Shown here: piece after piece, positions 1 through 64,000 of the stretch
Numbering within the stretch: the first letter of the stretch is position 1
Layout: each line of letters starts with the position of its first letter
Assembly: GCA_902799385.1 (NCBI GenBank)
Contig: CADCAK010000002.1
Coordinates: 62,001-126,000, forward strand
DNA: 64,000 nt
From: an uncultured bacterium
GTDB taxonomy: Bacteria; Verrucomicrobiota; Kiritimatiellia; RFP12; UBA1067
Reading direction: 5' to 3'
Program-made: the position numbers and the translations under genes
The notes under the pieces: generated by a model
The model's database searches: none
What the model was told of the DNA's origin: nothing
Seen by the model: only the letters and a program-made list of their open reading frames with translations

Positions 1-1
1 C

Positions 2-1045
2 CTGCTATCGTCAGAACAGGCAAAGGAGGTAAGCAAGTATTTATTGGGGCAGCCTCTTTATGACCACAAGAGCGATCCGCAAGAAAGCCACGTGCAAGAT
101 GAGGCAATGTGTGAATTCTTTATTGATGACGCATCTCGGCTTCGCCGGATTGTGCAGCTCATGCCTGATGGAGAGCCTACAGCCGAGCTCCTCAATATGC
201 TATGGGAGTATGCCGTGAAGCATGATAGGCTGTTCGATCTCGCCAATGTTCTGCTTGGTTTTGACTCAAAGCACAAAACGGTTGACGGGAATGAAAACTG
301 TGATTGGTATTGGCGTTGTCGTCCGCCGGTGGAACCAGTGCAGGCCAATGAGTTCTTTTTTGATTTGATCGATTACGCCAGAGTGAGGGCACACCTTGAA
401 CGCGGGACTTATGATGATTGGCATGGCAGTTCTTTGGCAATGTTTGATTGGATGGAGGATTACAAGAATGATGGTGTTGGCAAGGGAATAATTGACATTG
501 ATAACGTTTTAGATCAATTGCTCGCAAAATACGAATCAGAGGTTGAGCTTGAACGTCAGCGAGATAGCGAAGAAGGTCGTTTTGCGAAGCCGCCTGACCT
601 TCTAAGTGCCGGCGATGGAAGTGCTGTGCAGGATGGCCCATTTACCGGAATCTTTGTTGGACGGTTTGTGCTTGACGTGGCGGATGATGACTTGTTGAAT
701 CTACCCTTGGAGTTCCAGACGGAACTTAATGGCAATGAGATGTTCATCATGAGAAATCCTGAAAGAAAGCATGCGCTTGTTCTTCTCCCCGTTGACATCT
801 ACGACGGATGCCTCAAAAACATAAAAGATGGTGCTGATGTTAGTGAATTGACGAAATCCTTATACGAGCAGGCGGTGCGGGTCAGGATTGACAAGCGGGG
901 GAGGATAAGAATCCCACAAAATCTATTGTCGTGCATTCGCTTGGAGAAAAGTAGTAAGGTTATCCTTCGAGGACATATTTCCACCATCGACATCTTCAAG
1001 GGAGATGCCTCGGCATGTAGTGGTGGCAATGATTTGATGCAGTGA
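2..1045 (+). CDS. Protein with C-terminal MraZ/AbrB-like domain, 5'-partial
   Basis: The frame is open to the window edge, and the residues before the first TTG (position 44) already look like protein, so the gene probably begins outside the window. The last ~130 residues match the MraZ layout: a first SpoVT/AbrB half beginning GIFVGRFVLDV, then a second half with RIDKRGRIRIPQNLL and a hydrophobic end. In MraZ this double barrel forms a DNA-binding ring. The N-terminal ~200 residues are acidic and not recognised. It could be a DNA-binding regulator with an added sensor part, which is inference. It runs convergent with the M50/CDC48 operon. Confidence 0.6.
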   Translation: MLSSEQAKEVSKYLLGQPLYDHKSDPQESHVQDEAMCEFFIDDASRLRRIVQLMPDGEPTAELLNMLWEYAVKHDRLFDLANVLLGFDSKHKTVDGNENCDWYWRCRPPVEPVQANEFFFDLIDYARVRAHLERGTYDDWHGSSLAMFDWMEDYKNDGVGKGIIDIDNVLDQLLAKYESEVELERQRDSEEGRFAKPPDLLSAGDGSAVQDGPFTGIFVGRFVLDVADDDLLNLPLEFQTELNGNEMFIMRNPERKHALVLLPVDIYDGCLKNIKDGADVSELTKSLYEQAVRVRIDKRGRIRIPQNLLSCIRLEKSSKVILRGHISTIDIFKGDASACSGGNDLMQ

Positions 1046-1072
1046 AAAGTGAATGAGAATTGGTGGGCAGCC

Positions 1073-1219
1073 ATGAGAACAAATCTATTACTGACTGTCT
1101 TGGTCGTACTTCTTTTTACTGTTGCCGGTTGTGCGAGTAACCCAAACGCCTCGGATGCTGCGGGGCAGGTGCTTTCCGGCGTCTTGATGGGGATCGGAAC
1201 GGGGCTGTCAGGCCTTTAG
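1073..1219 (+). CDS. Small lipoprotein, 48 aa
   Basis: ATG at 1073 is followed by a basic-hydrophobic signal (MRTNLLLTVLVVLLF) and a lipobox VAGC. The remaining ~28 residues are small and polar (SNPNASDAAGQV) with a Gly-rich end. It lies between the MraZ-domain gene and the repeat protein, 28 bases after the former and 12 before the latter. Such tiny lipoproteins often anchor to the outer membrane; no function is visible. The ribosome site is weak (GGTGGGC). Confidence 0.6.
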   Translation: MRTNLLLTVLVVLLFTVAGCASNPNASDAAGQVLSGVLMGIGTGLSGL

Positions 1220-1231
1220 GAGGGCACACGC

Positions 1232-1855
1232 ATGGAGTACGATGAGCCGGATTACAGCAAAGTGTCACACGATGAACTGTTGGCGTTAGCCAAAAATGAT
1301 TCGGTGGCCGCACAAGAGTTCTTCTATCGATATCAATACAGCGACGATCCTGTGCTGAAAACAGAAGTGCGTGAAGTCCTACGGTCTCTTGCTGAGGACT
1401 TCGAGAATTCTGGCTTCTGGCCGGACTGGTATACGATATTGCGCGACAGCAATGATCCCAAGGAGCAGCGCGAGGCGGGAATTTGGCGGAAGAAGATACT
1501 CGACGCGGGCGTGTTTGATAATGCGGCTTTGATTGCATATGGTGTTCTCGACGCTGAATATGTCTCGCATGATGAACTACTTGCTGCTGCTGGCCAGAAT
1601 TTGGCATCGGCCAGAGCGTTCTATCATCGATATCGTCATAGCGATGACCCAGCCATCAGAGCAGAAGTTCATGCAATCTTGAAATCACTTGCAGTTGATT
1701 TCGGGTGTATGGGCTTCTGGCCCGATTGGTATGTTGCACTTCGCGATAGCGACGATCCAAGGGAACGGTGCGAGTCGGAAGTCTGGAAACAGAAGATTCT
1801 CAACGACAGCTTGTTCGATGATGACGTCTTGATTTACTCTGGCTTAAAATCTTGA
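1232..1855 (+). CDS. Two-repeat acidic protein, 207 aa, unknown function
   Basis: ATG at 1232 has AGGAGGG eight bases upstream. The protein is an internal tandem duplication of ~95 residues. Both halves begin SHDELLA, contain SDDP and GFWPDWY followed by LRDS(N/D)DP, and end with a (K/Q)KIL and a (L/V)FD(N/D) segment. No signal peptide or catalytic motif is evident. The repeats look helical and may bind protein. The family is not recognised. Confidence 0.7.
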   Translation: MEYDEPDYSKVSHDELLALAKNDSVAAQEFFYRYQYSDDPVLKTEVREVLRSLAEDFENSGFWPDWYTILRDSNDPKEQREAGIWRKKILDAGVFDNAALIAYGVLDAEYVSHDELLAAAGQNLASARAFYHRYRHSDDPAIRAEVHAILKSLAVDFGCMGFWPDWYVALRDSDDPRERCESEVWKQKILNDSLFDDDVLIYSGLKS

Positions 1856-1946
1856 TGAATACATGTCCCCACAACGCATTCCATAGCGTTTATGAGTAAT
1901 CCTTACTATCTGACTCTGATGATCCTTCCGGACGGTGAATATACAT

Positions 1947-2738
1947 TTAGTCCTGGCATCGAGTTCTTGTTACTTCCATTCCGCTCATACGCCATATCAG
2001 AAAGGATATGGGTAGCACAATTAGAATGTCTATGGGACTCCCTGTGCCGATTATGGCATCGGCTAATGTGTACACTGCAATGCCAGAAGCGATTGTTCGA
2101 GAGACCCACATGGTAATGACACCAGCATGACGCTCCGTCCATACATGGGACAAGATTATTCTAAGAGCCCGTCCACCATCCAGTGGGAATGCTGGTATAA
2201 GGTTGAAAAATAAGAGTATCACGTTAATTCGCAAAACAGCATTTGCCCAGACCACAAGAAATGGGAGATCTTCAATTGCGGCATCATCACCGTACAACAG
2301 CTCTATTGTCTGGCACAGTCGTGCCATAATATCGCCATCAAGCAAACCGACTTCCAACGCTACGAGTCCAACACAAATCATACCGTTACCCAACGGCCCG
2401 GCAAGAGAGATGAAGAGGTCATCCCAACGTGTCCCAGAACGTTTCCAGAAAAGCGTGTAACCTCCGATTGGCAGGAGTCCAATCTCCCTAACACGACACC
2501 CAAAGTAATGACCCGCCCATCCATGACACATTTCATGGAACAGGAGCGATGCAGCAATCCAAAGGCAAAAAGACATCAAGGCGCTGAATAGACTGAAGTC
2601 TGGCCAACAATACACAGCAATGGCAATTGGGATTGAAATAAGGCTATAGTTAATCGTGACCAGAACACCAAATAATCTACCAATACGAAAACGAGCATTG
2701 ATAAATCGAAGTACGATTGCCCATAAGACTTTATACAT
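1947..2738 (-). CDS. M50 site-2 zinc metalloprotease, membrane
   Basis: An integral-membrane protease of the M50 (S2P/SpoIVFB) family. It has HEMCH at residues 68-72 (HExxH zinc ligands plus catalytic Glu) and NLIPAFPLDGG near 179-189 supplying the third ligand (D187). Multiple hydrophobic segments lie on both sides. M50 enzymes cleave transmembrane anchors, often to release or activate sigma factors. This one is the last gene of a minus-strand run that begins with an ECF-like sigma gene at 8959, so regulated intramembrane proteolysis in this operon is a reasonable inference. There is no PDZ domain, and the length (263 aa) suits the compact subgroup. Confidence 0.88.
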   Translation of the reverse strand: MYKVLWAIVLRFINARFRIGRLFGVLVTINYSLISIPIAIAVYCWPDFSLFSALMSFCLWIAASLLFHEMCHGWAGHYFGCRVREIGLLPIGGYTLFWKRSGTRWDDLFISLAGPLGNGMICVGLVALEVGLLDGDIMARLCQTIELLYGDDAAIEDLPFLVVWANAVLRINVILLFFNLIPAFPLDGGRALRIILSHVWTERHAGVITMWVSRTIASGIAVYTLADAIIGTGSPIDILIVLPISFLIWRMSGMEVTRTRCQD

Positions 2739-2759
2739 AGCGAAAGGTCATGATTCGCG

Positions 2760-2900
2760 TTACGGACTAAGTAAGCTCATGGCAACTCGAAACAAATAGT
2801 CAAATATTTTGGCCATCGACCTGACTACGGCCCACATCAGCAAGAACAGTGCGCCAAAGACCTGGCCCAGCGCATCCACGATTTTAACCGATGATGACAT
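2760..2900 (-). CDS. Small membrane protein, 46 aa
   Basis: An ORF from ATG at 2900, preceded by GTGAGG, to TAA at 2760. It starts MSSSVKIVDALGQVFGAL and continues with one clear hydrophobic helix (LFLLMWAVV), then an amphipathic basic/aromatic part ending LLSP. It fills the gap between the 131-aa membrane protein and the M50 protease, so it is probably part of that operon. It could be a substrate or cofactor of the protease; this is inference. Confidence 0.55.
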   Translation of the reverse strand: MSSSVKIVDALGQVFGALFLLMWAVVRSMAKIFDYLFRVAMSLLSP

Positions 2901-3015
2901 TTGCAACCTCACATTTCTTTTTCAGTGATGATTTTCGACATGAATAATGCTCCGGGCAATCACAATCAAAAGCTGCATAGTCTCTGAATTTCGTATGAGC
3001 TGAAAAAGTAAACAA

Positions 3016-3411
3016 TTAATACCGTAGAAACTGAAACCATAGCACCACAACGCATATACAACCCAGCAATGTCCATTTGTTGTAGCACACCCAGCCAAAC
3101 AACCAAACCAATGCATAAATGACGAGAAAGTACACGTAGAGGATAATCATGGCAAATGAACACACCCAAAATGCGCCAATGATCGACAGGAATCCAATGA
3201 TGAAATTGTCTTGAAAATTTTCGAAAACCCACTTAAGCAAATCAATGAGTCCACCAACAGCGGGAATGGCGCAGGCCACAGTCGCGACAACAGCCGCTCC
3301 CCCTCCCGTCAGCCACGCGCCGAACTTACCGACATAGTCCGTTTCGCTATCAATCTCTCGGGGCGGCAGATACTCCTGCGCCACTTCATCTGGTGGATAC
3401 ATCCTGCCCAT
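3016..3411 (-). CDS. Membrane protein, 131 aa
   Basis: ATG at 3411 has GGAGGA seven bases upstream. The first ~30 residues are soluble and proline/acid-rich. Then come a Gly/Ala-rich hydrophobic segment, an amphipathic GLIDLLKWVFENF helix, and two or three strongly hydrophobic helices to the end. The amphipathic helix resembles the C-terminal motif shared by three soluble proteins of the same operon (positions 3440, 5866 and 7123). It could be the membrane platform for the CDC48-like ATPase; that is inference. Confidence 0.65.
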   Translation of the reverse strand: MGRMYPPDEVAQEYLPPREIDSETDYVGKFGAWLTGGGAAVVATVACAIPAVGGLIDLLKWVFENFQDNFIIGFLSIIGAFWVCSFAMIILYVYFLVIYALVWLFGWVCYNKWTLLGCICVVVLWFQFLRY

Positions 3412-3439
3412 GACATGTCCTCCGCCATTGTGTCGTTCC

Positions 3440-3763
3440 TTATGCCTTGAGCCACCTCAGCACATTCTGAAGCCAATCAATGCCCATCTCATTCGTAAAC
3501 GCTGCTGCGCAAGATATGGACTTCGCATAATCCAAAGCACCTGGATAGAACACGATGTGCCGCCCGCTGTTGCAGCTCAAACGCATTTTCGTAAGGGGCC
3601 AGTGCGCTCCGCACTTGCTGCAGATCACGTTTGCGCACTCGTCCAAGAGCAACTTGCCCTGACACCTGTCGCCGTGAATCCAGTATTCATTCTCCGCACA
3701 TCCGTAATCGCGCAGGCATCCAGGGCAATGCATGTAGATATAGATCCTCTTTGTGCCTATCAT
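3440..3763 (-). CDS. Zinc-ribbon protein with C-terminal GIDWLQ motif, 107 aa
   Basis: The start at 3763 overlaps the stop of the CDC48-like gene (ATGA), with AAGGAGG upstream, so translation is probably coupled. Two or three Cys pairs are visible: CPGC near the N-terminus and CSKC in the middle, plus single Cys residues. This suggests one or two zinc ribbons. The end reads GIDWLQNVLRWLK. The protein at 5866-6246, on the other side of the ATPase gene, has the same layout, so the two are diverged paralogues flanking the ATPase. They may be adaptors or substrates; no family is recognised. Confidence 0.75.
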   Translation of the reverse strand: MIGTKRIYIYMHCPGCLRDYGCAENEYWIHGDRCQGKLLLDECANVICSKCGAHWPLTKMRLSCNSGRHIVFYPGALDYAKSISCAAAFTNEMGIDWLQNVLRWLKA

Positions 3764-5850
3764 TTGACACCTCCTTGTGGTAGCCCCTTCCTTTGGACAA
3801 TCATATTCTCTTTGACATCACGAATGACCTGCCCAATGGTTTTCCCTGTGATATTCGCATCAGCGCAATCAAACTCAGGAAACATCTTCTTGATCCCATC
3901 AAGAACTTGTTTTTCGTCCAGTTCAAGGCTGATTTCGCTCTCAAAGGCCTTGTACCCCCTGATGCAGGCGGGCAACAGCGTGCCGTCTTCCGCCGCCAGT
4001 ATGGACAGAACCTTCTGAAGGCGACCCAAGCTCGACAACTCGTTAACAAGCTTGTGGGCCAGCACATCGGAGCTACGGCAGTTTTCCATGTTCTGCACAA
4101 GCAAGACAGACGGCGCAGTCTGACGGCATTTGGCGACAACACGACGGATCTCCTGCATGGCCTCCGTCAAAGGAAGCGCATCCAACGCAAGGCAATCTAT
4201 CGACATCAGTTCATATCCAAACTTCAGCGCAAACGCCTTGACAAGGGTGCGCTTGCCCGATCCGCTTCGTCCCAGCATCAGAAGATTCGCGCAAGACGGA
4301 CGGCCTGGGAGTTTCTCACTGTCAATCAACCCGATGAAACGGATATGGATATCTTTGAGAAGTTCCTTCGGACGGTCAAGTCCAACAATATCATCCCAAG
4401 CGATATCACCTGTGACAATCTGTTCGCCGCGCATCTGTGTTGGAGTGATCTCCTTAACAGCCGCGAGGAAATCATCGTATGACAGCTTTATCGCTTCCAC
4501 GTCCGTATTCAGTTGGAACTTGCCATCCGTCCCGAACGACGAATTCCGCCGTATGGCATGCATGACTGACTCATGGTAGAGCATCGAAATATCCGCGCCG
4601 GAAAACCCGCTCGTCAATTCGGCGAGCGTCCGAAGCGCATGTTTGTCCATGCTGCCATCAAACAATCCCTGTTTTTCCACATGGACATACTTTTTGAGTA
4701 TATCCAGTCGTCCGTTCAAGTCGGGGAGCGGAACCTCAAACTCGTGGTCGAATCGTCCTGGCCTGCGCAAGGCCGGGTCTATGGCATCCAGGCGATTAGT
4801 AGCACCAATGAAAAAGATGCGCTGGTTGCTGTTAACGCCATCCATCAACCGTAACAACGTATCGACAACGTTCCTCTGATGTTGTTCGACATTCTCTCCG
4901 TCACGCGACACCGCCAAAGCGTCCAGCTCATCTATGAACAAAATCCCAATTCCATTTTTGGCTGCGGCTATCGCCTCGTCGAATTTTTCCTTGATGTTAC
5001 GTTCCGACATCCCGACATATTTTGAGAGAACCTCAAAGAGGTCGAGCTGAACAAACGCTGCCCCCATCGCCTGGGCAACCGCACGGGCTATCAAGGTCTT
5101 GCCATTACCTGGAGGCCCGTAAAGAATAACTCCCCTGCTGGGCTTATCTCCAAAACGGTGCAAGAGATCAGGACAGCTCGTCGGGATCTGCACAATTTCC
5201 CGCAAGCGGCTTATGATCGTATCAAGTCCTCCGATTTTCGAGAAGTCGATTGCTGCATCTTTATTCTTGGGCAATCCTTGGAACACGAGGTTGGTGTCCC
5301 AATCTACGCGATATGCAACACTACGGTCGGCAGGTTTTGGGAAGATTCCGCTAACCTTACCCATGACGCTGTCCTTCGTTGTTGGCTTCACGAGAGTCTG
5401 TTGCGCAAGGTAAGCGACCCCTGTCTTCGCGAGGAAAATCCCCTTGGCGGATTTCACCTCGCCCTCACCCCAGAAGATCGTATCGTCCGGGTTCAAACTC
5501 ACCGTGACAGTTTCCGCATGGGGAAGTTCGGCAACATCAACATAACTGACCTCTACCTTCATGCCCTGATCGTATGCCCAAATGGGGTCCATCAATTTCC
5601 GTGGAACGAAAATGATGCCGTCCGCATCGTGGGCATCCGAGTTTAGGCTGTCAATCTTCGCATAGAGAGTGAAGCGAGACAGAGGATTCAACGAGACGAT
5701 TTTGACGTAATTCGGCTGATCATCAGGATTAAGGTCGTCAGGCAGCATTTCGCTGATCTCACGAGCCGTCGCCCAGACACTTGATGTGTCATCACGGAAT
5801 TTGCCGCCGCCTTCAGGCTGAACATTGAGCCGTAGTGTTTTCGCTTTCAC
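3760..5850 (-). CDS. CDC48/VAT-like double AAA+ ATPase with degenerate second ring
   Basis: A 696-aa protein with a GTG start at 5850 and GGAGGTGG upstream. Residues 1-190 are beta-rich and match the position of a CDC48-type N domain. The D1 ring is intact: Walker A GPPGNGKT (245-252), Walker B ILFIDE (303-308), sensor Asn352 and arginine fingers in RRPGRFD (362-368). The second ring is degenerate: its P-loop is GRSGSGKR (527-534), with the usual Thr/Ser replaced by Arg, and the Walker B position reads LLVQNME instead of a DE pair. So D1 probably drives unfolding while D2 is structural. The flanking paralogous zinc-ribbon proteins are likely partners or clients. Confidence 0.9.
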   Translation of the reverse strand: MKAKTLRLNVQPEGGGKFRDDTSSVWATAREISEMLPDDLNPDDQPNYVKIVSLNPLSRFTLYAKIDSLNSDAHDADGIIFVPRKLMDPIWAYDQGMKVEVSYVDVAELPHAETVTVSLNPDDTIFWGEGEVKSAKGIFLAKTGVAYLAQQTLVKPTTKDSVMGKVSGIFPKPADRSVAYRVDWDTNLVFQGLPKNKDAAIDFSKIGGLDTIISRLREIVQIPTSCPDLLHRFGDKPSRGVILYGPPGNGKTLIARAVAQAMGAAFVQLDLFEVLSKYVGMSERNIKEKFDEAIAAAKNGIGILFIDELDALAVSRDGENVEQHQRNVVDTLLRLMDGVNSNQRIFFIGATNRLDAIDPALRRPGRFDHEFEVPLPDLNGRLDILKKYVHVEKQGLFDGSMDKHALRTLAELTSGFSGADISMLYHESVMHAIRRNSSFGTDGKFQLNTDVEAIKLSYDDFLAAVKEITPTQMRGEQIVTGDIAWDDIVGLDRPKELLKDIHIRFIGLIDSEKLPGRPSCANLLMLGRSGSGKRTLVKAFALKFGYELMSIDCLALDALPLTEAMQEIRRVVAKCRQTAPSVLLVQNMENCRSSDVLAHKLVNELSSLGRLQKVLSILAAEDGTLLPACIRGYKAFESEISLELDEKQVLDGIKKMFPEFDCADANITGKTIGQVIRDVKENMIVQRKGLPQGGVK

Positions 5851-5865
5851 AATCCACCTCCTTCC

Positions 5866-6246
5866 CTACAGCGTTCCACACGCGCCCCTACGCTTCAGGT
5901 TCTCCAACACCTTCTGCAACCACTCCAATCCGGCCTCAGTCACCAACTGTCCAGCTGTCGAGACAGCCTCGGCAAGTGCCGCCGCGCTGGCACCAACAAA
6001 CTCATCTGACGATCCGCTGTGATCTGGACAGCTGTACTTCCAGTTTTCGACATGAGATACAAGCCCGCACTTGATGCACTTGAAGTTTGCGTCATCCCCG
6101 ATGTAGATGTCCCCGTGGCAATTGTTGTCATAGTGAGTCCAATACCTGACAGGAACATCCTTTTTCCCACGGTCAAGGCAAACTGGGCAACGGATATACA
6201 GCCGGAAATAGGTATGCCCGTTTTCGTGGATTTTTCTGAGACTCAT
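5866..6246 (-). CDS. Zinc-ribbon protein with C-terminal GLEWLQ motif, 126 aa
   Basis: It starts at 6246 and ends 15 bases before the CDC48-like gene. Two CxxC pairs are visible (CPVC and CIKC), with His residues between them, giving a probable zinc ribbon. After an Ala-rich linker it ends with GLEWLQKVLENLK, the motif also seen at the end of the 107-aa protein beyond the ATPase and, more loosely, in the 142-aa protein at 7123. Shared tails beside a AAA+ unfoldase suggest a recognition helix. The function is unknown. Confidence 0.75.
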   Translation of the reverse strand: MSLRKIHENGHTYFRLYIRCPVCLDRGKKDVPVRYWTHYDNNCHGDIYIGDDANFKCIKCGLVSHVENWKYSCPDHSGSSDEFVGASAAALAEAVSTAGQLVTEAGLEWLQKVLENLKRRGACGTL

Positions 6247-6263
6247 TGTTTTTGTTCCTTTCT

Positions 6264-7091
6264 TTAGTTTTTGTTAGAGTTGTCTTGCGTTGACGAAGTA
6301 GTCAGAGAATTTGTATCGTCTTTCAACTTTGACGAGATCTCCTTTTCAATCTCATCATCCGAAAACTCAGGCAGGCCTTCGACATATGATGTGAACATGT
6401 TGCGCACCCTTTTCGCCGGAGTGGAAGTATCGTAGAACGAGATCATGGCCTTCATCAGCCGGTTAAAGCCTTCTACCGCCGAACCGCGTTTATGCGTTGT
6501 GAGTTTGACATCCTCGCCAGACTCTAAAAGCATTTCTTTTCTGTGATTGACTGCCTCCATTCCTCTGATCAATGATTCAAGCCCTTCACGAACCGCCTTT
6601 TCCTTTCCCTCATCGTCCAGATCCTCTATCCGGGACATATTGGCAACGTACATCTCGCACACTTGCATTATTCCAGCCACAGAATCAACCTGCCGACTGA
6701 GCGCAACACAGATAGGAAGGATGTACCTGTCGACTTCGTCGTAAGGGACATCGCTCCCTCGTCCGCCATACCACTCCAAGAGATCGGAGAAGAAATACCT
6801 CATCGTTTTTGTGAACAGTTCCTCGTCATCGAATTCTGTTTGAAAGAATAATGCCGAACACTGGAGCAGAACCTCCTTCATCACGCCCGATAGCGTTGGT
6901 GGATTCTTCTTGTCATCGTGAAGATCCCGATCTGTTTTGATTGCCGTGGTCGGCAATTGGGAGACACCTCCTCCCGAACGACGAATCATCAGGAAAGCCT
7001 CAAGGCGTTCCAGAGCAATGATCATCATGTGAAAGACATTGTCAAGCCCTTGAAGCTGCACCTGAATCGGACGTTGTACTAGCTTGCTCAT
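6264..7091 (-). CDS. Helical protein of the CDC48-like operon, 275 aa
   Basis: The start was chosen at MSKLVQRP (7091); the open frame extends further but overlaps the preceding gene. The sequence is almost wholly helical, with an acidic Ser/Thr/Asn-rich tail (TNSLTTSSTQDNSN). No catalytic motif is seen. It sits between the 142-aa protein and the zinc-ribbon gene, all close together on the minus strand. Not recognised. Confidence 0.7.
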   Translation of the reverse strand: MSKLVQRPIQVQLQGLDNVFHMMIIALERLEAFLMIRRSGGGVSQLPTTAIKTDRDLHDDKKNPPTLSGVMKEVLLQCSALFFQTEFDDEELFTKTMRYFFSDLLEWYGGRGSDVPYDEVDRYILPICVALSRQVDSVAGIMQVCEMYVANMSRIEDLDDEGKEKAVREGLESLIRGMEAVNHRKEMLLESGEDVKLTTHKRGSAVEGFNRLMKAMISFYDTSTPAKRVRNMFTSYVEGLPEFSDDEIEKEISSKLKDDTNSLTTSSTQDNSNKN

Positions 7092-7122
7092 TTCTTGATT
7101 CCTTTCTTGTTGTGCGTATTGT

Positions 7123-7551
7123 TTACCGGTGAGACTTTGGAGGCTCCACAGGAGTTGACGGTGTCGGCCCATCCAATGATTTCTCGGGATCATTGGGCTT
7201 GTCCCCACCGCCATTTAGCGACCCGAGAAAATCCTGAAAGGACTCCAAGCCTATATCTGGTATCTTCTGCCCAATCATAGACACAGCAGTTTCCAGGTCA
7301 ATGGGGGAATACCCGTCCTCCGCTTGGCCTTCCTTCGGGTCGCCAGCGAGCTTCATCTTATGATTGCCGAAATCGACGAGCCACTCCAAAATGGGAGCTG
7401 CTTTGTGCTCGGCTTCGCATTCTAGAAGAAGCTTCTCTGCGTCGAACACGATGGGCGACCCGGTATCCGCGTATGTCATCTGCACACTCCCACAGACCTT
7501 GTCCTTGTCAAGAGATTCAGGATTCCTCACAACCAATGGTACTTTTTTCAT
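7123..7551 (-). CDS. Unknown 142-aa protein, CDC48-like operon
   Basis: It begins MKKVPLVVRNPESLDKDK. It has a beta-rich N-terminal half, an IGLESFQDFLGSL helix resembling the GLEWLQ motif of its operon neighbours, and a Gly/Pro-rich disordered tail. This layout (fold, helix, tail) would suit a client or adaptor of the ATPase; that is inference. Ubiquitin-like folding was considered, but the Gly-rich stretch is internal and there is no terminal di-Gly. Confidence 0.65.
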   Translation of the reverse strand: MKKVPLVVRNPESLDKDKVCGSVQMTYADTGSPIVFDAEKLLLECEAEHKAAPILEWLVDFGNHKMKLAGDPKEGQAEDGYSPIDLETAVSMIGQKIPDIGLESFQDFLGSLNGGGDKPNDPEKSLDGPTPSTPVEPPKSHR

Positions 7552-7619
7552 TACGTTTTTCCTTTCTTGTTAGTGCCTTCCCAGGCGAGATGTTCCCCTC
7601 GTCTGGGAAAGCTTTCCGC

Positions 7620-7805
7620 TCACGGGAAGAGCGACTGCGACCACGTCCCGTCGCCGTTGTCATTCCACCTGTTACCATCGGAGTCTCTGTACTCTCCGAA
7701 GCCATCATTTTCGATCTCGATGCGATCAGCGCACTTTTCAAGCGTCACAGCATCACGCATGAATGTTTCGCGGCCAACCTCATCCATCGTACCCCAGATA
7801 CTCAT
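7620..7805 (-). CDS. Small acidic protein, 61 aa
   Basis: The start was chosen at MSIWGTMDEVGR (7805), with AAAGGAAC upstream; the longer frame lacks a good start. The protein has an acidic middle and a tail with NRWNDNGDGTW, a short WxxNGDGxW beta-hairpin type seen in small phage and operon proteins. It is part of the sigma/CDC48 gene run. No function assigned. Confidence 0.55.
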   Translation of the reverse strand: MSIWGTMDEVGRETFMRDAVTLEKCADRIEIENDGFGEYRDSDGNRWNDNGDGTWSQSLFP

Positions 7806-7897
7806 CTTTTTGTTCCTTTCTTTGTTATGATGGGCACTATGCCCACCATTAGCATTTGACGAAAAACCTGCGACCTGCTTGCAGCCTTTTCGCATTT

Positions 7898-8080
7898 TTA
7901 CCGACGGCAAGAACATTCGACATCGATCTCACCCCCGCCATTGCATTTGTCGCAAAATTCCTTAACCAACTTGTCGTCAGCGTCCCAATGCTCACGATAT
8001 CCCGTGCCGCCGCATTTGTCGCACTTGACTCGATTGTAGCCTCTTCCGCCACAGATTGAACACTCATTGACTCCAAACAT
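7898..8080 (-). CDS. DnaJ-type CxxCxGxG zinc-finger protein, 60 aa
   Basis: From MFGVNECSICGG at 8080. Three CxxCxGxG-like repeats are visible (CSICGGRG, CDKCGGTG, CDKCNGGG) plus a final CSC. This is the zinc-binding core of DnaJ without the J domain. Stand-alone versions act as small chaperone or redox-like adaptors. Its place right after the sigma gene and before a AAA+ unfoldase fits a protein-quality role, by inference. Confidence 0.75.
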   Translation of the reverse strand: MFGVNECSICGGRGYNRVKCDKCGGTGYREHWDADDKLVKEFCDKCNGGGEIDVECSCRR

Positions 8081-8182
8081 TTCCAGTTTCCTTTCTTGTT
8101 GATTGTTGATGATTACTACCTTACAGTCATATAGACGCAACGCTCGTATCCTTCTCGCATCAAAAAAGCAATGCCCGATTTC

Positions 8183-8959
8183 TTACCGAGTATGCATACG
8201 ACTCTTGCTCAAGACCCCCAACTCAAAAGCCTGATAGCCCAAAGTTTCTATCAACTTATGGCGAACCCGATCAACAATACACGCGATACGGTTCTGCTCA
8301 ATTTTCTTGACCTTCGCTGCGTCAGTCTCACGAACCTTGCTATGAAACACGATTCTCGCAACATCCAGTGCCGAGCACCCCTGATAAGCAACCAGCCTAA
8401 AAACGTAGGCCTTCTGCTTAGGCAACTTCGTAAGCGCGCCATCTATCAGTCGCAAGAAATGCTGCATATCGTGCCGCTCCAGCTCATCTAACGGAGAGGG
8501 TGTGTGGCTTTCGGGCTCTTCAATTGATGTCCTGTTCGATGCTTCCACCTCCTCGTTCTGCCAATCTAGTGATATTGTCTTAGGAACTCGTATGACCTTG
8601 CCTGTATATTTGTCTATCGCAACCACTCCAGTCTTTGGATCGCGTTTTAGGATGCAGGACCGCCTCGCTTCGCTACATGCTTCACGATAACAAATCGTAC
8701 TTATCATTGCTGGTAGGCTTTTAATTGCCTCCGCACCATGCTTGGTAAGAAGTAAAGTCTTGACCTTAGCCTGTGCATTCTCAGATGCATTCTCACGGCA
8801 AATCTGCGGTAACCAGAAAAAATCACTTGAGACACACTCATCACAGGCATCACGTATAGTGTCACCAAATTCAGATGTCATGTTTTCTGGCCGGATCTCT
8901 CCGTCCGCTGTCAAATCGGCATATTGCCTATCCAGCTTTTCAGCAGTAGTCTTTTTCAT
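8183..8959 (-). CDS. ECF-like RNA polymerase sigma factor
   Basis: A start at 8959 was chosen because AAAGGAAC lies just upstream. The middle has a region-2-like helix pair (LPAMISTICYREACSEARR). After a ~60-residue variable linker, the C-terminal part resembles region 4 (LTKLPKQKAYVFRLVAYQG followed by a helix-turn-helix). The 258-aa length and ~70-residue N-terminal extension are unusual for ECF factors. It heads the run of genes that includes the CDC48-like ATPase and the M50 protease, so it may control that operon. It is a divergent member, hence moderate confidence. Confidence 0.65.
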   Translation of the reverse strand: MKKTTAEKLDRQYADLTADGEIRPENMTSEFGDTIRDACDECVSSDFFWLPQICRENASENAQAKVKTLLLTKHGAEAIKSLPAMISTICYREACSEARRSCILKRDPKTGVVAIDKYTGKVIRVPKTISLDWQNEEVEASNRTSIEEPESHTPSPLDELERHDMQHFLRLIDGALTKLPKQKAYVFRLVAYQGCSALDVARIVFHSKVRETDAAKVKKIEQNRIACIVDRVRHKLIETLGYQAFELGVLSKSRMHTR

Positions 8960-9223
8960 TGCGCGTTCCTTTCGGTTATCAGCCTCATGGTAGCGACACC
9001 ATATCGCTACACCTTTGGCCAACGCGCATAGAATACGATATATCACCAGCCCACGCCGTGTGTGACGTGAACGTACTCACCTACTTTGTAAAGGGGGTGT
9101 ATCTGCTTTAGAACTTTATTGCTTGCGGCATACTATGTCTGCCACCGGTCGGCCTTCCAACGCCGATATTAAGCGCCCCCCCAAACGCACATCCATAACA
9201 AGAGACTTTTCTGTATGCCTTGG

Positions 9224-9988
9224 TCATTTAGTATTGGTTAAGGGAGTGTATGACTTTTCCCTATCTTTCTTGCGTTTTATCGTATTGCAGAACTTCGCGA
9301 TAAGATCTGCGGGCAATTCTGCTCCACAAACCTTTGAATATATGGCAAAGCATCGCCTCGCATATTCCGGACTCTCCGTTGCATGCTTCCATACATCTGA
9401 CATCTTGGAGAAAAAGGCATCTTGGAGATCATGTGCCATGAATTGAAGCTCCTTGTCATGCCGATTTAATTGACATGAAAGAATTGCTCTTTCAATTCGA
9501 TCCGAAATTTGTTCCATAGCCTCTAGTGATATTCTTTCCGTTGTCCGCAAAAGCACCTCTATACCCAACAACAACAATTTAATAATTTCAAAATTATCTC
9601 CTTGTGCGGAAGACAATTCTATTGTCATGTCAGATGCTTCTACTATATTGCCAATCCACGCGTTCTCATCATTTTCGCTCAAATACGTTTCCGCATAATC
9701 AGCAAGATGTTGTAAATCGTTTATTACTTCCTTCTCGTTGTGTTCATTTTCCCCTGCTTTATCTAATTCGACCTTGGCAGACTTAGGATCAACAACTACC
9801 ATCTGTTCAAGAAAGTAATTAATAATAGCTGCTGACTTCTCACTTGCGAGATGCTGCGAGACGGAACTGTCCGGTTGCTTGGCGTCCGGAAAAAGAATCA
9901 GTCCAAGCTCTTTCTGCGTTCGCCACAAGCCAAACAGATACTTGTAAATACAGTCTCTCTGACGATTGTTCAACTTCGTTCTGCTCAT
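9224..9988 (-). CDS. Unknown 254-aa protein coupled to the 812-aa protein
   Basis: The start at 9988 (MSRTKLNNRQRDCIYK) overlaps the upstream stop as ATGA, so it is translationally coupled. The protein is helical. Its N-terminus resembles a compact DNA-binding turn (RQRDCIYKYLFG...RTQKELG) and its C-terminus is basic. The two-gene coupling suggests a complex with the 812-aa partner. No family recognised. Confidence 0.65.
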   Translation of the reverse strand: MSRTKLNNRQRDCIYKYLFGLWRTQKELGLILFPDAKQPDSSVSQHLASEKSAAIINYFLEQMVVVDPKSAKVELDKAGENEHNEKEVINDLQHLADYAETYLSENDENAWIGNIVEASDMTIELSSAQGDNFEIIKLLLLGIEVLLRTTERISLEAMEQISDRIERAILSCQLNRHDKELQFMAHDLQDAFFSKMSDVWKHATESPEYARRCFAIYSKVCGAELPADLIAKFCNTIKRKKDREKSYTPLTNTK

Positions 9989-12423
9989 TGTGCCGCCTTC
10001 CATTCTTCTTTGATCTTTTCGATGTAGAGATCATATCCACGCATCACACACTCAACATGCCTGGGATTATTACCCGGTGCATTGACGAGCGCATTTCTAA
10101 ACCCAAAAGGCGGGTAGCTCTTCCAATCCTTTGCCAGTTCTTCTTTGGTTGTATGTGCCAGATTAAATTTCGTTGTCTTGCTGGCGACCTTGTCCTTAGA
10201 TTGTTTTATGTCAGCTTCAAGTCCTTTTCTTGCAGGCAGCCATATTTGATTTACAAATTCAATCATGTCCTGCGTTACCACCTCGTGAGAATTTTTCTTC
10301 TTATTCAAGACCCTCTCGGCAAGATTCTTCAACGCACCCCACAGAGTACTCTCAAGAAGTTCTTTAGTAGTCGCTGCTGAATGTATTATAGATGCTACTA
10401 TCTCAAACCTCGTCTCTTCTATTGAAGGTGGTGCGGCTTGAATTGTTTTATCTAATACAGAAACATCGAACGGCATGTCCATCACGAACTTATTTGAACT
10501 AGCATCGCTTTTCCGCTCAACAAGCCATTTCCTAGCCTCATTCATTACATCATTGCGCATACTGGTAAAAGTCTTTCCCGTAGAAGTTTTAGCAAAGAGA
10601 TAACAATATATACATACAATTTGACAAAATGCAACCATAGCTTTGTAATCCACACCGCGTGTCTCATCATCTTTGCTATCAACATCAAAATTCCATACAA
10701 GCATCTCAATCCAGACGCGCAGGTGGAATTCATACTCAAGGCCCCTTTTGTCTTGCAGTCGAATAGTGCCTTGCAGTTTCTCGTCCGGTCTAATAGGCGC
10801 ACAAATCGATTTTGAACAGTATTTATACGCCTCCTTCATCATATCAATGCCATACATATTCCGATCTTCGACAATCTGGTCTCGACAAAGAATATCACCC
10901 TTGTCCGGCATAAGCAGTCTAAGGCCATTCTTCTGCGGGTGTTGTAACCACCATCGTGCGGCGAATGTGGCCTGACGTGCATAATGACGAGCAAACCTGT
11001 AACCCAACGCGACATATTTCCCGCCGACGTTACCATCCGCAAACTTGTCCCAAGTCCGCAATGCGTCGCCTGCCAGTTCCACAGATCTGTTCACATACCT
11101 TCTGGCTTCGTCCAAATCCTTCTTTCCCCAAATATCAGCCGACGAGCTTTCTGCCATGTACCGACAAGCTGTCGATGCCATGTACTTGAACCTACAGATA
11201 ATTTCTGTATCAACACTCTTCTCTTTCGCACAAATGTCAGACAGCCGCAAGATGTCAAGATACATATCACAAGAGAGGCGTTTATCTTCGACCCTGACAG
11301 AATAATAGTTCCACCTCGCCCAATCGTACATAAGCCTCGTCGCGCACATCAGGAAATACCAACGGTTTGGATTCGTAATAACGGATAACACGCGCCAACA
11401 AGGTCGAACATTCTCCAGCACCCACTTGAAGGAATTTCGCACGACCACTTTACGCTCAAGAGTAGTGTCTTTAAGTTCCTTGAATATCAACGACAACGCG
11501 CCATTGTTGTTATCCACTTTTGCCTTAGCCACCTTGTCAAAACGTTTCTGCTCATCGACAAAGTTTCTGTGCCGAACTTCATTTATGCGCATATTGAGTT
11601 GTCTGATGAAGAATGCAAGCTCCTCAAACTTTTGGAATGACAATCCCAATAAATAGTTTCTATCAGACACATCAAAAGCATATTCCTTGAACCAATCATA
11701 AGACTTGCCTTTTATGCGGATCATCGAAAAAGCTTTTCTGAAACTTTCACGCGAAAGCGCAACCATCCAACGACTCCACCTGCCATAGTCGCGATTCTCA
11801 ATAAGATAATCCAACAGTTCGCCGAATAAAACACGCTTTTGGGCGTTAGTGAACGGAGAATTGCCGGTCGGCTTGAGCCCCTCCGCCCCATGTGTTTTAT
11901 CATCAACATTGGCATTGACGTTGTTCCTAAAACTCTTATTCAAGAGAATGCTATCTACTAGCCCTAACAACGCATTTTCCAAGGGGCGATTTCCCTTCCC
12001 GCTATCGTGATCACGATCGCCGATTCTATCCCGTGCAAGCGCAACCTGCAATTTCGAGAGGGCCTTCGTACCATGACACCAAAGTACGTCTCCGCACTTT
12101 TTAAGGAAATTATCAAGCTTTGAATCCGTATCGGTGGCAGAACTATTATCATCCAGACCAAATTGTAGCCCCATCGCATTGACGACCTTCATTTGCTCAC
12201 TGGACGTTCCATAGGCTTCAAAAACCACATCGGCATCACGTAGGTCACGCGACGTTTCGCCTCTCACAAAGCTGAAAAAGTTCCCGCGATCAAGCGGGTC
12301 AGGCATGTTGGCGACACTTCCAATCTTTTTCCGCAAAGTCAAATAGTGTTTATACTGATCCCCAGGCTTAAGCATTTTAAGCCACCCAACTTGCGCCGGA
12401 GATAATTTTATTGTTCCCTTCAT
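9985..12423 (-). CDS. Large helical protein, 812 aa, unknown
   Basis: The start was chosen at 12423 (MKGTIKLSPAQVGW), preceded by AAGGAGG and overlapping the amidase stop by four bases (ATGA). The protein is long, mainly helical, rich in Arg, Trp and Tyr, with no signal peptide, P-loop or zinc motif seen. It lies in the same coupled run as the radical-SAM gene, the Cys-rich peptide and the amidase. A scaffold or effector role cannot be told apart. Confidence 0.7.
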   Translation of the reverse strand: MKGTIKLSPAQVGWLKMLKPGDQYKHYLTLRKKIGSVANMPDPLDRGNFFSFVRGETSRDLRDADVVFEAYGTSSEQMKVVNAMGLQFGLDDNSSATDTDSKLDNFLKKCGDVLWCHGTKALSKLQVALARDRIGDRDHDSGKGNRPLENALLGLVDSILLNKSFRNNVNANVDDKTHGAEGLKPTGNSPFTNAQKRVLFGELLDYLIENRDYGRWSRWMVALSRESFRKAFSMIRIKGKSYDWFKEYAFDVSDRNYLLGLSFQKFEELAFFIRQLNMRINEVRHRNFVDEQKRFDKVAKAKVDNNNGALSLIFKELKDTTLERKVVVRNSFKWVLENVRPCWRVLSVITNPNRWYFLMCATRLMYDWARWNYYSVRVEDKRLSCDMYLDILRLSDICAKEKSVDTEIICRFKYMASTACRYMAESSSADIWGKKDLDEARRYVNRSVELAGDALRTWDKFADGNVGGKYVALGYRFARHYARQATFAARWWLQHPQKNGLRLLMPDKGDILCRDQIVEDRNMYGIDMMKEAYKYCSKSICAPIRPDEKLQGTIRLQDKRGLEYEFHLRVWIEMLVWNFDVDSKDDETRGVDYKAMVAFCQIVCIYCYLFAKTSTGKTFTSMRNDVMNEARKWLVERKSDASSNKFVMDMPFDVSVLDKTIQAAPPSIEETRFEIVASIIHSAATTKELLESTLWGALKNLAERVLNKKKNSHEVVTQDMIEFVNQIWLPARKGLEADIKQSKDKVASKTTKFNLAHTTKEELAKDWKSYPPFGFRNALVNAPGNNPRHVECVMRGYDLYIEKIKEEWKAAQ

Positions 12424-13229
12424 TCCGCCTCCTTCTTGTTGCGAATAGCCAGACATACCGCTGCCATCCGACCGACCGTATTCGTCGCGCCGCTCGTAAT
12501 TGCCTCTGGATAGAAATGACGTTGAAAGGCAACAACCGCCTTGTCCAGGTCAGAGACATCATAGCCAATCTCAGAAAGCATCTCTGGGACGGACTTCTTC
12601 GGTTCCGCAAAATCATCTGTCCATATCCCGACGCCAGCCGCAGCAAACTTCCGCCACGGGAACGCCTCGCCAGGGTCTATTTTACGCGTTGGAGCTGAAT
12701 CAGAATGACCGAATATGTCTCGATTTGAAATCCCATATCTTGCCTTTATGTCTTTGCATAGCGCTATGACAGCATCAATCTGACACGCAGGAAATGGCAC
12801 ACGTTTCCCGTCCTCTGTCATTCCTATGTTCTGAATCTCAATTCCAATTGAACGATCATTGATTTTGTCTAATCCACGCCACGAACCAACCCCGGCGTGC
12901 CATGCTCTTTTTGACTCATCCACTAACTGATAAATCGTCCCGTCCACGTCAACAAGGTAGTGGGCAGAAACCCGCCCCGCAGAATTAGTTGGATCGCACA
13001 ACCTCGCCAATGAATCTTCACACGTTGGCAAAGCAGTATAGTGTAGTGCCAGCATTGAAACTGGGCACTGTCGTTCATTCCAGTTCGGAGAAGGATGTAC
13101 TTGCATAGATACGATTCCATTGCTTTGTATGCTCACACATGATGAGCAAAGCATCATCAACGCGGGAATGGCAAGCCACACAATGCCATACCTGCTACTT
13201 AGCTGACCAATTGTTGTTGCGATCATCAT
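12420..13229 (-). CDS. N-acetylmuramoyl-L-alanine amidase (Amidase_2), lipoprotein-like
   Basis: The core matches the T7-lysozyme/PGRP Amidase_2 fold: LHYTA (first zinc His), SAHYLVDVDGTIYQLV, a WHAG motif (central His), IGIEIQN, and a final GHSD (third zinc His region). It cuts the MurNAc-L-Ala bond in peptidoglycan. The start at 13229 is a choice: the open frame goes to 13433, but that part overlaps the Cys-rich peptide in another frame. From this start a hydrophobic segment ends in LCSSC, a possible lipobox. It is coupled to the 812-aa gene downstream. Confidence 0.8.
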   Translation of the reverse strand: MMIATTIGQLSSRYGIVWLAIPALMMLCSSCVSIQSNGIVSMQVHPSPNWNERQCPVSMLALHYTALPTCEDSLARLCDPTNSAGRVSAHYLVDVDGTIYQLVDESKRAWHAGVGSWRGLDKINDRSIGIEIQNIGMTEDGKRVPFPACQIDAVIALCKDIKARYGISNRDIFGHSDSAPTRKIDPGEAFPWRKFAAAGVGIWTDDFAEPKKSVPEMLSEIGYDVSDLDKAVVAFQRHFYPEAITSGATNTVGRMAAVCLAIRNKKEAE

Positions 13230-13261
13230 TGTTAATTCTATCAGTTTGTCACGGTCGACTA

Positions 13262-13294
13262 CGCCTGTCACCCACACAAAGCAGGTGACAGGCG
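13262..13294 (-). promoter_or_regulatory. Strong hairpin between Cys-rich peptide and amidase
   Basis: An 11-bp perfect inverted repeat (CGCCTGTCACC / GGTGACAGGCG) with an 11-base loop lies eight bases after the peptide stop. No T-run follows, so it is probably an mRNA-stabilising or attenuating element rather than a full terminator. Such hairpins after RiPP precursors raise precursor yield over the downstream genes; that role is inference. Confidence 0.6.
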
Positions 13295-13302
13295 CAGATT
13301 CA

Positions 13303-13437
13303 TTAAGTGTCTTCGCAATTGCAATTTTCAGAGCCAGTCCCAGGATCAGCACAATCGCAGTTTGGATCGTCGCACATTGACACCTGCGTTTCTGTTGAAT
13401 CCAAGGAAACGAGTTCTCCAATATCAGTATCATTCAT
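13303..13437 (-). CDS. Cys-rich 44-aa putative RiPP precursor peptide
   Basis: ATG at 13437 has a near-perfect ribosome site (AAAGGAGGTGAG) and overlaps the end of the radical-SAM gene; it ends with TAA at 13303. The peptide has an acidic leader (MNDTDIGELVSLDSTETQV), then a core with five Cys in ~20 residues: CDDPNCDC, a Pro-Gly turn, and NCNC before EDT. A short leader plus Cys-rich core directly after a SPASM radical-SAM enzyme is the normal layout of sactipeptide/ranthipeptide-type RiPP precursors. The substrate role is inferred from context; the ORF and RBS are seen. Confidence 0.75.
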   Translation of the reverse strand: MNDTDIGELVSLDSTETQVSMCDDPNCDCADPGTGSENCNCEDT

Positions 13438-14734
13438 TTTTCTCACCTCCTTTCTTTTTTACGCGATCAAGAATCAATCGCATTACAAATTTCTTCACAA
13501 ACAGGCAATACGCATTTCTACCTTTTTCAGAAAATGCCTTATTCATCATTGGGCATCCTCCGCCACAATGCCACTTGCAAAAACAATCAACACACTTAGC
13601 CTGTTGCTGGCTATATTGTGGTACTTTATCAATCTTTCGTTCGTGAATCCCTGTTTCTACATCTCCAAAGGAAAAATCCCTAAACCATGCATCCTTTCGA
13701 GAAGAGACACGATGACATGAGACAAAATTTCCATCAGGGGTTAGACACAATTCCCCCCTACAGAACTTGTTAGAAAGTCTGCCAAAAGAAGTCTGAATGG
13801 AATTTCGTACTTTTATGCCATGTCGTCTGGCCAATTCCTTGGCTTCCCAGAAAGAATCAAGGAAGTGATTATAAAAGTCATTAGAGGCATCTTCATCTAG
13901 AGTGACGTGCTCAAAATGCAGACTTTTAATATCTGGGATGTTTCCTATAATATATTCCACCATTTCTACCATGCGACCAACACAGGATCGTGTTATGGTT
14001 GTTCTAATTCTTTGTGTAATACCAGCCGAAACCAACTTTTTAATATTAGCAATTACTACCTCATGCGATGGTGCCCCAGACTTGAATGGGCGATTTGAAT
14101 TCTGAACATCTGGCAAGATATCAAAAGACACTCCAACCCTAACATTATTATCCGCCAACCATCTAATTTTCTCATCAGTCAAAAGAGTCCCGTTTGTGGT
14201 TACCGCAATAGAAACAGGCAATCCAGCTAACTTCGACTGTTCCTTTATTATTTCAACGCATTTCGAGAAAAGACTCCAATTAAACAAGGGTTCCCCTCCA
14301 CCAATAAAAGAAACTTCCCCCTTATTCGCAATCGATGAAATCCACAGTGAGATTGCTTTCCTAAACATTGAAAGACTTATGGCCTCATCCGCATGTGCTT
14401 CTTGGGCATAACAATATACACAGCCAAGATTGCAAGCCTGCGTTGGTATTACCATCAATCTATTAAAATTCGTAAAGCCTTTTGCTGTATAATCCTTTAC
14501 TTTAACTTGCCGCGCATCGATAACTTGCATGTACTCATGAATCTTATTAGGCCAAAATAACTCACCCTTGGCAATAAGTTTTGCGACAGATTCGGCAACC
14601 GAAAAACACATTCTTGATAATGGCGCATACACTATATTCTGGTGTGCATGTTCAATTAAATACAATTCCCGCTCACCAACTCGCGCAGAGCGAATAGGAT
14701 ATTGATCTTTACACATTTTTATTCCACATCCCAC
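13430..14734 (-). CDS. Radical SAM/SPASM peptide maturase
   Basis: A GTG start at 14734 with GAGGAGA upstream. It has the radical-SAM cluster CNLGCVYC (C101, C105, C108), then GGGEPLF, and a C-terminal SPASM domain with CRGELC followed by CVDCFCKWHCGGGC (C381 to C394) and a last Cys at 410, enough for two auxiliary Fe-S clusters. This family modifies peptides, commonly forming thioether or similar crosslinks on Cys-rich substrates. The 44-aa peptide overlapping its stop is the obvious substrate candidate. At 434 aa it is of normal length. Confidence 0.92.
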   Translation of the reverse strand: MGCGIKMCKDQYPIRSARVGERELYLIEHAHQNIVYAPLSRMCFSVAESVAKLIAKGELFWPNKIHEYMQVIDARQVKVKDYTAKGFTNFNRLMVIPTQACNLGCVYCYAQEAHADEAISLSMFRKAISLWISSIANKGEVSFIGGGEPLFNWSLFSKCVEIIKEQSKLAGLPVSIAVTTNGTLLTDEKIRWLADNNVRVGVSFDILPDVQNSNRPFKSGAPSHEVVIANIKKLVSAGITQRIRTTITRSCVGRMVEMVEYIIGNIPDIKSLHFEHVTLDEDASNDFYNHFLDSFWEAKELARRHGIKVRNSIQTSFGRLSNKFCRGELCLTPDGNFVSCHRVSSRKDAWFRDFSFGDVETGIHERKIDKVPQYSQQQAKCVDCFCKWHCGGGCPMMNKAFSEKGRNAYCLFVKKFVMRLILDRVKKKGGEKNE

Positions 14735-14785
14735 TAAGGTTTCTCCTCATAATTTTTTTCATTATGTTCCTATCTTATCAGACGC

Positions 14786-16015
14786 CTATTTCGCCGATTT
14801 ATTGCAGAAGTTCTCATTCCGAAATTCTTTGAGTTCGTGCCACTTGATGAACACCGATGGCGCGCCATCACAACCAGGAAGGACAGAATATGGAGTCCAA
14901 GTCCATTTGACACCATCTTTATTCACAAGCATTGAGACATCATCGCCTGTAAGATCAAGAGGCCATTTTGACTTCTCTGCCGCTTCTTCTTCATCAAGGT
15001 GTTCGCTATAAAAACGTTTCGTTACGAACGCTGATAATGCCTTCAACTTGTCGGGCGCGAAATAGTCTTCGACGCCAAGCTCCCGGCCATCGGGCAGGCT
15101 GAAAATCTTTGAGATATAGCTGTCGTGGCATCCATTCCCTCCATCCCTGTCATAGCCCTCATTCCAGACACATACAACTGGACGTTCGTACCATTCGGCG
15201 TTCTCCTTCGCCGTGAAGCCGAATGGCCAATCCAGGTGTAGGTCAACAGCGAATGTCCATTGGCTGCAACAATGCCACCAGCTGTCATTCATTTTTTCTG
15301 GCGGTGCGCATTTGTAGCAAGACTGCGCACGCTCTTTGATTCCAGACACTCCCAATTCAAGTGCCTGTGTAGTAATGCGTTCATCGTCTTTAGCCGGGAG
15401 CCGTCCGGCTTTATGCGAGAGAGTATTGCCGACCAGTTTTGCCCAGTCTGCAGGCTGCAAACCAAACTCATCAATGTCCCTATTCTCTTCTTCCTTTGCC
15501 CAGAGTTCCTTGTTGCGATTCCGGAGTGTTTCTTCTGTTTCGCCAAGAGACTCCGGGGCCGTGTACGGGGAGGTCTCCGGCACGTATGCGAACGCCATCC
15601 ACAAAATTGTTTTGCGCACCTTGGCGAGCGCATCCTTCGTCAGCCCCGACTTCGCCTCTGGCCATTCAATATGGAGCTTAACTGAGATCTCCGAGCCACG
15701 ACTTCCCGTATGATCCAAATCGTATTTCTTGACATCAGACATCTTGTGCGCTGGGCCTTTGCCTTTGAACTCATACGAACGAACAGAGTACCGCCCATCA
15801 TGCTGATCCGCCGACTCAATCTGCTCGGAAGCATTCGACCCAACCGTCACATTCGGATCGGCATAAGGGTCTTGATATATCTCCTCCTGCTCTCGTGAGC
15901 AAGCCACACATAGCAAGGCTATGAGGAATGAATATGCACTACCCATAGTGACTTTCGCAAGCCACTTCTGCGGCATAGCATCGCCGCATGTTCTGTCTTT
16001 GTTGCAATTTCGCAT
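14786..16015 (-). CDS. Lipoprotein with RsiV/DUF3298-like C-terminus
   Basis: Starts at 16015 or 15976 (MPQKWLAKV); a hydrophobic stretch ends in the lipobox LLCVAC, so it is exported and lipidated. The C-terminal part (LPDGRELGVEDYFAPDKLKA then ALSAFVTKRF) resembles the DUF3298 domain of anti-sigma RsiV and peptidoglycan-linked lipoproteins. A Cys cluster (CYKC, WWHCC) suggests disulfides outside the cell. It sits just before the radical-SAM gene and may be the sensor or receptor of the cluster, by inference. Confidence 0.7.
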   Translation of the reverse strand: MRNCNKDRTCGDAMPQKWLAKVTMGSAYSFLIALLCVACSREQEEIYQDPYADPNVTVGSNASEQIESADQHDGRYSVRSYEFKGKGPAHKMSDVKKYDLDHTGSRGSEISVKLHIEWPEAKSGLTKDALAKVRKTILWMAFAYVPETSPYTAPESLGETEETLRNRNKELWAKEEENRDIDEFGLQPADWAKLVGNTLSHKAGRLPAKDDERITTQALELGVSGIKERAQSCYKCAPPEKMNDSWWHCCSQWTFAVDLHLDWPFGFTAKENAEWYERPVVCVWNEGYDRDGGNGCHDSYISKIFSLPDGRELGVEDYFAPDKLKALSAFVTKRFYSEHLDEEEAAEKSKWPLDLTGDDVSMLVNKDGVKWTWTPYSVLPGCDGAPSVFIKWHELKEFRNENFCNKSAK

Positions 16016-16186
16016 TGCGGCTTACTCCTTGTGGGATACACTTTGGATAGTATTTCCCTTGATGGGCGTATATTATACCATACTTTGGGCCGTGAAATCA
16101 ATTGTAAACTTCATAAAATTTATAGTTTGTAAAATGCGAATTAAAAGTATCTACACATTACCCTATGCAAGATATGCAGTTTATGA

Positions 16187-16192
16187 TATAAT
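16187..16192 (+). promoter_or_regulatory. -10 box TATAAT before the Fic gene
   Basis: A perfect TATAAT within an AT-rich stretch, about 34 bases before the ATG of the Fic protein, divergent from the lipoprotein gene. The 16016-16225 gap is AT-rich promoter DNA with no other feature seen. A -35 box is not clear. Confidence 0.55.
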
Positions 16193-16225
16193 ATCGCCCA
16201 TCTACCACTTCATGAAAGAAGAGCG

Positions 16226-17269
16226 ATGCATATTTTCGACTACGACAAGGCGCTTGAATCTCTGCTGTCGCCAGAGATAATGACCCTCATTGCTGCCATA
16301 CACGAATACAAAGGACGGCAGGATTTTCTGCTCAATGCGAAGGACGAGGTGCTGGACGCGCTCATCGAGGTTTCGCGGGAGAAGTCGGTTGTGGCGTCGA
16401 ACCGCATCGAGGGCGTCTCGACGCCCGATTACCGCCTCCGCGATCTGTTTGACGAGGATGCCGAGCCTCGCGACGAAGACGAACTGGCTATCTGCGCCTA
16501 TCGCGAGTGCTTCACGTCCGTGCTGGCGAACTATAGTGCGATGCAGCCAACGCCCGAATCCATCCTTGCTCTGCACAAGCAGCTCTTCTCACACCTGCCA
16601 ACCGGCGGCGCATGGAAGAGCGAGGATTCGGCAATCACGGAGATGGACGGCGAGGGACGCGAGTCCGCGTTGTCCCGAGCGGTCACGGCGGCCGACACGC
16701 CGCTGGCGATGAACCTTCTCTGCGATGCCTACGGCAAGGCGATGGCGCAGGGCCGTTTCAACCCGCTACTGCTCACAGTCGTGTTCATCTTCGACTTCCT
16801 CTGCATCCATCCGTTCCAGGACGGCAACGGCCGCATGAGCCGGCTTCTGGCACTACTTCTGACGTGCCGCGCCGGTTACATGGTGGGCAAATATGTCAGC
16901 GTGGACCAGATTGTCGAGGAGTCCCGTGCGGACTACTACGATACTCTGCGCGCCAGTTCACGGGGTTGGCACGAGAACGCGAATGACCTCAAACCGTTTG
17001 CGGAATACATCCTCAACGCGGTGCTGAAGGCGTACAAAGAGTTCGCCTTGCGGCTCGATGGACTCGTTCACGAACACACGAGCAAGTCGGATCGCATCCG
17101 TAACGTCATCGCAGCGGCGGAGGGTACGATCTCGAAGCGCGAGATACTGGAGCGATGCCCAGACATCAGCGTCGTGACGGTCTCGGTCGTTCTCAAGCGC
17201 CTCTGCGACGAGGGCTTTATCTGCAAGACGGGCAATGGTCGCAACGCCGCCTACGTCCGCATCGAGTGA
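16226..17269 (+). CDS. Fic-family AMPylase/nucleotidyltransferase with winged helix
   Basis: It carries the Fic core HPFQDGNGRMSR (His195), which transfers AMP or another nucleotide to a protein hydroxyl. Upstream it has the inhibitory motif SNRIEG (S58 to E62), so it belongs to the class with an autoinhibitory N-terminal helix. The C-terminal ~70 residues form a winged helix (KREILERCPDISVVTVSVV). This three-part layout of 347 aa is typical of chromosomal Fic proteins. It stands alone with its own promoter. Confidence 0.92.
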   Translation: MHIFDYDKALESLLSPEIMTLIAAIHEYKGRQDFLLNAKDEVLDALIEVSREKSVVASNRIEGVSTPDYRLRDLFDEDAEPRDEDELAICAYRECFTSVLANYSAMQPTPESILALHKQLFSHLPTGGAWKSEDSAITEMDGEGRESALSRAVTAADTPLAMNLLCDAYGKAMAQGRFNPLLLTVVFIFDFLCIHPFQDGNGRMSRLLALLLTCRAGYMVGKYVSVDQIVEESRADYYDTLRASSRGWHENANDLKPFAEYILNAVLKAYKEFALRLDGLVHEHTSKSDRIRNVIAAAEGTISKREILERCPDISVVTVSVVLKRLCDEGFICKTGNGRNAAYVRIE

Positions 17270-17392
17270 TGATAAAAAACTCTTCGATGATAACCAACAA
17301 CAGGGATGTTGTGGAGAATGCCTGTTGAATTGAACGTTGCTACTTTTGATGAACCAGACAATTCCTAAACACACGCAACAATGATCCGAACA

Positions 17393-18589
17393 TCAACTCA
17401 CCTTACCATGTGTTTCAGCACAATAACCGCACCCAGAAACAGCCTCTACGATGTCCTCCAGCGCCTTCTTCAGCTCAGTCGAAAGAGATCTACATTCCAA
17501 TTTTATTGGCCCTGACATATCTTTGCCAACTTTGGACACCAAGAACTCATCCAAGCTCGGAAATTTGTCCTCTTCTGTTCTAATGTACGAAAGGAATCGT
17601 GGCCTTTCTGAAGTAAAGACGCCAAACACGCCATGATGCTTCCATCCATCTATACACCTCTCGTCCATCTCAACTACATCGCAGTCACGCTTGAAGGCAA
17701 CGAATGAGACAACATCGACAGCTCGATGAAGTCGCTCACGGAAAAAGCGCAAGAGCGAATATTGTCTGAAAACAGGCGAAGGCACAGATTCGCCGGAAGA
17801 ACTCCAACGAGGACGGAAATAGGCCTTTGCAAACCATATCCCTGTCTTTTCAAATTCCGTGCTTAGGAACACCTTGCCATTCAGATAATGGATCGAGAAC
17901 GCAAACCCATCGACAACTCGCCGCGCAACGGTTTCGCCGCCAAGCCCATGTATGGCATCATCAATGATCTCGTACATTTCTTTCGGCTTGTCGATAATTT
18001 CTTTTTTAGCGATCTTCTGCCTTTTCTTCCGTGATGGCTTTTCTACAAGTCCAAGTAGTTCGAGAATTTGCATCTCTTCTTTGTCTGGTTGCAGAGGATT
18101 GAAGAAATCAACGCCGTACTTGCTTCGGTATGTCGTCCCACATGTCGTCATTGCCGCAAAGACCATAGATGGATCGTCCTTCGTCAACTGGTAGAATGCG
18201 CAGATCATACGTTCAATCTTTTCAAACACCATCCACGAATACTCCGAACAGAATTTCCATTCATGGATGTTCTTCACCATGTTCTGGGGGACACGTTTCA
18301 ACAATGCCTCGGCCACCTTGCTTGTTGTTGAGTTGTGCAGAAGTATGGCCACAGACCAAGACCACCATGACCAGCTGTACCCTCGGTGGATTTTGGGTAA
18401 CCGCCCCGCCTTGCGCTTCATCAGAAGTGCAATGATAGTCATGGCCATCGGGCACCACAAAACTGCCGCCCTTGCCAAAAGCGCATACGCAAACAAAACA
18501 TCAGTCTCAATATATCGATAAGCCAGTCGGGTCATTGCTGGAGCTAGCTCGCGATTGGTTATCGTGCAAAGTTCGTGGTAGTTACTCAT
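17393..18589 (-). CDS. Unknown 398-aa protein, ArdC operon
   Basis: GGAGGC lies eight bases before ATG 18589. The first ~90 residues are helical and hydrophobic (YIETDVLFAYALLARAAVL, then MAMTIIALLM), followed by a Trp-rich stretch. The C-terminal half is soluble with a Cys pair near the end (CGYC). It is the last gene after ArdC and a 65-aa basic protein. Family not recognised. Confidence 0.65.
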   Translation of the reverse strand: MSNYHELCTITNRELAPAMTRLAYRYIETDVLFAYALLARAAVLWCPMAMTIIALLMKRKAGRLPKIHRGYSWSWWSWSVAILLHNSTTSKVAEALLKRVPQNMVKNIHEWKFCSEYSWMVFEKIERMICAFYQLTKDDPSMVFAAMTTCGTTYRSKYGVDFFNPLQPDKEEMQILELLGLVEKPSRKKRQKIAKKEIIDKPKEMYEIIDDAIHGLGGETVARRVVDGFAFSIHYLNGKVFLSTEFEKTGIWFAKAYFRPRWSSSGESVPSPVFRQYSLLRFFRERLHRAVDVVSFVAFKRDCDVVEMDERCIDGWKHHGVFGVFTSERPRFLSYIRTEEDKFPSLDEFLVSKVGKDMSGPIKLECRSLSTELKKALEDIVEAVSGCGYCAETHGKVS

Positions 18590-18716
18590 CTATGCCGCCT
18601 CCTTCTATCATAGAAGACGCGTATCGACACCGATTCTTGCAGACAAGCTTTCTCCATTACGCCTAACCACACACAGATCATCTGCTCATGCACATTATGT
18701 AGCAAAACCGACTCAT

Positions 18717-18914
18717 TTACCACCTGACGTCCCACATATCAAAGCACACTTTGGCTACAGGGAACTCACTGTTTTGTACATCAACTCCTTTTTCCATATT
18801 TCGGCAAAGAACTTGTGACCGCACTCGCATACGCGAACTACTCAATTTCTTTATCTTCTTGAAACTTCTATGTGCCCCTTTGAGAATGTCATGCCCACGA
18901 CTACTTCGAGACAT
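18717..18914 (-). CDS. Small basic protein, 65 aa
   Basis: Its ATG abuts the ArdC stop (TAAATG), with AAAGGAGGTG upstream, so expression is coupled to ArdC. The first half is very basic (FKKIKKLSSSRMRVRS), the second neutral, ending CFDMWDVRW. It could bind nucleic acid. No homologue recognised. Confidence 0.55.
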   Translation of the reverse strand: MSRSSRGHDILKGAHRSFKKIKKLSSSRMRVRSQVLCRNMEKGVDVQNSEFPVAKVCFDMWDVRW

Positions 18915-19823
18915 TTAGCACCTCCTTTGAATGAATTTTACAGCTGCCCATGCCTTACTGAATGCAGACAGCATCTGTTTCTTTTTTATGGTTCCGTCAA
19001 CAAAGCATTTTAGCCATGAATCGCAATATGCCGCTACGTCTTCAACATAAGGCAGCAACCCACATTCGTTACATAGTATTGAGGACCCAATCTCTGCGAC
19101 CAACTCTTCAAACGCATACGGCGCTGTCCCAAATGTCCCCGTCATGTCACGCTCCAAACGAGAACTTGCCCCCGTTGAATGAACCAACTCATGGAACAGG
19201 GTTCCGTAGTACCCCTCACTGCTCTTGAAATTCTCAATGTTAGGCAAACATACAGTATCTCTTATTGGCGAGTAATATGCGACACCCCCGCCATGCGAAA
19301 TAATGGGACCATCCTTATACTCATGGACAATCCGCTCTGCCGAGGCAATTGGCTTTGTATCGAATTTCGTGGTCACAAAGAATTCGCTGGGCAATCCCTC
19401 GCACTGGGCTATGTTGAAAACTGAGTAATGTCGATCAACATATATAACCTTCTCAGTGTCTCTAACAACTCTACCTGCCTTATCTTTCAACACGACTCCT
19501 GATTCGTCTCGCTTTGCCGGATGTACTAAATCACGCCAGAACACTCTTGCCGACTTTTCTCCCTTCCTGACTTTGCCGCCCAACCGATTACATTGTTCAA
19601 ATGTCAAGAATCTTCCTGTGGCATATCCTCGTTCAATGCAAAGCATGTTCAGCACAAAAGTGTTAAAACCTTTATATGCTCTTTTCGTGACAACGTTCAT
19701 GGGTATCGTGCCGTCCACCCACGGCTTCTTCCATATAACGACTCCAGATTGGAGAGCGGAAACAATCCGCTCATACACCTCATGTGCGGCATTGAACCGC
19801 TTTGTATTCTTTTCGCCACTCAT
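18915..19823 (-). CDS. ardC: ArdC-like antirestriction protein
   Basis: A 302-aa protein. The N-terminal domain matches the ArdC ssDNA-binding domain (DUF1738): VVIWKKPWVDGTIPMN, KRAYKGFN, GRFLTFEQ, VRKGEKSARVF. The C-terminal zinc metalloprotease-like domain has HELVHSTG with a second acidic helix (AFEELVAEIGSS). ArdC proteins protect incoming DNA from host restriction and are usual cargo of conjugative elements and phages. It is followed by two small-operon genes. The start at 19823 has a weak ribosome site. Confidence 0.85.
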   Translation of the reverse strand: MSGEKNTKRFNAAHEVYERIVSALQSGVVIWKKPWVDGTIPMNVVTKRAYKGFNTFVLNMLCIERGYATGRFLTFEQCNRLGGKVRKGEKSARVFWRDLVHPAKRDESGVVLKDKAGRVVRDTEKVIYVDRHYSVFNIAQCEGLPSEFFVTTKFDTKPIASAERIVHEYKDGPIISHGGGVAYYSPIRDTVCLPNIENFKSSEGYYGTLFHELVHSTGASSRLERDMTGTFGTAPYAFEELVAEIGSSILCNECGLLPYVEDVAAYCDSWLKCFVDGTIKKKQMLSAFSKAWAAVKFIQRRC

Positions 19824-19901
19824 ACCTAATTCAATAGACGATAACGATATTCATTTCTTGCTTGGGAATCGAAGATGTCGATGAAATCAGCGCAACTATG
19901 G

Positions 19902-19907
19902 TATAAT
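19902..19907 (+). promoter_or_regulatory. -10 box TATAAT, leaderless umuD start
   Basis: TATAAT ends only seven bases before the GTG start of the UmuD-like gene, so transcription should begin at or near the start codon. No ribosome site is present between them. A recognisable SOS operator was not found. Confidence 0.55.
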
Positions 19908-19914
19908 TTATGCC

Positions 19915-20358
19915 GTGAGTAAAACAGCAAAAGTGTCTGGTTCGGTGGTGGCGGGGTTTCCGTCGCCAGCCGAGCAGTATCAGGAGCCGCTCGGCCTTCG
20001 GCTACCCTCAAAAGCTGACGCTTTTTCGGCGGATATTCTTGACCTGAATGAACTTCTGGTGAAGCGTCCGGCAGCTACATACTTCGTGCGCGTCGAGGGC
20101 GACTCGATGATCGGCGCAGGGATCTGCGACGGCGACCTGCTCGTCGTTGACCGCTCCCTCCGCCCAGCCGACGGCGACGTGATCATCGCCAGCGTTGACG
20201 GCGACTTCACCGTGAAGACCTACCGCCGCGACAAGAGCGGTGTCCGCCTGGAGCCAGCCAATCCCAACTACCCCGTCATCCGCCTCCGCGCCGGACAGGA
20301 GCTGGACTACTTCGGCAAGGTAACGGCCTGCATACACAGATTCGCGGGGAAGCGATGA
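19915..20358 (+). CDS. umuD: UmuD-like S24 peptidase, SOS mutagenesis subunit
   Basis: A 147-aa protein. The self-cleavage site AGFPSPA (cleavage between A13 and G14), the catalytic Ser64 in EGDSM and Lys101 in FTVK are present. RecA-stimulated self-cleavage gives the active subunit of DNA polymerase V. Its stop overlaps the umuC start by ATGA. The GTG start is fixed by the promoter position. The GC content is higher than in neighbours such as ArdC, which suggests a separate history. Confidence 0.9.
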   Translation: MSKTAKVSGSVVAGFPSPAEQYQEPLGLRLPSKADAFSADILDLNELLVKRPAATYFVRVEGDSMIGAGICDGDLLVVDRSLRPADGDVIIASVDGDFTVKTYRRDKSGVRLEPANPNYPVIRLRAGQELDYFGKVTACIHRFAGKR

Positions 20359-21668
20359 TCGGACTGGTGGACGGAAACAACTTCTTCGTGTCCTGCGAGC
20401 GCGTGTTCAACCGCCGCCTCGTGGGACGCCCAGTTGCCGTCCTCTCCAACAACGACGGGTGCTGCGTCTCCCGCTCAAACGAGTTCAAGGCGCTCGGCAT
20501 CCCAATGGGTACGCCCTACTTCCAGCTTAAGCACCGCGAGGCGTCTGGCGAGCTGTGCTTCTGCTCGTCCAACTACGAGCTGTACGGCGATATGTCGCGC
20601 CGCATCATCTCGATCCTCCGCGAGGAGGCCGTGGACGTGGAGCAGTATTCCATCGACGAGGCGTTCATCTTCCCGCCCACGACCGCCGCCGCAGACTACG
20701 CCGCCTACGGGCGGCGCGTCCGCGCCAAGATTCTCCGCTGGGTCGGCATCCCGTGCGGCGTCGGCTTCGCGCTCACGAAGACGCTTGCCAAGATCGCCAA
20801 CCACATCGGCAAGAAGCGTCCCGACGGCGTGTTCCTCATGCCAGACGACCCGACGGAAATCCTCGCCGCCCTGCCCGTGCAGGAGGTCTGGGGCGTGGGG
20901 CGGCGTCTGCCGCTCAAGCTCCGCGCCGAGCGCATCCTCACCGCCCAGCACCTGCGGGACGCCCCAGACGCCACGATCCGATCCATCGGCGGCGTGACCC
21001 TCCTGCGGACGGCGATGGAGCTGCGCGGCGTTCCATGCCACGAGGAGCGGGACTACGACGCAGACCCCGATTCGATCTCCTGTTCCCGCTCGTTCGGCGA
21101 ACCGGCCACCACGGCGGAGGCGCTTGCTGAGTCCCTCGCCGCCTACACCGCGCAGGCAGCCGCCAAACTTCGCCGACACGGGCTTCTTGCGGCAGGGTGC
21201 AACATCTACGCGCAGGTCTTTGCCTCGGGCGGAGGCGGCGATTTTCTGGGGCGCACGGTCGTGTTCCCCGCGCCCACCGATGCGACGAACGAGATGCTCC
21301 GCGCCATCCGCGAAGAGGTGGACACCCTCTACATCGAGGGGACGCGCTACCGCAAGACGGGAATCGTGTTCTTCGGCCTCGAAAAGCCCGGCACGGCGCA
21401 CCAGACCGATCTCTTCGACGACACCCCGCCAGCCGAGAAGTCGCGCCTGTACGCCGCCGTGGACGCCCTCAACGCCCGCTACGGCAAGGGCAAGGTATTC
21501 TCCGCTCGGCACTCGCTTCGCTCGGCGTGTTCGCTTCCCCACGGGTCGCGAACCCCCGCAAGGGGCGGTTACGCCCAGGGCCTCGGCGCAAGGTCGTGGC
21601 ACATGAAGCGGCAGAAGCTTTCGCGCCGCCCCACGACGAGGTGGGATGAGCTGATGACCGTGCGGTAG
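20355..21668 (+). CDS. umuC: UmuC-like Y-family DNA polymerase
   Basis: The catalytic subunit for translesion synthesis. Motifs: DGNNFFVSCERVF near the start, NNDGC, YSIDEAFI (palm acidic residues) and GVGFALTKTLAKIAN. The C-terminal end carries the UmuC-specific QGLGARSWHMKRQ with a TTRWDEL tail. Between FSAR and QGLGAR an extra ~23 residues occur that normal UmuC lacks, encoded by a palindromic stretch (21507-21575). Because the frame is kept, the protein may still work. It ends with TAG. Confidence 0.92.
   Translation: MIGLVDGNNFFVSCERVFNRRLVGRPVAVLSNNDGCCVSRSNEFKALGIPMGTPYFQLKHREASGELCFCSSNYELYGDMSRRIISILREEAVDVEQYSIDEAFIFPPTTAAADYAAYGRRVRAKILRWVGIPCGVGFALTKTLAKIANHIGKKRPDGVFLMPDDPTEILAALPVQEVWGVGRRLPLKLRAERILTAQHLRDAPDATIRSIGGVTLLRTAMELRGVPCHEERDYDADPDSISCSRSFGEPATTAEALAESLAAYTAQAAAKLRRHGLLAAGCNIYAQVFASGGGGDFLGRTVVFPAPTDATNEMLRAIREEVDTLYIEGTRYRKTGIVFFGLEKPGTAHQTDLFDDTPPAEKSRLYAAVDALNARYGKGKVFSARHSLRSACSLPHGSRTPARGGYAQGLGARSWHMKRQKLSRRPTTRWDELMTVR
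21507..21575 (+). repeat. In-frame palindromic insertion inside umuC
   Basis: About 69 bases with short inverted repeats (for example CCCCGCAAGGGG) separate the conserved FSA(R) and QGLGAR parts of UmuC. The extra peptide (HSLRSACSLPHGSRTPARGG) has no counterpart in the family. It is divisible by three and stop-free. It resembles the palindromic insertions seen in two phage genes of this window. Confidence 0.55.
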
Positions 21669-21749
21669 CGAAACGGTAAAAAGAGCGGACGGCCTGTTCC
21701 GCAGTACACCAAAGTTGCCCGTGCCACATCAATAACGTCAAACGCTTGC

Positions 21750-23990
21750 TTATATGTTCAAGATTTTCATAACTCGTTGATAGGCCAGTTCTACTCGATC
21801 TTGCTCATCAATCCCATTGGTTTGAGGAATTACAAGAGTCTCAACTACATTATATGTATCTGCATTTCCGTCATTGCCTGGAATTCGTTCGTAAATGTTT
21901 ATCGCTGATTCCTCAAAGCCAATATACTTCTTCGCAGACACTAGTTCCAATTTGTCACCATCGTGGACATAAGCATAAGAACCTAATTTTATATTCGCAT
22001 CAGGTCTAACCCCTTTGATTTTGTCGTACAATGCCTTAAGAAAGATATTCCAATTGCGCCCAGTGATGTTCTTTTCTGTCCACATCGCCAAGATATCATA
22101 AGATGTCTTTTCGAAACCACTCTTCCATCGATACATCCCGTATCGATTCAGATGCATTGAGGCATATTTAACCAAATAATGCCGCCAATCATACTGTGGC
22201 GTATCATTCAAATATTGGTCAATAATAGCCTTAAGTTTTACATCATCGAACACCTCGTGTTTTTCAAGAAGCGCGTTGAGAACGTTCCTTGTTGTAACGA
22301 TAAGATCGTGACCATTTCTAAATATCAAGCGCCACGGCGTTTCCATTTTCCCAGAGCCGAACTGGAAGCGATCTCGAACTTTCATTGAATAATCGCCAAT
22401 CGTCAACATAGCCCGATCTACCAATGCCCAATCACATGAAAACAGCGACTCGAATCTAGATGCATACTTGAGGTTTTCAACACCAATGGCACGAACCGCA
22501 CCATAAAGCAGTTTGTGGTCTTCAAGCGAGAACATATGTTCGGCATCATCAGGATGTTCCGCAAGCCACAATACTTTATCATGCTCCTCTACCCGCTGAT
22601 TATACCCGAATCCACCTGCATCAGTAGCGGAGTCAACATCACCTGTCACAAGAACTTCTTCCACTTGACGGAAGATAGCAGAAATGGTGTCCTCTCGTTC
22701 GCGCAATTCAAATTCAGACCCCTTAATCAAGTTCGCAATTATACGTATGCGCCTAACGAACTGTGACTCGCTTATCACTTCGCCCTTGTTCTGTAAATAG
22801 AAGACAACTGAGTAAAGCAACACACTCCGTCCGATTGGGAACTTGCGACTGTGCCCGTTGGCCCAATCACCATAATTAAGGCAACACTCTTCAAAAAGGT
22901 TGGCTGAATCGGATTCTCCTCTGCGGAATGCAGATATCAGACACTTCCCAGCGGCATGACCAGTTATCGAAAAGAATTTATCGAACAATGCAGAAATATC
23001 CACTCCCTTCCAACAATCAAATGCCTGCTCTATCCACAAGATGTTTTTAAGGGCATCTGGATTAGTTGGGCCGAACATCTGCGCTGCAAGATCAAAAATA
23101 TCCTCTTCGCCACGAAGCAATCCTTGTTTAAAGCGAATCACATCACATAGGAATCGGAAATACCTCATGAATTTTGAATCGATAATACCATTTCCTTCAT
23201 GGAAAGGCCAGAACACATCCGTCCATTCAGTGTCAATCTTTCGGCTGATTCGATTTTTAACTTCTACATCAAGTTCCTGTATCCTGCGTTCCCATTCTGC
23301 CTTGAAGTGTTCAAATTCCGTCAGAGCCTTTCCTCTGGAATTCATTTTGATATACAACTCGTCCGTAAGCCCCATATCCTTAATCGGTAGAAAATAAAAT
23401 GAGACAACGCCCTCCTTGAGCTTCTCCCAAAGACCAAAGGCATTCTTGAACTTCTCGTGAATATCATCAATCATCTGGAGCATCGATCTTATTGTTGGGT
23501 CGTGCTGCCAATCAATTGGCATCCATTCTTGATCTATGATGTCGTTTGACAATGGACTCTCGTCAAAATTAGGAGAGAATCGTACTAGATGCCTGCAAAA
23601 CTCCCGTGCACTATACCGTGTTGCGTATGAGAAGTTGTCCAAGAAAGCTATCGCGTCAATTGAAACATTCTCATGTCTTGAAATGTACCAGTGTAAAAGG
23701 AACAATGTTGTCAAGCGTTGCTGACCATCCAGAGGCACAAGTTTCCCTTTTGAGTCGATATCTCCATATACAAAGTCGAGTGTTATCGGCAGGCTCGTAC
23801 CAGTTATAGCATCGTAAAGTGAATCAAGGAAACGTTCACGTATACGTTTAACTTCAATTTGATTGCGCCCTTGCGCATAGTCTCGCTGGATTGAAGGCAC
23901 TTCAATGCACTTCAATTGTTGCGCATCAGCGTTCTGTTCTTTACTTTCATCAAAAAGATCAATGAACGTATACTTCTTTGAGAGCGCCAT
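21750..23990 (-). CDS. DUF262 (GmrS-like) protein, 746 aa
   Basis: The N-terminal DUF262 domain has IQRDYAQGR near residue 33 and LDGQQRLTTLFLLHW at ~85, the nucleotide-binding signature of the ParB/GmrS fold. The long C-terminal part lacks an obvious DUF1524 HNH motif. It starts two bases after the stop of a second DUF262 gene, giving a two-gene unit. Such pairs resemble type IV restriction or other phage-defence systems; the specific activity is unknown. Confidence 0.8.
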   Translation of the reverse strand: MALSKKYTFIDLFDESKEQNADAQQLKCIEVPSIQRDYAQGRNQIEVKRIRERFLDSLYDAITGTSLPITLDFVYGDIDSKGKLVPLDGQQRLTTLFLLHWYISRHENVSIDAIAFLDNFSYATRYSAREFCRHLVRFSPNFDESPLSNDIIDQEWMPIDWQHDPTIRSMLQMIDDIHEKFKNAFGLWEKLKEGVVSFYFLPIKDMGLTDELYIKMNSRGKALTEFEHFKAEWERRIQELDVEVKNRISRKIDTEWTDVFWPFHEGNGIIDSKFMRYFRFLCDVIRFKQGLLRGEEDIFDLAAQMFGPTNPDALKNILWIEQAFDCWKGVDISALFDKFFSITGHAAGKCLISAFRRGESDSANLFEECCLNYGDWANGHSRKFPIGRSVLLYSVVFYLQNKGEVISESQFVRRIRIIANLIKGSEFELREREDTISAIFRQVEEVLVTGDVDSATDAGGFGYNQRVEEHDKVLWLAEHPDDAEHMFSLEDHKLLYGAVRAIGVENLKYASRFESLFSCDWALVDRAMLTIGDYSMKVRDRFQFGSGKMETPWRLIFRNGHDLIVTTRNVLNALLEKHEVFDDVKLKAIIDQYLNDTPQYDWRHYLVKYASMHLNRYGMYRWKSGFEKTSYDILAMWTEKNITGRNWNIFLKALYDKIKGVRPDANIKLGSYAYVHDGDKLELVSAKKYIGFEESAINIYERIPGNDGNADTYNVVETLVIPQTNGIDEQDRVELAYQRVMKILNI

Positions 23991-23991
23991 G

Positions 23992-25742
23992 TTACACCTC
24001 CTCGTTGAACGTCATGAATGGGGTCAACTTATTGACAATCGCATCTACATATGCTTTACGGTCTTTTGTTCCCCAGAAATGGACCTGATTGTCAGCCGAT
24101 GGTGTGTAGTACTTGAGGAACACCATTTTCGTGCAATACGGAATAAAAGCGCCCCTACGATCCATCTCTACGATAATGTTGCGCTTTACATCAAACGTTG
24201 AGTTGTTCAGCGCCGCATTGTCACTTTTCGCCAAGAGTGCCATGTTGGAGAGAGAGTGGAGGTATTCTAGATCTGATCCGTCAGAAAGTTTTGTGGTGAC
24301 ACGTTCGAATAAATCCGTAAAATCTGAACTTGACAGTTGACTAGATGCAGTACAACTTGCTTCAACAGCATTGATCAAAGCCTCCTCTTCTCCATTTGGG
24401 AAAACGGCCTTGAGAGACGGCAGATGTATTCGCAACCATTCTTTCTGCACCTCCATCGCCTTCAAACCCTGAGACTGTTGCGCATGGATATGTTCCAGAC
24501 TCCACTCCGATGTGTTGTATTTACTGAATGGGAAACGCTGATACACATCCTCCGTAAGAATTGATTCGACATTGAATAGCAACAATAATTTACTAATAAC
24601 ATCTTTGTCCTTTGCCTTGTCGTAACTCAATTCCATATAGTCATCTACGCTCTCGGCTTGAATGTCAAGTGAACGTTTAATCATATCGTCAAGACAACTG
24701 ATGAATATAGACTTTCGTTTCCCTTTCGCAGCTGCAAATATGTCAGCCATAGTAGCACTCCCTGATGAAATCAGATAACCAATTTTATGGTAGTATCGGT
24801 TGTCCTCATACCATTCTTTGAGACGAAGAAAGTTGTTTACAATTTCATCCCATAACACTTTCGCAGTTCTATCTTTGATTGCTTTATCAAACCAAAAGAA
24901 CGTATAATACTCCTCGCGCTCGTTTGATTTTTTTGCGGCCATTAAGTCGAAGATAAACTCAATACGTGTGGGATACTTGTCCGGACTCTCTTTGGTCAAA
25001 AAGTACCATAACTCGTTGTTTTCAGAACACAATTGCTTTTCCATACTATCCCATTGCATGGAAATCTCAAGCCGATTACGATACGTATCGTCAACCATTG
25101 AGTCTGACTTTAGAAATAACGCCTTGACCAACTCTGCGTTGGTTAATTTGATTCTACCGATATTCAGACGGGTAAACATCTTGGTAGAATCTTCATCTTC
25201 CCCCGCCTCATACCAGATGACCTTCAAATGGTCAACCATATACGAATATAGCTTATTTTGGCTGGCCCCAATCTTGTTCATGTCACCTTCAAAAGCATCC
25301 TTGAACCAGTCTTCAATGTATTTACTGGCATTGTAAATGTGATAGAAGTCGATATTCCGCAATGCGTCCTCTTCCGCCATATTGTCCAGGAACGCCGCCG
25401 TGTCAATTCTCGTCTGATATTCGAGCGTGAAATTGAGTTGTAACCACTGTACCGCACTTCTTTTCAAGAAGAAAGCAAAATGTAAATTGTGGTTAGTCTC
25501 TGTTGTCCATCAATCAACTCATACCTTGGAACATCGCCCTCAGCGGGAAGTTTCTTCACCACGATAGGTTGAAGGCAATAATCGACTACTTTATTTGCTA
25601 TCGCAGCCCCCCATATATCGCTAAGCAAAGTCTTGACCTGTTGCTCGCACCAACGATAACCCCGTTGGTAATCTGGGACAACAAAGATTCCCTTAATGTC
25701 GGCGACTTTCTTAGCCTCTAGAATAACTTCTGAATTGTCCAT
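23992..25742 (-). pseudogene. DUF262-DUF1524 (GmrSD-like) protein with a frameshift
   Basis: The first 92 residues (from 25742) end just after IDGQQRLTTIYILL, where a TGA stops the frame at 25464. The following frame (to 23992) resumes with WLQLNFTLEYQTR, exactly where DUF262 proteins continue. So one gene is split by a frameshift near 25460-25470 (TTTCTTCTTGAAAA). The C-terminal DUF1524 HNH-like part is intact: LEHIHAQQ and SNMALLAKSDNAALNN. This is the nuclease half in GmrSD-type enzymes. It may be a sequencing error, a phase-variable switch or decay. Confidence 0.8.
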
Positions 25743-25773
25743 TGTTAGTTCTCCTATTTAATGTCAGATAGGG

Positions 25774-27072
25774 TTACACAAGAATTGAATCGGGGGCGAG
25801 CAGAAAGTCGATTAGCCCAACCATCACATATCCGTTCTCATCCGTTCGTGGTGGCATCTTGCCCTTGACGATTATGATCTTTCGGAATGAATCGCCAAGT
25901 TTCGTGAATGGACGCTTTTCCTGTGCCGCCTTGTCTGGATCGTCGATGCTCAGCGCGGACTGCACATAATACCGTTCTCTGCCCCTGTTCGCCATGAAGT
26001 CGATTTCAAGCTGTTTGCGGATGCCATTCCCCGCCTTGTTCTTCTCAAAGGACTCGACCATACCGACATCAACGTCAAAACCCTGCACCTTGAGTTCATT
26101 GAAGATAATGTTCTCCATCAAATGTGGTTCCTCTATCTGACGGAAATCAAGCCGCGCATTTCTCAGTCCCGGGTCGGCAAAATAATACTTCATCTGGGCG
26201 GATATGTACTTACGGCCTTTGATGTCATACCTCTTCGCCTGCTCTATCAGGTAGGCATCTCTCAGTTTGCCAATGTATGACGCTATGGTCTTTGACTTCA
26301 TCACCTCGCGCTTTACGGTCTTGAAAGTATTTTCAAGGTTTAGCGGATTCGTCAGCGAGCCGATATTCGATGCCAGTACATCAACGACGTCGGCAAGATG
26401 TTCTGGCTTGCGAATCTTTCCGCGCTCGACAACATCCTTGAGATACGTCTCCTCAAAGAGATTCTTCAGATACCGGCTCTTTGCTTCGTGGCCGTTCACC
26501 AGCACGGAGAGAGGAAGGCCGCCATAAACGACATACTCGTCCCATCCGTCTCTCGCATCGCCAGGGAAGACCTGCATGAATTCCGAAAAGGTGAACGGCG
26601 ACAGACGAACCTCGTCACCACGTCCACGGAACTCCGTCCGGATGTCGCTTGAAAGCATCTTTGAGTTGGATCCCGTGACATAGACATCCACATTCTCTTT
26701 CCGCATGAGGGAATTTATCACTGAGTAGAAAGTGATCTCATCCTTTTCCTTAAGTTCTGGATCGCGCACCTTAACCCGCTTGACGAACTGCACTTCGTCA
26801 ATGAAAATGTAGTAATCATCATTGTCTTTGATCTGACGCTTTAGATACTTTTCAAGCTTCAATGGATTGTGGTATTTGTAGTTGCTCGGCTCGTCCAAAG
26901 CAACCTCAATGATATGGTCTTGCCTGACCCCATCAGCGAGAAGATAATCTTTGTAATGAACCCCAAGGAGATACGATTTTCCGCATCTCCTAAGACCGGT
27001 GATTACCTTAACCATGCCGTTTCTCCGGCGGGCAATCAACCTCTTCAAGAATATGTCGCGCTTTACTTGCAT
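25774..27072 (-). CDS. DUF4143 AAA ATPase
   Basis: A 432-aa member of the common AAA_14/DUF4143 family. It has P-loop GLRRCGKS near residue 27, Walker B YIFIDEVQF, sensor VTGSNSKML, and a C-terminal PD-(D/E)XK-like part (LEIDFMANRG then YYVQ). Cellular role is poorly known; some members are mobile-element linked. GGAGCA lies before the start at 27072. Confidence 0.88.
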   Translation of the reverse strand: MQVKRDIFLKRLIARRRNGMVKVITGLRRCGKSYLLGVHYKDYLLADGVRQDHIIEVALDEPSNYKYHNPLKLEKYLKRQIKDNDDYYIFIDEVQFVKRVKVRDPELKEKDEITFYSVINSLMRKENVDVYVTGSNSKMLSSDIRTEFRGRGDEVRLSPFTFSEFMQVFPGDARDGWDEYVVYGGLPLSVLVNGHEAKSRYLKNLFEETYLKDVVERGKIRKPEHLADVVDVLASNIGSLTNPLNLENTFKTVKREVMKSKTIASYIGKLRDAYLIEQAKRYDIKGRKYISAQMKYYFADPGLRNARLDFRQIEEPHLMENIIFNELKVQGFDVDVGMVESFEKNKAGNGIRKQLEIDFMANRGRERYYVQSALSIDDPDKAAQEKRPFTKLGDSFRKIIIVKGKMPPRTDENGYVMVGLIDFLLAPDSILV

Positions 27073-27257
27073 ATTGCTCCTTCATAGGGATACAAACTGC
27101 GCTCGGGCGCATATTTTTTCCCTTGAACGCCGCATATTGTATCACAAAAGCGATAGCTGGGTCAATAGCAAGCGAAAAAAGTCTGCGCCCTTACGCACAG
27201 AATTTCCCTTAAAATTGCCTTTGAAGACACATCGCATCACAGTTCCTGGGTAACCGG

Positions 27258-27485
27258 TCACTTGCCGACGCTGATGAGACTGATGCTTTTCGAGTCGCTC
27301 CAGTCCGGAGCGCCCGTCTTTATCACCTCGGACTTCACCGCCCCGACGGTCAAGCCGTCCTCGCGCTTGAACGCGGTCGATTCCGTAGGTTCGTAATAGT
27401 GCCGCTCGGTTATCGTCTGCGACGCGCAGCCGGAGAGGACGGCGGCGAGAACGCCGCCGCACAGGACAGGGACAAGCCGCCTCAT
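27258..27485 (-). CDS. Small phage lipoprotein, 75 aa
   Basis: Signal MRRLVPVLCGGVLAAVLSGC with lipobox LSGC, then a short soluble part. It overlaps the stop of the 158-aa gene (ATGA). Its place at the 3' end of the phage late genes suggests an Rz1-like spanin or surface lipoprotein, but the proline content is low, so the spanin call is weak. The 27073-27257 gap upstream of the DUF4143 gene holds the GC change marking the left edge of the phage region; no clear att site was seen. Confidence 0.7.
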   Translation of the reverse strand: MRRLVPVLCGGVLAAVLSGCASQTITERHYYEPTESTAFKREDGLTVGAVKSEVIKTGAPDWSDSKSISLISVGK

Positions 27486-27958
27486 GCCTCACACCCCGCT
27501 AGCGCCTGCTTCGCAGCTCGGCCTTCGGCCTCGGGGGATATTCCTTTCTGCCTCGCCTCGTAGGGCGCGAGGAACGCGCCCCATCCAAACCGCTGGCAGA
27601 TGCGGGCGAACTTCACCGAGTCCCACATGACGAGGTACCGGCGCGGTCTCCACCACCCGAAGGACGCGGACGCGACCTTGCATCCGTTCCTGCGGAAACG
27701 GGCGTTGCTCGCCGCGAACGTCTCCTCCTTGCCGTCCGACTCGCTCCACTCCACGTCGTGGATCATCGCCACGGGAGCGAGCGAGGGATGCAGCGCGTCG
27801 AGGGCTGTGCGCAGCCATGACGGAAATGCCTCCGGGCCAATCCCGTTGAACAGCGCGGCGAGCTCCTCGTCCGTGTACTTGTCGAGGATCTCGCGGCCCT
27901 CGAGCCCGCACTCCTCGCACACGGCGCGGAGCCGTCTGATCTCGTTCAGGTCTGCCAT
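27482..27958 (-). CDS. Phage protein of the late region, 158 aa, unknown
   Basis: It has CEECGLEG near the N-terminus, AMIHDVEWSES in the middle and a basic, aromatic segment (SFGWWRPRRYLVMWD). The His-Asp before an aromatic helix recalls small phage proteins of the DUF1353 type, but the match is weak. The last ~15 residues come from a palindromic repeat (27492-27540). It is coupled to the lipoprotein gene after it. Confidence 0.65.
   Translation of the reverse strand: MADLNEIRRLRAVCEECGLEGREILDKYTDEELAALFNGIGPEAFPSWLRTALDALHPSLAPVAMIHDVEWSESDGKEETFAASNARFRRNGCKVASASFGWWRPRRYLVMWDSVKFARICQRFGWGAFLAPYEARQKGISPEAEGRAAKQALAGCEA
27492..27540 (-). repeat. Short palindromic element, copy 1
   Basis: It lies at the 3' end of the 158-aa gene. 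On the minus strand it begins TATCCCCCGA and ends GCTAGCGGGGTG, with CTGCGAAGCAG and GGCCGAAGGCC hairpins between. The same ends and the CTGCGAAGCAG hairpin occur in the longer copy at 28116-28242. Confidence 0.6.
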
Positions 27959-27962
27959 GCGT

Positions 27963-28574
27963 TCAACCCTCCTCGTAGATGCACTTGGAGAGGATCGCCT
28001 CGGCCTGCTCGTCCGTCATGCGGGCGTAGCCATTGATGGCGGCGAGGGCCTCGATGAATAGCGGGTTGTCCTCGCGGAAGTTCTGCGCGGCGACATAGTA
28101 GTCGTAGTACCCGCGCACCCCTCTAGCGAAATTGCTTCGCAATTCTCCTCGCGTGGAGCCTTGCGGCTGCTTCGCAGTTCGCGCTACGCGCTCACCCGAC
28201 CCGACCGCTACACGGCGGGCGCATCTCGCTCGTCGGGGGATACCCTCGATCCACGTCTTGACGAGCACCCACTTGTCGGCCTCCTTCAAGGCGGCGACGA
28301 GCTTCAGCTTCGAGAAAACGCGTGGGCCGGAGGCCGGAGCCTCGCCCGGCACGACCTTGTACACGCAGGTGAGCGTGTCCTCGCTTTCATTCCAGCCGGA
28401 TACCTCGACGCGGCATCCCGGCTCCGTCGTGGGCCTTACGTCCACGACCTTCTTCCACCCCGCCGCGAGGTAGCTTGCCTCGGAGAGGTTCATCTTCACC
28501 CCGTCCCCCGTGTCGAGGGAGATGGGCGCGTACTCAATCCGGCCGTTCTTCAGCCGTCCGTATTTCGTGTTCAT
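27963..28574 (-). CDS. Tail-associated protein, paralogue of 38013-38489
   Basis: It starts MNTKYGRLKNGRIEYAP and has a paralogue at 38013-38489 with the same order: NGxIxxAP, L(S/N)xxSYL(A/Q)AGWK, FSKL(K/R)L, and YYDxxVAAQ(N/D)FRED. Compared with the paralogue it carries an extra ~42 residues of Arg-rich, low-complexity sequence exactly between WIEG and GYYDYY, encoded by a palindromic insertion. The family may be a fibre-tip or chaperone-like tail protein; function not recognised. Confidence 0.75.
   Translation of the reverse strand: MNTKYGRLKNGRIEYAPISLDTGDGVKMNLSEASYLAAGWKKVVDVRPTTEPGCRVEVSGWNESEDTLTCVYKVVPGEAPASGPRVFSKLKLVAALKEADKWVLVKTWIEGIPRRARCARRVAVGSGERVARTAKQPQGSTRGELRSNFARGVRGYYDYYVAAQNFREDNPLFIEALAAINGYARMTDEQAEAILSKCIYEEG
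28116..28242 (-). repeat. Short palindromic element, copy 2, in-frame inside a gene
   Basis: An insertion of about 127 bases with hairpins CTGCGAAGCAG, TTGCGAAGCAA and GCGCGTAGCGCG. It has the same ends as copy 1 (TATCCCCCGA ... GCTAGAGGGGTG). The paralogous gene lacks it, so it was inserted, and the frame is kept. Confidence 0.7.
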
Positions 28575-28590
28575 CATGTATCCTTTCTCG

Positions 28591-29397
28591 TTACTCTTGA
28601 ATGACCGTCCCGTTTCCGAGGACGATACCGTCGATGCAGTGGAAGCGCGTCGAGGGGTTTGCGTTCCACGGGAACCTCGCGCCGTAGCCGGCGATGATGT
28701 TCCCGGAAGTGTCCACCTGCTTCGTCTGGGCGATTGTTTTGTTGGCGATCCACACGTCCGTCAGCGCGGGGCAGTTCGCGAAGCATTGCGTCGAGAGCTG
28801 GTCCACGCGGCTGAAGCGTATCTCGCGGAGCTTCGTGCAGCCCATGAACACGTAGCTCCACATCGTCCCGCCGACAAGCTCGAGCCCCTCGATCTCGCCG
28901 CAGCTCTGGAACGTGCCGTCGTAGAAATAATCGGCCAGGGGCGTCACGACCTCGCGGAGCTTGGTGCAGTAGGCGAAGTCCCGCTGCCCGAATCCCGTGA
29001 GGTTCGGGGCGATGAACCTTTCGAGGTTGATTGACCGCTTGAACGCCCCGGATCGGCTTCCCGTGATCAGCCCGGAGTAGTCCACATACGAGACGATGGC
29101 GGCGTCGTAGGAATACTGCGCCTCGCCGTCGAGGTTCCGGAGGCCGATGCTCCTCGCGCCCTCGAACACGATCCTGTACCGCCCGTAGGCCGCGTAGCGG
29201 TGGTCGCTGGAAATGTCGTGGGGGGTGAAGACGTGTTCGGACTTCGACCCGTCGCCCCAGCTGACCATGACGGGACGGCCTTCGGCGGCGTTGCACATGA
29301 ACCTGATGTACAGGCCGGTGGCCGGGGTCATCTCGACCTCGACCACCGTGCCGCGCCCGCCCTCGTTCCACACGATCTGCCTTGATGCGATCTGCAT
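28591..29397 (-). CDS. Phage host-interaction protein with BspA-type LRR
   Basis: A 268-aa protein. The first ~90 residues resemble a PKD-like beta sandwich (VSWGDGSKSEH, then YAAYGRYRI). The rest is a series of BspA/LRR_5 repeats with FAYCTKLREV, FMGCTKLREI and FANCPALTDV at regular spacing. Such surface repeats bind proteins or glycans, so it is a likely receptor-binding or decoration protein. It lies between the InlB-repeat protein and the 27963 gene. Confidence 0.8.
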   Translation of the reverse strand: MQIASRQIVWNEGGRGTVVEVEMTPATGLYIRFMCNAAEGRPVMVSWGDGSKSEHVFTPHDISSDHRYAAYGRYRIVFEGARSIGLRNLDGEAQYSYDAAIVSYVDYSGLITGSRSGAFKRSINLERFIAPNLTGFGQRDFAYCTKLREVVTPLADYFYDGTFQSCGEIEGLELVGGTMWSYVFMGCTKLREIRFSRVDQLSTQCFANCPALTDVWIANKTIAQTKQVDTSGNIIAGYGARFPWNANPSTRFHCIDGIVLGNGTVIQE

Positions 29398-29400
29398 TCG

Positions 29401-30435
29401 TCAGCCCTCCGCCGGTGTCCACACGACGTCGTCGATCCAGCCGCAGTCCTCGCCGTCGGAGACGCTGCCGTCCTTGGAGTACGTCCACTCGATTGTGTGC
29501 GAGCCCGTGCCGGTGATCTCGAGCGCATAGTCTTCCCACTCGCGCCACCCGCTCATGCTCGCGTACTCGTTACCGTCCACACGGAGGCGTAGGCAGTCGA
29601 AATCCCACTCGCTCGACGTGCGCCAGCGGAACGCAAGCGTTCCCGCGCCCTGCACGGTCGTGGCGAGCGTGGTCGAGCCGTCGTCGCCAATCGGGCCGGA
29701 TCGGGCCGCGCCGTCGCCGTCCACGAACCACGGGCTTTCGCTATCCGAGAAGAAAGTGAGGTTCCGCGCCGCGCAGATCGCGTCCACGAACGGGTCGATG
29801 TACTCCGCCCAATGCGCGTAGAGCTTCGTGACGCCGGTCTTACAGCGATCCGTAGCCTCCACCTTGACGCCGCCCTCGGCCTCGGTGAACCATCCGAGGA
29901 AGGAGTACCCCGCCATCGTGGGCTTGGGGAGCGCGGAGTACTGCGCGCCGAGCTTGAACAAGAGCGTCGTCCCGTCAAGGACGCCGCCGCACGGGTCGAA
30001 CTCGACCTCCATGTCGATGTCGATCATCTTGCGGTTCACGATGAAGATGCCGCCGTCCGTCTCGGTGAAGGCAAAGATGTTCACGCCGGTCTCGCACCTG
30101 AACACGTCGCCGTCGACGTCCTCGAAGGAGATGGCCTCGCCTGCCGGGGCGGCGAACGTCACCTCGGGGATCTCGTCGGCGGTGATGACGAGCCTCACGA
30201 AGAAGTCGCGGGCCGATCCCTTCGCCTCCGGTGGCACGACGAGCCTGAGCGGCCCGACGTCGGACGTGATGTCGATCCGCGTGATTGCGCGGTCTGTAAG
30301 GTTGACGACGCCGCCCTCCGGCACACGCCGGAGAATCCTGTACCTTGCGGCCACACCGCCGCTTCCGCCACCGCCACCTTCGCCGTCGCCGCCCGTACCT
30401 ATCTCGTCGAGCTGGGGAATGTAAAGAACGTCCAT
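29401..30435 (-). CDS. Phage structural/adhesin-like protein with InlB B-repeat
   Basis: The start was chosen at MDVLYIPQLDEIG (30435), just after the upstream TAG. It has a Gly-rich hinge (GDGEGGGGGSGG), a beta domain, then a clear InlB/Flg_new repeat (GYSFLGWFTEAEGG ... KLYAHW). It ends in a lectin-like C-terminal domain (WFVDGDGAARSG, then IDDVVW). InlB repeats are common in secreted and phage adhesins. Likely a tail-fibre or capsid-decoration protein. Confidence 0.8.
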   Translation of the reverse strand: MDVLYIPQLDEIGTGGDGEGGGGGSGGVAARYRILRRVPEGGVVNLTDRAITRIDITSDVGPLRLVVPPEAKGSARDFFVRLVITADEIPEVTFAAPAGEAISFEDVDGDVFRCETGVNIFAFTETDGGIFIVNRKMIDIDMEVEFDPCGGVLDGTTLLFKLGAQYSALPKPTMAGYSFLGWFTEAEGGVKVEATDRCKTGVTKLYAHWAEYIDPFVDAICAARNLTFFSDSESPWFVDGDGAARSGPIGDDGSTTLATTVQGAGTLAFRWRTSSEWDFDCLRLRVDGNEYASMSGWREWEDYALEITGTGSHTIEWTYSKDGSVSDGEDCGWIDDVVWTPAEG

Positions 30436-30436
30436 T

Positions 30437-30700
30437 CTACTTGTCCTCCGGGTCTTCGATTTCCATCGTGTCGTTGATCGGGATGTAGCGGAGCGATTCC
30501 GCATCCTCCCACTTTCCGTAGGCCCACATGAGCCTGACGCTGCCGTGCTCGTCCTTGTCGAGCCTGTGTATCGGGCGTTCCCTCTCGCCGCCAAAGCAGA
30601 CGTACAGGATGCCGTCGATCCGCTTCATGAGGTGCGCGTCCAGCTCCTTGCGTTTGAAGAACTGGCTTGTGGCCTCGAAGCCGTAGCAGTCGATTTGCAT
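30437..30700 (-). CDS. Small phage protein, 87 aa
   Basis: It starts MQIDCYGFEATSQFF at 30700 and ends with TAG two bases before the next start. It has a basic middle (KRKELDAHLMKR), an aromatic strand (LYVCFGGER) and an acidic tail. The TAG stop matters, as it shows that amber is read as stop in this element. Function unknown. Confidence 0.65.
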   Translation of the reverse strand: MQIDCYGFEATSQFFKRKELDAHLMKRIDGILYVCFGGERERPIHRLDKDEHGSVRLMWAYGKWEDAESLRYIPINDTMEIEDPEDK

Positions 30701-30747
30701 TGGGTTGTCTCCTGTTGTTTCGGGCGAACGCAGTTCGCCCGTCTGGA

Positions 30748-31152
30748 CTATGTTTCGATTCTCTCCACGACCTTGCGGGCGACGAGCAGCACGTCGGACG
30801 AAGTCTCGGTGAAGAAGTACACGACCGTCTCCCCGTCGCCGGGAGGCTCGAGCGCGCCTTCCTCGCCCTCGAACGCTTCCGCGCCGGTGAAGAGCAGTTC
30901 GTTCTCGCCGCTGGCGGTGACGCGGAGCATGAAGTCGCGCGCCTTGCCGGGAACGATGTCGGGCATGACGATGGTGGTCTTACCTCCTTCCACAGCGAGC
31001 AGATTTACCGCGTAGTTGGCAAGGTGCGCAACACCGTTTTTCGGAATGATGCGCACGATCTTTCGTTGTGCATAGTCGGCGGCGGACTGCCGCGCCATGC
31101 CGCGCAAGAGGGACGTCAACTTGTCCCACTGCGGAAATGCGATTAGTCGCAT
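30748..31152 (-). CDS. Small phage beta-rich protein, 134 aa
   Basis: First gene of the left phage block, 64 bases downstream of the 33-bp element at 31216. It is beta-rich, with a segment (VMPDIVPGKARDFMLRVTASG) that resembles one in the InlB-repeat protein (PPEAKGSARDFFVRLVITAD). So the two share a domain, probably a fibre-type beta module. Confidence 0.65.
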   Translation of the reverse strand: MRLIAFPQWDKLTSLLRGMARQSAADYAQRKIVRIIPKNGVAHLANYAVNLLAVEGGKTTIVMPDIVPGKARDFMLRVTASGENELLFTGAEAFEGEEGALEPPGDGETVVYFFTETSSDVLLVARKVVERIET

Positions 31153-31215
31153 GTGGTCTCCTTTCGGTTGGGGTAGGTGAAAAGGCGCGGTGGCGAAACG
31201 CCACGTCAGGGCATA

Positions 31216-31248
31216 AGATGTTTATTGCCGCCGGATCAGATTTTTCCG
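31216..31248 (-). promoter_or_regulatory. 33-bp two-part element, site 1
   Basis: On the plus strand AGATGTTTATTGCCGC ends with TTCCG exactly 33 bases in all. It is 64 bases upstream of the minus-strand 134-aa gene. The region also forms a strong hairpin (GCCGCCGGA / TCCGGCGGC). The rest of the gap 31153-31407 shows nothing else. Confidence 0.5.
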
Positions 31249-31407
31249 GCGGCAAAGTGTGAGGGTGGAGGGAACGAAAGCGCGACAGTTACGCCGCACG
31301 ATTTATGCACTTTATTGAGATTAGAAGTCCACGTTCATCCGAACGCAGCACTCACCTTAAATATCTTTGCGTATAACGAGCGTAGCAACAATGTTGCATT
31401 GTCACAA

Positions 31408-32049
31408 TCAAATCTGCTCTATAGAAGATAGCATTTCATTAACGCCATTTAGCGGCTGAGTCACAACATCACAACATAACTGATTATTCGTAAAATCCTC
31501 ATACCTCAGTTTAACCCCACGTTGTATGCCTCCCAGTCCACATTGGTAAACGGAATCAAAAGTATACCGGCCCGTATAATTCGCGTGCATCCTTTGAAGC
31601 ACCGTAGAATCTTGTGTTACATCAACACTTGCTGACAATGCAAGAATATCTTCTTTGATTACCTCGTCATTTTTACAAACTCCATAATTCGTATCAGCTT
31701 CTGCATTACCAAACCTATGTACATGTAACATTACCCATGGGGTGTGATTCTCGTCATTTACGAAAGTTGCTATAATACCCCCTGATACTGCTTTAGAGCT
31801 TGTCTTGGATATGGTCTCCAAGAACGTAGTTCTTAGTAAAGGTACTTCAGCCGATAATGACTTTAACTTTTCAACTTGGTCAAAAGTCAGATATACGAAA
31901 TCTCCTGCTTGCGCATCTGACAATGCACACACATTTACAATGCGTTCATATGCGGTTCCAAGGCATGAATGAAAAATCATCTCCCCGTGTGTCAAGTTTA
32001 ATCTATAAGGCTTGTTGCTGGACATAATCCTTCCCATTTTTACTTTCAT
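31408..32049 (-). CDS. Unknown 213-aa cargo protein
   Basis: Last gene of the AT-rich cargo block. The N-terminal part (PYRLNLTHGEMIFHS), a middle VMLHVHRFGNAEAD and C-terminal QCGLGGIQRGVKLRYEDF are not recognised. It overlaps the upstream truncated hydrolase by ATGA. No membrane segment. Confidence 0.6.
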   Translation of the reverse strand: MKVKMGRIMSSNKPYRLNLTHGEMIFHSCLGTAYERIVNVCALSDAQAGDFVYLTFDQVEKLKSLSAEVPLLRTTFLETISKTSSKAVSGGIIATFVNDENHTPWVMLHVHRFGNAEADTNYGVCKNDEVIKEDILALSASVDVTQDSTVLQRMHANYTGRYTFDSVYQCGLGGIQRGVKLRYEDFTNNQLCCDVVTQPLNGVNEMLSSIEQI

Positions 32050-32288
32050 AAAGTACGATATACGGAGTTAAGCATGATCAACTTCTCGACTTGCATTCCG
32101 TAATCCTGAATCGCGACAGCCTGCCACTGTCGCTTTAACATTTCCGCCGCCCATGCACGGGCGTTTTGCTCGCTCACGTTCGCGCCGTGGATGAAAAAGA
32201 CATTGGCTTTTTCCGCATGAGCGGCGATTGGCGTTGCTACGGAGAGCACAGCAACTGCCAACAAATAATCTATTCTTATGATAGACAT
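32046..32288 (-). pseudogene. Truncated exported alpha/beta-hydrolase
   Basis: An 80-aa ORF with a signal peptide (LAVAVLSVATPIAAHA) followed by NVFFIHGANVSEQNARAW, the start of an alpha/beta-hydrolase fold (oxyanion-hole HG). It then breaks off with no nucleophile elbow. Normal members are several hundred residues long, so this is a 5' fragment left at a recombination point. It is joined by ATGA to the 213-aa gene. Confidence 0.65.
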
Positions 32289-32317
32289 ATCTCCGTTAGT
32301 CTTTTGCCTTAGCCACT

Positions 32318-33385
32318 CTAATTAGTCGCCAACAACAAAACCTCTTTCGACTTTGATTTGCTTAATGCGTATTTAATTTCCCAACTTTCACTAACCTTAA
32401 CTGTTCGATACAAACCCCGCAACATTTCAACCAATTGTTCAACCGAAGGTATCCCGTCAGACCTATAAGAAATTGCCAACGTTGATTTTGAAAAATGAGA
32501 AAACAATTTATCAAATTCGCTCGTAATCCTATTCTTATCACACCAAGGATTATCAACTCGCTTTAATCTCTTATGAAGAGATTCCTCATCTATCATTTTA
32601 GCCCAATTGTCATACTGAGCAATTCCATCTAGAAAGTGATAGAAGTCTGCATAGTCTACACACTTTCCATTTGCTCCAATATATGGAGTGTCAATGTACA
32701 CAAGATCAAAATCTCCCTTGACAGACAGAGCATCTCCACACTGCGACGAGCATTTTACACCCGAATTAAACGACGCGGCATTGACTTCTTTGACAAACTT
32801 CTTAAAGTGAACTGGAAATGGTGTATCCCAAGTTTTCTTATTGCCAAAAGACCTTTCTACATCCTGCATGCGGACATACAAATTCTTTCTATGAAATAGG
32901 TTGTATGGCCTCTTAATAATGCAAGCCTGGAAGAGCGCAAAATAGGCCATTGCCTTTTTATACTCATCCTCCATCTTACGAATTTTATAACTTACCCTGT
33001 CTAACCAGCGGTTCTCTTCGTCCGTATAATAGACATCGTGGAAAGTATCTTCAATAAATGTAGGAGCGCCGCGCAAGACTTCAATATCCAACAAATATTC
33101 AACATCACTTTCCGTCAACTTTGTGCCTTGGTTCTCGATCAACGCCTTCCCGATAATTGCATTGAACGGAAGAAGGTCATTGTATGTCACGCTCTTGCGT
33201 TCTTGCTTCGCTTTGAAGGCAAAGCACCCTGTTCCGCCAAAGGCATCAAGACAGGAGTTGAATTTGACGTCCTTAAGACATAGCCAAATCCATTCTATGA
33301 ATTTTTGCTTACTACCCTGATAGCGCGTCGAGGGAAATTTCCCATTCTGCGCAGCAAAGAGGTCATCTTGCTGAATATCCGTCAT
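32318..33385 (-). CDS. D12-class N6-adenine DNA methyltransferase (R-M partner)
   Basis: A 355-aa protein. Motif I is LDAFGGTGCFAFKAK, the catalytic motif is DTPY (in DLVYIDTPYIG), and an N-terminal STRYQGSKQKFIEWI fits the D12 (Dam/M.EcoRV) class. It transfers methyl from SAM to adenine N6. Its ATG overlaps the stop of an EcoRV-like endonuclease gene, so the two form a type II restriction-modification pair. Recognition of GATATC is inferred from the partner. Confidence 0.9.
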   Translation of the reverse strand: MTDIQQDDLFAAQNGKFPSTRYQGSKQKFIEWIWLCLKDVKFNSCLDAFGGTGCFAFKAKQERKSVTYNDLLPFNAIIGKALIENQGTKLTESDVEYLLDIEVLRGAPTFIEDTFHDVYYTDEENRWLDRVSYKIRKMEDEYKKAMAYFALFQACIIKRPYNLFHRKNLYVRMQDVERSFGNKKTWDTPFPVHFKKFVKEVNAASFNSGVKCSSQCGDALSVKGDFDLVYIDTPYIGANGKCVDYADFYHFLDGIAQYDNWAKMIDEESLHKRLKRVDNPWCDKNRITSEFDKLFSHFSKSTLAISYRSDGIPSVEQLVEMLRGLYRTVKVSESWEIKYALSKSKSKEVLLLATN

Positions 33386-34164
33386 TATACCAGTCTCCTG
33401 AACTGCTTATATTCTGCAAGGTTCTTGTAATAAGGTCTCGGCAATTCCGCTTTTCTCGCCATATCCTGCGTCAAATAATTCATCCAATAGTCATCAAAAA
33501 CATGTTCCCCAAGCTCAGCAAAAGGTCCAGTACCCTCAATTAGCTGTCGGATATTGCTAACAGAACCGATGTTTTTTGTGTTGCCACTTCCTGCACGATC
33601 GATAGCTATTCTCCATTTCTCTTGCACAAAAAAGGTGAAGTCCTTTATGACTGATCGGATTGTATCAATATCCGATAATTGATAAACCTTAAACTCATCG
33701 TCACCGCCTTCGTTCAATGAGTATATAATACCAAGAACAACATGTGCCTTGTACTGCCCGTAAGGATGAGTAGTATTCTTCGTACTTGAACGCTCTCTAA
33801 AATAGCCAGTAAACGCGCCAAGCGTCATGCCATTAATGGCAGAGGCATTTTTTCGATAACTGCTCTTAATATCCACAGCAAAAAGATTTCCTTCCTCATC
33901 CTTAAAAGTCATGTCTGGATAGAAATTTTGCTCTTTTGTGAGTTCCAGCCGCAAGTGGTTGTCATTCGCAAATTTACAAATCTTAGGGAAAATATACAGT
34001 TCAACAATTTTGGACACTACTTTGGTGTCTGTGGATATTGTATAGATGTCCCGATGTGTATCTATAAATCCCTTCACTGTCCAGGCACCCTCATCGTCTT
34101 GGACCCCATCGGTGAACGTATTGACGGCAGCCCTTAACTTTTCTATAAACTCTGACTTGTTCAT
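33385..34164 (-). CDS. EcoRV-like type II restriction endonuclease
   Basis: A 259-aa protein with residue-level similarity to EcoRV, as I remember its sequence. The catalytic set is YPD (D84) and VDIK (D98, K100), preceded by STDTKVVSKIVELY and followed by MTLGAFTGYFRERS. A recognition-loop-like region reads RAGSGNTKNIGSV, nearly identical to the same stretch in EcoRV. This predicts blunt cleavage at GATATC. GATATC sites occur in the window (for example ~1329, ~1629 and ~4396), so host methylation would be needed. Confidence 0.88.
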   Translation of the reverse strand: MNKSEFIEKLRAAVNTFTDGVQDDEGAWTVKGFIDTHRDIYTISTDTKVVSKIVELYIFPKICKFANDNHLRLELTKEQNFYPDMTFKDEEGNLFAVDIKSSYRKNASAINGMTLGAFTGYFRERSSTKNTTHPYGQYKAHVVLGIIYSLNEGGDDEFKVYQLSDIDTIRSVIKDFTFFVQEKWRIAIDRAGSGNTKNIGSVSNIRQLIEGTGPFAELGEHVFDDYWMNYLTQDMARKAELPRPYYKNLAEYKQFRRLV

Positions 34165-34181
34165 GTGCTTTCCTCTTTAGA

Positions 34182-34379
34182 TTATTCAACAACAATTTTA
34201 AAATAGAACCTTCGTATGGTATTTATTCTTTGCGCATGAGACTTGTCTCCGCCTCTTTGCAAAGAGACTCCCCATAGTGCTTCTATATGACTACGGAACT
34301 CCCGCTCTGTCATTCTATGGCGTTCAGAAAATGCCGGTCTGGGGCCAGAGACAATCTTTTCAAACTCACAATCTGTCAT
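34182..34379 (-). CDS. Small basic protein, 65 aa
   Basis: It starts at 34379 by ATGA overlap with the gene upstream and lies 17 bases before the endonuclease. It has a basic helix (RMTEREFRSHIEALWG) and ends with RRFYFKIVVE. It may be a small partner or controller of the R-M pair. Family unknown. Confidence 0.5.
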   Translation of the reverse strand: MTDCEFEKIVSGPRPAFSERHRMTEREFRSHIEALWGVSLQRGGDKSHAQRINTIRRFYFKIVVE

Positions 34380-35236
34380 GCAGCATCCTCTCTGAATTTA
34401 TTTCGTTTGTCTAATGTCAACAATGACAACTGCCCGGAAGAAACTCTTGACTCTGGGAAGGTCATTGCCGACCCTCGCCACAATCTACTTTCCGCTGGAT
34501 ACACAATATCGTTAACATCTACCGAGGTTAGTATAACTGCGGATTGACATTCTCCAATAGTCCTTCTTATAAACGAATCATCATCCCCTGTACAAAAAGC
34601 CAAAACGGCAGAGAATCGACTTAAGCAAATATTATCTATGTCCGACGAACAATTGCACAATATGTTGTCACTATTTGAAAAGCCTAAATTCGCCGCAATG
34701 ATAGTTGCACACACTCTCATGGCTAACGGATCACTGTCCATAAGCAAGACCCTTTTGCCCTCAAGCAGTTTTCTACCATCGCTCGCTAAGAGAGCATCTA
34801 CAAGAGGTAAGCATATTCCACCATTTATGCAACAAACGCTATCGCAAGCCGACAATCTCAGTTGGCTTACCACCAACTTCGATACTCTATCGTCAACATC
34901 AATATGTCCCTTTGTCCCACCACCCGACATTTCGATTCCTAATTGATAAAGTTTTGGTAGATTTCTTGTTGTGCATATACCAGATGGCGGCATCCCAATA
35001 GTCAACAACGCGTCGCATATCCTGCACCATGTTTCCTCTAATCCCAATAAAGCAATATCGGTAGTATATTGATTCATTGTGTAAGTGAATACATCAAGCA
35101 ATGGCAGACTCGCGACAACTTTATTTGTAACGGCAAGGGCTGCAGAAAATAAACACCCTCTAACAAAATCCCGACGCGTTGTAAGAACAATGTTTCGCAT
35201 AGCCTGTGATCCAATCGCCTGTGGCTGTACTTTCAT
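34376..35236 (-). CDS. Rossmann-like protein with possible Tat signal, 286 aa
   Basis: The N-terminus has TTRRDFVRGCLFSAALAV, a twin-arginine-like signal. The middle carries GKRVLLMDSDPLAMRVCA, which looks like a nucleotide/SAM-binding beta-alpha unit, with nearby Cys residues (CNCSS, CCINGG). The shape recalls nicotianamine-synthase-like methyltransferases, but this is weak. It sits between a radical-SAM gene and the R-M pair. Export and a SAM fold together would be odd, so one reading may be wrong. Confidence 0.5.
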   Translation of the reverse strand: MKVQPQAIGSQAMRNIVLTTRRDFVRGCLFSAALAVTNKVVASLPLLDVFTYTMNQYTTDIALLGLEETWCRICDALLTIGMPPSGICTTRNLPKLYQLGIEMSGGGTKGHIDVDDRVSKLVVSQLRLSACDSVCCINGGICLPLVDALLASDGRKLLEGKRVLLMDSDPLAMRVCATIIAANLGFSNSDNILCNCSSDIDNICLSRFSAVLAFCTGDDDSFIRRTIGECQSAVILTSVDVNDIVYPAESRLWRGSAMTFPESRVSSGQLSLLTLDKRNKFREDAA

Positions 35237-35240
35237 ATAT

Positions 35241-35987
35241 TCAACATGCTTTCCGTAGATCTTCCTTTATGTAATAATCACACTCGTACTGGTTGAGAAG
35301 CGCAGTCGCATCGCCCCTGAACTTCACCCAATCAATCTTAGATTCTATCTCCTTGTTGTGATTGAGTTTCCCTATTTTCCAGAAGTCAACATAGTCATGT
35401 GCCTTTCGAATCACTTCAAGCGCCTCCTGCGGAACGATGACAGGCTCCATACTGACCCAAGTGTATATTCCCATGTCGTGAGCTTTACGGAGAATGCGAA
35501 GTCGCGATTGCACAGTTGAAGCTTGCGGCTCCCATTCCTTTCGAGTCGCATCTTTTGCAAAGCTTAATGTTATGCCAAGGTGTGTTTGGGACTCAAGCAT
35601 TAGCGGCAAATCCTGCTCTATCAAACGCGCATCGCCTTTTGTCAGTATATCAACTTTGATGCCATGTTTCGCGGCTATCGAAATACCCTGTCGCGTTAAA
35701 TGCAACTCATTTTCAAGCGGCTGGTATGGATCACTGAGGAAGCAAAACAAAACCCTGCGAGTTTCGTCATCCACCCGGGTCTTTGACAATTTAACGCAGT
35801 CCTTCTCAAAAAGCTTAAGCACGTTTTCGCCTCGCGCACGAGCAGCATCATGCCACTCGTCAGGTTTTTTGTGCATACACGCTGGAGCGTAGCAGTATTT
35901 ACACCCATGAGTGCAACCAAGATAAAGATTGCAAGCAAGAGGCGAATACTCTCTAGCTCTACCTTTTGGCTCATAGATTACATTCAT
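35241..35987 (-). CDS. SPL-type radical SAM protein, TcmP partner
   Basis: A 248-aa protein. The Fe-S motif is CTHGCKYC near residue 25, followed by a short TIM-barrel part with LFCFLSDPYQ, DILTKGD and SMEPVI. It belongs to the spore-photoproduct-lyase-like/phage Gp37-Gp68 group. The start overlaps the stop of the TcmP gene. Pairs of TcmP and such radical-SAM proteins are frequent in mobile DNA, with unknown substrate. Confidence 0.85.
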   Translation of the reverse strand: MNVIYEPKGRAREYSPLACNLYLGCTHGCKYCYAPACMHKKPDEWHDAARARGENVLKLFEKDCVKLSKTRVDDETRRVLFCFLSDPYQPLENELHLTRQGISIAAKHGIKVDILTKGDARLIEQDLPLMLESQTHLGITLSFAKDATRKEWEPQASTVQSRLRILRKAHDMGIYTWVSMEPVIVPQEALEVIRKAHDYVDFWKIGKLNHNKEIESKIDWVKFRGDATALLNQYECDYYIKEDLRKAC

Positions 35988-37309
35988 TGCGAACTCTCCT
36001 TTAGATGGATGTAGATGGTCTTGTCTTTATCTTCAACCCAGAACTTACTTGGCTTGCCCGTCTTCGTAATGTTTGGAATACGAGAGACTACAATTTCACC
36101 TTTGTTTTCGAGCGAAGCCAAGATTGCGTGTATGTCTTTAGTTGCGCATATTACACCGTTTTCACAGAAGAAATCGGCTACCATATCTCGCAAACGAATC
36201 TTTACGGGAATTTTGCTCGGATTCGAGCAATGTATTCCAGGAAAGTTTGCTACGCTATTCTGCAATGACGATATTTGCCGCGAAAGGCATTCACGAACTA
36301 ACGGGGTCAATATCGCAGCATCTGGCTTCATTTCCTGATTCGCGTCCACTTCAAAGAATGACATCTGTCCGCCAGATTGTATTTCGGTATAAAGTTCATC
36401 AGCGCGACGTATCATATTGTCTGCCATCGCTATACACCCATCAGGGTGGTTGGTCGCATACACCATGCGATATTTCGGATAAGACCCTGGCTTTGTTTTA
36501 ATTGGAATATCCAAAACATATTTGAACGGCCCGCCGCCAGACTTTGACAATGTTTTTCGATAGCAAGCTGAGAAGTTCCGCTCCGCCACCAGGCTGGGCT
36601 TGGGCGAAGGTTGCGAATCCCTGTGATAATCTTCTATTATCTTTCGCCAATATTCTCCGCCAGCAATTGCAGACAGAACCCTTTCTGCGTTGGCAGACTT
36701 ATCTATGATACTTTCCTCTCGCTCCTCAAGTTCAATCTTCTCGCCTTTGTAGAGTGTTCCAGTTACGCGACAAGCCTCGCGAATAAAACCAAAAGAATTC
36801 AAATTAAGCAACAACTCAACATTGCCCTGAAAGTTCTTGCAGGCGTTTGCAAAAATTCTATTGGCGAGATTTCTGATTCCAAAAGGATCGACATACAAAA
36901 ACACATTCGCGTCGCCAATATTGGAGAGTATCTCAGGAACAGTTGTTTCGTAGGTTCCTTTTATGACCTTAATACTTCCATGTCCATCGTCATGTGGATA
37001 GTCTGAAATGTTCGCTGCCAATTCTTTGTCATAAACAGGATCAATAAAATACATGTCGATCTTTGGCAGAATAGCGAAAGAACGGCAATGCTCTATCGCG
37101 GACTTGCGTTCAGCCAATGCAATTCTTGGCGACCCGTCCTCTCCACTCTTGAATTTTCCCGCCCCAGCGAAACAATCGATATACACTATTGGCTTTTTGG
37201 TGTGAATCACTTTTGCAAAATAGACAGGAAGGTACGAGCCGAGTAAAGCATCTTTTACCCGAGACCAGTCTTTTTTAGCGTCAAAGAAATCATCATTGCA
37301 TTTGCTCAT
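35984..37309 (-). CDS. tcmP: Three-Cys-motif partner protein (TcmP-like)
   Basis: A 441-aa protein with N-terminal KVIHTKKPIVYIDCFAGAGK, a SAM-binding-like GAG turn, and NVFLYVDPFG, followed by helical and winged parts near the C-terminus. These are the usual marks of the TcmP family, named for its radical-SAM partner with a three-Cys motif. Here the partner overlaps by four bases. The reaction is unknown; nucleic-acid modification is a guess. Confidence 0.8.
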   Translation of the reverse strand: MSKCNDDFFDAKKDWSRVKDALLGSYLPVYFAKVIHTKKPIVYIDCFAGAGKFKSGEDGSPRIALAERKSAIEHCRSFAILPKIDMYFIDPVYDKELAANISDYPHDDGHGSIKVIKGTYETTVPEILSNIGDANVFLYVDPFGIRNLANRIFANACKNFQGNVELLLNLNSFGFIREACRVTGTLYKGEKIELEEREESIIDKSANAERVLSAIAGGEYWRKIIEDYHRDSQPSPKPSLVAERNFSACYRKTLSKSGGGPFKYVLDIPIKTKPGSYPKYRMVYATNHPDGCIAMADNMIRRADELYTEIQSGGQMSFFEVDANQEMKPDAAILTPLVRECLSRQISSLQNSVANFPGIHCSNPSKIPVKIRLRDMVADFFCENGVICATKDIHAILASLENKGEIVVSRIPNITKTGKPSKFWVEDKDKTIYIHLKESSQ

Positions 37310-37324
37310 CGCCTTACCCTCATC

Positions 37325-37558
37325 TTAAACTTGCTTCGCACCTGCCTGCTGTTGATCGTCATAAACAAAATCCACAACATCCCCAATGTTGCATCTAAAC
37401 ACTTCACAAATTTTGGTAAGAACCGACATGGTGACTTCCTCGCTGTTTGTCATCTTTGCTATGGTAGCAGAAGAGACACCGGTTGCGTTTCGCAAGTCGG
37501 TTTTGTTCATTTCTTTATCAATCAGTAGTTTCCAAAGTTTCTTGTATGATACTTTCAT
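37325..37558 (-). CDS. XRE/YozG-like HTH regulator
   Basis: The start was chosen at MKVSYKKLWKLLIDKEM (37558), with AAAGGATAAGG upstream. Helix-turn-helix: KTDLRNATGVSSATIAKM. The C-terminal VLTKICEVFRCNIGDVVDF is typical of the YozG-type family. It is the first gene of the cargo operon and may control the R-M and TcmP genes as a C-protein. A possible -10 (GATACAAT) lies ~30 bases before it on the minus strand. Confidence 0.85.
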   Translation of the reverse strand: MKVSYKKLWKLLIDKEMNKTDLRNATGVSSATIAKMTNSEEVTMSVLTKICEVFRCNIGDVVDFVYDDQQQAGAKQV

Positions 37559-37714
37559 CCTTATCCTTTCCAAGATGACGGGGCATATTGTATCATATTT
37601 CGCCGAAAAATGCAAACGGCAACTTTGCGTTTTCACGCGGAATATTTAGAATTGTGAACAAGCAGTTTATACTACAAAACTAACGCATAAGTTGGCGTAC
37701 AGAATGTGAAGCGG

Positions 37715-37945
37715 CGTATCATTGACGCGCACTTGCGCAAGCGCGGCAGATGCGCCGCGATAGACGACGCGCACATGCGCGTGGTGGACGCGACCCTTCG
37801 CGTCTGGGGCGCGATACTGTGCGTTTTCGGCTCGACATGTCGCGCGGCAGACGCACACTTGCGCGAACGCGGCGGTTTTACTGCGATAGTCCACGCGCAC
37901 ATGCGCGTTGATGGCGCGACCTTGCGTGTCTGCGTCAAAAGTGTT
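37715..37945. repeat. GC-rich tandem palindromic repeat region
   Basis: Two imperfect ~100-130 bp units, each with cores such as GCGCACTTGCGC, GCGCACATGCGCG and GCGCGACC. The many short palindromes of GCGC type run between the XRE promoter and the second phage block. Open frames across it encode repetitive peptides with no recognisable fold. The rest of 37559-38012 holds the XRE promoter and no gene. Confidence 0.6.
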
Positions 37946-38012
37946 CGCCCTTGCTTTCGCTTCGGGTTGGCCAGCGCACCGCGCTGACCACCGACAAGCG
38001 GCGGGTACGCGA

Positions 38013-38489
38013 TTAGTCGGCGGCACTCTCGGCGAGGATGGCGGTGATTTCGGAGTCGGGGAGGGAGAAGCGGGTGCGGGCGGCGGCGAGGGCGGCGGCG
38101 AACTGCGGGTGGTCTTCGCGGAAGTCTTGGGCGGCGACGAAGAGGTCGTAGTAGCCGGAGGCATCGAGCCAGTCGCGGACGGCGGGCCAGAGGTTGCGGG
38201 ACATGAGCGCGTTGATGAGGCGCAGCTTGCTGAATGTGCGCGGCGGCGAAACGACGGGCACGAGCTTGAAGAGCGGGCGGATGTCGGTGGACGTTTCGGT
38301 GTAGCCGCTGATGCGGTACTCCTTCCCTTCCGGCGGCGGATCGACGGGCGGCTGGAGGTCGAGGAACTTCCAACCGGCCTGTAGGTACGAGAGCCGTTTG
38401 GGGTTCATGATCACGCCAGATGGCGTGTTAAGCGAGGTTGGCGCGTGGATGATCGCGCCGTTGACGAGTTTTCCGTAGCTGGGGTTCAT
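38013..38489 (-). CDS. Tail-associated protein, paralogue of 27963-28574
   Basis: A 158-aa protein starting MNPSYGKLVNGAIIHAP. It shares the whole layout with the protein at 27963 and lacks the palindromic insertion present there, so it shows the ancestral form. It follows portal copy 2. Two copies of this gene in one element point to a duplication or to two related phages joined. Confidence 0.75.
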   Translation of the reverse strand: MNPSYGKLVNGAIIHAPTSLNTPSGVIMNPKRLSYLQAGWKFLDLQPPVDPPPEGKEYRISGYTETSTDIRPLFKLVPVVSPPRTFSKLRLINALMSRNLWPAVRDWLDASGYYDLFVAAQDFREDHPQFAAALAAARTRFSLPDSEITAILAESAAD

Positions 38490-38549
38490 GTGGTTGCCTT
38501 TCTCTTTGCTGGGTGGATTGCCGCCGATGGAACGACGACGACAAGGCGC

Positions 38550-40070
38550 TTACTGGCCGGCGTTGGGGGCGAGTTTCAGCTTGGATAGGAACTGCTGTTC
38601 CTTCTCGAACTGGGCGAGTTCTGTTTTCCAGTTCTTGCCCTGTCGGGCGTACTCGGTGGCAAGGGTTGTCGTGCGGTTCTTGAGCGCGATGGACTGGACA
38701 CGGGCGGCGGTTAGCATGTCGATGTTGTCGAACATGGGCCAGAGCCATGAGGCGTTCCAGGTCGAGATGAGGGGAATGGCGGGAGAATGGTCGATCGCAG
38801 ATCGACCATCAATGCTGGGGTGGGCGGCGGTAATATCGGGGTTGGCAAGCGACCATTCGCGGAGCCAGAGGGCGAAGAGGCGGTTGAGGATTGAATCTTC
38901 GACAAAGCCGCGTTCGTTGCGGAGGACGCGGAAGTACGTTTGATGGTCGAGCTTTGCGGAGGCGTAGGTGTAGCCCGCCGATGTTCCGGCGACGATGGCG
39001 TAAGGGATGCCCATTGCCGCGCCGATTTCGGAAAGCATTTCCTTCTTGAAGTCGGCGTATGTGGCGATGGGGGCTTTGACGTACAGTTCGTCCATCTTCC
39101 ATCCTTCGGGCATGGTGGTGAGCTGGTTGACGTCGAGCGTCACCGCGTCCATCGGCTCAATCTGGGCGCATGTGCCGTCCGTCGGATGCTCGGTGTACAG
39201 AATGCCGCCGTACTCCGCCGCCTTTTCAGCGGAGGCCACGACAGCGTTTGTGTAGCGGCGGAGCTTCGCGAAGAGCGGAAGCGCGGCGGCGAGTTCGGGA
39301 ACGCCGCGATGCTGCTCCGGGCGGTCGGCGCGGAACACGTGGATCATGTTCGCGGCTGGAATGAACATGGCGCGTTCCTCGGCGAGATTGCCGTCGCAAG
39401 GGTGGCTTAAGAGGACGCGGTACGAGACGGGGTTGCCGTAGGGGTCGTAGGTTATGCCGTCGATGGTGAAAGGTTTGCCGCAACCTTCTGAGGTCGCGAC
39501 GGAGCGCGACCCTCCCGTTTCGGCGGCTGGGGACAGCCGCCCTCCCAATTCCGTACAGCAGTCGCCAGCCACGCGGTCGGCGTCGATGAGCGAGAGATCG
39601 AGTTTGACGGAGGTGCGCAAGGTTGGATTCTGCGCGAGGAGGACAAACGCCTCCCCGTCGCGGGCGCGGGCGATGCGCACGGCGCGGAGCTTTTCGCCGA
39701 GACAGACGCTTTCCGCCCAAGCCGTGAAGTCGCGTTCAATGCGCGAATTGAGCGCATCATCAGCGGAGGCGTAGCGGAGACGCGGGCCGTTGCCGATTGT
39801 GTCGTTCGCGAGGCACTGGATCACGCCGCGCGCGTAGGAGTTGTTCTGATACTCGTAGCGCGAGCGCATACGGAGAATACGCCGCGTGTCAGGCGAAGCG
39901 TCCGCATCGGCGGAGAGGTAGTCGGCCTTCCACCAGTCGGCGTCCTTCGCGGCGGATTCGGCGGCGGCGAAGTGCGCGCGGATGGCGTGGAACAAACCGC
40001 CGCCGGACGCGGCGGGTTTGCGACGCGACGCGGCGGATTTGCCGCGAAGGAATGAAAACGGGTTCTTCAT
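38550..40070 (-). CDS. Phage portal protein, copy 2 (lambda-like)
   Basis: A 506-aa lambda-type portal. Common blocks with the other portal (42887-44287) include NNSYARG, LANDxxGxGPRL, LIDADRV, YDPYGNPVSY, MIHVFRxDRPEQHRG, GxSAGYxYASxxLDHQTY and QGKNWxxEL. Between the ADRV and DGIT blocks it has an extra ~24 residues, encoded by hairpin DNA (39491-39548), which the other copy lacks. The start overlaps the 86-aa gene by ATGA. Having two portals in one head module is unusual. Confidence 0.9.
   Translation of the reverse strand: MKNPFSFLRGKSAASRRKPAASGGGLFHAIRAHFAAAESAAKDADWWKADYLSADADASPDTRRILRMRSRYEYQNNSYARGVIQCLANDTIGNGPRLRYASADDALNSRIERDFTAWAESVCLGEKLRAVRIARARDGEAFVLLAQNPTLRTSVKLDLSLIDADRVAGDCCTELGGRLSPAAETGGSRSVATSEGCGKPFTIDGITYDPYGNPVSYRVLLSHPCDGNLAEERAMFIPAANMIHVFRADRPEQHRGVPELAAALPLFAKLRRYTNAVVASAEKAAEYGGILYTEHPTDGTCAQIEPMDAVTLDVNQLTTMPEGWKMDELYVKAPIATYADFKKEMLSEIGAAMGIPYAIVAGTSAGYTYASAKLDHQTYFRVLRNERGFVEDSILNRLFALWLREWSLANPDITAAHPSIDGRSAIDHSPAIPLISTWNASWLWPMFDNIDMLTAARVQSIALKNRTTTLATEYARQGKNWKTELAQFEKEQQFLSKLKLAPNAGQ
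39491..39548 (-). repeat. Two-hairpin palindromic insertion in portal copy 2
   Basis: The plus strand shows GGTCGCG/CGCGACC and GGCGGCT/AGCCGCC stems, each followed by CCTCCC. It is in frame and absent from the paralogous portal. A third short palindrome (TGGTCGATC/GATCGACCA) is at 38787-38807 in the same gene. Confidence 0.6.
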
Positions 40071-40327
40071 TTGAGGACTCCAAACACCTCTTCATTGTCG
40101 ATGTGGACGAAGATCATCGGCTTTGAGCGCGGCTTGCCGTACTCTAGCGGGATACATATCGTGATGGTTCCGAGCCGCACGGAGCCTGGGGTTCCAAGCT
40201 TCACGACGCGATCGTTCGCGGGGTCGTAGCCAACCGCTTCGCCTTTTTGGAAGATCTCGCCGCGATCGATGTAGAAGAGGACGTTCACACGTTCGAGTTC
40301 TTCAACGATGTCTGGTGCTTTTTCCAT
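40067..40327 (-). CDS. Small head protein, 86 aa
   Basis: Overlaps the start of portal copy 2. A beta-rich protein with GEAVGYDPANDRVVKLGTPG and a C-terminal VHIDNEEVFGVLK. It resembles short capsid-cement or head-completion proteins such as the DUF2190 neighbour, but no firm family match is made. Confidence 0.6.
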   Translation of the reverse strand: MEKAPDIVEELERVNVLFYIDRGEIFQKGEAVGYDPANDRVVKLGTPGSVRLGTITICIPLEYGKPRSKPMIFVHIDNEEVFGVLK

Positions 40328-40422
40328 CAGCGCAGTCCTTATTGGCGACTTTCACCTTTGGCTTTTCGTCTGACCGCGCCATGAATGGCGCGGCACAGAA
40401 CTTGTTGGAGGAATGCCGTCCA

Positions 40423-40764
40423 TCAGCCAAGGCCCTGGCAGAGACGTACGAGAACGGACTTGTCCGTCGCCCCCGTGAGGGCGATGGCGTGGCCTATCTT
40501 GACGGAGCCGGAAGCGCCTGCAGCCACGGCCTCGCCGTTGGTCGGGTTCCACCCGACCTCCATGCCCGCCGCGAAAGCGATGCCTTCCGCCTTGGCGAAC
40601 TCGTACACGCCCACGAGCGCGAGAGCGCCGAGCTCACCTGCCTTGATGTCGAGTTTCGCCACTCCGACGAGCTTGCCGGAGAGGACCACGACGTCTCCCG
40701 CCGCGACATCCTCCATAGGCGTGTAGTCGATTGCGTCACCGCGCTGAACATAACGTGCCTTCAT
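40423..40764 (-). CDS. DUF2190 capsid cement/decoration protein
   Basis: A 113-aa protein starting MKARYVQRGDAIDYTP, with DVVVLSGKLVGVAKLDI, the usual DUF2190 start that trims or decorates the capsid. It follows the protease/capsid fusion directly, as in many phages. Confidence 0.82.
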   Translation of the reverse strand: MKARYVQRGDAIDYTPMEDVAAGDVVVLSGKLVGVAKLDIKAGELGALALVGVYEFAKAEGIAFAAGMEVGWNPTNGEAVAAGASGSVKIGHAIALTGATDKSVLVRLCQGLG

Positions 40765-40863
40765 TTCGATGAACCTTTCTGTGTGTCTGTTGGGTTGAAG
40801 AGGTGGCGGGCGGACGGGGAAGGAAAAACAAGCAAAAAGAACCCCGTCCGCGCCGCCGTTAGA

Positions 40864-42897
40864 TTACGCCGCCGAGCCGGTCGCCTTGACCATGCCCCTG
40901 TGATCCTGCTCCCTGATCCCGATGTCGAAGAACACCCGGAACCAGATGCCGAGGACGTTGAAGTCCAGGTCGCCGCGCTCCACCGTGGGTGTGCGCTTGC
41001 CCTTGAGGTAGCCGATCTCGAAGGTGTCCACGACGCCAGGCTTGCCGAAGAGGTACCAGGACGCCTCCGACGATCCGGCGTACTTCGAGTTCGAGAGGTA
41101 CGGGCTGGAGACGATGCGGAGGTTCTCGTCGGCGAGGACGTTGATCGCGGGGCGGACGACGTTGTCGGGGCCGCCGCTCATGATGAGGGTCGTGCCCTGC
41201 GTCAGCTCCTGCGCGAGGAACTTGAGCGAGGTCGGAACGAGCAGGATGCTCGGCTCGACGTTGATGGGCTGGCCGTCGGAGTCCACCTGGTCGGTGAAAG
41301 TCTGGATCGCCTTCTTGAGCGAGTCGGCGGAGAGCGCCGAGTTCGCGCCGGAGAGGAGATTCTTGTGATCGCGCCCGAAGAGCGGCTTGCCGTCCACGCA
41401 CGTCGGGTTCGCCATCAGCCTCTTGAAGAAGAGCTGGTCGACGAGGCGGGCGGCGCGGTTGCCCATCGCCGTCGGCACCTTGAGGAACGCGCCGAGGTCG
41501 TCATTGATGATCATCTTGCGCGTGAGGCAGAACTTCTTGGCGTAGGTCTCGAGCTGGTTCTTCGCGGACTCCTCGGAGAGCGCGCCGTCCTTGATCTCGC
41601 CGTCCGCGCCGACGGGCTTGAGGTCGCCGATGTCGGTGAGGCGGAAGCGCTGGTTCTCCTTGAAGTCGGTGAGATCGCCGGTCGTGCAGAGCTTCGTGGC
41701 GATGATGGGCTGCGCCTCGTAGGCCTGCATGAGCTTCTTGTTGGCGACGTTCGAGAGGATGCCGGGGAGCGACACCGTGGAGAACGCGGCCTTGATGGCG
41801 GCGTTGTCGAAGGTGCGGGGCGGCTCCATGCCCTCGAGCCTCATGCACTCGGCGAGGATGCCGGCGAGCGGCATGTCAGCGTCCTTCTGCGCGGCCTCGA
41901 CCGTCTCTTCTCCCATCGCCTTGGCGAGCGTGTCGCCGTCGATGCCGGCGCGGAGCGAAAGCGCGGCCTCGAGCCTTTTCGCGGTCATGGAGTTCTCCTT
42001 CTTGATCGTGATGTTCACGTCGGCCGTGGGCTGCTTGGCGCGGAAGGCGGCAAGCACGGCCTCGTTGACCTGTTCCTTGTTCCAGCCCTCGGAGATGGCC
42101 TTCGCCTCGATCTCCGGGAACTCGCCGTTGCAGACGGCCTTGATCATGCCGACGCGGTCGCGCTCGGCCTTGACTGCGGCCTGGGCGACCGCCTCGACGT
42201 CGACCGCAGGGGTCGGCGTGGGCTGCGGGGCTTCCGGCTTCTGCGGCTCGGCGGCCTCGACGTTCTTGGGTGCCTCCGCCGGTGCGGCGGGGGCGGGAGT
42301 TGCGGCGGGCTGCGCACCACCCATAGCGGCCGCTACGCGGTGGCCTGCGGCCAGTGGATATTCCTCGACTTTCTTTTCGGGTTCCATTATGGAGTTGCCT
42401 TTCAGTTGGAGTGATGCCGTGACCTTCATGTGAGTTGCCTTGTCGGCTCCCACCGCGACCACGGACACCTCGCGGAGGGTAGATTTCGTGACATGGTAGA
42501 ACGGCGCTTCGTGCTCGACGCCGTTGATCGTGCGCTTGCCTTCCTGGACAAGCTCGGCGGCCTCGACCTCGGCACCTATCGAAAGCTGCCAGTCGGCCCC
42601 GGCCTTGCCCTGACCGACGATTGCGTCCGCGAGGTCGCCCTCGCCGACGATCTCGCCGGAAATCTCGAGATGGCCGTCCTCGACCTTCGCCGAGACGACT
42701 CCCACGCGCCCGAGCGTGTGGTTCTCGTGGTTTGCGAGAAGTGGCACCGTCTCCGGCACGGACATGCCCGCCATGTCCACCACGACGGGGCGCGACCATC
42801 CGAAGAGGCGCATCTTGCCGCCGGAGTAGGCTACGCCCTTGACGGACGGCTTCCGGCCTCCTGCGGCGGCGGTTATTTCGAGGTATTCAGTCTTCAT
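40864..42897 (-). CDS. Prohead protease-major capsid fusion protein
   Basis: A 677-aa protein. Residues 1-~165 are a prohead protease (LLANHENHTLG, then DWQLSIGAEV and STLREVSVVAVGA). A Pro/Ala-rich linker and a scaffold-like helical stretch (~170-330) lead to a Mu-like major capsid domain with FSTVSLPGILSNVANKKL, MIINDDLGAF and PLFGRDHKNLL. Fusions of this kind mature by self-cleavage. It directly follows the portal gene with an 11-base overlap. Confidence 0.9.
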   Translation of the reverse strand: MKTEYLEITAAAGGRKPSVKGVAYSGGKMRLFGWSRPVVVDMAGMSVPETVPLLANHENHTLGRVGVVSAKVEDGHLEISGEIVGEGDLADAIVGQGKAGADWQLSIGAEVEAAELVQEGKRTINGVEHEAPFYHVTKSTLREVSVVAVGADKATHMKVTASLQLKGNSIMEPEKKVEEYPLAAGHRVAAAMGGAQPAATPAPAAPAEAPKNVEAAEPQKPEAPQPTPTPAVDVEAVAQAAVKAERDRVGMIKAVCNGEFPEIEAKAISEGWNKEQVNEAVLAAFRAKQPTADVNITIKKENSMTAKRLEAALSLRAGIDGDTLAKAMGEETVEAAQKDADMPLAGILAECMRLEGMEPPRTFDNAAIKAAFSTVSLPGILSNVANKKLMQAYEAQPIIATKLCTTGDLTDFKENQRFRLTDIGDLKPVGADGEIKDGALSEESAKNQLETYAKKFCLTRKMIINDDLGAFLKVPTAMGNRAARLVDQLFFKRLMANPTCVDGKPLFGRDHKNLLSGANSALSADSLKKAIQTFTDQVDSDGQPINVEPSILLVPTSLKFLAQELTQGTTLIMSGGPDNVVRPAINVLADENLRIVSSPYLSNSKYAGSSEASWYLFGKPGVVDTFEIGYLKGKRTPTVERGDLDFNVLGIWFRVFFDIGIREQDHRGMVKATGSAA

Positions 42898-44287
42898 CGT
42901 CTTCCTTTCCCTGTTCGGAGGGCGCGGCCACCTCGACCGTCAGCCCGAGTTCGTCCATAAGCTCCTTCTCCTTCGCGCACTGGCGGAGTTCGGATTCCCA
43001 GTCCTTGCCCTGTTTCGCGTATTCGCTGGCAAGCGTCGTGGTGTGGTTCTTGAGGCGTTTCTCCTGCGCCGTCGCCTCCTTCGAGGGATCGACGTGTTCG
43101 TGCCCGTCCCAGAACCACGTATGGCGGCAGTCGCACATGTCGAGCGCCATCCTGTTCGCCAGCGCCCACTCGCGGAGCCACCGCTCGAGGATTCTGTCGA
43201 GGACGGCCTCCTCCATGAACGCGCGGTCGACCTTGAGCGACTTGTAGTAGGTCTGGTGGTCGAGCCGCCCGCTGGCGTAGTTGTAGCCGGAGGAGTTGCC
43301 CGCCGCGATGTTGTACGGGATGTTCAGGCAGCGCGATATCTCGTTGAGGATCTCGTGCTTGAACTCGCCGTATGTCGTGACCGGCTGCTTCGGGTCGACC
43401 TGCGACATCTTCCAGCCGCCCGGCATCGTGAGGAGCATGTTCCGCTCGAGCTGGATCGTGTCCATCGCCTCCACCGCGTCAGCCTCGCTGTTCGGCGGGG
43501 AGTCCGTGTAGAGGACACCCGCGAAGTCCGCCGCCGCCTCCGCCGCGCTCACGACTGCCAGGGTGAACCGGCGCAGGTGTGCGAACAGCAGCAGCGCGGA
43601 CGTTATCTCCGGGATGCCGCGATGCTGCTCCGGGCGGTCCTGCCGGAACACGTGGATCATGTTCTCCGCGCCGACGGTCTTGAAGTCGAGGTTGAACGAC
43701 GCCGTCCCGCCGGGATGGTTCTTCAGCACCTTGTACGACTTAGGGTTGCCAAAACGGTCGAACGTGATGCCGTCCACCGACGCCTCATCGGCATTCAGTT
43801 CGTCATCCGTAACCCGGTCGGCTTCGATCAGCTGTATGTCCAGCGTCACGTTCGATCCCAAATTCGGGTTCTGCGCCATGATGGCGAAGGACTCGCCGTC
43901 CTGGCACCGCGCCATCCGCATCGTGCGGAGCTTGGCGGGAAGATGGACGAGCCTCGCCCATACGGCGAAGTCGTGCTCGACCCTGCGGTTCGTGTCCTCC
44001 GAGTCCAGCAGCATCTGGAGGCGCGGCCCGGTGCCGACCGAGTCGTTTGCAAGCGTCGATACGATCCCGCGAGCATACGAGTTGTTCTGGACCTCGTAGC
44101 GGGCGCGTGTGCGAAGTATCTTGCGCACGGCGGGATCGGCCTCCGCGTCCGCCGACAGGAATTCGGCGGCCGCCCAGTGGCGGGCGTTGTCCTTCGTGGT
44201 CTGGGCCGCGTCGAAGCGGGCCTTGATCCACATCGGCAGGGAGAACCGCGCCTTGGCGGCCTTGGGCTTCTTTCCGAAAAGCCTCAT
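42887..44287 (-). CDS. Phage portal protein, copy 1 (lambda-like)
   Basis: A 466-aa protein; the start was chosen at MRLFGKK (44287), which overlaps the gpW-like stop by ATGA. Lambda-type portal blocks: NNSYARG, LANDSVGTGPRL, LIEADRV, MIHVFRQDRPEQHRG, AGNSSGYNYASGRLDHQTYYK. It stands in the usual place between gpW and the protease/capsid gene, so it is likely the functional portal of the head. Confidence 0.92.
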   Translation of the reverse strand: MRLFGKKPKAAKARFSLPMWIKARFDAAQTTKDNARHWAAAEFLSADAEADPAVRKILRTRARYEVQNNSYARGIVSTLANDSVGTGPRLQMLLDSEDTNRRVEHDFAVWARLVHLPAKLRTMRMARCQDGESFAIMAQNPNLGSNVTLDIQLIEADRVTDDELNADEASVDGITFDRFGNPKSYKVLKNHPGGTASFNLDFKTVGAENMIHVFRQDRPEQHRGIPEITSALLLFAHLRRFTLAVVSAAEAAADFAGVLYTDSPPNSEADAVEAMDTIQLERNMLLTMPGGWKMSQVDPKQPVTTYGEFKHEILNEISRCLNIPYNIAAGNSSGYNYASGRLDHQTYYKSLKVDRAFMEEAVLDRILERWLREWALANRMALDMCDCRHTWFWDGHEHVDPSKEATAQEKRLKNHTTTLASEYAKQGKDWESELRQCAKEKELMDELGLTVEVAAPSEQGKEDDED

Positions 44288-44487
44288 ATGACCGCGCCTC
44301 CCGCCGCCATCTTGGTGATGCGGAGCGGGCATCTGTGTCCGCTCGTCGCCTGCTTCGAGGCGAAGAAGTTTGCGACCTTGATGAGGTCGCCGACCGACTG
44401 GTTCTCCACCCGCTGGCCGTCAACTTCGACGACCTTCGGCTGGGCGAGCATCTTCTCCGTCAGCTCCTCAAGCTTCTTGTCGTCCAT
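44284..44487 (-). CDS. gpW-like head-tail joining protein
   Basis: A 67-aa protein with a helical start (KLEELTEKMLAQ), a middle VVEVDGQRVENQSV and a short basic end, plus its place right before the portal, fitting the gpW family. It overlaps the methylase gene by 20 bases. Confidence 0.6.
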   Translation of the reverse strand: MDDKKLEELTEKMLAQPKVVEVDGQRVENQSVGDLIKVANFFASKQATSGHRCPLRITKMAAGGAVI

Positions 44488-45505
44488 CGCAGGCCTCCTT
44501 GTCCGCCTCGTCGATCCTCTCCCCGATCCACGCCATGACGTTGACGTTCATGGTGTTTCCCAGCGCACGGTAGCGCGACCACCTCGGGCAGTTCTCTGCG
44601 CTGCGCCCGTGCCAGGCCACGGCTGTATATCCGTCCGGGAACCCCATCGCCCGCTCGCACTCGACCGGCGTAAGCATCCTGGACACGCCGCCGACGCACA
44701 CCCCCGACGGCCTGCGCCGCGTGATCGTGTACGCCGCCGAAAGCGGATCGTCGTAGCACTTTCCGGGAAGGTGCCTCACCCGTCCGTCGAGGTTCGTCAG
44801 GTCGAGCGGGATGCACGCTCCAGCGTCGCCCGGAGCGCTTCCGGCAGCGGGTCCCCCCGCATGTCTGCCCGGCGGAGTATCCCCGCCGCACATTTCTCCG
44901 TCAAAGAGAACTCCGGCGACACGGGTCCAGTCTCCAAGATATCCCGCAAGGACGACACGTCTCCTTCGCTGCGGGACCGCCCTTGGAAATTGTTGAACTC
45001 GGGTATATTGAGCGTCAAGCACTCGCCAGCCCACGCTGTAGCATCCTGGGGCTCCGGTGACGAGTCCGGCCCTGCGCCATCCGCCGCTCGGGACGCGGAC
45101 CTCCCATCCGGCGAGAGTCGATAGGAAGGAGGCAAAATCAGCTCCTTTCCCGCTCGATAGTACGCCGGGCACATTTTCCCAGACCACCCAGCGGGCGCGT
45201 GTGCGAAAAGCCAGTCTTGCAAACTCAAGCGCGAGGCCGCCTCTGTCATCCTCGAGTCCTTTCCTCAACCCCGCGATGCTGAACGCCTGGCACGGCGTTC
45301 CGCCGACGAGCAGGTCGATGTCCCCCTCGTAGTCCTCGGGCATGATCTTGGTGAAGTCGCCGAGGTTCGGTACGTCCGGAAACCTCTCGGCGAGGACGGC
45401 GGAGGGGAACCGCTTTATCTCCGACACGAAGGCGCAATGCCATCCGAGCGGCCTCCATGCGATGGAGGCAGCCTCGATGCCGCTGCATACGCTTCCGTAT
45501 CTCAT
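44468..45505 (-). CDS. C5-cytosine DNA methyltransferase
   Basis: 345 aa from MRYGSVCSGIEAAS (45505). Motif I (GSVCSGIEAASIAW), motif IV with catalytic Cys (GGTPCQAFS), motif VI (ENVPGV) and motif X (RYRALGNTMNV) are seen. It methylates DNA at C5, probably to escape host restriction. No partner endonuclease is next to it. Two 33-bp elements (45641 and 45711) lie upstream. Confidence 0.9.
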   Translation of the reverse strand: MRYGSVCSGIEAASIAWRPLGWHCAFVSEIKRFPSAVLAERFPDVPNLGDFTKIMPEDYEGDIDLLVGGTPCQAFSIAGLRKGLEDDRGGLALEFARLAFRTRARWVVWENVPGVLSSGKGADFASFLSTLAGWEVRVPSGGWRRAGLVTGAPGCYSVGWRVLDAQYTRVQQFPRAVPQRRRRVVLAGYLGDWTRVAGVLFDGEMCGGDTPPGRHAGGPAAGSAPGDAGACIPLDLTNLDGRVRHLPGKCYDDPLSAAYTITRRRPSGVCVGGVSRMLTPVECERAMGFPDGYTAVAWHGRSAENCPRWSRYRALGNTMNVNVMAWIGERIDEADKEACDGRQEA

Positions 45506-45640
45506 TTCGTGTCCTTCGCTTCCTGGTTCAAGTCCGTGCGGCCTTTCGGCCGCTTGAGGGGCCGGACACACCCTGCGGCGGTCAAGAAACAGCAAGAACC
45601 CCGCCGCCGCCTCGGAGACACCCGCCTCCTTGGCGCACGA

Positions 45641-45673
45641 GGATGTTTATTGCCGCGCCTCGCGTTTTTTCCG
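45641..45673 (-). promoter_or_regulatory. 33-bp two-part element, site 2
   Basis: GGATGTTTATTGCCGC then TTCCG at exactly 33 bases (plus-strand reading). It lies 136 bases before the minus-strand methylase gene that opens the head module. Confidence 0.55.
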
Positions 45674-45710
45674 TTGGAATTCTCCGCACCGGCGACAATG
45701 AAGCATCCGG

Positions 45711-45743
45711 GGATGTTTATTGCCGCGCCCGAAAATAATTCAG
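45711..45743 (-). promoter_or_regulatory. 33-bp two-part element, site 3
   Basis: Same left part (GGATGTTTATTGCCGC), with TTCAG instead of TTCCG at the same spacing. It is 70 bases from site 2, in the same orientation. Confidence 0.5.
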
Positions 45744-45801
45744 TTTTTTCAATTTATTTTTCGGCTTGGGAGTAAGATATATTTGTGGTAAGGAAAATTT
45801 G

Positions 45802-45807
45802 TATAAT
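45802..45807 (+). promoter_or_regulatory. -10 box TATAAT of plus-strand mini-unit 1
   Basis: TATAAT in AT-rich DNA, followed 13 bases later by GGAGG and a tiny ORF. It runs opposite to the flanking phage genes. No clean -35 box is seen at 16-18 bp. Confidence 0.5.
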
Positions 45808-45833
45808 TGAATTAGAGAAAGGAGGTGATTGAA

Positions 45834-45893
45834 GTGCTATTCACTTTTTAGGCGATTATCATCGCAATCGTAATTATCATCGTGTTCTGCTAA
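45834..45893 (+). other. Mini-ORF with in-frame TAG and membrane helix
   Basis: AAAGGAGGTGA lies eight bases before GTG 45834. Reading MLFTF, then TAG (45849-45851), then AIIIAIVIIIVFC and TAA. The part after the amber codon is a perfect short transmembrane helix and has no start of its own. The overlapping minus-strand reading (31 aa after the terminase) is also open, so one of them is chance. It could be a type I toxin-like peptide with readthrough, or a decayed one. Confidence 0.4.
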
Positions 45894-45900
45894 CACGATA

Positions 45901-45929
45901 GGCATCTTCCCGATTTTCGGGAAGATGCC
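45901..45929 (+). terminator. 13-bp perfect hairpin between mini-ORF and terminase
   Basis: Stem GGCATCTTCCCGA / TCGGGAAGATGCC with a three-base loop, placed between the convergent mini-ORF and terminase stops. There is no T-run on either side, so it may act as a weak bidirectional terminator or RNA stabiliser. Confidence 0.45.
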
Positions 45930-45934
45930 CATGT

Positions 45935-48169
45935 TCACCTTGCGTGCGCCTTGCGCAGCTCGGAGAGCTTCACCTTCGGACGCTCCTTCTTCTTGACGCG
46001 CTGGTCGGTGCCTTCGAGTACGCATCCGCACATCGAGGCCGCGACGGCGTTGCCGACCATGCCGTCGAACCAGTGGTTGTCGTGCGCCTCCGGGCGCATC
46101 TTCCACTCCTCGACCTTGCGCCCGCGTCCCTCGGTCTTGACGCGGTACTCGGCGGTGAGATGCTCTGCGAATAGGACGTGCGTCTCCTGGCTTCTCCCCC
46201 AGAGCGTGACCGCGCCACGGTCGCCTGGGGCGGTCAGGAGGCGGCTCGCCACAAAGCTCTTCCAGTAGTTCGTGTCGAACACGACGTGCCTGACCGCCCG
46301 CTTGCCTCGTATGTTCGGCATCCGCCAGTTGTGCCCGACGCGGTCGCCCGCCGCCTTCTTGTATTCGCTCATGGGCTTGGAGGACGCGCCGATGTACTTG
46401 CCGTGGCTCGGGAGGATCACGTTTGCGAAGCGAGACTCGCGGCAGAACTGGTACACGACCTCCGTCGACTGACCCCAGTTCGCGTCGACGAGACACCTTT
46501 CGATGCGCATGGAAGCGCCGTCGTCACGCGTGAACTCCATCGAGATGTACTTCTCGGTCAGCTCCTTGAGGCCCGCGTAGATGCAGCCCTCGAGCCCCGT
46601 CCTCGGATGCTTCGACTGAAGGGTCGGGTTCGCGTCGGCGAGCGAGAAGTACCGCCGTCTCTGGTCGGGCCACGCGCCGTAGTCCACGACTACGCCGGTG
46701 AACTCGTCGCTCCACGCGCACACGACGTAGAAGAGCAGCGTCTTCTGGACGTCGATGAACATCGTGAGGTGGTTCGCCCAGATCGGCACCGCCCTCTGCG
46801 AGAAGCCGTTTAGCCGGTCGAGGATGCCGTCCACGGTGAGCTGCTCCTCCGTCCCCAGGTCCTCCGGCAGCGGGTCGTTCTGGTATTCGGCCCAGAACGC
46901 CGCCTCGTCGGTGAGCTTGAGGTTCATCGCATGTTGCACGGCGGAGATCTCGTCGTAGTTGAACCGGGCGGGCCACGACACCACCGCACCCGCGTCCATC
47001 TCAGCCTGATGCTCCCGGTAGAACTCGGTCGCCTTGGAGAACGTGCCTTTCTCGCGAAGCTCGTCGGCGCGAAGGTCGGCGTAGCGGTTCCACAGCTCCT
47101 CGTTCCGAGGCATCTGGTAGAGCATCTTGCACCGCTCGCCGTTCCACTCCGGATGCTTCGACTTGTCGAGTATCTGCTCGGCCATGTCTCCTGGGCGGAT
47201 CACCGTGCAGGGCATGATGCCGGATATCTTCCTGCCCGGACCGGCAAGGCCGAGTATGTCCCCGGCGAGGACGCGGACGCGCTTGCGCGTCTGCTCGAGC
47301 GACCCGGCAGACTCGCTCGTCTGCGGATCGTCGATCACGACAAACTCAGGGCGGATCGTCCTGCCGTCCGGCTTCTTGTATTTCATGCCGCGTATGCGTC
47401 CCGTTATGCCCGCCACGCGGACGAGGACCCCGGACGAGGCCGCTCCGCGAATCGTCGGAAGGACGATCTCGTTCGCAGTCCAACAGCGGTTTGCGATTCC
47501 CTCGAGGCAGGCTATCGGGTAGCACACCTCCGGGAAGTCGGCGGCGAGATGCTCGTTCACCTCGAGCTCGGTCTTGATCGAGTCGAGGATCTCGAGCGCG
47601 GCGGACTCGGACGCTCCCACCACGACCACGAACTCGCGGTGTCCGTACAGCATCGCCCAGATGGCTGCGGACTCGGTGAGCGACGACTTGCCCGACCCGC
47701 GTGACATGGCGAGGGCGAAGAGACCGCCCTTGAGGACGGCCTGCTGTATCTTGGCAATCGCCCGCAGATGGTCTTCCGACCACTCAAGGACGTACACCTC
47801 CGGGAAGTAGGTCTCGCAGAATAGCCTGAAGTCGAATCGGCACGATTCCTTCCGGGCCTCGTTCTCGACGGCAGGCAGCTCGCCGATGTCGCGTCCTTCG
47901 AGCGAACGCTCCGCCGAGCGGCGGGCGGCGTCCGCCCGCGCCGCTTCGTAGCCCTGCGCCTCCTCCGGCGGCGTGTTGTGCCGGTCGACGAGCCACGCGA
48001 GGTAGCTGTAGAAGTTCAGGCAGCGGCTGTCCTCGCGGCTTGATATGCGGTAGCCGCCCTGCTCGAAGTGGCGGTATATCTGCGTCGAGCTAAGGACGGT
48101 CCCGTAGTCCGTCGAGTTCATGAGCCTGACCATTTCAGTCGGCTTCAGCTTCGACAGACTAATCGCCAT
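45935..48169 (-). CDS. terL: Terminase large subunit, GpA-like
   Basis: A 744-aa protein. ATPase: Walker A SRGSGKS (156-162), Walker B FVVIDDP (D280, D281). Nuclease part with TMFIDVQKTLL and later DANWGQSTEVV. It packages DNA and cuts it. The N-terminal ~60 residues contain an HTH-like STQIYRHFEQGGYRI, perhaps a fused DNA-recognition part, since the separate small gene upstream is only 69 aa. The start overlaps that gene. Confidence 0.92.
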   Translation of the reverse strand: MAISLSKLKPTEMVRLMNSTDYGTVLSSTQIYRHFEQGGYRISSREDSRCLNFYSYLAWLVDRHNTPPEEAQGYEAARADAARRSAERSLEGRDIGELPAVENEARKESCRFDFRLFCETYFPEVYVLEWSEDHLRAIAKIQQAVLKGGLFALAMSRGSGKSSLTESAAIWAMLYGHREFVVVVGASESAALEILDSIKTELEVNEHLAADFPEVCYPIACLEGIANRCWTANEIVLPTIRGAASSGVLVRVAGITGRIRGMKYKKPDGRTIRPEFVVIDDPQTSESAGSLEQTRKRVRVLAGDILGLAGPGRKISGIMPCTVIRPGDMAEQILDKSKHPEWNGERCKMLYQMPRNEELWNRYADLRADELREKGTFSKATEFYREHQAEMDAGAVVSWPARFNYDEISAVQHAMNLKLTDEAAFWAEYQNDPLPEDLGTEEQLTVDGILDRLNGFSQRAVPIWANHLTMFIDVQKTLLFYVVCAWSDEFTGVVVDYGAWPDQRRRYFSLADANPTLQSKHPRTGLEGCIYAGLKELTEKYISMEFTRDDGASMRIERCLVDANWGQSTEVVYQFCRESRFANVILPSHGKYIGASSKPMSEYKKAAGDRVGHNWRMPNIRGKRAVRHVVFDTNYWKSFVASRLLTAPGDRGAVTLWGRSQETHVLFAEHLTAEYRVKTEGRGRKVEEWKMRPEAHDNHWFDGMVGNAVAASMCGCVLEGTDQRVKKKERPKVKLSELRKAHAR

Positions 48170-48368
48170 GACCGTTCTCCCTCATCAGAATCCAGGCGGC
48201 GTACTTGAGCATGTCAATCGTCCCGTCGGCATTTGACGGTGCGCCCGAGGCGAGGTCGGCGGCGACCGTCTCCTCCGTGATCGTGCGGGACCCGGCCGCC
48301 TTGAGCGCGGTCACGAGCTCCGCGACCTTCAAGGCCCTCGCGTCGGCCCTTGTGCTGTTTTCCGGCAT
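48159..48368 (-). CDS. Possible small terminase/accessory protein, 69 aa
   Basis: It overlaps the terminase start by 11 bases. It is helical (LKVAELVTALKAAG), with SNADGTIDMLKYAAWILMR near the end. The place fits a small terminase subunit, but it is short, so the call is positional. Confidence 0.5.
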   Translation of the reverse strand: MPENSTRADARALKVAELVTALKAAGSRTITEETVAADLASGAPSNADGTIDMLKYAAWILMRENGHGD

Positions 48369-48467
48369 TCCACACTCCTGAAAAAAAGATTCTTTATGCG
48401 GTTGATATCCTCCGCAGCTTACGGCATCATGTCCGGCGTCGAATCACGACAAGAAAGGACATACGCG

Positions 48468-48836
48468 ATGAGCAAGAAGAAGACAACGGCCACGACGGCC
48501 ACGAAGAAGAACACCCGCGCTGCGGCAAAGCCCGCCGCGATCAAGGCGACGGAGGCGAAGGCCAAGCCAGCGGCCCCGAAGGCGGAGGGGAAGAGCAAGC
48601 TATCCCTCCTCTCGGCGGCGGCGGCCGTCCTCGCCGAGAGCGACGAGCCGCTCAACTGCAAGCGCATGATCGAGCTTGCGAAGGAGCGTGGCCTGTGGAC
48701 TCCCGGCGCGGGCAAGACGCCAGAGCAGACCCTATACTCCGCCATCATGCGCGAGATCAAGGACAAGGGTGACGCGGCGCGTTTCAGGAAGTCTCCTCTC
48801 CGGGGCCACTACCTCGCGCCGGTCTCCGCCAGCTGA
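48468..48836 (+). CDS. HARE-HTH winged-helix protein
   Basis: One of few plus-strand phage genes; GAAAGGA lies before ATG 48468. The first 45 residues are Lys/Ala-rich and histone-like. The rest is a HARE-HTH (HB1-ASXL) domain: LSLLSAAAAVLAES, LNCKRMIELAKERGLW, LYSAIMREI and FRKSPLRGHY. HARE domains bind DNA and occur with modification enzymes, in keeping with the methylases here. Its 3' end overlaps the minus-strand gene after it. Confidence 0.8.
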   Translation: MSKKKTTATTATKKNTRAAAKPAAIKATEAKAKPAAPKAEGKSKLSLLSAAAAVLAESDEPLNCKRMIELAKERGLWTPGAGKTPEQTLYSAIMREIKDKGDAARFRKSPLRGHYLAPVSAS

Positions 48837-49044
48837 CGATGCCCCACACGGCGAACGCGAGGTGGACGAGATCGAGAACCATCCTCGCCCAGAGGTGCTG
48901 GTACACGTCCACCCCGATCCAGGCCGCGTTCACGACCGTCCACACGTAGAAGCAGGATATCCGCTTCTTCACGTTCAGCGCGGTCCCGACGAGGGACATC
49001 GCGGTGATCGACCAAAGGAAGGTCTGGAACGCGGCCTCATTCAT
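48784..49044 (-). CDS. Small three-helix membrane protein, PnuC-like
   Basis: An 86-aa protein with three hydrophobic helices and Trp-rich turns (CFYVWTVVNAAWIGVD). This resembles small phage-coded proteins related to nicotinamide-riboside transporters or holins. Its start overlaps the SAM-synthetase stop. The call is by shape only. Confidence 0.55.
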   Translation of the reverse strand: MNEAAFQTFLWSITAMSLVGTALNVKKRISCFYVWTVVNAAWIGVDVYQHLWARMVLDLVHLAFAVWGIVSWRRPARGSGPGEETS

Positions 49045-50059
49045 TTCCGAAAAGCCCCTCCATGCAGGCCTGCGCGTAACCGGGCTCGCGCAGCCCGAGC
49101 AGGTCGACGACGTGCGACGGCGGCTCGCTCTCGACGTGCGTTTCGAGGAGCTTGTCTGCCTTGTCGAAGAACGAGACGCGGATCTCCGGCCGTCCGATGC
49201 AGCAGCTGATCGCGCAGCGCACCTCGTCGAGGCGATGCTCGCGCAGATACTCCAGGGCCTTCACGCGGGCGAGTATGTTCAATGTCACGTCCGCCTTGCT
49301 CGGGTCCTTGCCCCAGGGGGAGCCGCCGCCGATCTTCGAGTTGCCGCCGTAGAAGTCCGCGACGAGCTTGCGGCCCGTCGTGCCGCAGTCGCCGATGGAG
49401 CCGTGCTTCACGTACCGCCCCGTTCCGTTCACGATGACGCGGCAGTCCGATCCGAGAATCGACTGCACGTAGTTGCGGATCGTGCCGGTCGCCGCCTCCT
49501 CGCACTCCAGGCGGATCGGGATCGCCACGACGCATTCGACAGGAAGCCCGTCCTCGACCGTGACCTGCGTCTTCACGTCGAGTCCGCCGAACCGCCTCAA
49601 GTAGAGCTCCTGCGCGACCATGCGGGCGAGCCAATAGTCCTTCGGCATGTTGCCGCGAGACGGATCGTCGACGGCAAGCCCCCAGAAGATGCCCTGGTCG
49701 CCCCAGCCCTCGCGGTTCACGCCCTGGGCGATGTCCTCCGACTGCCGCGATATGTGCGTCACGACCTCAAGGCCGCTGCCGCTGATGACGTTGCCTTCTC
49801 CCCATTGCGCGAGGTACTCGTCCGTGTATCCGATCCGCCGGATCGCCTCGCGGCAGAACTCCGCGAGTTCGGAACCGGTGAAGCGGTAGCGCGATGTGAT
49901 CTCGCCCGACAGCGTGCAGAAGCAGTCCTTAAGCTGCACTTCGAGTGCGACCCTCGCGTACGGATCGCGCTCGAGATGGCGGTCGAGGATGTAGGATGCG
50001 ACGTAGTCGCAGGTGCGGTCGGGATGCCCGACGGCGCAGTATTCGGATGTCTGTATCAT
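49037..50059 (-). CDS. metK: S-adenosylmethionine synthetase
   Basis: A 340-aa protein, slightly shorter than bacterial MetK (~390). GHPDRTCDYV (ATP/Met site), GDQGIFWGLA (counterpart of GDQG) and a GGGSPWGKDPSKAD P-loop-like signature are present; the usual DAGLTGRK is DCGTTGRK. It makes SAM from ATP and methionine. Placed beside a DNA methylase, it probably keeps SAM high for modification during phage growth. Confidence 0.88.
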   Translation of the reverse strand: MIQTSEYCAVGHPDRTCDYVASYILDRHLERDPYARVALEVQLKDCFCTLSGEITSRYRFTGSELAEFCREAIRRIGYTDEYLAQWGEGNVISGSGLEVVTHISRQSEDIAQGVNREGWGDQGIFWGLAVDDPSRGNMPKDYWLARMVAQELYLRRFGGLDVKTQVTVEDGLPVECVVAIPIRLECEEAATGTIRNYVQSILGSDCRVIVNGTGRYVKHGSIGDCGTTGRKLVADFYGGNSKIGGGSPWGKDPSKADVTLNILARVKALEYLREHRLDEVRCAISCCIGRPEIRVSFFDKADKLLETHVESEPPSHVVDLLGLREPGYAQACMEGLFGNE

Positions 50060-50243
50060 TCAGCGGTTCCTTTCAGCGTTTTCTGGTGTGAAGCGGCCGT
50101 GTACAGTGCACACAGCCCAAAACATCTACGACGACATCTACACCGTCCCGCACTTCGAGAGAGGGTAAATGTGCCGGTATATCGGCGAATCTCGGGGAGT
50201 TATCGCACATTTCTCCGTTCCGACCGTGTGCTTCCTGCGCACT

Positions 50244-51485
50244 CTACGCGATGTCACCCGACACTATAGGTGCATCGCCTGCACACGACTGCACGGGAGT
50301 GAGCGCCTGCCAGTCGCAGCCCTCGCCGTGTACGTTCTCCGCCCAGCGACGGCGGATCACGTCGCAGTACTTCGGATCGAGCTCGACGCATCTGCACACG
50401 CGCCCGGTCTGCTGGCAGGCGACGAGAGTAGAGCCGCTGCCGCCGAACGTGTCGAGCACCACGTCGCCGCGCTTCGTGGAGTTCTTGAGGAGATAGCACA
50501 GCATCTCCGTCGGCTTCATGGTCGGATGGACGTCGTTCTTCTTCGGCTTGTTGAACTCCATGACCGTGGTCTGGGAGCGGTCGCCGTACCAGCTGTGCGC
50601 CGCGCCGTCCTTCCAGCCGTACAGGCATGGCTCGTGAATCCACTGGTAGTCCTGCCGCCCGAGGACGAGGGCGTTCTTCTTCCAGACGAGGCACTCGCGG
50701 ACACGGAGGCCCACGTCGAAGCATGCTCCACGGAAGTTGTACCCCTCCGAGTCCGCGTGGAACACGTAGAATGCCGCACCCGGCTTCATTGCCTTTTCCG
50801 CGCACCCGAAGGCTGTGCGCAGGAATTCGCGGAACTTCGAGTCCTCCATCGAGTCGTTGCGGATCGTCTGCCCGTCCGAGCCGTGGTAGTCCACGTTGTA
50901 GGGCGGGTCGGTCAGCCAGCAATCGGCCTCGCCGTCGCCGCAGACCTTCGCCACGTCCTCCGCCTTCGTGGAGTCGCCGCAGACGAGGAGATGCCTGCCG
51001 AGGACGTACACCTCGCCGGGCTTCGACACCGCCGCCTCCGGAACTTCCGGCGCATCGTCAGGGTCGGTCTGCCCGACCTCGACCGTGTCGCCGCCCAGAA
51101 GCTCGTCGAGTTCCGACGTGTCGAAGCCCATCGTCCCCATGTCGAAGCCAGCCTCCTGGAGCGCCTTCAGCTCGGCCTTGAGCAGGTCCATGTTCCACGT
51201 CGCAACCTCGCCAGTCTTGTTGTCGGCGATCCGCAGGGCGCGTTCCTGCTCCGGCGTGAGGTGCTCGACGACGATGGCGGGGATCGTGTCGGCCCCCAGC
51301 TCCTTCATCGCCTTGACCCGCGTGTGGCCATTGATTATGACCTTGTCCTTGTTCACGATGATCGCGCCGATGAAGCCGTACTGGCGTATGGACGCGACCA
51401 CGCCCGGCACGGCCCCGTCGTTGTCTCGGGGATTCCCCGGATACGGCTTCAGGTCCGCGATCTTCAAGTTCTGAATCGTTGTCAT
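50244..51485 (-). CDS. ParB-like domain fused to DNA N6-adenine/N4-cytosine methylase
   Basis: 413 aa from MTTIQNLKIADLKPYPGNPR (51485). The N-terminal ParB/Srx fold has INGHTRVKAM and EHLTPEQERALRIADN. The C-terminal methylase has DPPY (TDPPYNVDYHG), a C-terminal FxGxG motif (DTFGGSGSTLVACQ) and a KPTEM target part. Such fused enzymes are common in phages. The stop is TAG. Site 4 of the 33-bp element is 357 bases upstream; the gap 51486-51840 is GC-rich with no gene seen. Confidence 0.88.
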   Translation of the reverse strand: MTTIQNLKIADLKPYPGNPRDNDGAVPGVVASIRQYGFIGAIIVNKDKVIINGHTRVKAMKELGADTIPAIVVEHLTPEQERALRIADNKTGEVATWNMDLLKAELKALQEAGFDMGTMGFDTSELDELLGGDTVEVGQTDPDDAPEVPEAAVSKPGEVYVLGRHLLVCGDSTKAEDVAKVCGDGEADCWLTDPPYNVDYHGSDGQTIRNDSMEDSKFREFLRTAFGCAEKAMKPGAAFYVFHADSEGYNFRGACFDVGLRVRECLVWKKNALVLGRQDYQWIHEPCLYGWKDGAAHSWYGDRSQTTVMEFNKPKKNDVHPTMKPTEMLCYLLKNSTKRGDVVLDTFGGSGSTLVACQQTGRVCRCVELDPKYCDVIRRRWAENVHGEGCDWQALTPVQSCAGDAPIVSGDIA

Positions 51486-51841
51486 TTCTGTGTGTCTCCT
51501 GCGGTTCGGAACCGCAGCCACGGGAGGAGCGGGCAGTCTCCTTTCGGCATCGCCAGCAAGCCGGTTCTGGACCCGGACAGGTCTTTCCCCGCCAAAACAA
51601 ACTCTGCTCAACTTCCTTGCTCCTTCCCGCGCCCCGCTTTCTGGAGCCCCCTGGGGAGGAACCGTTGCCGATTTTCGAGGACCGGCCCCGGCCGCCTTGT
51701 GTGGGCTTCATTTTGGGGTTGGGCTGCGGGCGGTCTGCCTTGCGCGGCGCGAACGTGGCGCGTTCTGGGCGGCTTTCTGCGCGTTTTGGGCGCTGGGCCT
51801 TTGGAACGAGCGCGTCTGCTTGGCGCGTTGGCTTTCCGCAG

Positions 51842-51874
51842 GGATGGTTATTGCCGCGCCTTGGGATTTTTCCG
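51842..51874 (-). promoter_or_regulatory. 33-bp two-part element, site 4
   Basis: GGATGGTTATTGCCGC then TTCCG at 33 bases. It lies between the methylase gene (minus) and mini-unit 2 (plus). Confidence 0.55.
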
Positions 51875-51910
51875 TAAGCCTTAAGCCATACGGTTGGAAT
51901 AAAAATGTGG

Positions 51911-51916
51911 TATAAT
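51911..51916 (+). promoter_or_regulatory. -10 box TATAAT of plus-strand mini-unit 2
   Basis: A TATAAT with an upstream GTGG, giving an extended-like -10. It is the first element of a complete small unit: promoter, folded leader, mini-ORF and terminator within ~340 bases. Confidence 0.6.
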
Positions 51917-51961
51917 ATTATGAGTCTTTGACATGTCTTTTTGTTATCTGGAATTGCGGAC

Positions 51962-52071
51962 TGAGCGAGTAGCACAAGAAGTGCGTCCTAACAGATCATG
52001 CAGGATCACACCCTGCCTCGCTCACCAGATTAGGTGGTTAGGTTGCCATAAATCATTGGCAGGCCACCTAA
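51962..52071 (+). ncRNA. Structured leader RNA candidate (three-way junction + hairpin)
   Basis: Closing stem TGAGCGAG (51962-51969) pairs with CTCGCTCA (52017-52024). Inside are GCAC/GTGC (51972/51981) and GCAGG/CCTGC (52000/52012) with a seven-base loop. A second stem TTAGGTGG/CCACCTAA (52030/52064) follows, with an inner TGCC/GGCA. It is not a tRNA: no T-loop sequence or proper anticodon loop. It might be a riboswitch or a type I toxin mRNA leader; no known family was recognised. Confidence 0.45.
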
Positions 52072-52093
52072 CGCAAATAAGGATAACATAACC

Positions 52094-52210
52094 ATGAGAA
52101 TGGACAAGACATAGAGAAGATGGTATCAGCGATTCAGCTTCTGGGTTCTGCTCTTCTTAACGGCTGCCGTAGCTGATTTCGCCTATGTAATGTGGGTGAT
52201 GACATATTAA
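52094..52210 (+). other. Mini-ORF with in-frame TAG and membrane segment
   Basis: AAGGA is ~9 bases before ATG 52094. Reading MRMDKT, then TAG (52112-52114), then RRWYQRFSFWVLLFLTAA, a further hydrophobic part ending MWVMTY and TAA at 52208. Positive residues followed by a membrane helix are typical of small toxins or phage membrane proteins. No start codon is present between the TAG and the helix. It has its own promoter and terminator. Confidence 0.45.
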
Positions 52211-52220
52211 TGATACCGGG

Positions 52221-52252
52221 TGCGGGCGAAGCAGTCGCCCGCATCTTGTTTT
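52221..52252 (+). terminator. Rho-independent terminator of mini-unit 2
   Basis: Stem TGCGGGCGA / TCGCCCGCA with a five-base loop, then TCTTGTTTTG. It closes the plus-strand unit. Confidence 0.75.
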
Positions 52253-52333
52253 GTCGGCACCTCACGCGCGCGATACGTGCAACACGCAAAAAGGGCCGGA
52301 GAGGGTGTTTTACGCGCACACCCCCATCCCCCC

Positions 52334-52529
52334 GCCGACAGATCGACAAATAGGTGTGGAGAGAGAAGAAGAGTATATTTACACTACTTTTTCCCTCTCT
52401 TTGCACACTTTCACCGGAAATCTTATGTCGGCATTTATGTCGGCGTTATGTCGGCACCCGCCGACACAAGGGGCGGTTTTAAGGAGTCTTATGTCGACAT
52501 TGCCGACACTTGCCGACACAACGCCGACA
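52334..52529. repeat. Phased TGTCGGC heptamer array
   Basis: TGTCGGC at 52426, 52438 and 52449. Reverse copies GCCGACA at 52334, 52460, 52502, 52512 and 52523. A TGTCGACA variant is at 52492. Spacing in the core is 10-12 bases or about three turns, so the sites face one side of the helix. An AT-rich patch (52368-52400) lies between the first and the rest. It could be an iteron origin or a repressor operator array. Confidence 0.7.
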
Positions 52530-52562
52530 CAAGGCATGGGATCGTCAGCAGCGCAGCACGAA

Positions 52563-54428
52563 ATCGAGTAGGGGGAGTTCGACTCCCCCTCTCACACCAC
52601 GAGGCGTGCCCCTTATGGCACCTCGCGGTTTCCGTCAACGGGATATAGCGAGCGGAATCAGCCCCTGTTCTGCAAACCACTTGTTGCCCATCGCCTCGTT
52701 TGCCTGCGGAGTCCCTGCCATCCTGTACCAGCCCTTGCCGCTTCCCGCGAGAAGCCACGCCCTCCGTTCGGGAAGGCCGTTCTTCACGAGGAACTTGGCT
52801 ATTGCAAACCTTCGTTTGCACTGCTTGAGCCGATAGCACCGCAGTTTCCTTCTCAACCATCGCTCGGTTTCCGTCAGCCACCACTTTGCGTTTGCCAGCC
52901 TGTAGTATTCAAGCCATCCGCGCAAGTAGGTGTTGACCTCTCCGACCACCGCCTCGAACTTTCGTCCGCGGTTGCGTCTGGTGAGTTCCCTCAGCCTGCC
53001 CCTCATCCTCTCCTTGCTCTTCTTGGAGACGCGCAGTTGGCCTTTCCCGCCTATCGTGTGGCCGAGGAAGGAGCATTCGCGGCTTGGCGCGACCTTGCTC
53101 TTCGCCTCGTTCACCTTCAGCCGCAGTCTGCGGACGATGAACCGCGTTATGCCTTTCATCACCCGCTCCCCGGCCTTCTGCGACTTGACGTAGATGTTGC
53201 AGTCGTCGGCGTATCGGCAGAACCGATGGCCTCTGCGCTCCAGTTCCTTGTCGAGTTCGTCGAGGACGATGTTGGCCAAGAGCGGGGACAGCGGGCCGCC
53301 CTGCGGCGTTCCCTCCGTCCTGCTCCGGCATACTCCGTCCTGCATGAGGCCGACCCGAAGGAACGCGAGTATGAGCCGCAGCACGCGGCTTTCCCGCAGG
53401 TCCCTTGCGAGCCTTGCCATGAGCCTGTCGTGGTTCACCTTGTCGAAGAACTTCTCCAAGTCGAGGTCAACCACGATGCCGTAGCCTCCCTCCACATACG
53501 CGCTTCCTCGCTTGAGGGCGTCGTGTGCGCTCCGGTTCGGCCTGAACCCGTAGCTTGATTCCGAGAACACCTTCTCGTACATCGGCATGAGCACTTGCGC
53601 CAACGCCTGTTGCACGATGCGGTCTTTCACCGTCGGTATTCCCAACTGCCGCCTGCTCCCGTCGGGCTTGGGGATCTGAACGCCCCTCACCTCGACGGGC
53701 CTGTATCTGCCGCCGAGCAGTTCGCTTCGCATTTCCCGCAGAAGCGTCCAAGCCCTTTCGTCGAACGCCTTGACGGTCATCCCGTCCGTTCCGCCCGACC
53801 CCCTGTTGGACTTGACGCGCTTCCACGCCCTCACGAGGTTGCCGAGGTCGGCCACCCGCTCCATGAGGTCTTTCCCTTGCGCCGGTTCTTGTTCCCTCTT
53901 CACGGGCTTTTGAGAACCCTGTCCGCGCCTATCTCGGCCTTTCACTTCGCCGCCTTCGGCCGACAGGCTGTCCCCGAAGCCAAAGGTCATCTGGCCTTCG
54001 GGGTCTCTTTTCCTTCTCTTTCTGCCCATGCGATTCCGTTCCCCGCGCTTGCTGACTGATTCCGCCCTTCGCCGCCGAGGTCGGCTACTATGGCTTCTGC
54101 TGACTTCTCCCCGCCCGTCCCCCGCCCTCGCGGACGGCGTAGTGCTTTCGCACAGACGAGGAGACCTCCCGGAATAAGATACCTGTCTTTCGCCCGGCGG
54201 GACGCGGATTTACCACCTCGCTACGGTTAGGGTTGGGGCTTCGCCATCCATGGCTGGCTTGCCCGCGAGAAGGCCTTGTATCCGCTTCCTGTTCGTGTCC
54301 TCCGGGTTTCGCCTCTGACTTCCTTCGCCCGCACCCTCGCGAATGCAAGTTTGTCTTCGGCTATTTGGTTCCTCCTAACTGGCCCATTGGAGACTTTCAC
54401 TCCAGACCTTGTATCATGTCCTGCGTAC
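52563..54428 (-). mobile_element. Group II intron, class C-like, after a terminator
   Basis: Minus strand. The 5' end is put at GTACG (54428), 12 bases after a terminator hairpin, and the 3' end at CTACTCGAT (52563). Domain V is at 52597-52628 (stem with CCGCGAGG/CCTCGTGG, a two-base CG bulge and a TGCC/GGCA upper stem). Domain VI follows with an unpaired A about seven bases from the end. The ribozyme 5' domains are in 54030-54428. Class C introns insert after terminators, as seen here. Ends are inferred to within a few bases. Confidence 0.8.
52635..54029 (-). CDS. ltrA: Group II intron reverse transcriptase/maturase
   Basis: A 464-aa protein. The RT palm is complete: YGFRPNRSAHDAL, VDLDLEKFFD, TPQGGPLSPLLANI and YADD (273-276). 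A C-terminal maturase (GIIM) domain has LRGWLEYYRLA. No HNH endonuclease is seen, which matches class C. The first ~45 residues are basic and unusual. It helps splicing and reverse-transcribes the intron at new sites. Confidence 0.93.
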   Translation of the reverse strand: MGRKRRKRDPEGQMTFGFGDSLSAEGGEVKGRDRRGQGSQKPVKREQEPAQGKDLMERVADLGNLVRAWKRVKSNRGSGGTDGMTVKAFDERAWTLLREMRSELLGGRYRPVEVRGVQIPKPDGSRRQLGIPTVKDRIVQQALAQVLMPMYEKVFSESSYGFRPNRSAHDALKRGSAYVEGGYGIVVDLDLEKFFDKVNHDRLMARLARDLRESRVLRLILAFLRVGLMQDGVCRSRTEGTPQGGPLSPLLANIVLDELDKELERRGHRFCRYADDCNIYVKSQKAGERVMKGITRFIVRRLRLKVNEAKSKVAPSRECSFLGHTIGGKGQLRVSKKSKERMRGRLRELTRRNRGRKFEAVVGEVNTYLRGWLEYYRLANAKWWLTETERWLRRKLRCYRLKQCKRRFAIAKFLVKNGLPERRAWLLAGSGKGWYRMAGTPQANEAMGNKWFAEQGLIPLAISR

Positions 54429-54430
54429 CA

Positions 54431-54465
54431 TCAAAAAAGGCGGAGGGTCGAAACCCTCCGCCTTT
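54431..54465 (-). terminator. Strong terminator of the 455-aa gene
   Basis: Stem AAAGGCGGAGGGT / ACCCTCCGCCTTT, loop of four, and on the minus strand a T-run (CCTTTTTTGATG) just after. It is 24 bases beyond the stop of the 455-aa gene and directly before the intron. Confidence 0.85.
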
Positions 54466-54488
54466 CGGAAACATCGCGTTTCCATGTC

Positions 54489-55856
54489 TCATGCCGCCAA
54501 GCGGGGTGACTGGCGAATGGCGCGACGCATCGCACTTTGGTTGCGCAGCAGGAGCGCATTGTCGAGCACGGTCGGAAACACACAGACATCGCGCCCGGCG
54601 ACGCTGTCGTATTTCAATCCCGCTATGACATACGCAGAAGGACGTTCGAGTTCGACGTCTTCGTCCGTGAGAAAGACCGGAAGAGCATACTGCACGCGCG
54701 TAAGAACCGAATCGCCGTTCCAGACGAGGTCCTTCTCTGCACCACCGTAGAACATCGTGGGTTCCCACTTGTCGGGTGCATCGAGGACGTTCTTGAGCGA
54801 ATCGACGAGACGTACGAACGCAGAGCCTGGGTCGGCGACGATCTCCTCCCCGAATTCAGCGGGGAAGCGGTCGGCGTGGTCGCCGAAGATATGCTCGATG
54901 TTGATCGCCTCTTCCACACAGATCGGACGGCGGAACGCGGAGTCGAGACGAGCGAGTTCCGCTTCGACCTCTGCATAGCTCACCGTCATCGTAGTTTCCG
55001 GCAGATACTCCGCAAGTTCGGCGGGGCCGCCGCCGATCTCCAGTGAAACCCACCACGACCTCAACGCCTTGCGCTTCATGACGAGTGTGATGGCGTTGCC
55101 GCAAAGATCTGCGACAGGCAACGGAACGAGGATCGTGTCATCTGTCTTGCCCGCGATCTTGTAGCACCACCAGGCATCGAAGATCGCCGCGTTGCAGCCC
55201 ACGTCGTCGACATCGCCTCCGACAGCGTTCCTGATCGCCAGCTGGACGTCGTCGAGATTCTCGATGTAGTCCGTGATGTCGCCGAAACCAGCGATTGACT
55301 TTCCATCGCTGTCGGTGAACAGGAACTCTGACGCGCGAAACGACGCGCCGACGAAGCGAGGGCGCGACACGTCCATGCGCAGATAAACTTCACCGTCGCC
55401 GAGACGAGGGGAAGTCCTGCCCGTAGGAACGAGTATCGCGGAGCCGCTACGGATGCGTTGCGGAGGGAGATGTCCGCCAACCGGCGAAAGAGATTCTTCC
55501 CCGGCGACGTTCACTCTGCGCATGACGATCACGCCGTTGTCCCTGCGACCTTCGACGAACGAGACGAGTTCGCGGTTGACGTATTCTGCCATCCTCTCGC
55601 GGAACGGCACCGAGACGCGGGGGTTGTCCATGATCCACCCCAGCGACGCGCCGAGCGCGTGGCGGACGTTCATGAACACCGGCGAAACATCGACCAGCCG
55701 CTTTCCGCAGTATCCGTTGAGGGCCTTGCGGATAAAGTTGTTGGCGACGCTCACGTCTGCGCGTGTGTGCCGTTCAAGTCCGAGGCGACGGAGTGCCGCC
55801 TCGGAATCGTAGGAATGGTCACAAGACCTTCTTGAGTCGAGTGACAATGCGATCAT
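54489..55856 (-). CDS. Phage protein, 455 aa, unknown
   Basis: Begins MIALSLDSRRSCDHSYDSE at 55856, overlapping the 52-aa gene by ATGA. It is beta/alpha mixed, with a mid part (SFVEGRRDNGVIVMRRVNV) and a tail of Arg-rich residues. The place between replication and packaging genes suggests an early-late role. It is not recognised; a replication helper or inhibitor is possible. Confidence 0.65.
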   Translation of the reverse strand: MIALSLDSRRSCDHSYDSEAALRRLGLERHTRADVSVANNFIRKALNGYCGKRLVDVSPVFMNVRHALGASLGWIMDNPRVSVPFRERMAEYVNRELVSFVEGRRDNGVIVMRRVNVAGEESLSPVGGHLPPQRIRSGSAILVPTGRTSPRLGDGEVYLRMDVSRPRFVGASFRASEFLFTDSDGKSIAGFGDITDYIENLDDVQLAIRNAVGGDVDDVGCNAAIFDAWWCYKIAGKTDDTILVPLPVADLCGNAITLVMKRKALRSWWVSLEIGGGPAELAEYLPETTMTVSYAEVEAELARLDSAFRRPICVEEAINIEHIFGDHADRFPAEFGEEIVADPGSAFVRLVDSLKNVLDAPDKWEPTMFYGGAEKDLVWNGDSVLTRVQYALPVFLTDEDVELERPSAYVIAGLKYDSVAGRDVCVFPTVLDNALLLRNQSAMRRAIRQSPRLAA

Positions 55857-56011
55857 GCCGCCACCTCCTGTTCCTGGCTGTGGCGGATGCTCCCTGCGAC
55901 AAGAATAGACTCGTCCCGAGTCCTTCCCGTAACAGGGTCGATGGGCCGAAGCACCATGACGGCGTCGACCGACGAATCGTGCGTAGATGCGCACGAGTTA
56001 TTTTGAGGCAT
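55853..56011 (-). CDS. Small phage protein, 52 aa
   Basis: AAGGAGG is six bases before ATG 56011. It reads MPQNNSCASTHDSSVD and ends QEQEVAA, overlapping the 455-aa gene. The tight coupling is the main evidence that it is real. Confidence 0.6.
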   Translation of the reverse strand: MPQNNSCASTHDSSVDAVMVLRPIDPVTGRTRDESILVAGSIRHSQEQEVAA

Positions 56012-56344
56012 AATTGTCCTCCTTGTGCCGAAGCACGGTTTATGAACAAGTACGCCCGTTCTCAGACGATGAAGTCGAATGACGAGACACTTAGTATCTA
56101 TCAACAGTATCATCTATGGAGATCGGCAAACTCGGCATCGACTCAAAAGTCAGATCCCGATTATCGCGTTGCAATGCGTTGTTTGCTTTGCTTTGATATG
56201 CGCTGCACGCGTTGTTGCCTACAAACTGGACTCGGCAAGTCCCTATACATCATATACGTAGCTAAGATTCACTCGACCGAGTTGATCGGCCGTTTTAGCC
56301 CGGACACCTCCGTGAACATTCCTATGGTGTTGCGCTCACGCAAC

Positions 56345-56408
56345 AAAAAAGAGGGCCGCCATCGCTTGACCGTGCGATACGGTTCGGCATCCCACGCCGT
56401 CCTTTTTT
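56345..56408. terminator. Bidirectional terminator-like hairpin
   Basis: A6 and T6 tracts face each other across an imperfect stem (AGGGCCGCC ... GGCGTCC) with an inner ACCGT/ACGGT hairpin. It stops transcription from the primase gene (minus). The gap 56012-56614 has no other feature seen. Confidence 0.6.
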
Positions 56409-56614
56409 GGGATTGTTGTTGTTCTTGTTACCGTTGGACACTCCGTCTCCTCTTGCCGAGAAGAGAGTTCATGCCAACCCACACAGCATCTGTCTCTGCT
56501 TCAATTCAACTTCACGTGTTGTCAAAGATCGAGCGGCTCGACGACTTGTCGAGTTGGCGGATAGTATATCATATCGCGTCCCCGGATTCAATGCGGAACG
56601 AATCAAAAATACTT

Positions 56615-58891
56615 TCACGGGACCGAAAATACATCTCCGCCCCTGGCACCTTTCTCGACGCGCAGATCGCCACGGGCGATGAGTGTTTCAAGGACACGCT
56701 TCAGCTCGTCCTTCTCCATCCTGACAAACCGAAGGATGTTGCGGTACGAAAGGCTACCGCCCTTGGCAGTGATCCTCTGCATGACACGCTTCATCTGCCG
56801 GTCGAACTCGCCGTCGTAGGCGTAGAGCCCGGCCATGAAAAGCATTCGTCTCGTCGCGTGGAACACAAGCGTGTGCGCCCACGCGATGTCATCCTCCTTG
56901 ATGACCGGCGCATTGGCGTTAGCAGAGATTGCGCGGACGAGAGCGAACTTGGAAACTTTTTCAGCTGCACGTGCCCAGAGGGCGAGTGCGCACTCGTTCG
57001 CGTTCGACGACTGCTCGTGTTTCGCATACATCGCGTCAGCCTCGCCACGCACGTCCTTGAGGAGAAGCTTGGCCTTCGCCTCCATCGGCACCGTGCGAGG
57101 CTGGGGAAACTCGGAGAAGAGCGCGTTCTCGTGGCCGATCCTGATGAGGTCGGTGATGTCCGATAGCACGCGCTCCGGGAACTCTTCGGCGACTGCGTTG
57201 TTGTTCGCCTCACCGCGCTTCCCAGCTTCGAGCACGAGGCAGCGTGCGAGCAGTCCGTTCGCCATAACGCGCTCGGAGAGCGATGCGTAGAAGAACTTGG
57301 GGACCGCCGTCCCGAGGAAAGTCAGGTGCGGCTGAATGATGCAAGAGGAACTCGCGGGTTGCCCGCGCTGCAGGGCCTTCTTGCGCATGATGTGAACACT
57401 GTTCGACTCGGAGTACATCCGCAGCAGCATCGAGTTGATCATCTCCGCTCGCGTGTCCTTCATCTTTACTGTATTAAAAAGCGTGTCGGCCTCATCGATT
57501 TGAAAGAACATGCATGGATTAGAGAGGAAGGAGTCTTCCAGTCCTTCACCGCTGGCGAAATAGTCGCCCATCTCGGAGGCAAAGCCCTTGAGGGCTGCGA
57601 GCGACACGTTCACGCCGCGAGGGTGCTGCTTGCCCGTCCCCGACGCGGCGAGGGAGAGAAAGTACAGGTTCGGGCGCGTGTCGAACTCGTCCTTGTACTT
57701 ACGACCAGAGAGGTGGCCGAGAAGCGCGAACGCCCCCGCGAAGGCCAATGCTCGGTTCGGGTACGGCGCGGTCCGGAGCGTGTAGCCCATCAGTTCCGAT
57801 ACAAACCCAGGAACGTCGAATAGCGCGTCGGGGATCGGTCCGGGGTCTGCAATCTCATCCGTCCTGTCGTCCCGATCTTCCGCCGTGTCAGGTTCTGATC
57901 GTGTGCTTTCCGCGCATATAGTGTCCGACAATATAGCCGAAATATCGACGTCCGCAGTAGTGTCCTTAGCGCCATAGCCCATGTCGATCAGCGCAGCGGT
58001 CGCAGCCTTGAAGTCGTTTGCGTGTTCAAGGAGCGCGAACACCTGGTAGGCGTTGTACCCCCGGTTAGGCTCGAACGGCGCTGCGTTGCTGCTGAACACG
58101 AAGAACACGCCGTCCTTTAGAGTCGCCGAGTGGCCGAGGCGCGGGTCCTTTCCCGGCCTCGTCCAGAGCTCGTTGCCGTCGCTCTTTGTGCCGCACAGCG
58201 TCCAGCCGTGCGCCTGCAGATACGGGCGAGGATCGCCCCGCGAGGCGAAATCATCGCCCGGTCTCGTGAGGAATCCCGCCGTGGGCGGCGCAGGTGCGGC
58301 CACAGCGGGGGCAGGTGCGCTTTCCCGCTCCTGGACAGCCGGATGCTCGTCCAGCTCGCGGGCCGCCGACAGGAGGGCTTCACGCGCCTCCTGCGGAATC
58401 GTCGGGATGTGTGCAAAGTCGCCCTGTTCCAGCGTATAGCCAGGAGACGGGGCGCAGAGGAAGAGACCGGCCTCTCCGCGAGTCTCGACAAGGGTGGCGA
58501 TCTTGCCGTTCCGGACTCCCTGCGCAAGTTTCTGGTTGCCCTCTACGGCCCCGGCGCAGCGGTAGACGACGTGCTTCCCGCCGGAGGGTGTGCACTCGAC
58601 AACAAGCTCCGACAGCAGCGAACTGTCGATCTTTGCACACCATGCGGGGTACGCCTCGGCCTTCTGGTCGAAATCGATGCACTCGAGGTTGCCGGACACC
58701 GCGCCCGCGACCACGCACAGCGCCTCGTGCCCGTTTGAGAACCATGCCTCGACCTCGATCTCCGTCGGGAGACGCTGGCTCCAGGTCTTCCACGCGCCCA
58801 CGGCGGGCCGTTTCCTCGCCTTGACGGCGGGGAGGACGGAAAGCCTCGCCTTGAGGTAGGCTGCGGCGGTCTCTGCTGGTATCGGCGTCAT
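56615..58891 (-). CDS. Prim-pol/DUF3987 primase-helicase
   Basis: A 758-aa protein. The N-terminal ~200 residues are an archaeo-eukaryotic prim-pol: LECIDFDQ (acidic pair) and GGKHVVYRC. A middle linker precedes the DUF3987 helicase-like part with SLAASGTGKQHPRG (P-loop-like), then FFQIDEADTLF (Walker B) and a C-terminal winged segment (SYRNILRFVRMEKDEL). It primes and unwinds DNA in phage replication. The start overlaps the 33-bp element at 58892, so the mRNA may be leaderless. Confidence 0.88.
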   Translation of the reverse strand: MTPIPAETAAAYLKARLSVLPAVKARKRPAVGAWKTWSQRLPTEIEVEAWFSNGHEALCVVAGAVSGNLECIDFDQKAEAYPAWCAKIDSSLLSELVVECTPSGGKHVVYRCAGAVEGNQKLAQGVRNGKIATLVETRGEAGLFLCAPSPGYTLEQGDFAHIPTIPQEAREALLSAARELDEHPAVQERESAPAPAVAAPAPPTAGFLTRPGDDFASRGDPRPYLQAHGWTLCGTKSDGNELWTRPGKDPRLGHSATLKDGVFFVFSSNAAPFEPNRGYNAYQVFALLEHANDFKAATAALIDMGYGAKDTTADVDISAILSDTICAESTRSEPDTAEDRDDRTDEIADPGPIPDALFDVPGFVSELMGYTLRTAPYPNRALAFAGAFALLGHLSGRKYKDEFDTRPNLYFLSLAASGTGKQHPRGVNVSLAALKGFASEMGDYFASGEGLEDSFLSNPCMFFQIDEADTLFNTVKMKDTRAEMINSMLLRMYSESNSVHIMRKKALQRGQPASSSCIIQPHLTFLGTAVPKFFYASLSERVMANGLLARCLVLEAGKRGEANNNAVAEEFPERVLSDITDLIRIGHENALFSEFPQPRTVPMEAKAKLLLKDVRGEADAMYAKHEQSSNANECALALWARAAEKVSKFALVRAISANANAPVIKEDDIAWAHTLVFHATRRMLFMAGLYAYDGEFDRQMKRVMQRITAKGGSLSYRNILRFVRMEKDELKRVLETLIARGDLRVEKGARGGDVFSVP

Positions 58892-58924
58892 GGCTTTGTT
58901 TATTGCCCCTCCCGGCTGTTTTTA
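58892..58924 (-). promoter_or_regulatory. 33-bp two-part element, site 5 (degenerate)
   Basis: GGCTTTGTTTATTGCC keeps the core, and a TTTTAAG part lies where TTCCG would be. It touches the start codon of the primase gene. Confidence 0.4.
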
Positions 58925-59130
58925 AGGTTTCGCCTCGCCGATTCGATTACGCACCCCCACTGGCTCGACGCAGACTTGTCGTCGATCCTTGCCGCAAACG
59001 AACATACGATCCACACCAGGACGCAGAGGACAAGTATTCCGACGACGTAGGGGATCGACCTCCACGCCATCATGATCGCCCGCTCCTTCAGGGTAGGCTC
59101 TGGTTCGTATTCGTCATATTCCATAGTCAT
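58900..59130 (-). CDS. Small membrane protein, 76 aa
   Basis: One clear membrane helix (IPYVVGILVLCVLVWIVCSF) after an acidic N-terminus (MEYDEYEPEPTL) and before a polar tail. The start is at 59130 or 59124; AGG lies just before. It immediately follows the helicase gene. Function unknown. Confidence 0.6.
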   Translation of the reverse strand: MTMEYDEYEPEPTLKERAIMMAWRSIPYVVGILVLCVLVWIVCSFAARIDDKSASSQWGCVIESARRNLKNSREGQ

Positions 59131-59132
59131 CC

Positions 59133-60857
59133 TCAAAAAGGCAGATCGTCAAAATCCTCCTGGTCGAACGCATCCTCGCGGAACGGGCTGTTGTCCGGAA
59201 GATCGCCCGGTGTGCTTGCTACGACGTCTGGATACCTCTCGCCGGTCACGCGCCGCAAGGTGATGTCCTTCGTCTTCTTGACCATGCCCATGAACTCGAG
59301 CTCGAGGAAATCGTCCACGGTGGCCGGTACCTTCACATCGTCGGAGGCTCGTCTGGCGAGAAACCATTTCTCGAACTTCATCCGGGCGAAGCCCGTGTGC
59401 TCCGGGCATATCCACTCCGAGTATCTTTCGTTGAGTCCGCACCAGTACGTGACCCTGACGGTTCTCGGCGCACCGGGCGGAGCGTTGCGCTTTGTCCAAG
59501 GCTCGTACTCCACGTCTGTGACCTCAAGGGTCTCGGTCGTGACCTCGCCGGAGATCGGGCCAAGCGTCGAAGCCTCGCTCTCGATGCGGATGCGCTTTTC
59601 CGGCTGCGGGAACTGGTGCCCGCAGTTCGGGCATGTCATCACGTTGAGCGGCATCATCGTCTGGCACTCCGGACAGGACTTCGCCAGAGGGCCGCGTTTC
59701 TCGCCCGTGCGCTCGCCTGGAGGGCGCAGCTGGTCAAGGCACCCGTGCCTCTCGATGTTGTGCGCGAAGTCGAGTATGAGGCAGTCCTGCTTGCCCGTGT
59801 CCGGCGAAAGACGCGTCCCACGACCGCACATCTGCAGGAGAAGCCCAGGACTCATGGTTGGACGGAGAAGCGCGACGCAGTCGATGTTCGGCGCGTCGAA
59901 TCCCGTCGTCAGGCACTCGACGTTGCACACATACTTGAGCGGCCCCTTCGTCCCTCCGAAGAGGTCCGTCTGGATCGAGCCGCCCTTGAAGCGGTGGAGG
60001 ATGTCCGCACGCTCCTGGGACGATGATTCGCTCGTCACGACCGCGCACTCCTCGCCGGAGAATCGGGAGATGAGCTCCGCCGCCTTCCGGCAGTGCGCTA
60101 TCGACGAACAGAACACAATGACACTCTTGCGCTCCTGCGTTCGCTCGACGATCTCGCGGCAGGCGCTCGCCACGACCCGGTCCTCCATCATCGCCGCCTC
60201 CACCTCCTCGGCCACGAATTCACCTGCACGGACGTGGAGGTTGTCGAGGTTCGCCACGACCCTCCCGGACTTTGCCACGAGCTTCGAGAGGAATCCCTTG
60301 TCGATCAGCTCCTTCAAGCCGATGGAGTACGATATCTCGTTGAAGAGGTTTTGCGGCTGACATATGAGTCCGCCCTTGAGGCGATAAGGCGTCGCGGTCA
60401 TTCCGATGAACCGGATCTTCGGGTTGATCTTCCGAAGCCCCTCGACGAACGTCCCGTACATTCCCTCGTCGTTCGGCTGGATCATGTGCGCCTCGTCGAC
60501 AATGCAGATGTCGCGATGACCGAATATCTCGGCTTTGGAATACACGGACTGGATGCCCGCCACTATCGCGGGCGCGTCGGTGTCGTACTTCCCGAAGCCT
60601 GCGGAGTACATCCCCGTCTTGACGTCGGGAGAAAGGATGTTCAGCTTCTCCAGATCCTGCTCGAGAAGCTCCTTCACATGGCAGAGGAGGATAACGCGCC
60701 CGCCCCACGCCTTAACTGTGTCGGACATGATCTGCGCGGCGACCCACGACTTCCCTCCGCCGACCGTGATCTCGATGCAGGGATTGGTCTTCTTCTCCCG
60801 CAGATGCCTGTAGGTCGCAAGCACGGCGTCCCTCTGGTAGTACCGAAGCTCCGCCAT
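59133..60857 (-). CDS. SF2 DEAD/DEAH-type helicase with zinc ribbon
   Basis: A 574-aa protein with YYQRDAVLATYRHLR (Q-like), TVGGGKSW (P-loop near 32-38), IVDEAHMI, GMTATPYR, and a C-terminal HELICc with CGRGTRLSPDTGKQDCLI. Near the end is a zinc ribbon CPECQTMMPLNVMTCPNC. It resembles UvsW/RadD-type phage helicases used in recombination-coupled replication. It lies between RusA and a small membrane protein. Confidence 0.9.
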   Translation of the reverse strand: MAELRYYQRDAVLATYRHLREKKTNPCIEITVGGGKSWVAAQIMSDTVKAWGGRVILLCHVKELLEQDLEKLNILSPDVKTGMYSAGFGKYDTDAPAIVAGIQSVYSKAEIFGHRDICIVDEAHMIQPNDEGMYGTFVEGLRKINPKIRFIGMTATPYRLKGGLICQPQNLFNEISYSIGLKELIDKGFLSKLVAKSGRVVANLDNLHVRAGEFVAEEVEAAMMEDRVVASACREIVERTQERKSVIVFCSSIAHCRKAAELISRFSGEECAVVTSESSSQERADILHRFKGGSIQTDLFGGTKGPLKYVCNVECLTTGFDAPNIDCVALLRPTMSPGLLLQMCGRGTRLSPDTGKQDCLILDFAHNIERHGCLDQLRPPGERTGEKRGPLAKSCPECQTMMPLNVMTCPNCGHQFPQPEKRIRIESEASTLGPISGEVTTETLEVTDVEYEPWTKRNAPPGAPRTVRVTYWCGLNERYSEWICPEHTGFARMKFEKWFLARRASDDVKVPATVDDFLELEFMGMVKKTKDITLRRVTGERYPDVVASTPGDLPDNSPFREDAFDQEDFDDLPF

Positions 60858-60920
60858 TGCTCACGCCTCTCTGAAAGTTCTTGTGCTGCCTGTTTCCATC
60901 GCTGTTCCTTGTTGGGCCGT

Positions 60921-61304
60921 TCAAGGTGCGGCCTCGCACGCGTGTGTGCGCCTGTAGTCCTCTTTCTTCTCGATGACGATGTACACCTTGCCTCCTGGAA
61001 TCGGATCGAGCATCTCGATGTGGAGTATCTTCACCTGCGAGTCGTCCCGCATCGCGCCTGCGTGTACAAGCGAGTCCTGAAGGCACTTCATGCAGTTGTC
61101 CGCATCGCGCCGCCGCCGGTCGGGAGGATAGAGGTGGACCGTGAGTGCGAGTTCGCCCTCGATTGGCTTGATCCCGCCCAGGCGCGAAACCGCCATCATC
61201 CGATAACGTCGGCCCTCGCGGCTTATCAGCACACGCGGGCCTACGTGCCGATAGTAGCGGTTCACGCTGGGCGGGTAGCCAAGCGTGAACTCGTGGCGCG
61301 TCAC
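60921..61304 (-). CDS. rusA: RusA-like Holliday-junction resolvase
   Basis: 127 aa from GTG 61304, which overlaps the DUF669-like stop. It shows the RusA pattern: LGYPPSVNRYYRH, then DADNCMKCLQDSLVHAGAM, with acidic residues and Lys for metal-dependent cleavage, and DDSQV. It resolves branched DNA before packaging. Confidence 0.88.
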   Translation of the reverse strand: MTRHEFTLGYPPSVNRYYRHVGPRVLISREGRRYRMMAVSRLGGIKPIEGELALTVHLYPPDRRRRDADNCMKCLQDSLVHAGAMRDDSQVKILHIEMLDPIPGGKVYIVIEKKEDYRRTHACEAAP

Positions 61305-61768
61305 CACGGCTTCTCGCCTGCGCCGGTCGGGGCGTTGGACTGAGCGGGCTGCGCCTGCTCGGGCGCGGCGGGCTTGTCCTTCGCCTTCCACCCCTTGATC
61401 TCGTTCTTCATCTCGCCCCTGTTGTCAGCAACCTGGACGACATGCGCGATGATCGGGATGTTGTGCAGGTCTTCCTTGCACCTGGGCCGAAGAACGCCAG
61501 TGGCGTGGCAGATCGACGAGAGCTCGCGCTTCGCCATCTCGACCGCAGCCGTGCTGGGGTTCTTGAGGTTGAGCCTCGTCCAGAGCACGCGCTTGGCGTG
61601 TTCGCCGCTCACGACCTGGCACTGCAGCTCGAGGTACGAGCCAGTGCCGGACTTCGTCGGCTTGTTCTGGGACTTCACGATGGCGACCTCGTAGTCGCCC
61701 TCCGGGATCGGCGCGAATCCGCTGTCGAGCGGATCGACCGTAGTTGCATCGAAGAAACACTCTTCCAT
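61301..61768 (-). CDS. DUF669-like ssDNA-associated protein
   Basis: 155 aa from MEECFFDATTVDP. The EGDYEVAIVKSQNKPTKSG part, followed by LELQCQVVSGEHAKR and LWTRLNLKNPS, matches DUF669 phage proteins, which have an OB-like fold and lie beside Sak4-type ATPases. A Pro/Ala/Gln-rich tail follows, as in SSB. Likely ssDNA-binding. Confidence 0.78.
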   Translation of the reverse strand: MEECFFDATTVDPLDSGFAPIPEGDYEVAIVKSQNKPTKSGTGSYLELQCQVVSGEHAKRVLWTRLNLKNPSTAAVEMAKRELSSICHATGVLRPRCKEDLHNIPIIAHVVQVADNRGEMKNEIKGWKAKDKPAAPEQAQPAQSNAPTGAGEKPW

Positions 61769-61772
61769 GAGT

Positions 61773-61985
61773 TTATTCCTTTTCTTGTTGTTTTGTTGAT
61801 CGGGGCTGTTGTACGCCCGTCGGGTTCGACCGTCCGCGCTTCCACGTCCTTCCAGGGCAGACGATGTGAGTGACAAACGTCTGCCTCGGATATGTGCGCT
61901 GCACGGCGGTCTCCCCCGGCCGCATGATCCGCCCGCAGCGATCACACGGCATCGGGAAAGCTACTGTGAACTTACGACCCACCAT
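61773..61985 (-). CDS. Small zinc-binding protein, 70 aa
   Basis: The start at 61985 (MVGRKFTVAFPMPCDRCGR) overlaps the end of the Sak4-like gene. A CDRC pair, later His and Cys (THIVC), and a basic tail suggest a small zinc finger of a phage recombination operon. Function unknown. Confidence 0.6.
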   Translation of the reverse strand: MVGRKFTVAFPMPCDRCGRIMRPGETAVQRTYPRQTFVTHIVCPGRTWKRGRSNPTGVQQPRSTKQQEKE

Positions 61986-62733
61986 TTGCGCCGTTCCCGG
62001 ACTTGATGGCGGAGACCAGAGCGTCCCACGTGAACGGCATGGGGCCGGACGGGATGCCAAACCTGTTTTTGGCGAGCAGCCGCGTGTCGCCCACGCAGTA
62101 GAGCTCGCGCTCGCCGCCGTTCTTGCCGATCACGACCTTGCCGCCGGACGCGTCCTCCATCGTGCGGATTTTCGCGTAGGCGACGATGTCGTTCCATTCG
62201 ACCACCCAATCGCGTATCGCCGCGATGAGGCGCGGCGCGGTCCGGCGGTCGGTCGTGCCGTCCGTGTATTTCACCGTCTCGTCGTGCGAGTGCGCAATCT
62301 GTATGATGCACATGTTCCGCTTGCGGCGGATCTCGTCGAGCAGGGAATAAACGTCCTTGCGGAACTGGACGAGCGCAGCGTCGTTGCCACGGTTGTAGCC
62401 GCCGTATGCCGCCGTGAGGAACTTCGCGCCAGCAGCCGCGCACACGCCGTCGGCGACGATGTTCTGGAGCGCGGAGAGGCTGTCGATCACAACAGTCTGG
62501 AAGTCGTGCGGCTCATCGCGGATTTCCTTGAGGTAGGCGATGAACGTGGCGAAGTCCTTGATGTGCGGCGTCTTCGCGCAGTCGATCTGGTCCAAGCCAT
62601 CCTCGAGTACGAGAATGACAGGTTTTGGCGCGGTCGCGGCGAACGAACTCTTGCCCACGCCAGCATCTCCGTAAAGGAGGATTCTTGGGGGTGAGGGCGT
62701 CTTGCCGACGGTCAGTTTCTGGAGTAGAGACAT
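61972..62733 (-). CDS. Sak4-like RecA-fold ATPase (ssDNA annealing)
   Basis: 253 aa from MSLLQKLTVGK. Walker A is GDAGVGKS (22-29), Walker B TVVIDSLSALQ, and IIQIAHSHDE later. This is the short RecA-like group (Sak4/AAA_24) used for single-strand annealing in phages. Its neighbours (nuclease, DUF669, RusA) make a complete recombination set. Confidence 0.88.
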   Translation of the reverse strand: MSLLQKLTVGKTPSPPRILLYGDAGVGKSSFAATAPKPVILVLEDGLDQIDCAKTPHIKDFATFIAYLKEIRDEPHDFQTVVIDSLSALQNIVADGVCAAAGAKFLTAAYGGYNRGNDAALVQFRKDVYSLLDEIRRKRNMCIIQIAHSHDETVKYTDGTTDRRTAPRLIAAIRDWVVEWNDIVAYAKIRTMEDASGGKVVIGKNGGERELYCVGDTRLLAKNRFGIPSGPMPFTWDALVSAIKSGNGANGGS

Positions 62734-62761
62734 TGCATTGTCCTTTCGTTTTCGTGTAGTT

Positions 62762-63568
62762 TCAGATGCGGTCGATAAGCCTTGTCTCGCGGAAGCGGGT
62801 GTACCACTCGTTCTTCTCGCGGCACTGGATGAGCTCGGCGATTGCCTTTTCGTTCTCCGCCTCGGCAAGGTCGAGGACTTCGTCAGCGTACTTGAAGGTC
62901 GCCGCCCTGTATGGAGCGGTCTTCTCAGACGCGATCAAGTACACGGGAAACTTCCGTCCGCTGACCTTTTCGAGAACGGCGCGATACAGTGCGAGCTGGA
63001 ATCCGTAGCCGAACTTCCGGGCTTCGGACTCAAAGCCGGGAAGATCACTGGTCGTCTTCAGATCTACAATCCCGAAATCGCCGTTGAACCAGTCGAGGCG
63101 AACCTGCACGGGAAGCCCGCAGAAGTCCTTGACGCGGATTGTGCATTCCGCCTCGCCGTGTTCAAGTAACTGCTTCGCGTCAGGATGGTTCCACACCGAT
63201 TGGGCCATCTGCTCGATCATCTCGAACTCTTTGCAGCTCACGACCTCCTTGCTCTGCTTCGCCATGAAGTCCTGCCACTTCTGCGAGGTGCGCTGGTAGG
63301 CCTGGCCCGTGCGCTCGTTGATCGGGCCGTCGCTGACGAGGAAGTCCCTCTGCCATGCGTCGTGACCCTCGAGCGTGTAGACATGGCAGGCGCGGCCGAA
63401 CGCCAGCGCGGGCGACTCGGGCCGCTTCAGCTTGCCGGTCATCATGAGTGAGTACGTTAGCGGACACGCCCTGAACTGGGCTAGGTTGTGGGACGAGAGG
63501 TATCGTCCCGACGCTGCGTCGGCGTGGTACTGCTTCGCCGGAACGTCTAAGAAGTATGGTTCTTTCAT
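62762..63568 (-). CDS. PD-(D/E)XK nuclease, RecE/RecB-like
   Basis: 268 aa from MKEPYFLDVPAKQYH, with AAAAGGAAAC upstream. Motifs: SSHNLAQFRACPLTYS at the start and the catalytic IVDLKTT with the preceding RLDWFNGDF acidic. C-terminal FQLALYRAVLEK fits the QxxxY motif. It makes single-stranded ends for Sak4-driven annealing. Confidence 0.86.
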   Translation of the reverse strand: MKEPYFLDVPAKQYHADAASGRYLSSHNLAQFRACPLTYSLMMTGKLKRPESPALAFGRACHVYTLEGHDAWQRDFLVSDGPINERTGQAYQRTSQKWQDFMAKQSKEVVSCKEFEMIEQMAQSVWNHPDAKQLLEHGEAECTIRVKDFCGLPVQVRLDWFNGDFGIVDLKTTSDLPGFESEARKFGYGFQLALYRAVLEKVSGRKFPVYLIASEKTAPYRAATFKYADEVLDLAEAENEKAIAELIQCREKNEWYTRFRETRLIDRI

Positions 63569-63625
63569 GTTCAGTTTCCTTTTGGGTTCCGCAGGCGGGG
63601 AGAACCGTTCTCGCCCGCCCACGGT

Positions 63626-63658
63626 GGATGGTTATTGCCGCAGCTGCAGAAAGTTCCG
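63626..63658 (-). promoter_or_regulatory. 33-bp two-part element, site 6
   Basis: GGATGGTTATTGCCGC then TTCCG at 33 bases. It is 58 bases before the nuclease gene that opens the recombination block. Confidence 0.55.
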
Positions 63659-63666
63659 TAAACTTT

Positions 63667-63987
63667 TCAGCAACCGTGGTCGTAAATCCGGCGTACCGCA
63701 TCCTTCACGGCTGGCCAGAGTATGTCGTACAGCTCCCAGTCCGGGACGCCGATGATCTCGTGGATCTCAGCGAGCTTGTATCCCTCGCGCCGAAGGGAGA
63801 ATATCCTCGCGTAGAGAGGATTCTGCTTTTCCAGCAGTTCAGTCACTACGTCGAAGTCGAACTTGAGGAGGCCCTCCGCGAAGCGGTCGCGGGGATCGGC
63901 GAATCCATCGACGAATGTCGGCGCGTCCTCGTCGTTACCGGCGATCTTGCAGTCACACGACACGGTCACGTTCTCCTTCTCGACCAC
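63667..63987 (-). CDS. Sigma-region-4-like HTH protein, possibly 5'-partial
   Basis: A GTG start is possible at 63987, but the frame stays open to the window edge. The N-terminal CDCKIAGNDEDAP is acidic. The C-terminal FSLRREGYKLAEIHEIIGVP with WELYDILWPAVKD looks like sigma region 4/ArpU-type HTH. As the first gene before a 33-bp element it could be the phage activator for those sites; this is inference. Confidence 0.6.
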   Translation of the reverse strand: MVEKENVTVSCDCKIAGNDEDAPTFVDGFADPRDRFAEGLLKFDFDVVTELLEKQNPLYARIFSLRREGYKLAEIHEIIGVPDWELYDILWPAVKDAVRRIYDHGC

Positions 63988-64000
63988 GCAGGCGAGATGC

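Follow-up and report, generated by a model that had tools for sequence, protein, structure and literature searches.

The window (the whole 64,000-nucleotide stretch of DNA that was analysed, from an uncultured bacterium) carries a two-gene RiPP cassette on its minus strand. The cassette pairs a radical SAM/SPASM peptide maturase of 434 aa (positions 13430–14734) with an overlapping gene for a Cys-rich precursor peptide of 44 aa (13303–13437), and it is a variant within the radical SAM/SPASM RiPPs that matches no curated family. We put a probability of about 0.8 on the reading that it is a horizontally gained unit whose two genes are coupled and which makes a thioether-bridged (ranthipeptide-type) peptide. 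Most likely, the product of the gene pair is a small, cross-linked peptide whose type occurs in scattered gut bacteria and on their mobile DNA and is not yet covered by family databases.

The maturase ORF is intact and starts with GTG, with an alternative ATG a few codons downstream. Its assignment is based on a match to Pfam PF04055 (5.6e-19), on the SPASM Cys residues, and on the predicted fold. The CX3CX2C motif reads CNLGCVYC, and the SPASM pattern is CX2CX5CX3C...C. In an alignment of 21 homologues, the radical SAM residues C101, C105, and C108 are invariant, as are the seven SPASM Cys residues (C325, C340, C381, C384, C390, C394, and C410); the seven-Cys SPASM domain is complete. When the protein was compared with NCBIfam profiles, the top model was PapB (NF047865), which it matched at 142.6 bits (cutoff 340); the score for SCIFF (TIGR03974) was 109 bits (cutoff 425), and the protein also fell below the cutoffs for nif11, QhpD, and other families. 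The closest PDB fold to the AF2 model (pLDDT 83.9, pTM 0.85) is that of CteB (5WHY, TM 0.70), followed by anSME, TigE, and ChlB. The model aligns over its full length with CteB, which has an RRE; at the N terminus, strands 14–46 and helix 48–55 are modelled with moderate confidence and residues 56–90 poorly. Together, the sub-cutoff NCBIfam scores and the CteB-like fold identify the protein as a SPASM enzyme that modifies peptides and belongs to none of the curated families. The only other radical SAM gene that these searches found in the host genome, on contig C51, overlaps a gene judged by eye to be sulfatase-like by 4 nt; it was rejected as a RiPP maturase on this ground and is taken to encode a sulfatase maturase.

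The peptide ORF (MNDTDIGELVSLDSTETQVSMCDDPNCDCADPGTGSENCNCEDT) runs from an ATG at 13437 to a stop at 13303 and overlaps the end of the maturase gene by 8 nt. A perfect Shine-Dalgarno (SD) sequence, AAAGGAGGTGAGAAAA (13438–13454, minus strand; also given as AAAGGAGGTGA ahead of the ATG), lies within the 3′ end of the maturase gene, and strong sites of this kind precede 71 of the 6199 start codons in the whole window (1.1%). An acidic leader (about residues 1–21) is followed by a Cys-rich core (residues 22–44) with Cys at positions 22, 27, 29, 39, and 41, that is, five within 20 residues. The peptide has 12 Asp or Glu residues and no Lys or Arg, and it contains two exact CX3D motifs (C27–D31 and C39–D43). 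Its calculated monoisotopic mass, untagged and unmodified, is 4642.7 Da. Thus, the initial annotation, made from the letters alone, had correctly read the SPASM enzyme, the overlapping 44 aa ORF, its five Cys residues behind an acidic leader, and a ribosome site that it called near-perfect. It is doubtful, however, that the ORF would be missed for its length, as that annotation held, since gene callers usually set their floor at 90 nt and the ORF exceeds it. At least two CxC motifs occur in 2 of the 838 small ORFs in the window, and of these two only the 44 aa ORF has a strong-SD start. Because strong SD sequences and paired CxC motifs are this infrequent, a chance origin of the ORF is unlikely. 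Neither NCBIfam nor Pfam contained a match for the peptide, none was found in the phage records searched, and the host genome (a MAG that is 77.5% complete) showed no second homologue. A small ORF with a modifiable core thus adjoins the maturase, as a RiPP gene cluster requires.

Among 57 other genomes of the host genus we found no maturase homologue at E 1e-20 or better, and members of the maturase clade occur in 2 of the 346 genomes of the class: the window genome and G786, which belongs to the host's own family. The G786 maturase is 30% identical to that of the window and is followed by a 46 aa ORF (MNQKIETMADAVISMVEASVQNTSVTGGSCGPWCSDAHECTPPTQV) that overlaps its stop codon by 4 nt and lies behind AAGGAAG; this peptide has three Cys residues and no CxC, and its Cys spacing is unlike that of the window peptide. 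At this locus (L231:327-2594), two more radical SAM proteins are encoded 3′ of the maturase and peptide genes. The initial annotation had called for a search for the same gene order in related genomes, and G786 supplies it. Conservation of the peptide, which it had also raised, holds for the architecture; the sequence is kept as a motif only, and none of the maturase homologues found exceeds about 35% identity.

In another genus of the same phylum (g74), 4 of 76 genomes carry loci with two or three maturases (L221:3688-8821 in G674, L222 in G600, L038 in G222, and L232 in G860). These clusters combine one to three short GCCD...CxC precursors (for example, MLTPIVTTSSAQVEGGCCDCFSMRCACDYQ) with two tandem SPASM maturases, and the one cluster examined, in G674, also encodes a formyltransferase-like protein and a B12-binding radical SAM enzyme 3′ of the maturases. 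A similar peptide, MKIVKVKKAHAKAAGCCDCFGGGCRCNN, stands ahead of tandem maturases on an IMG/VR contig. Viral contigs gave no match when scanned with the window enzyme alone, and matches were obtained with alignments as query. An IMG/VR contig (L132:1812-13271) holds at least four related maturases, a 28 aa precursor, and an ORF that by eye resembles a tyrosine recombinase, which hints that the maturase family moves on mobile DNA. A maximum-likelihood tree with a midpoint root unites the enzymes of the window, G786, G222, G600, G674, and IMG/VR with support of 99/97; support for the window clade in an earlier, larger tree was 92/84.

The sister group has longer precursors of the CxC...PVH type. 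These are 96–162 aa long, contain repeated CxC, end in CSCVPVH or CRCAPVH, and are encoded directly 3′ of a SPASM maturase (among others, L003:7363-7851, L006:2128-2484, L014:1610-2008, L017:7375-7665, and L020:1963-2346); 14 of 15 have their start no more than 60 nt from the maturase stop codon, and the five tested against NCBIfam had no match. The group spans Bacillota, Actinomycetota, Bacteroidota, Nitrospirota, Planctomycetota, Verrucomicrobiota, and further phyla; CxC-rich precursors directly downstream are found with more distant maturase relatives from many phyla. Plasmids of Salmonella and Edwardsiella (L042 and L043; NZ_CP022016.1 and NZ_CP116679.1) carry a related maturase with a Gly-rich LCCRGG peptide of 57–59 aa and, 3′ of the peptide gene, an ABC transporter and an S8 peptidase. 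This is a complete-looking RiPP cluster, so such genes can belong to related systems. On a Methylocystis plasmid (L044:4667-5053; NZ_CP143316.1), an acidic precursor of 128 aa with nine CxC motifs (..CECDLDPPECSCECEDYVCQC..) lies behind a related maturase and beside conjugation genes.

The pairing of maturase and Cys-rich precursor, which the initial annotation had proposed, is well supported by the gene order in G786 and by Cys-rich or CxC-bearing precursors next to homologous maturases. Across 37 loci, a count that includes the window locus, an ORF with at least two CxC motifs adjoins the maturase on the same strand in 23; the opposite strand gave 4 of 37, and shuffles gave 19 of 740. Precursors of the clade follow the pattern GCCD[CV]x(4-8)CxC, then NYQ, DYQ, YYQ, or NN, and the window peptide shares with them a CDC...CxC-end motif. 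A search of 22,689 small ORFs (2.2 Mb) for CD[CV]-x(3-11)-CxC-x(2-3)-end, a stricter criterion than two CxC motifs, gave 10 matches, of which eight are precursors of the clade, one is the window peptide, and one is a chance ORF. As this motif was defined after the window peptide had been seen (the loop is 4–8 residues in the clade alone and 9 in the window), the result is supportive and is not a blind test. None of the precursors that were compared with NCBIfam had a match there. From the SD sequence, the 8 nt overlap, the shared motif, and a position like that in G786, we infer with considerable confidence that the 44 aa peptide is the substrate of the maturase.

The mechanism that we propose starts from the observed gene structure, homology, fold, and precursor motif of the cassette, and its steps are modelled on PapB (PMC9413430) and CteB. 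The two ORFs would be translationally coupled, so maturase and substrate would be made together. The N-terminal region of the maturase, possibly RRE-like given the fold match with CteB, would bind the acidic leader, and the radical SAM and auxiliary Fe-S clusters would link the sulfur atoms of Cys residues to carbons close by in the CDC...CxC core at the C terminus. A 5′-deoxyadenosyl radical would abstract hydrogen from a residue of the core, after which the sulfur of a Cys would close the thioether with the loss of two hydrogens. PapB forms Cys-Asp/Glu thioethers in CX3D/E motifs and tolerates CXnD with n of 0–6 (PMC9413430), and the two CX3D motifs of the window peptide offer Cys27–Asp31 and Cys39–Asp43 as candidate bridges. 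Leader removal and export would fall to proteins encoded elsewhere. By analogy with these enzymes, thioether chemistry is a reasonable expectation for the window peptide; the bridge sites and any bioactivity of the product, be it antimicrobial, in signalling, or in metal handling, can be proposed only weakly.

The cassette may instead install something other than a Cys-Asp thioether, such as a sactipeptide-type α-carbon thioether, a carbon-carbon link, or an epimerisation, or it may yield a modified metal-binding CxC peptide. We regard this as a real possibility, although a less probable one, because the maturase falls well short of all NCBIfam equivalog cutoffs and scores nearly equally for several chemistries, because the clade has CCD and the terminal CxC in common rather than CX3D, and because the g74 cluster examined adds the formyltransferase-like protein and the B12-binding radical SAM enzyme. 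Against it stand PapB as the top NCBIfam model, CteB (also a thioether former) as the best fold, and the two exact CX3D motifs of the peptide. Clade precursors end in NYQ or NN and have no Asp at CX3D, so the acceptor may differ from the PapB type. A PapB-type bridge may therefore not apply, and the acceptor step appears to be the least certain part of the thioether mechanism.

The cassette is sharply set off from its surroundings. Its GC content is 40.2%, whereas the genes directly next to it have 49–50% and the overall value is 54%; a value this low occurs in only 0.3% of windows of the same size, and the step is about 10 points at both edges. This bears on the proposal that the amidase, the DUF3298 lipoprotein, and the following genes form a coherent cluster with the maturase and act in delivery or immunity, as the initial annotation had suggested. 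The genes share a strand and are closely spaced (the lipoprotein and radical SAM genes are 51 bp apart), but none of the nine neighbours considered (these two, an 823 aa protein, and six more) recurs as a cluster member beside related maturases, where the amidase has just two weak matches, in viral contigs. The amidase matches phage endolysins, and the gene for the 823 aa protein is unique to the host genome among 96 relatives searched. With the GC step, these results led us to reject the neighbours as cluster members, and a larger functional unit is improbable. The lack of a leader protease or exporter gene, also claimed earlier, was borne out for the genes adjacent to the cassette; an M50 peptidase is encoded 10.6 kb away. 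An adjacent gene of either kind is common in RiPP clusters but not universal.

These sequence features are most simply read as the insertion of a two-gene cassette into a series of genes unrelated to it. That series (1–19823) is mainly on the minus strand and encodes the M50 peptidase, an AAA ATPase, the 823 aa protein, a sigma-like protein, and an ArdC anti-restriction protein; the 823 aa gene, the one tested, was not found in relatives. A phage-like region at 28000–63700 encodes a portal protein twice (38550–40070 and 42887–44332), a fused protease-major capsid protein, the terminase large subunit, a primase, a helicase, a Sak4-like annealing protein, and an exonuclease, and within it lies an ORF (52635–54029) that by eye resembles a group II intron reverse transcriptase. 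The idea that the cassette is prophage cargo is not supported: the capsid, portal, and terminase genes are at least 24 kb away, with no feature that links the cassette to them.

Between the peptide and amidase genes, a perfect 11 bp inverted repeat (13262–13294, minus strand) folds as a longer, stable hairpin (ΔG −34.3 kcal/mol, z −5.5; none of 200 shuffles equally stable), in agreement with the strong hairpin noted initially. It has no T-run and is therefore not a canonical intrinsic terminator, a reading that we rejected; it may mark the 3′ end of the cassette transcript or a site of its processing. The repeat is single copy in the window and was missing from the other loci compared.

Least likely of all is that the 44 aa ORF is a chance frame and the maturase an orphan or active on a substrate encoded elsewhere: the peptide has no database family, and an unlinked substrate could be missing from a MAG that is 77.5% complete, but the strong SD, the coupling, the Cys density, the shared motif, and the equal gene order in a relative all speak against it.

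The cassette is a minimal RiPP system that lends itself to testing and comes from an uncultured lineage that has been little studied; with a 44 aa substrate and one enzyme, its cross-link chemistry is directly accessible to experiment. It is also tied to a wider maturase group, for whose CxC precursors no family model exists. We found no description of the maturase/precursor family in the literature covered, from which subscription papers were largely absent. Tentatively, the window, G786, g74, and IMG/VR systems could constitute an undescribed RiPP subfamily that has spread on mobile DNA in gut bacteria, with very short peptides, most of them with a CD[C/V]-x(n)-CxC-end core, and a cross-link outside the curated families that possibly engages the terminal CxC; some genomes would add paired maturases, a formyltransferase, and a B12-radical SAM enzyme. 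RiPP cassettes of this kind are to be expected in number, and that of the window is minimal and well delimited; with the paired-maturase clusters of g74 it forms a natural series from simple to elaborate.

Among known systems, PapB/PapA (freyrasin, NF047865) resembles the window cassette in joining a SPASM maturase to a substrate with Cys-X3-Asp motifs. However, the window maturase scores below the family cutoff (142.6 bits versus 340), and PapA has six CX3D/E motifs (PMC9413430), whereas the window peptide has two, together with CxC pairs. CteB/CteA and SCIFF (TIGR03974) provide the best solved fold (TM 0.70), and there too a small Cys-rich substrate adjoins the maturase; SCIFF has six Cys in forty-five residues, whereas the window peptide has five in about 20, and the maturase scores 109 bits against a cutoff of 425. 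The systems of g74 (G222, G600, G674, and G860) and of IMG/VR 3300022753_003531 and 3300024269_003497 have maturases that belong to the window's clade and precursors that are likewise short, with CD[CV] and a terminal CxC. Their precursors lie upstream of two or more tandem maturases, whereas that of the window lies downstream of a single one; their leader is MLTPIV rather than acidic and their core starts with GCC, and the g74 cluster examined has formyltransferase-like and B12-radical SAM genes, unlike the window cassette. The CxC...CSCVPVH/CRCAPVH group (L003–L020) shares a precursor directly 3′ of the maturase, often overlapping it, repeated CxC, and a CxC near the C terminus; it differs in its precursor length of 96–162 aa, in an FxRPGLETFF or KPGMKS leader block, and in its place in the sister clade.
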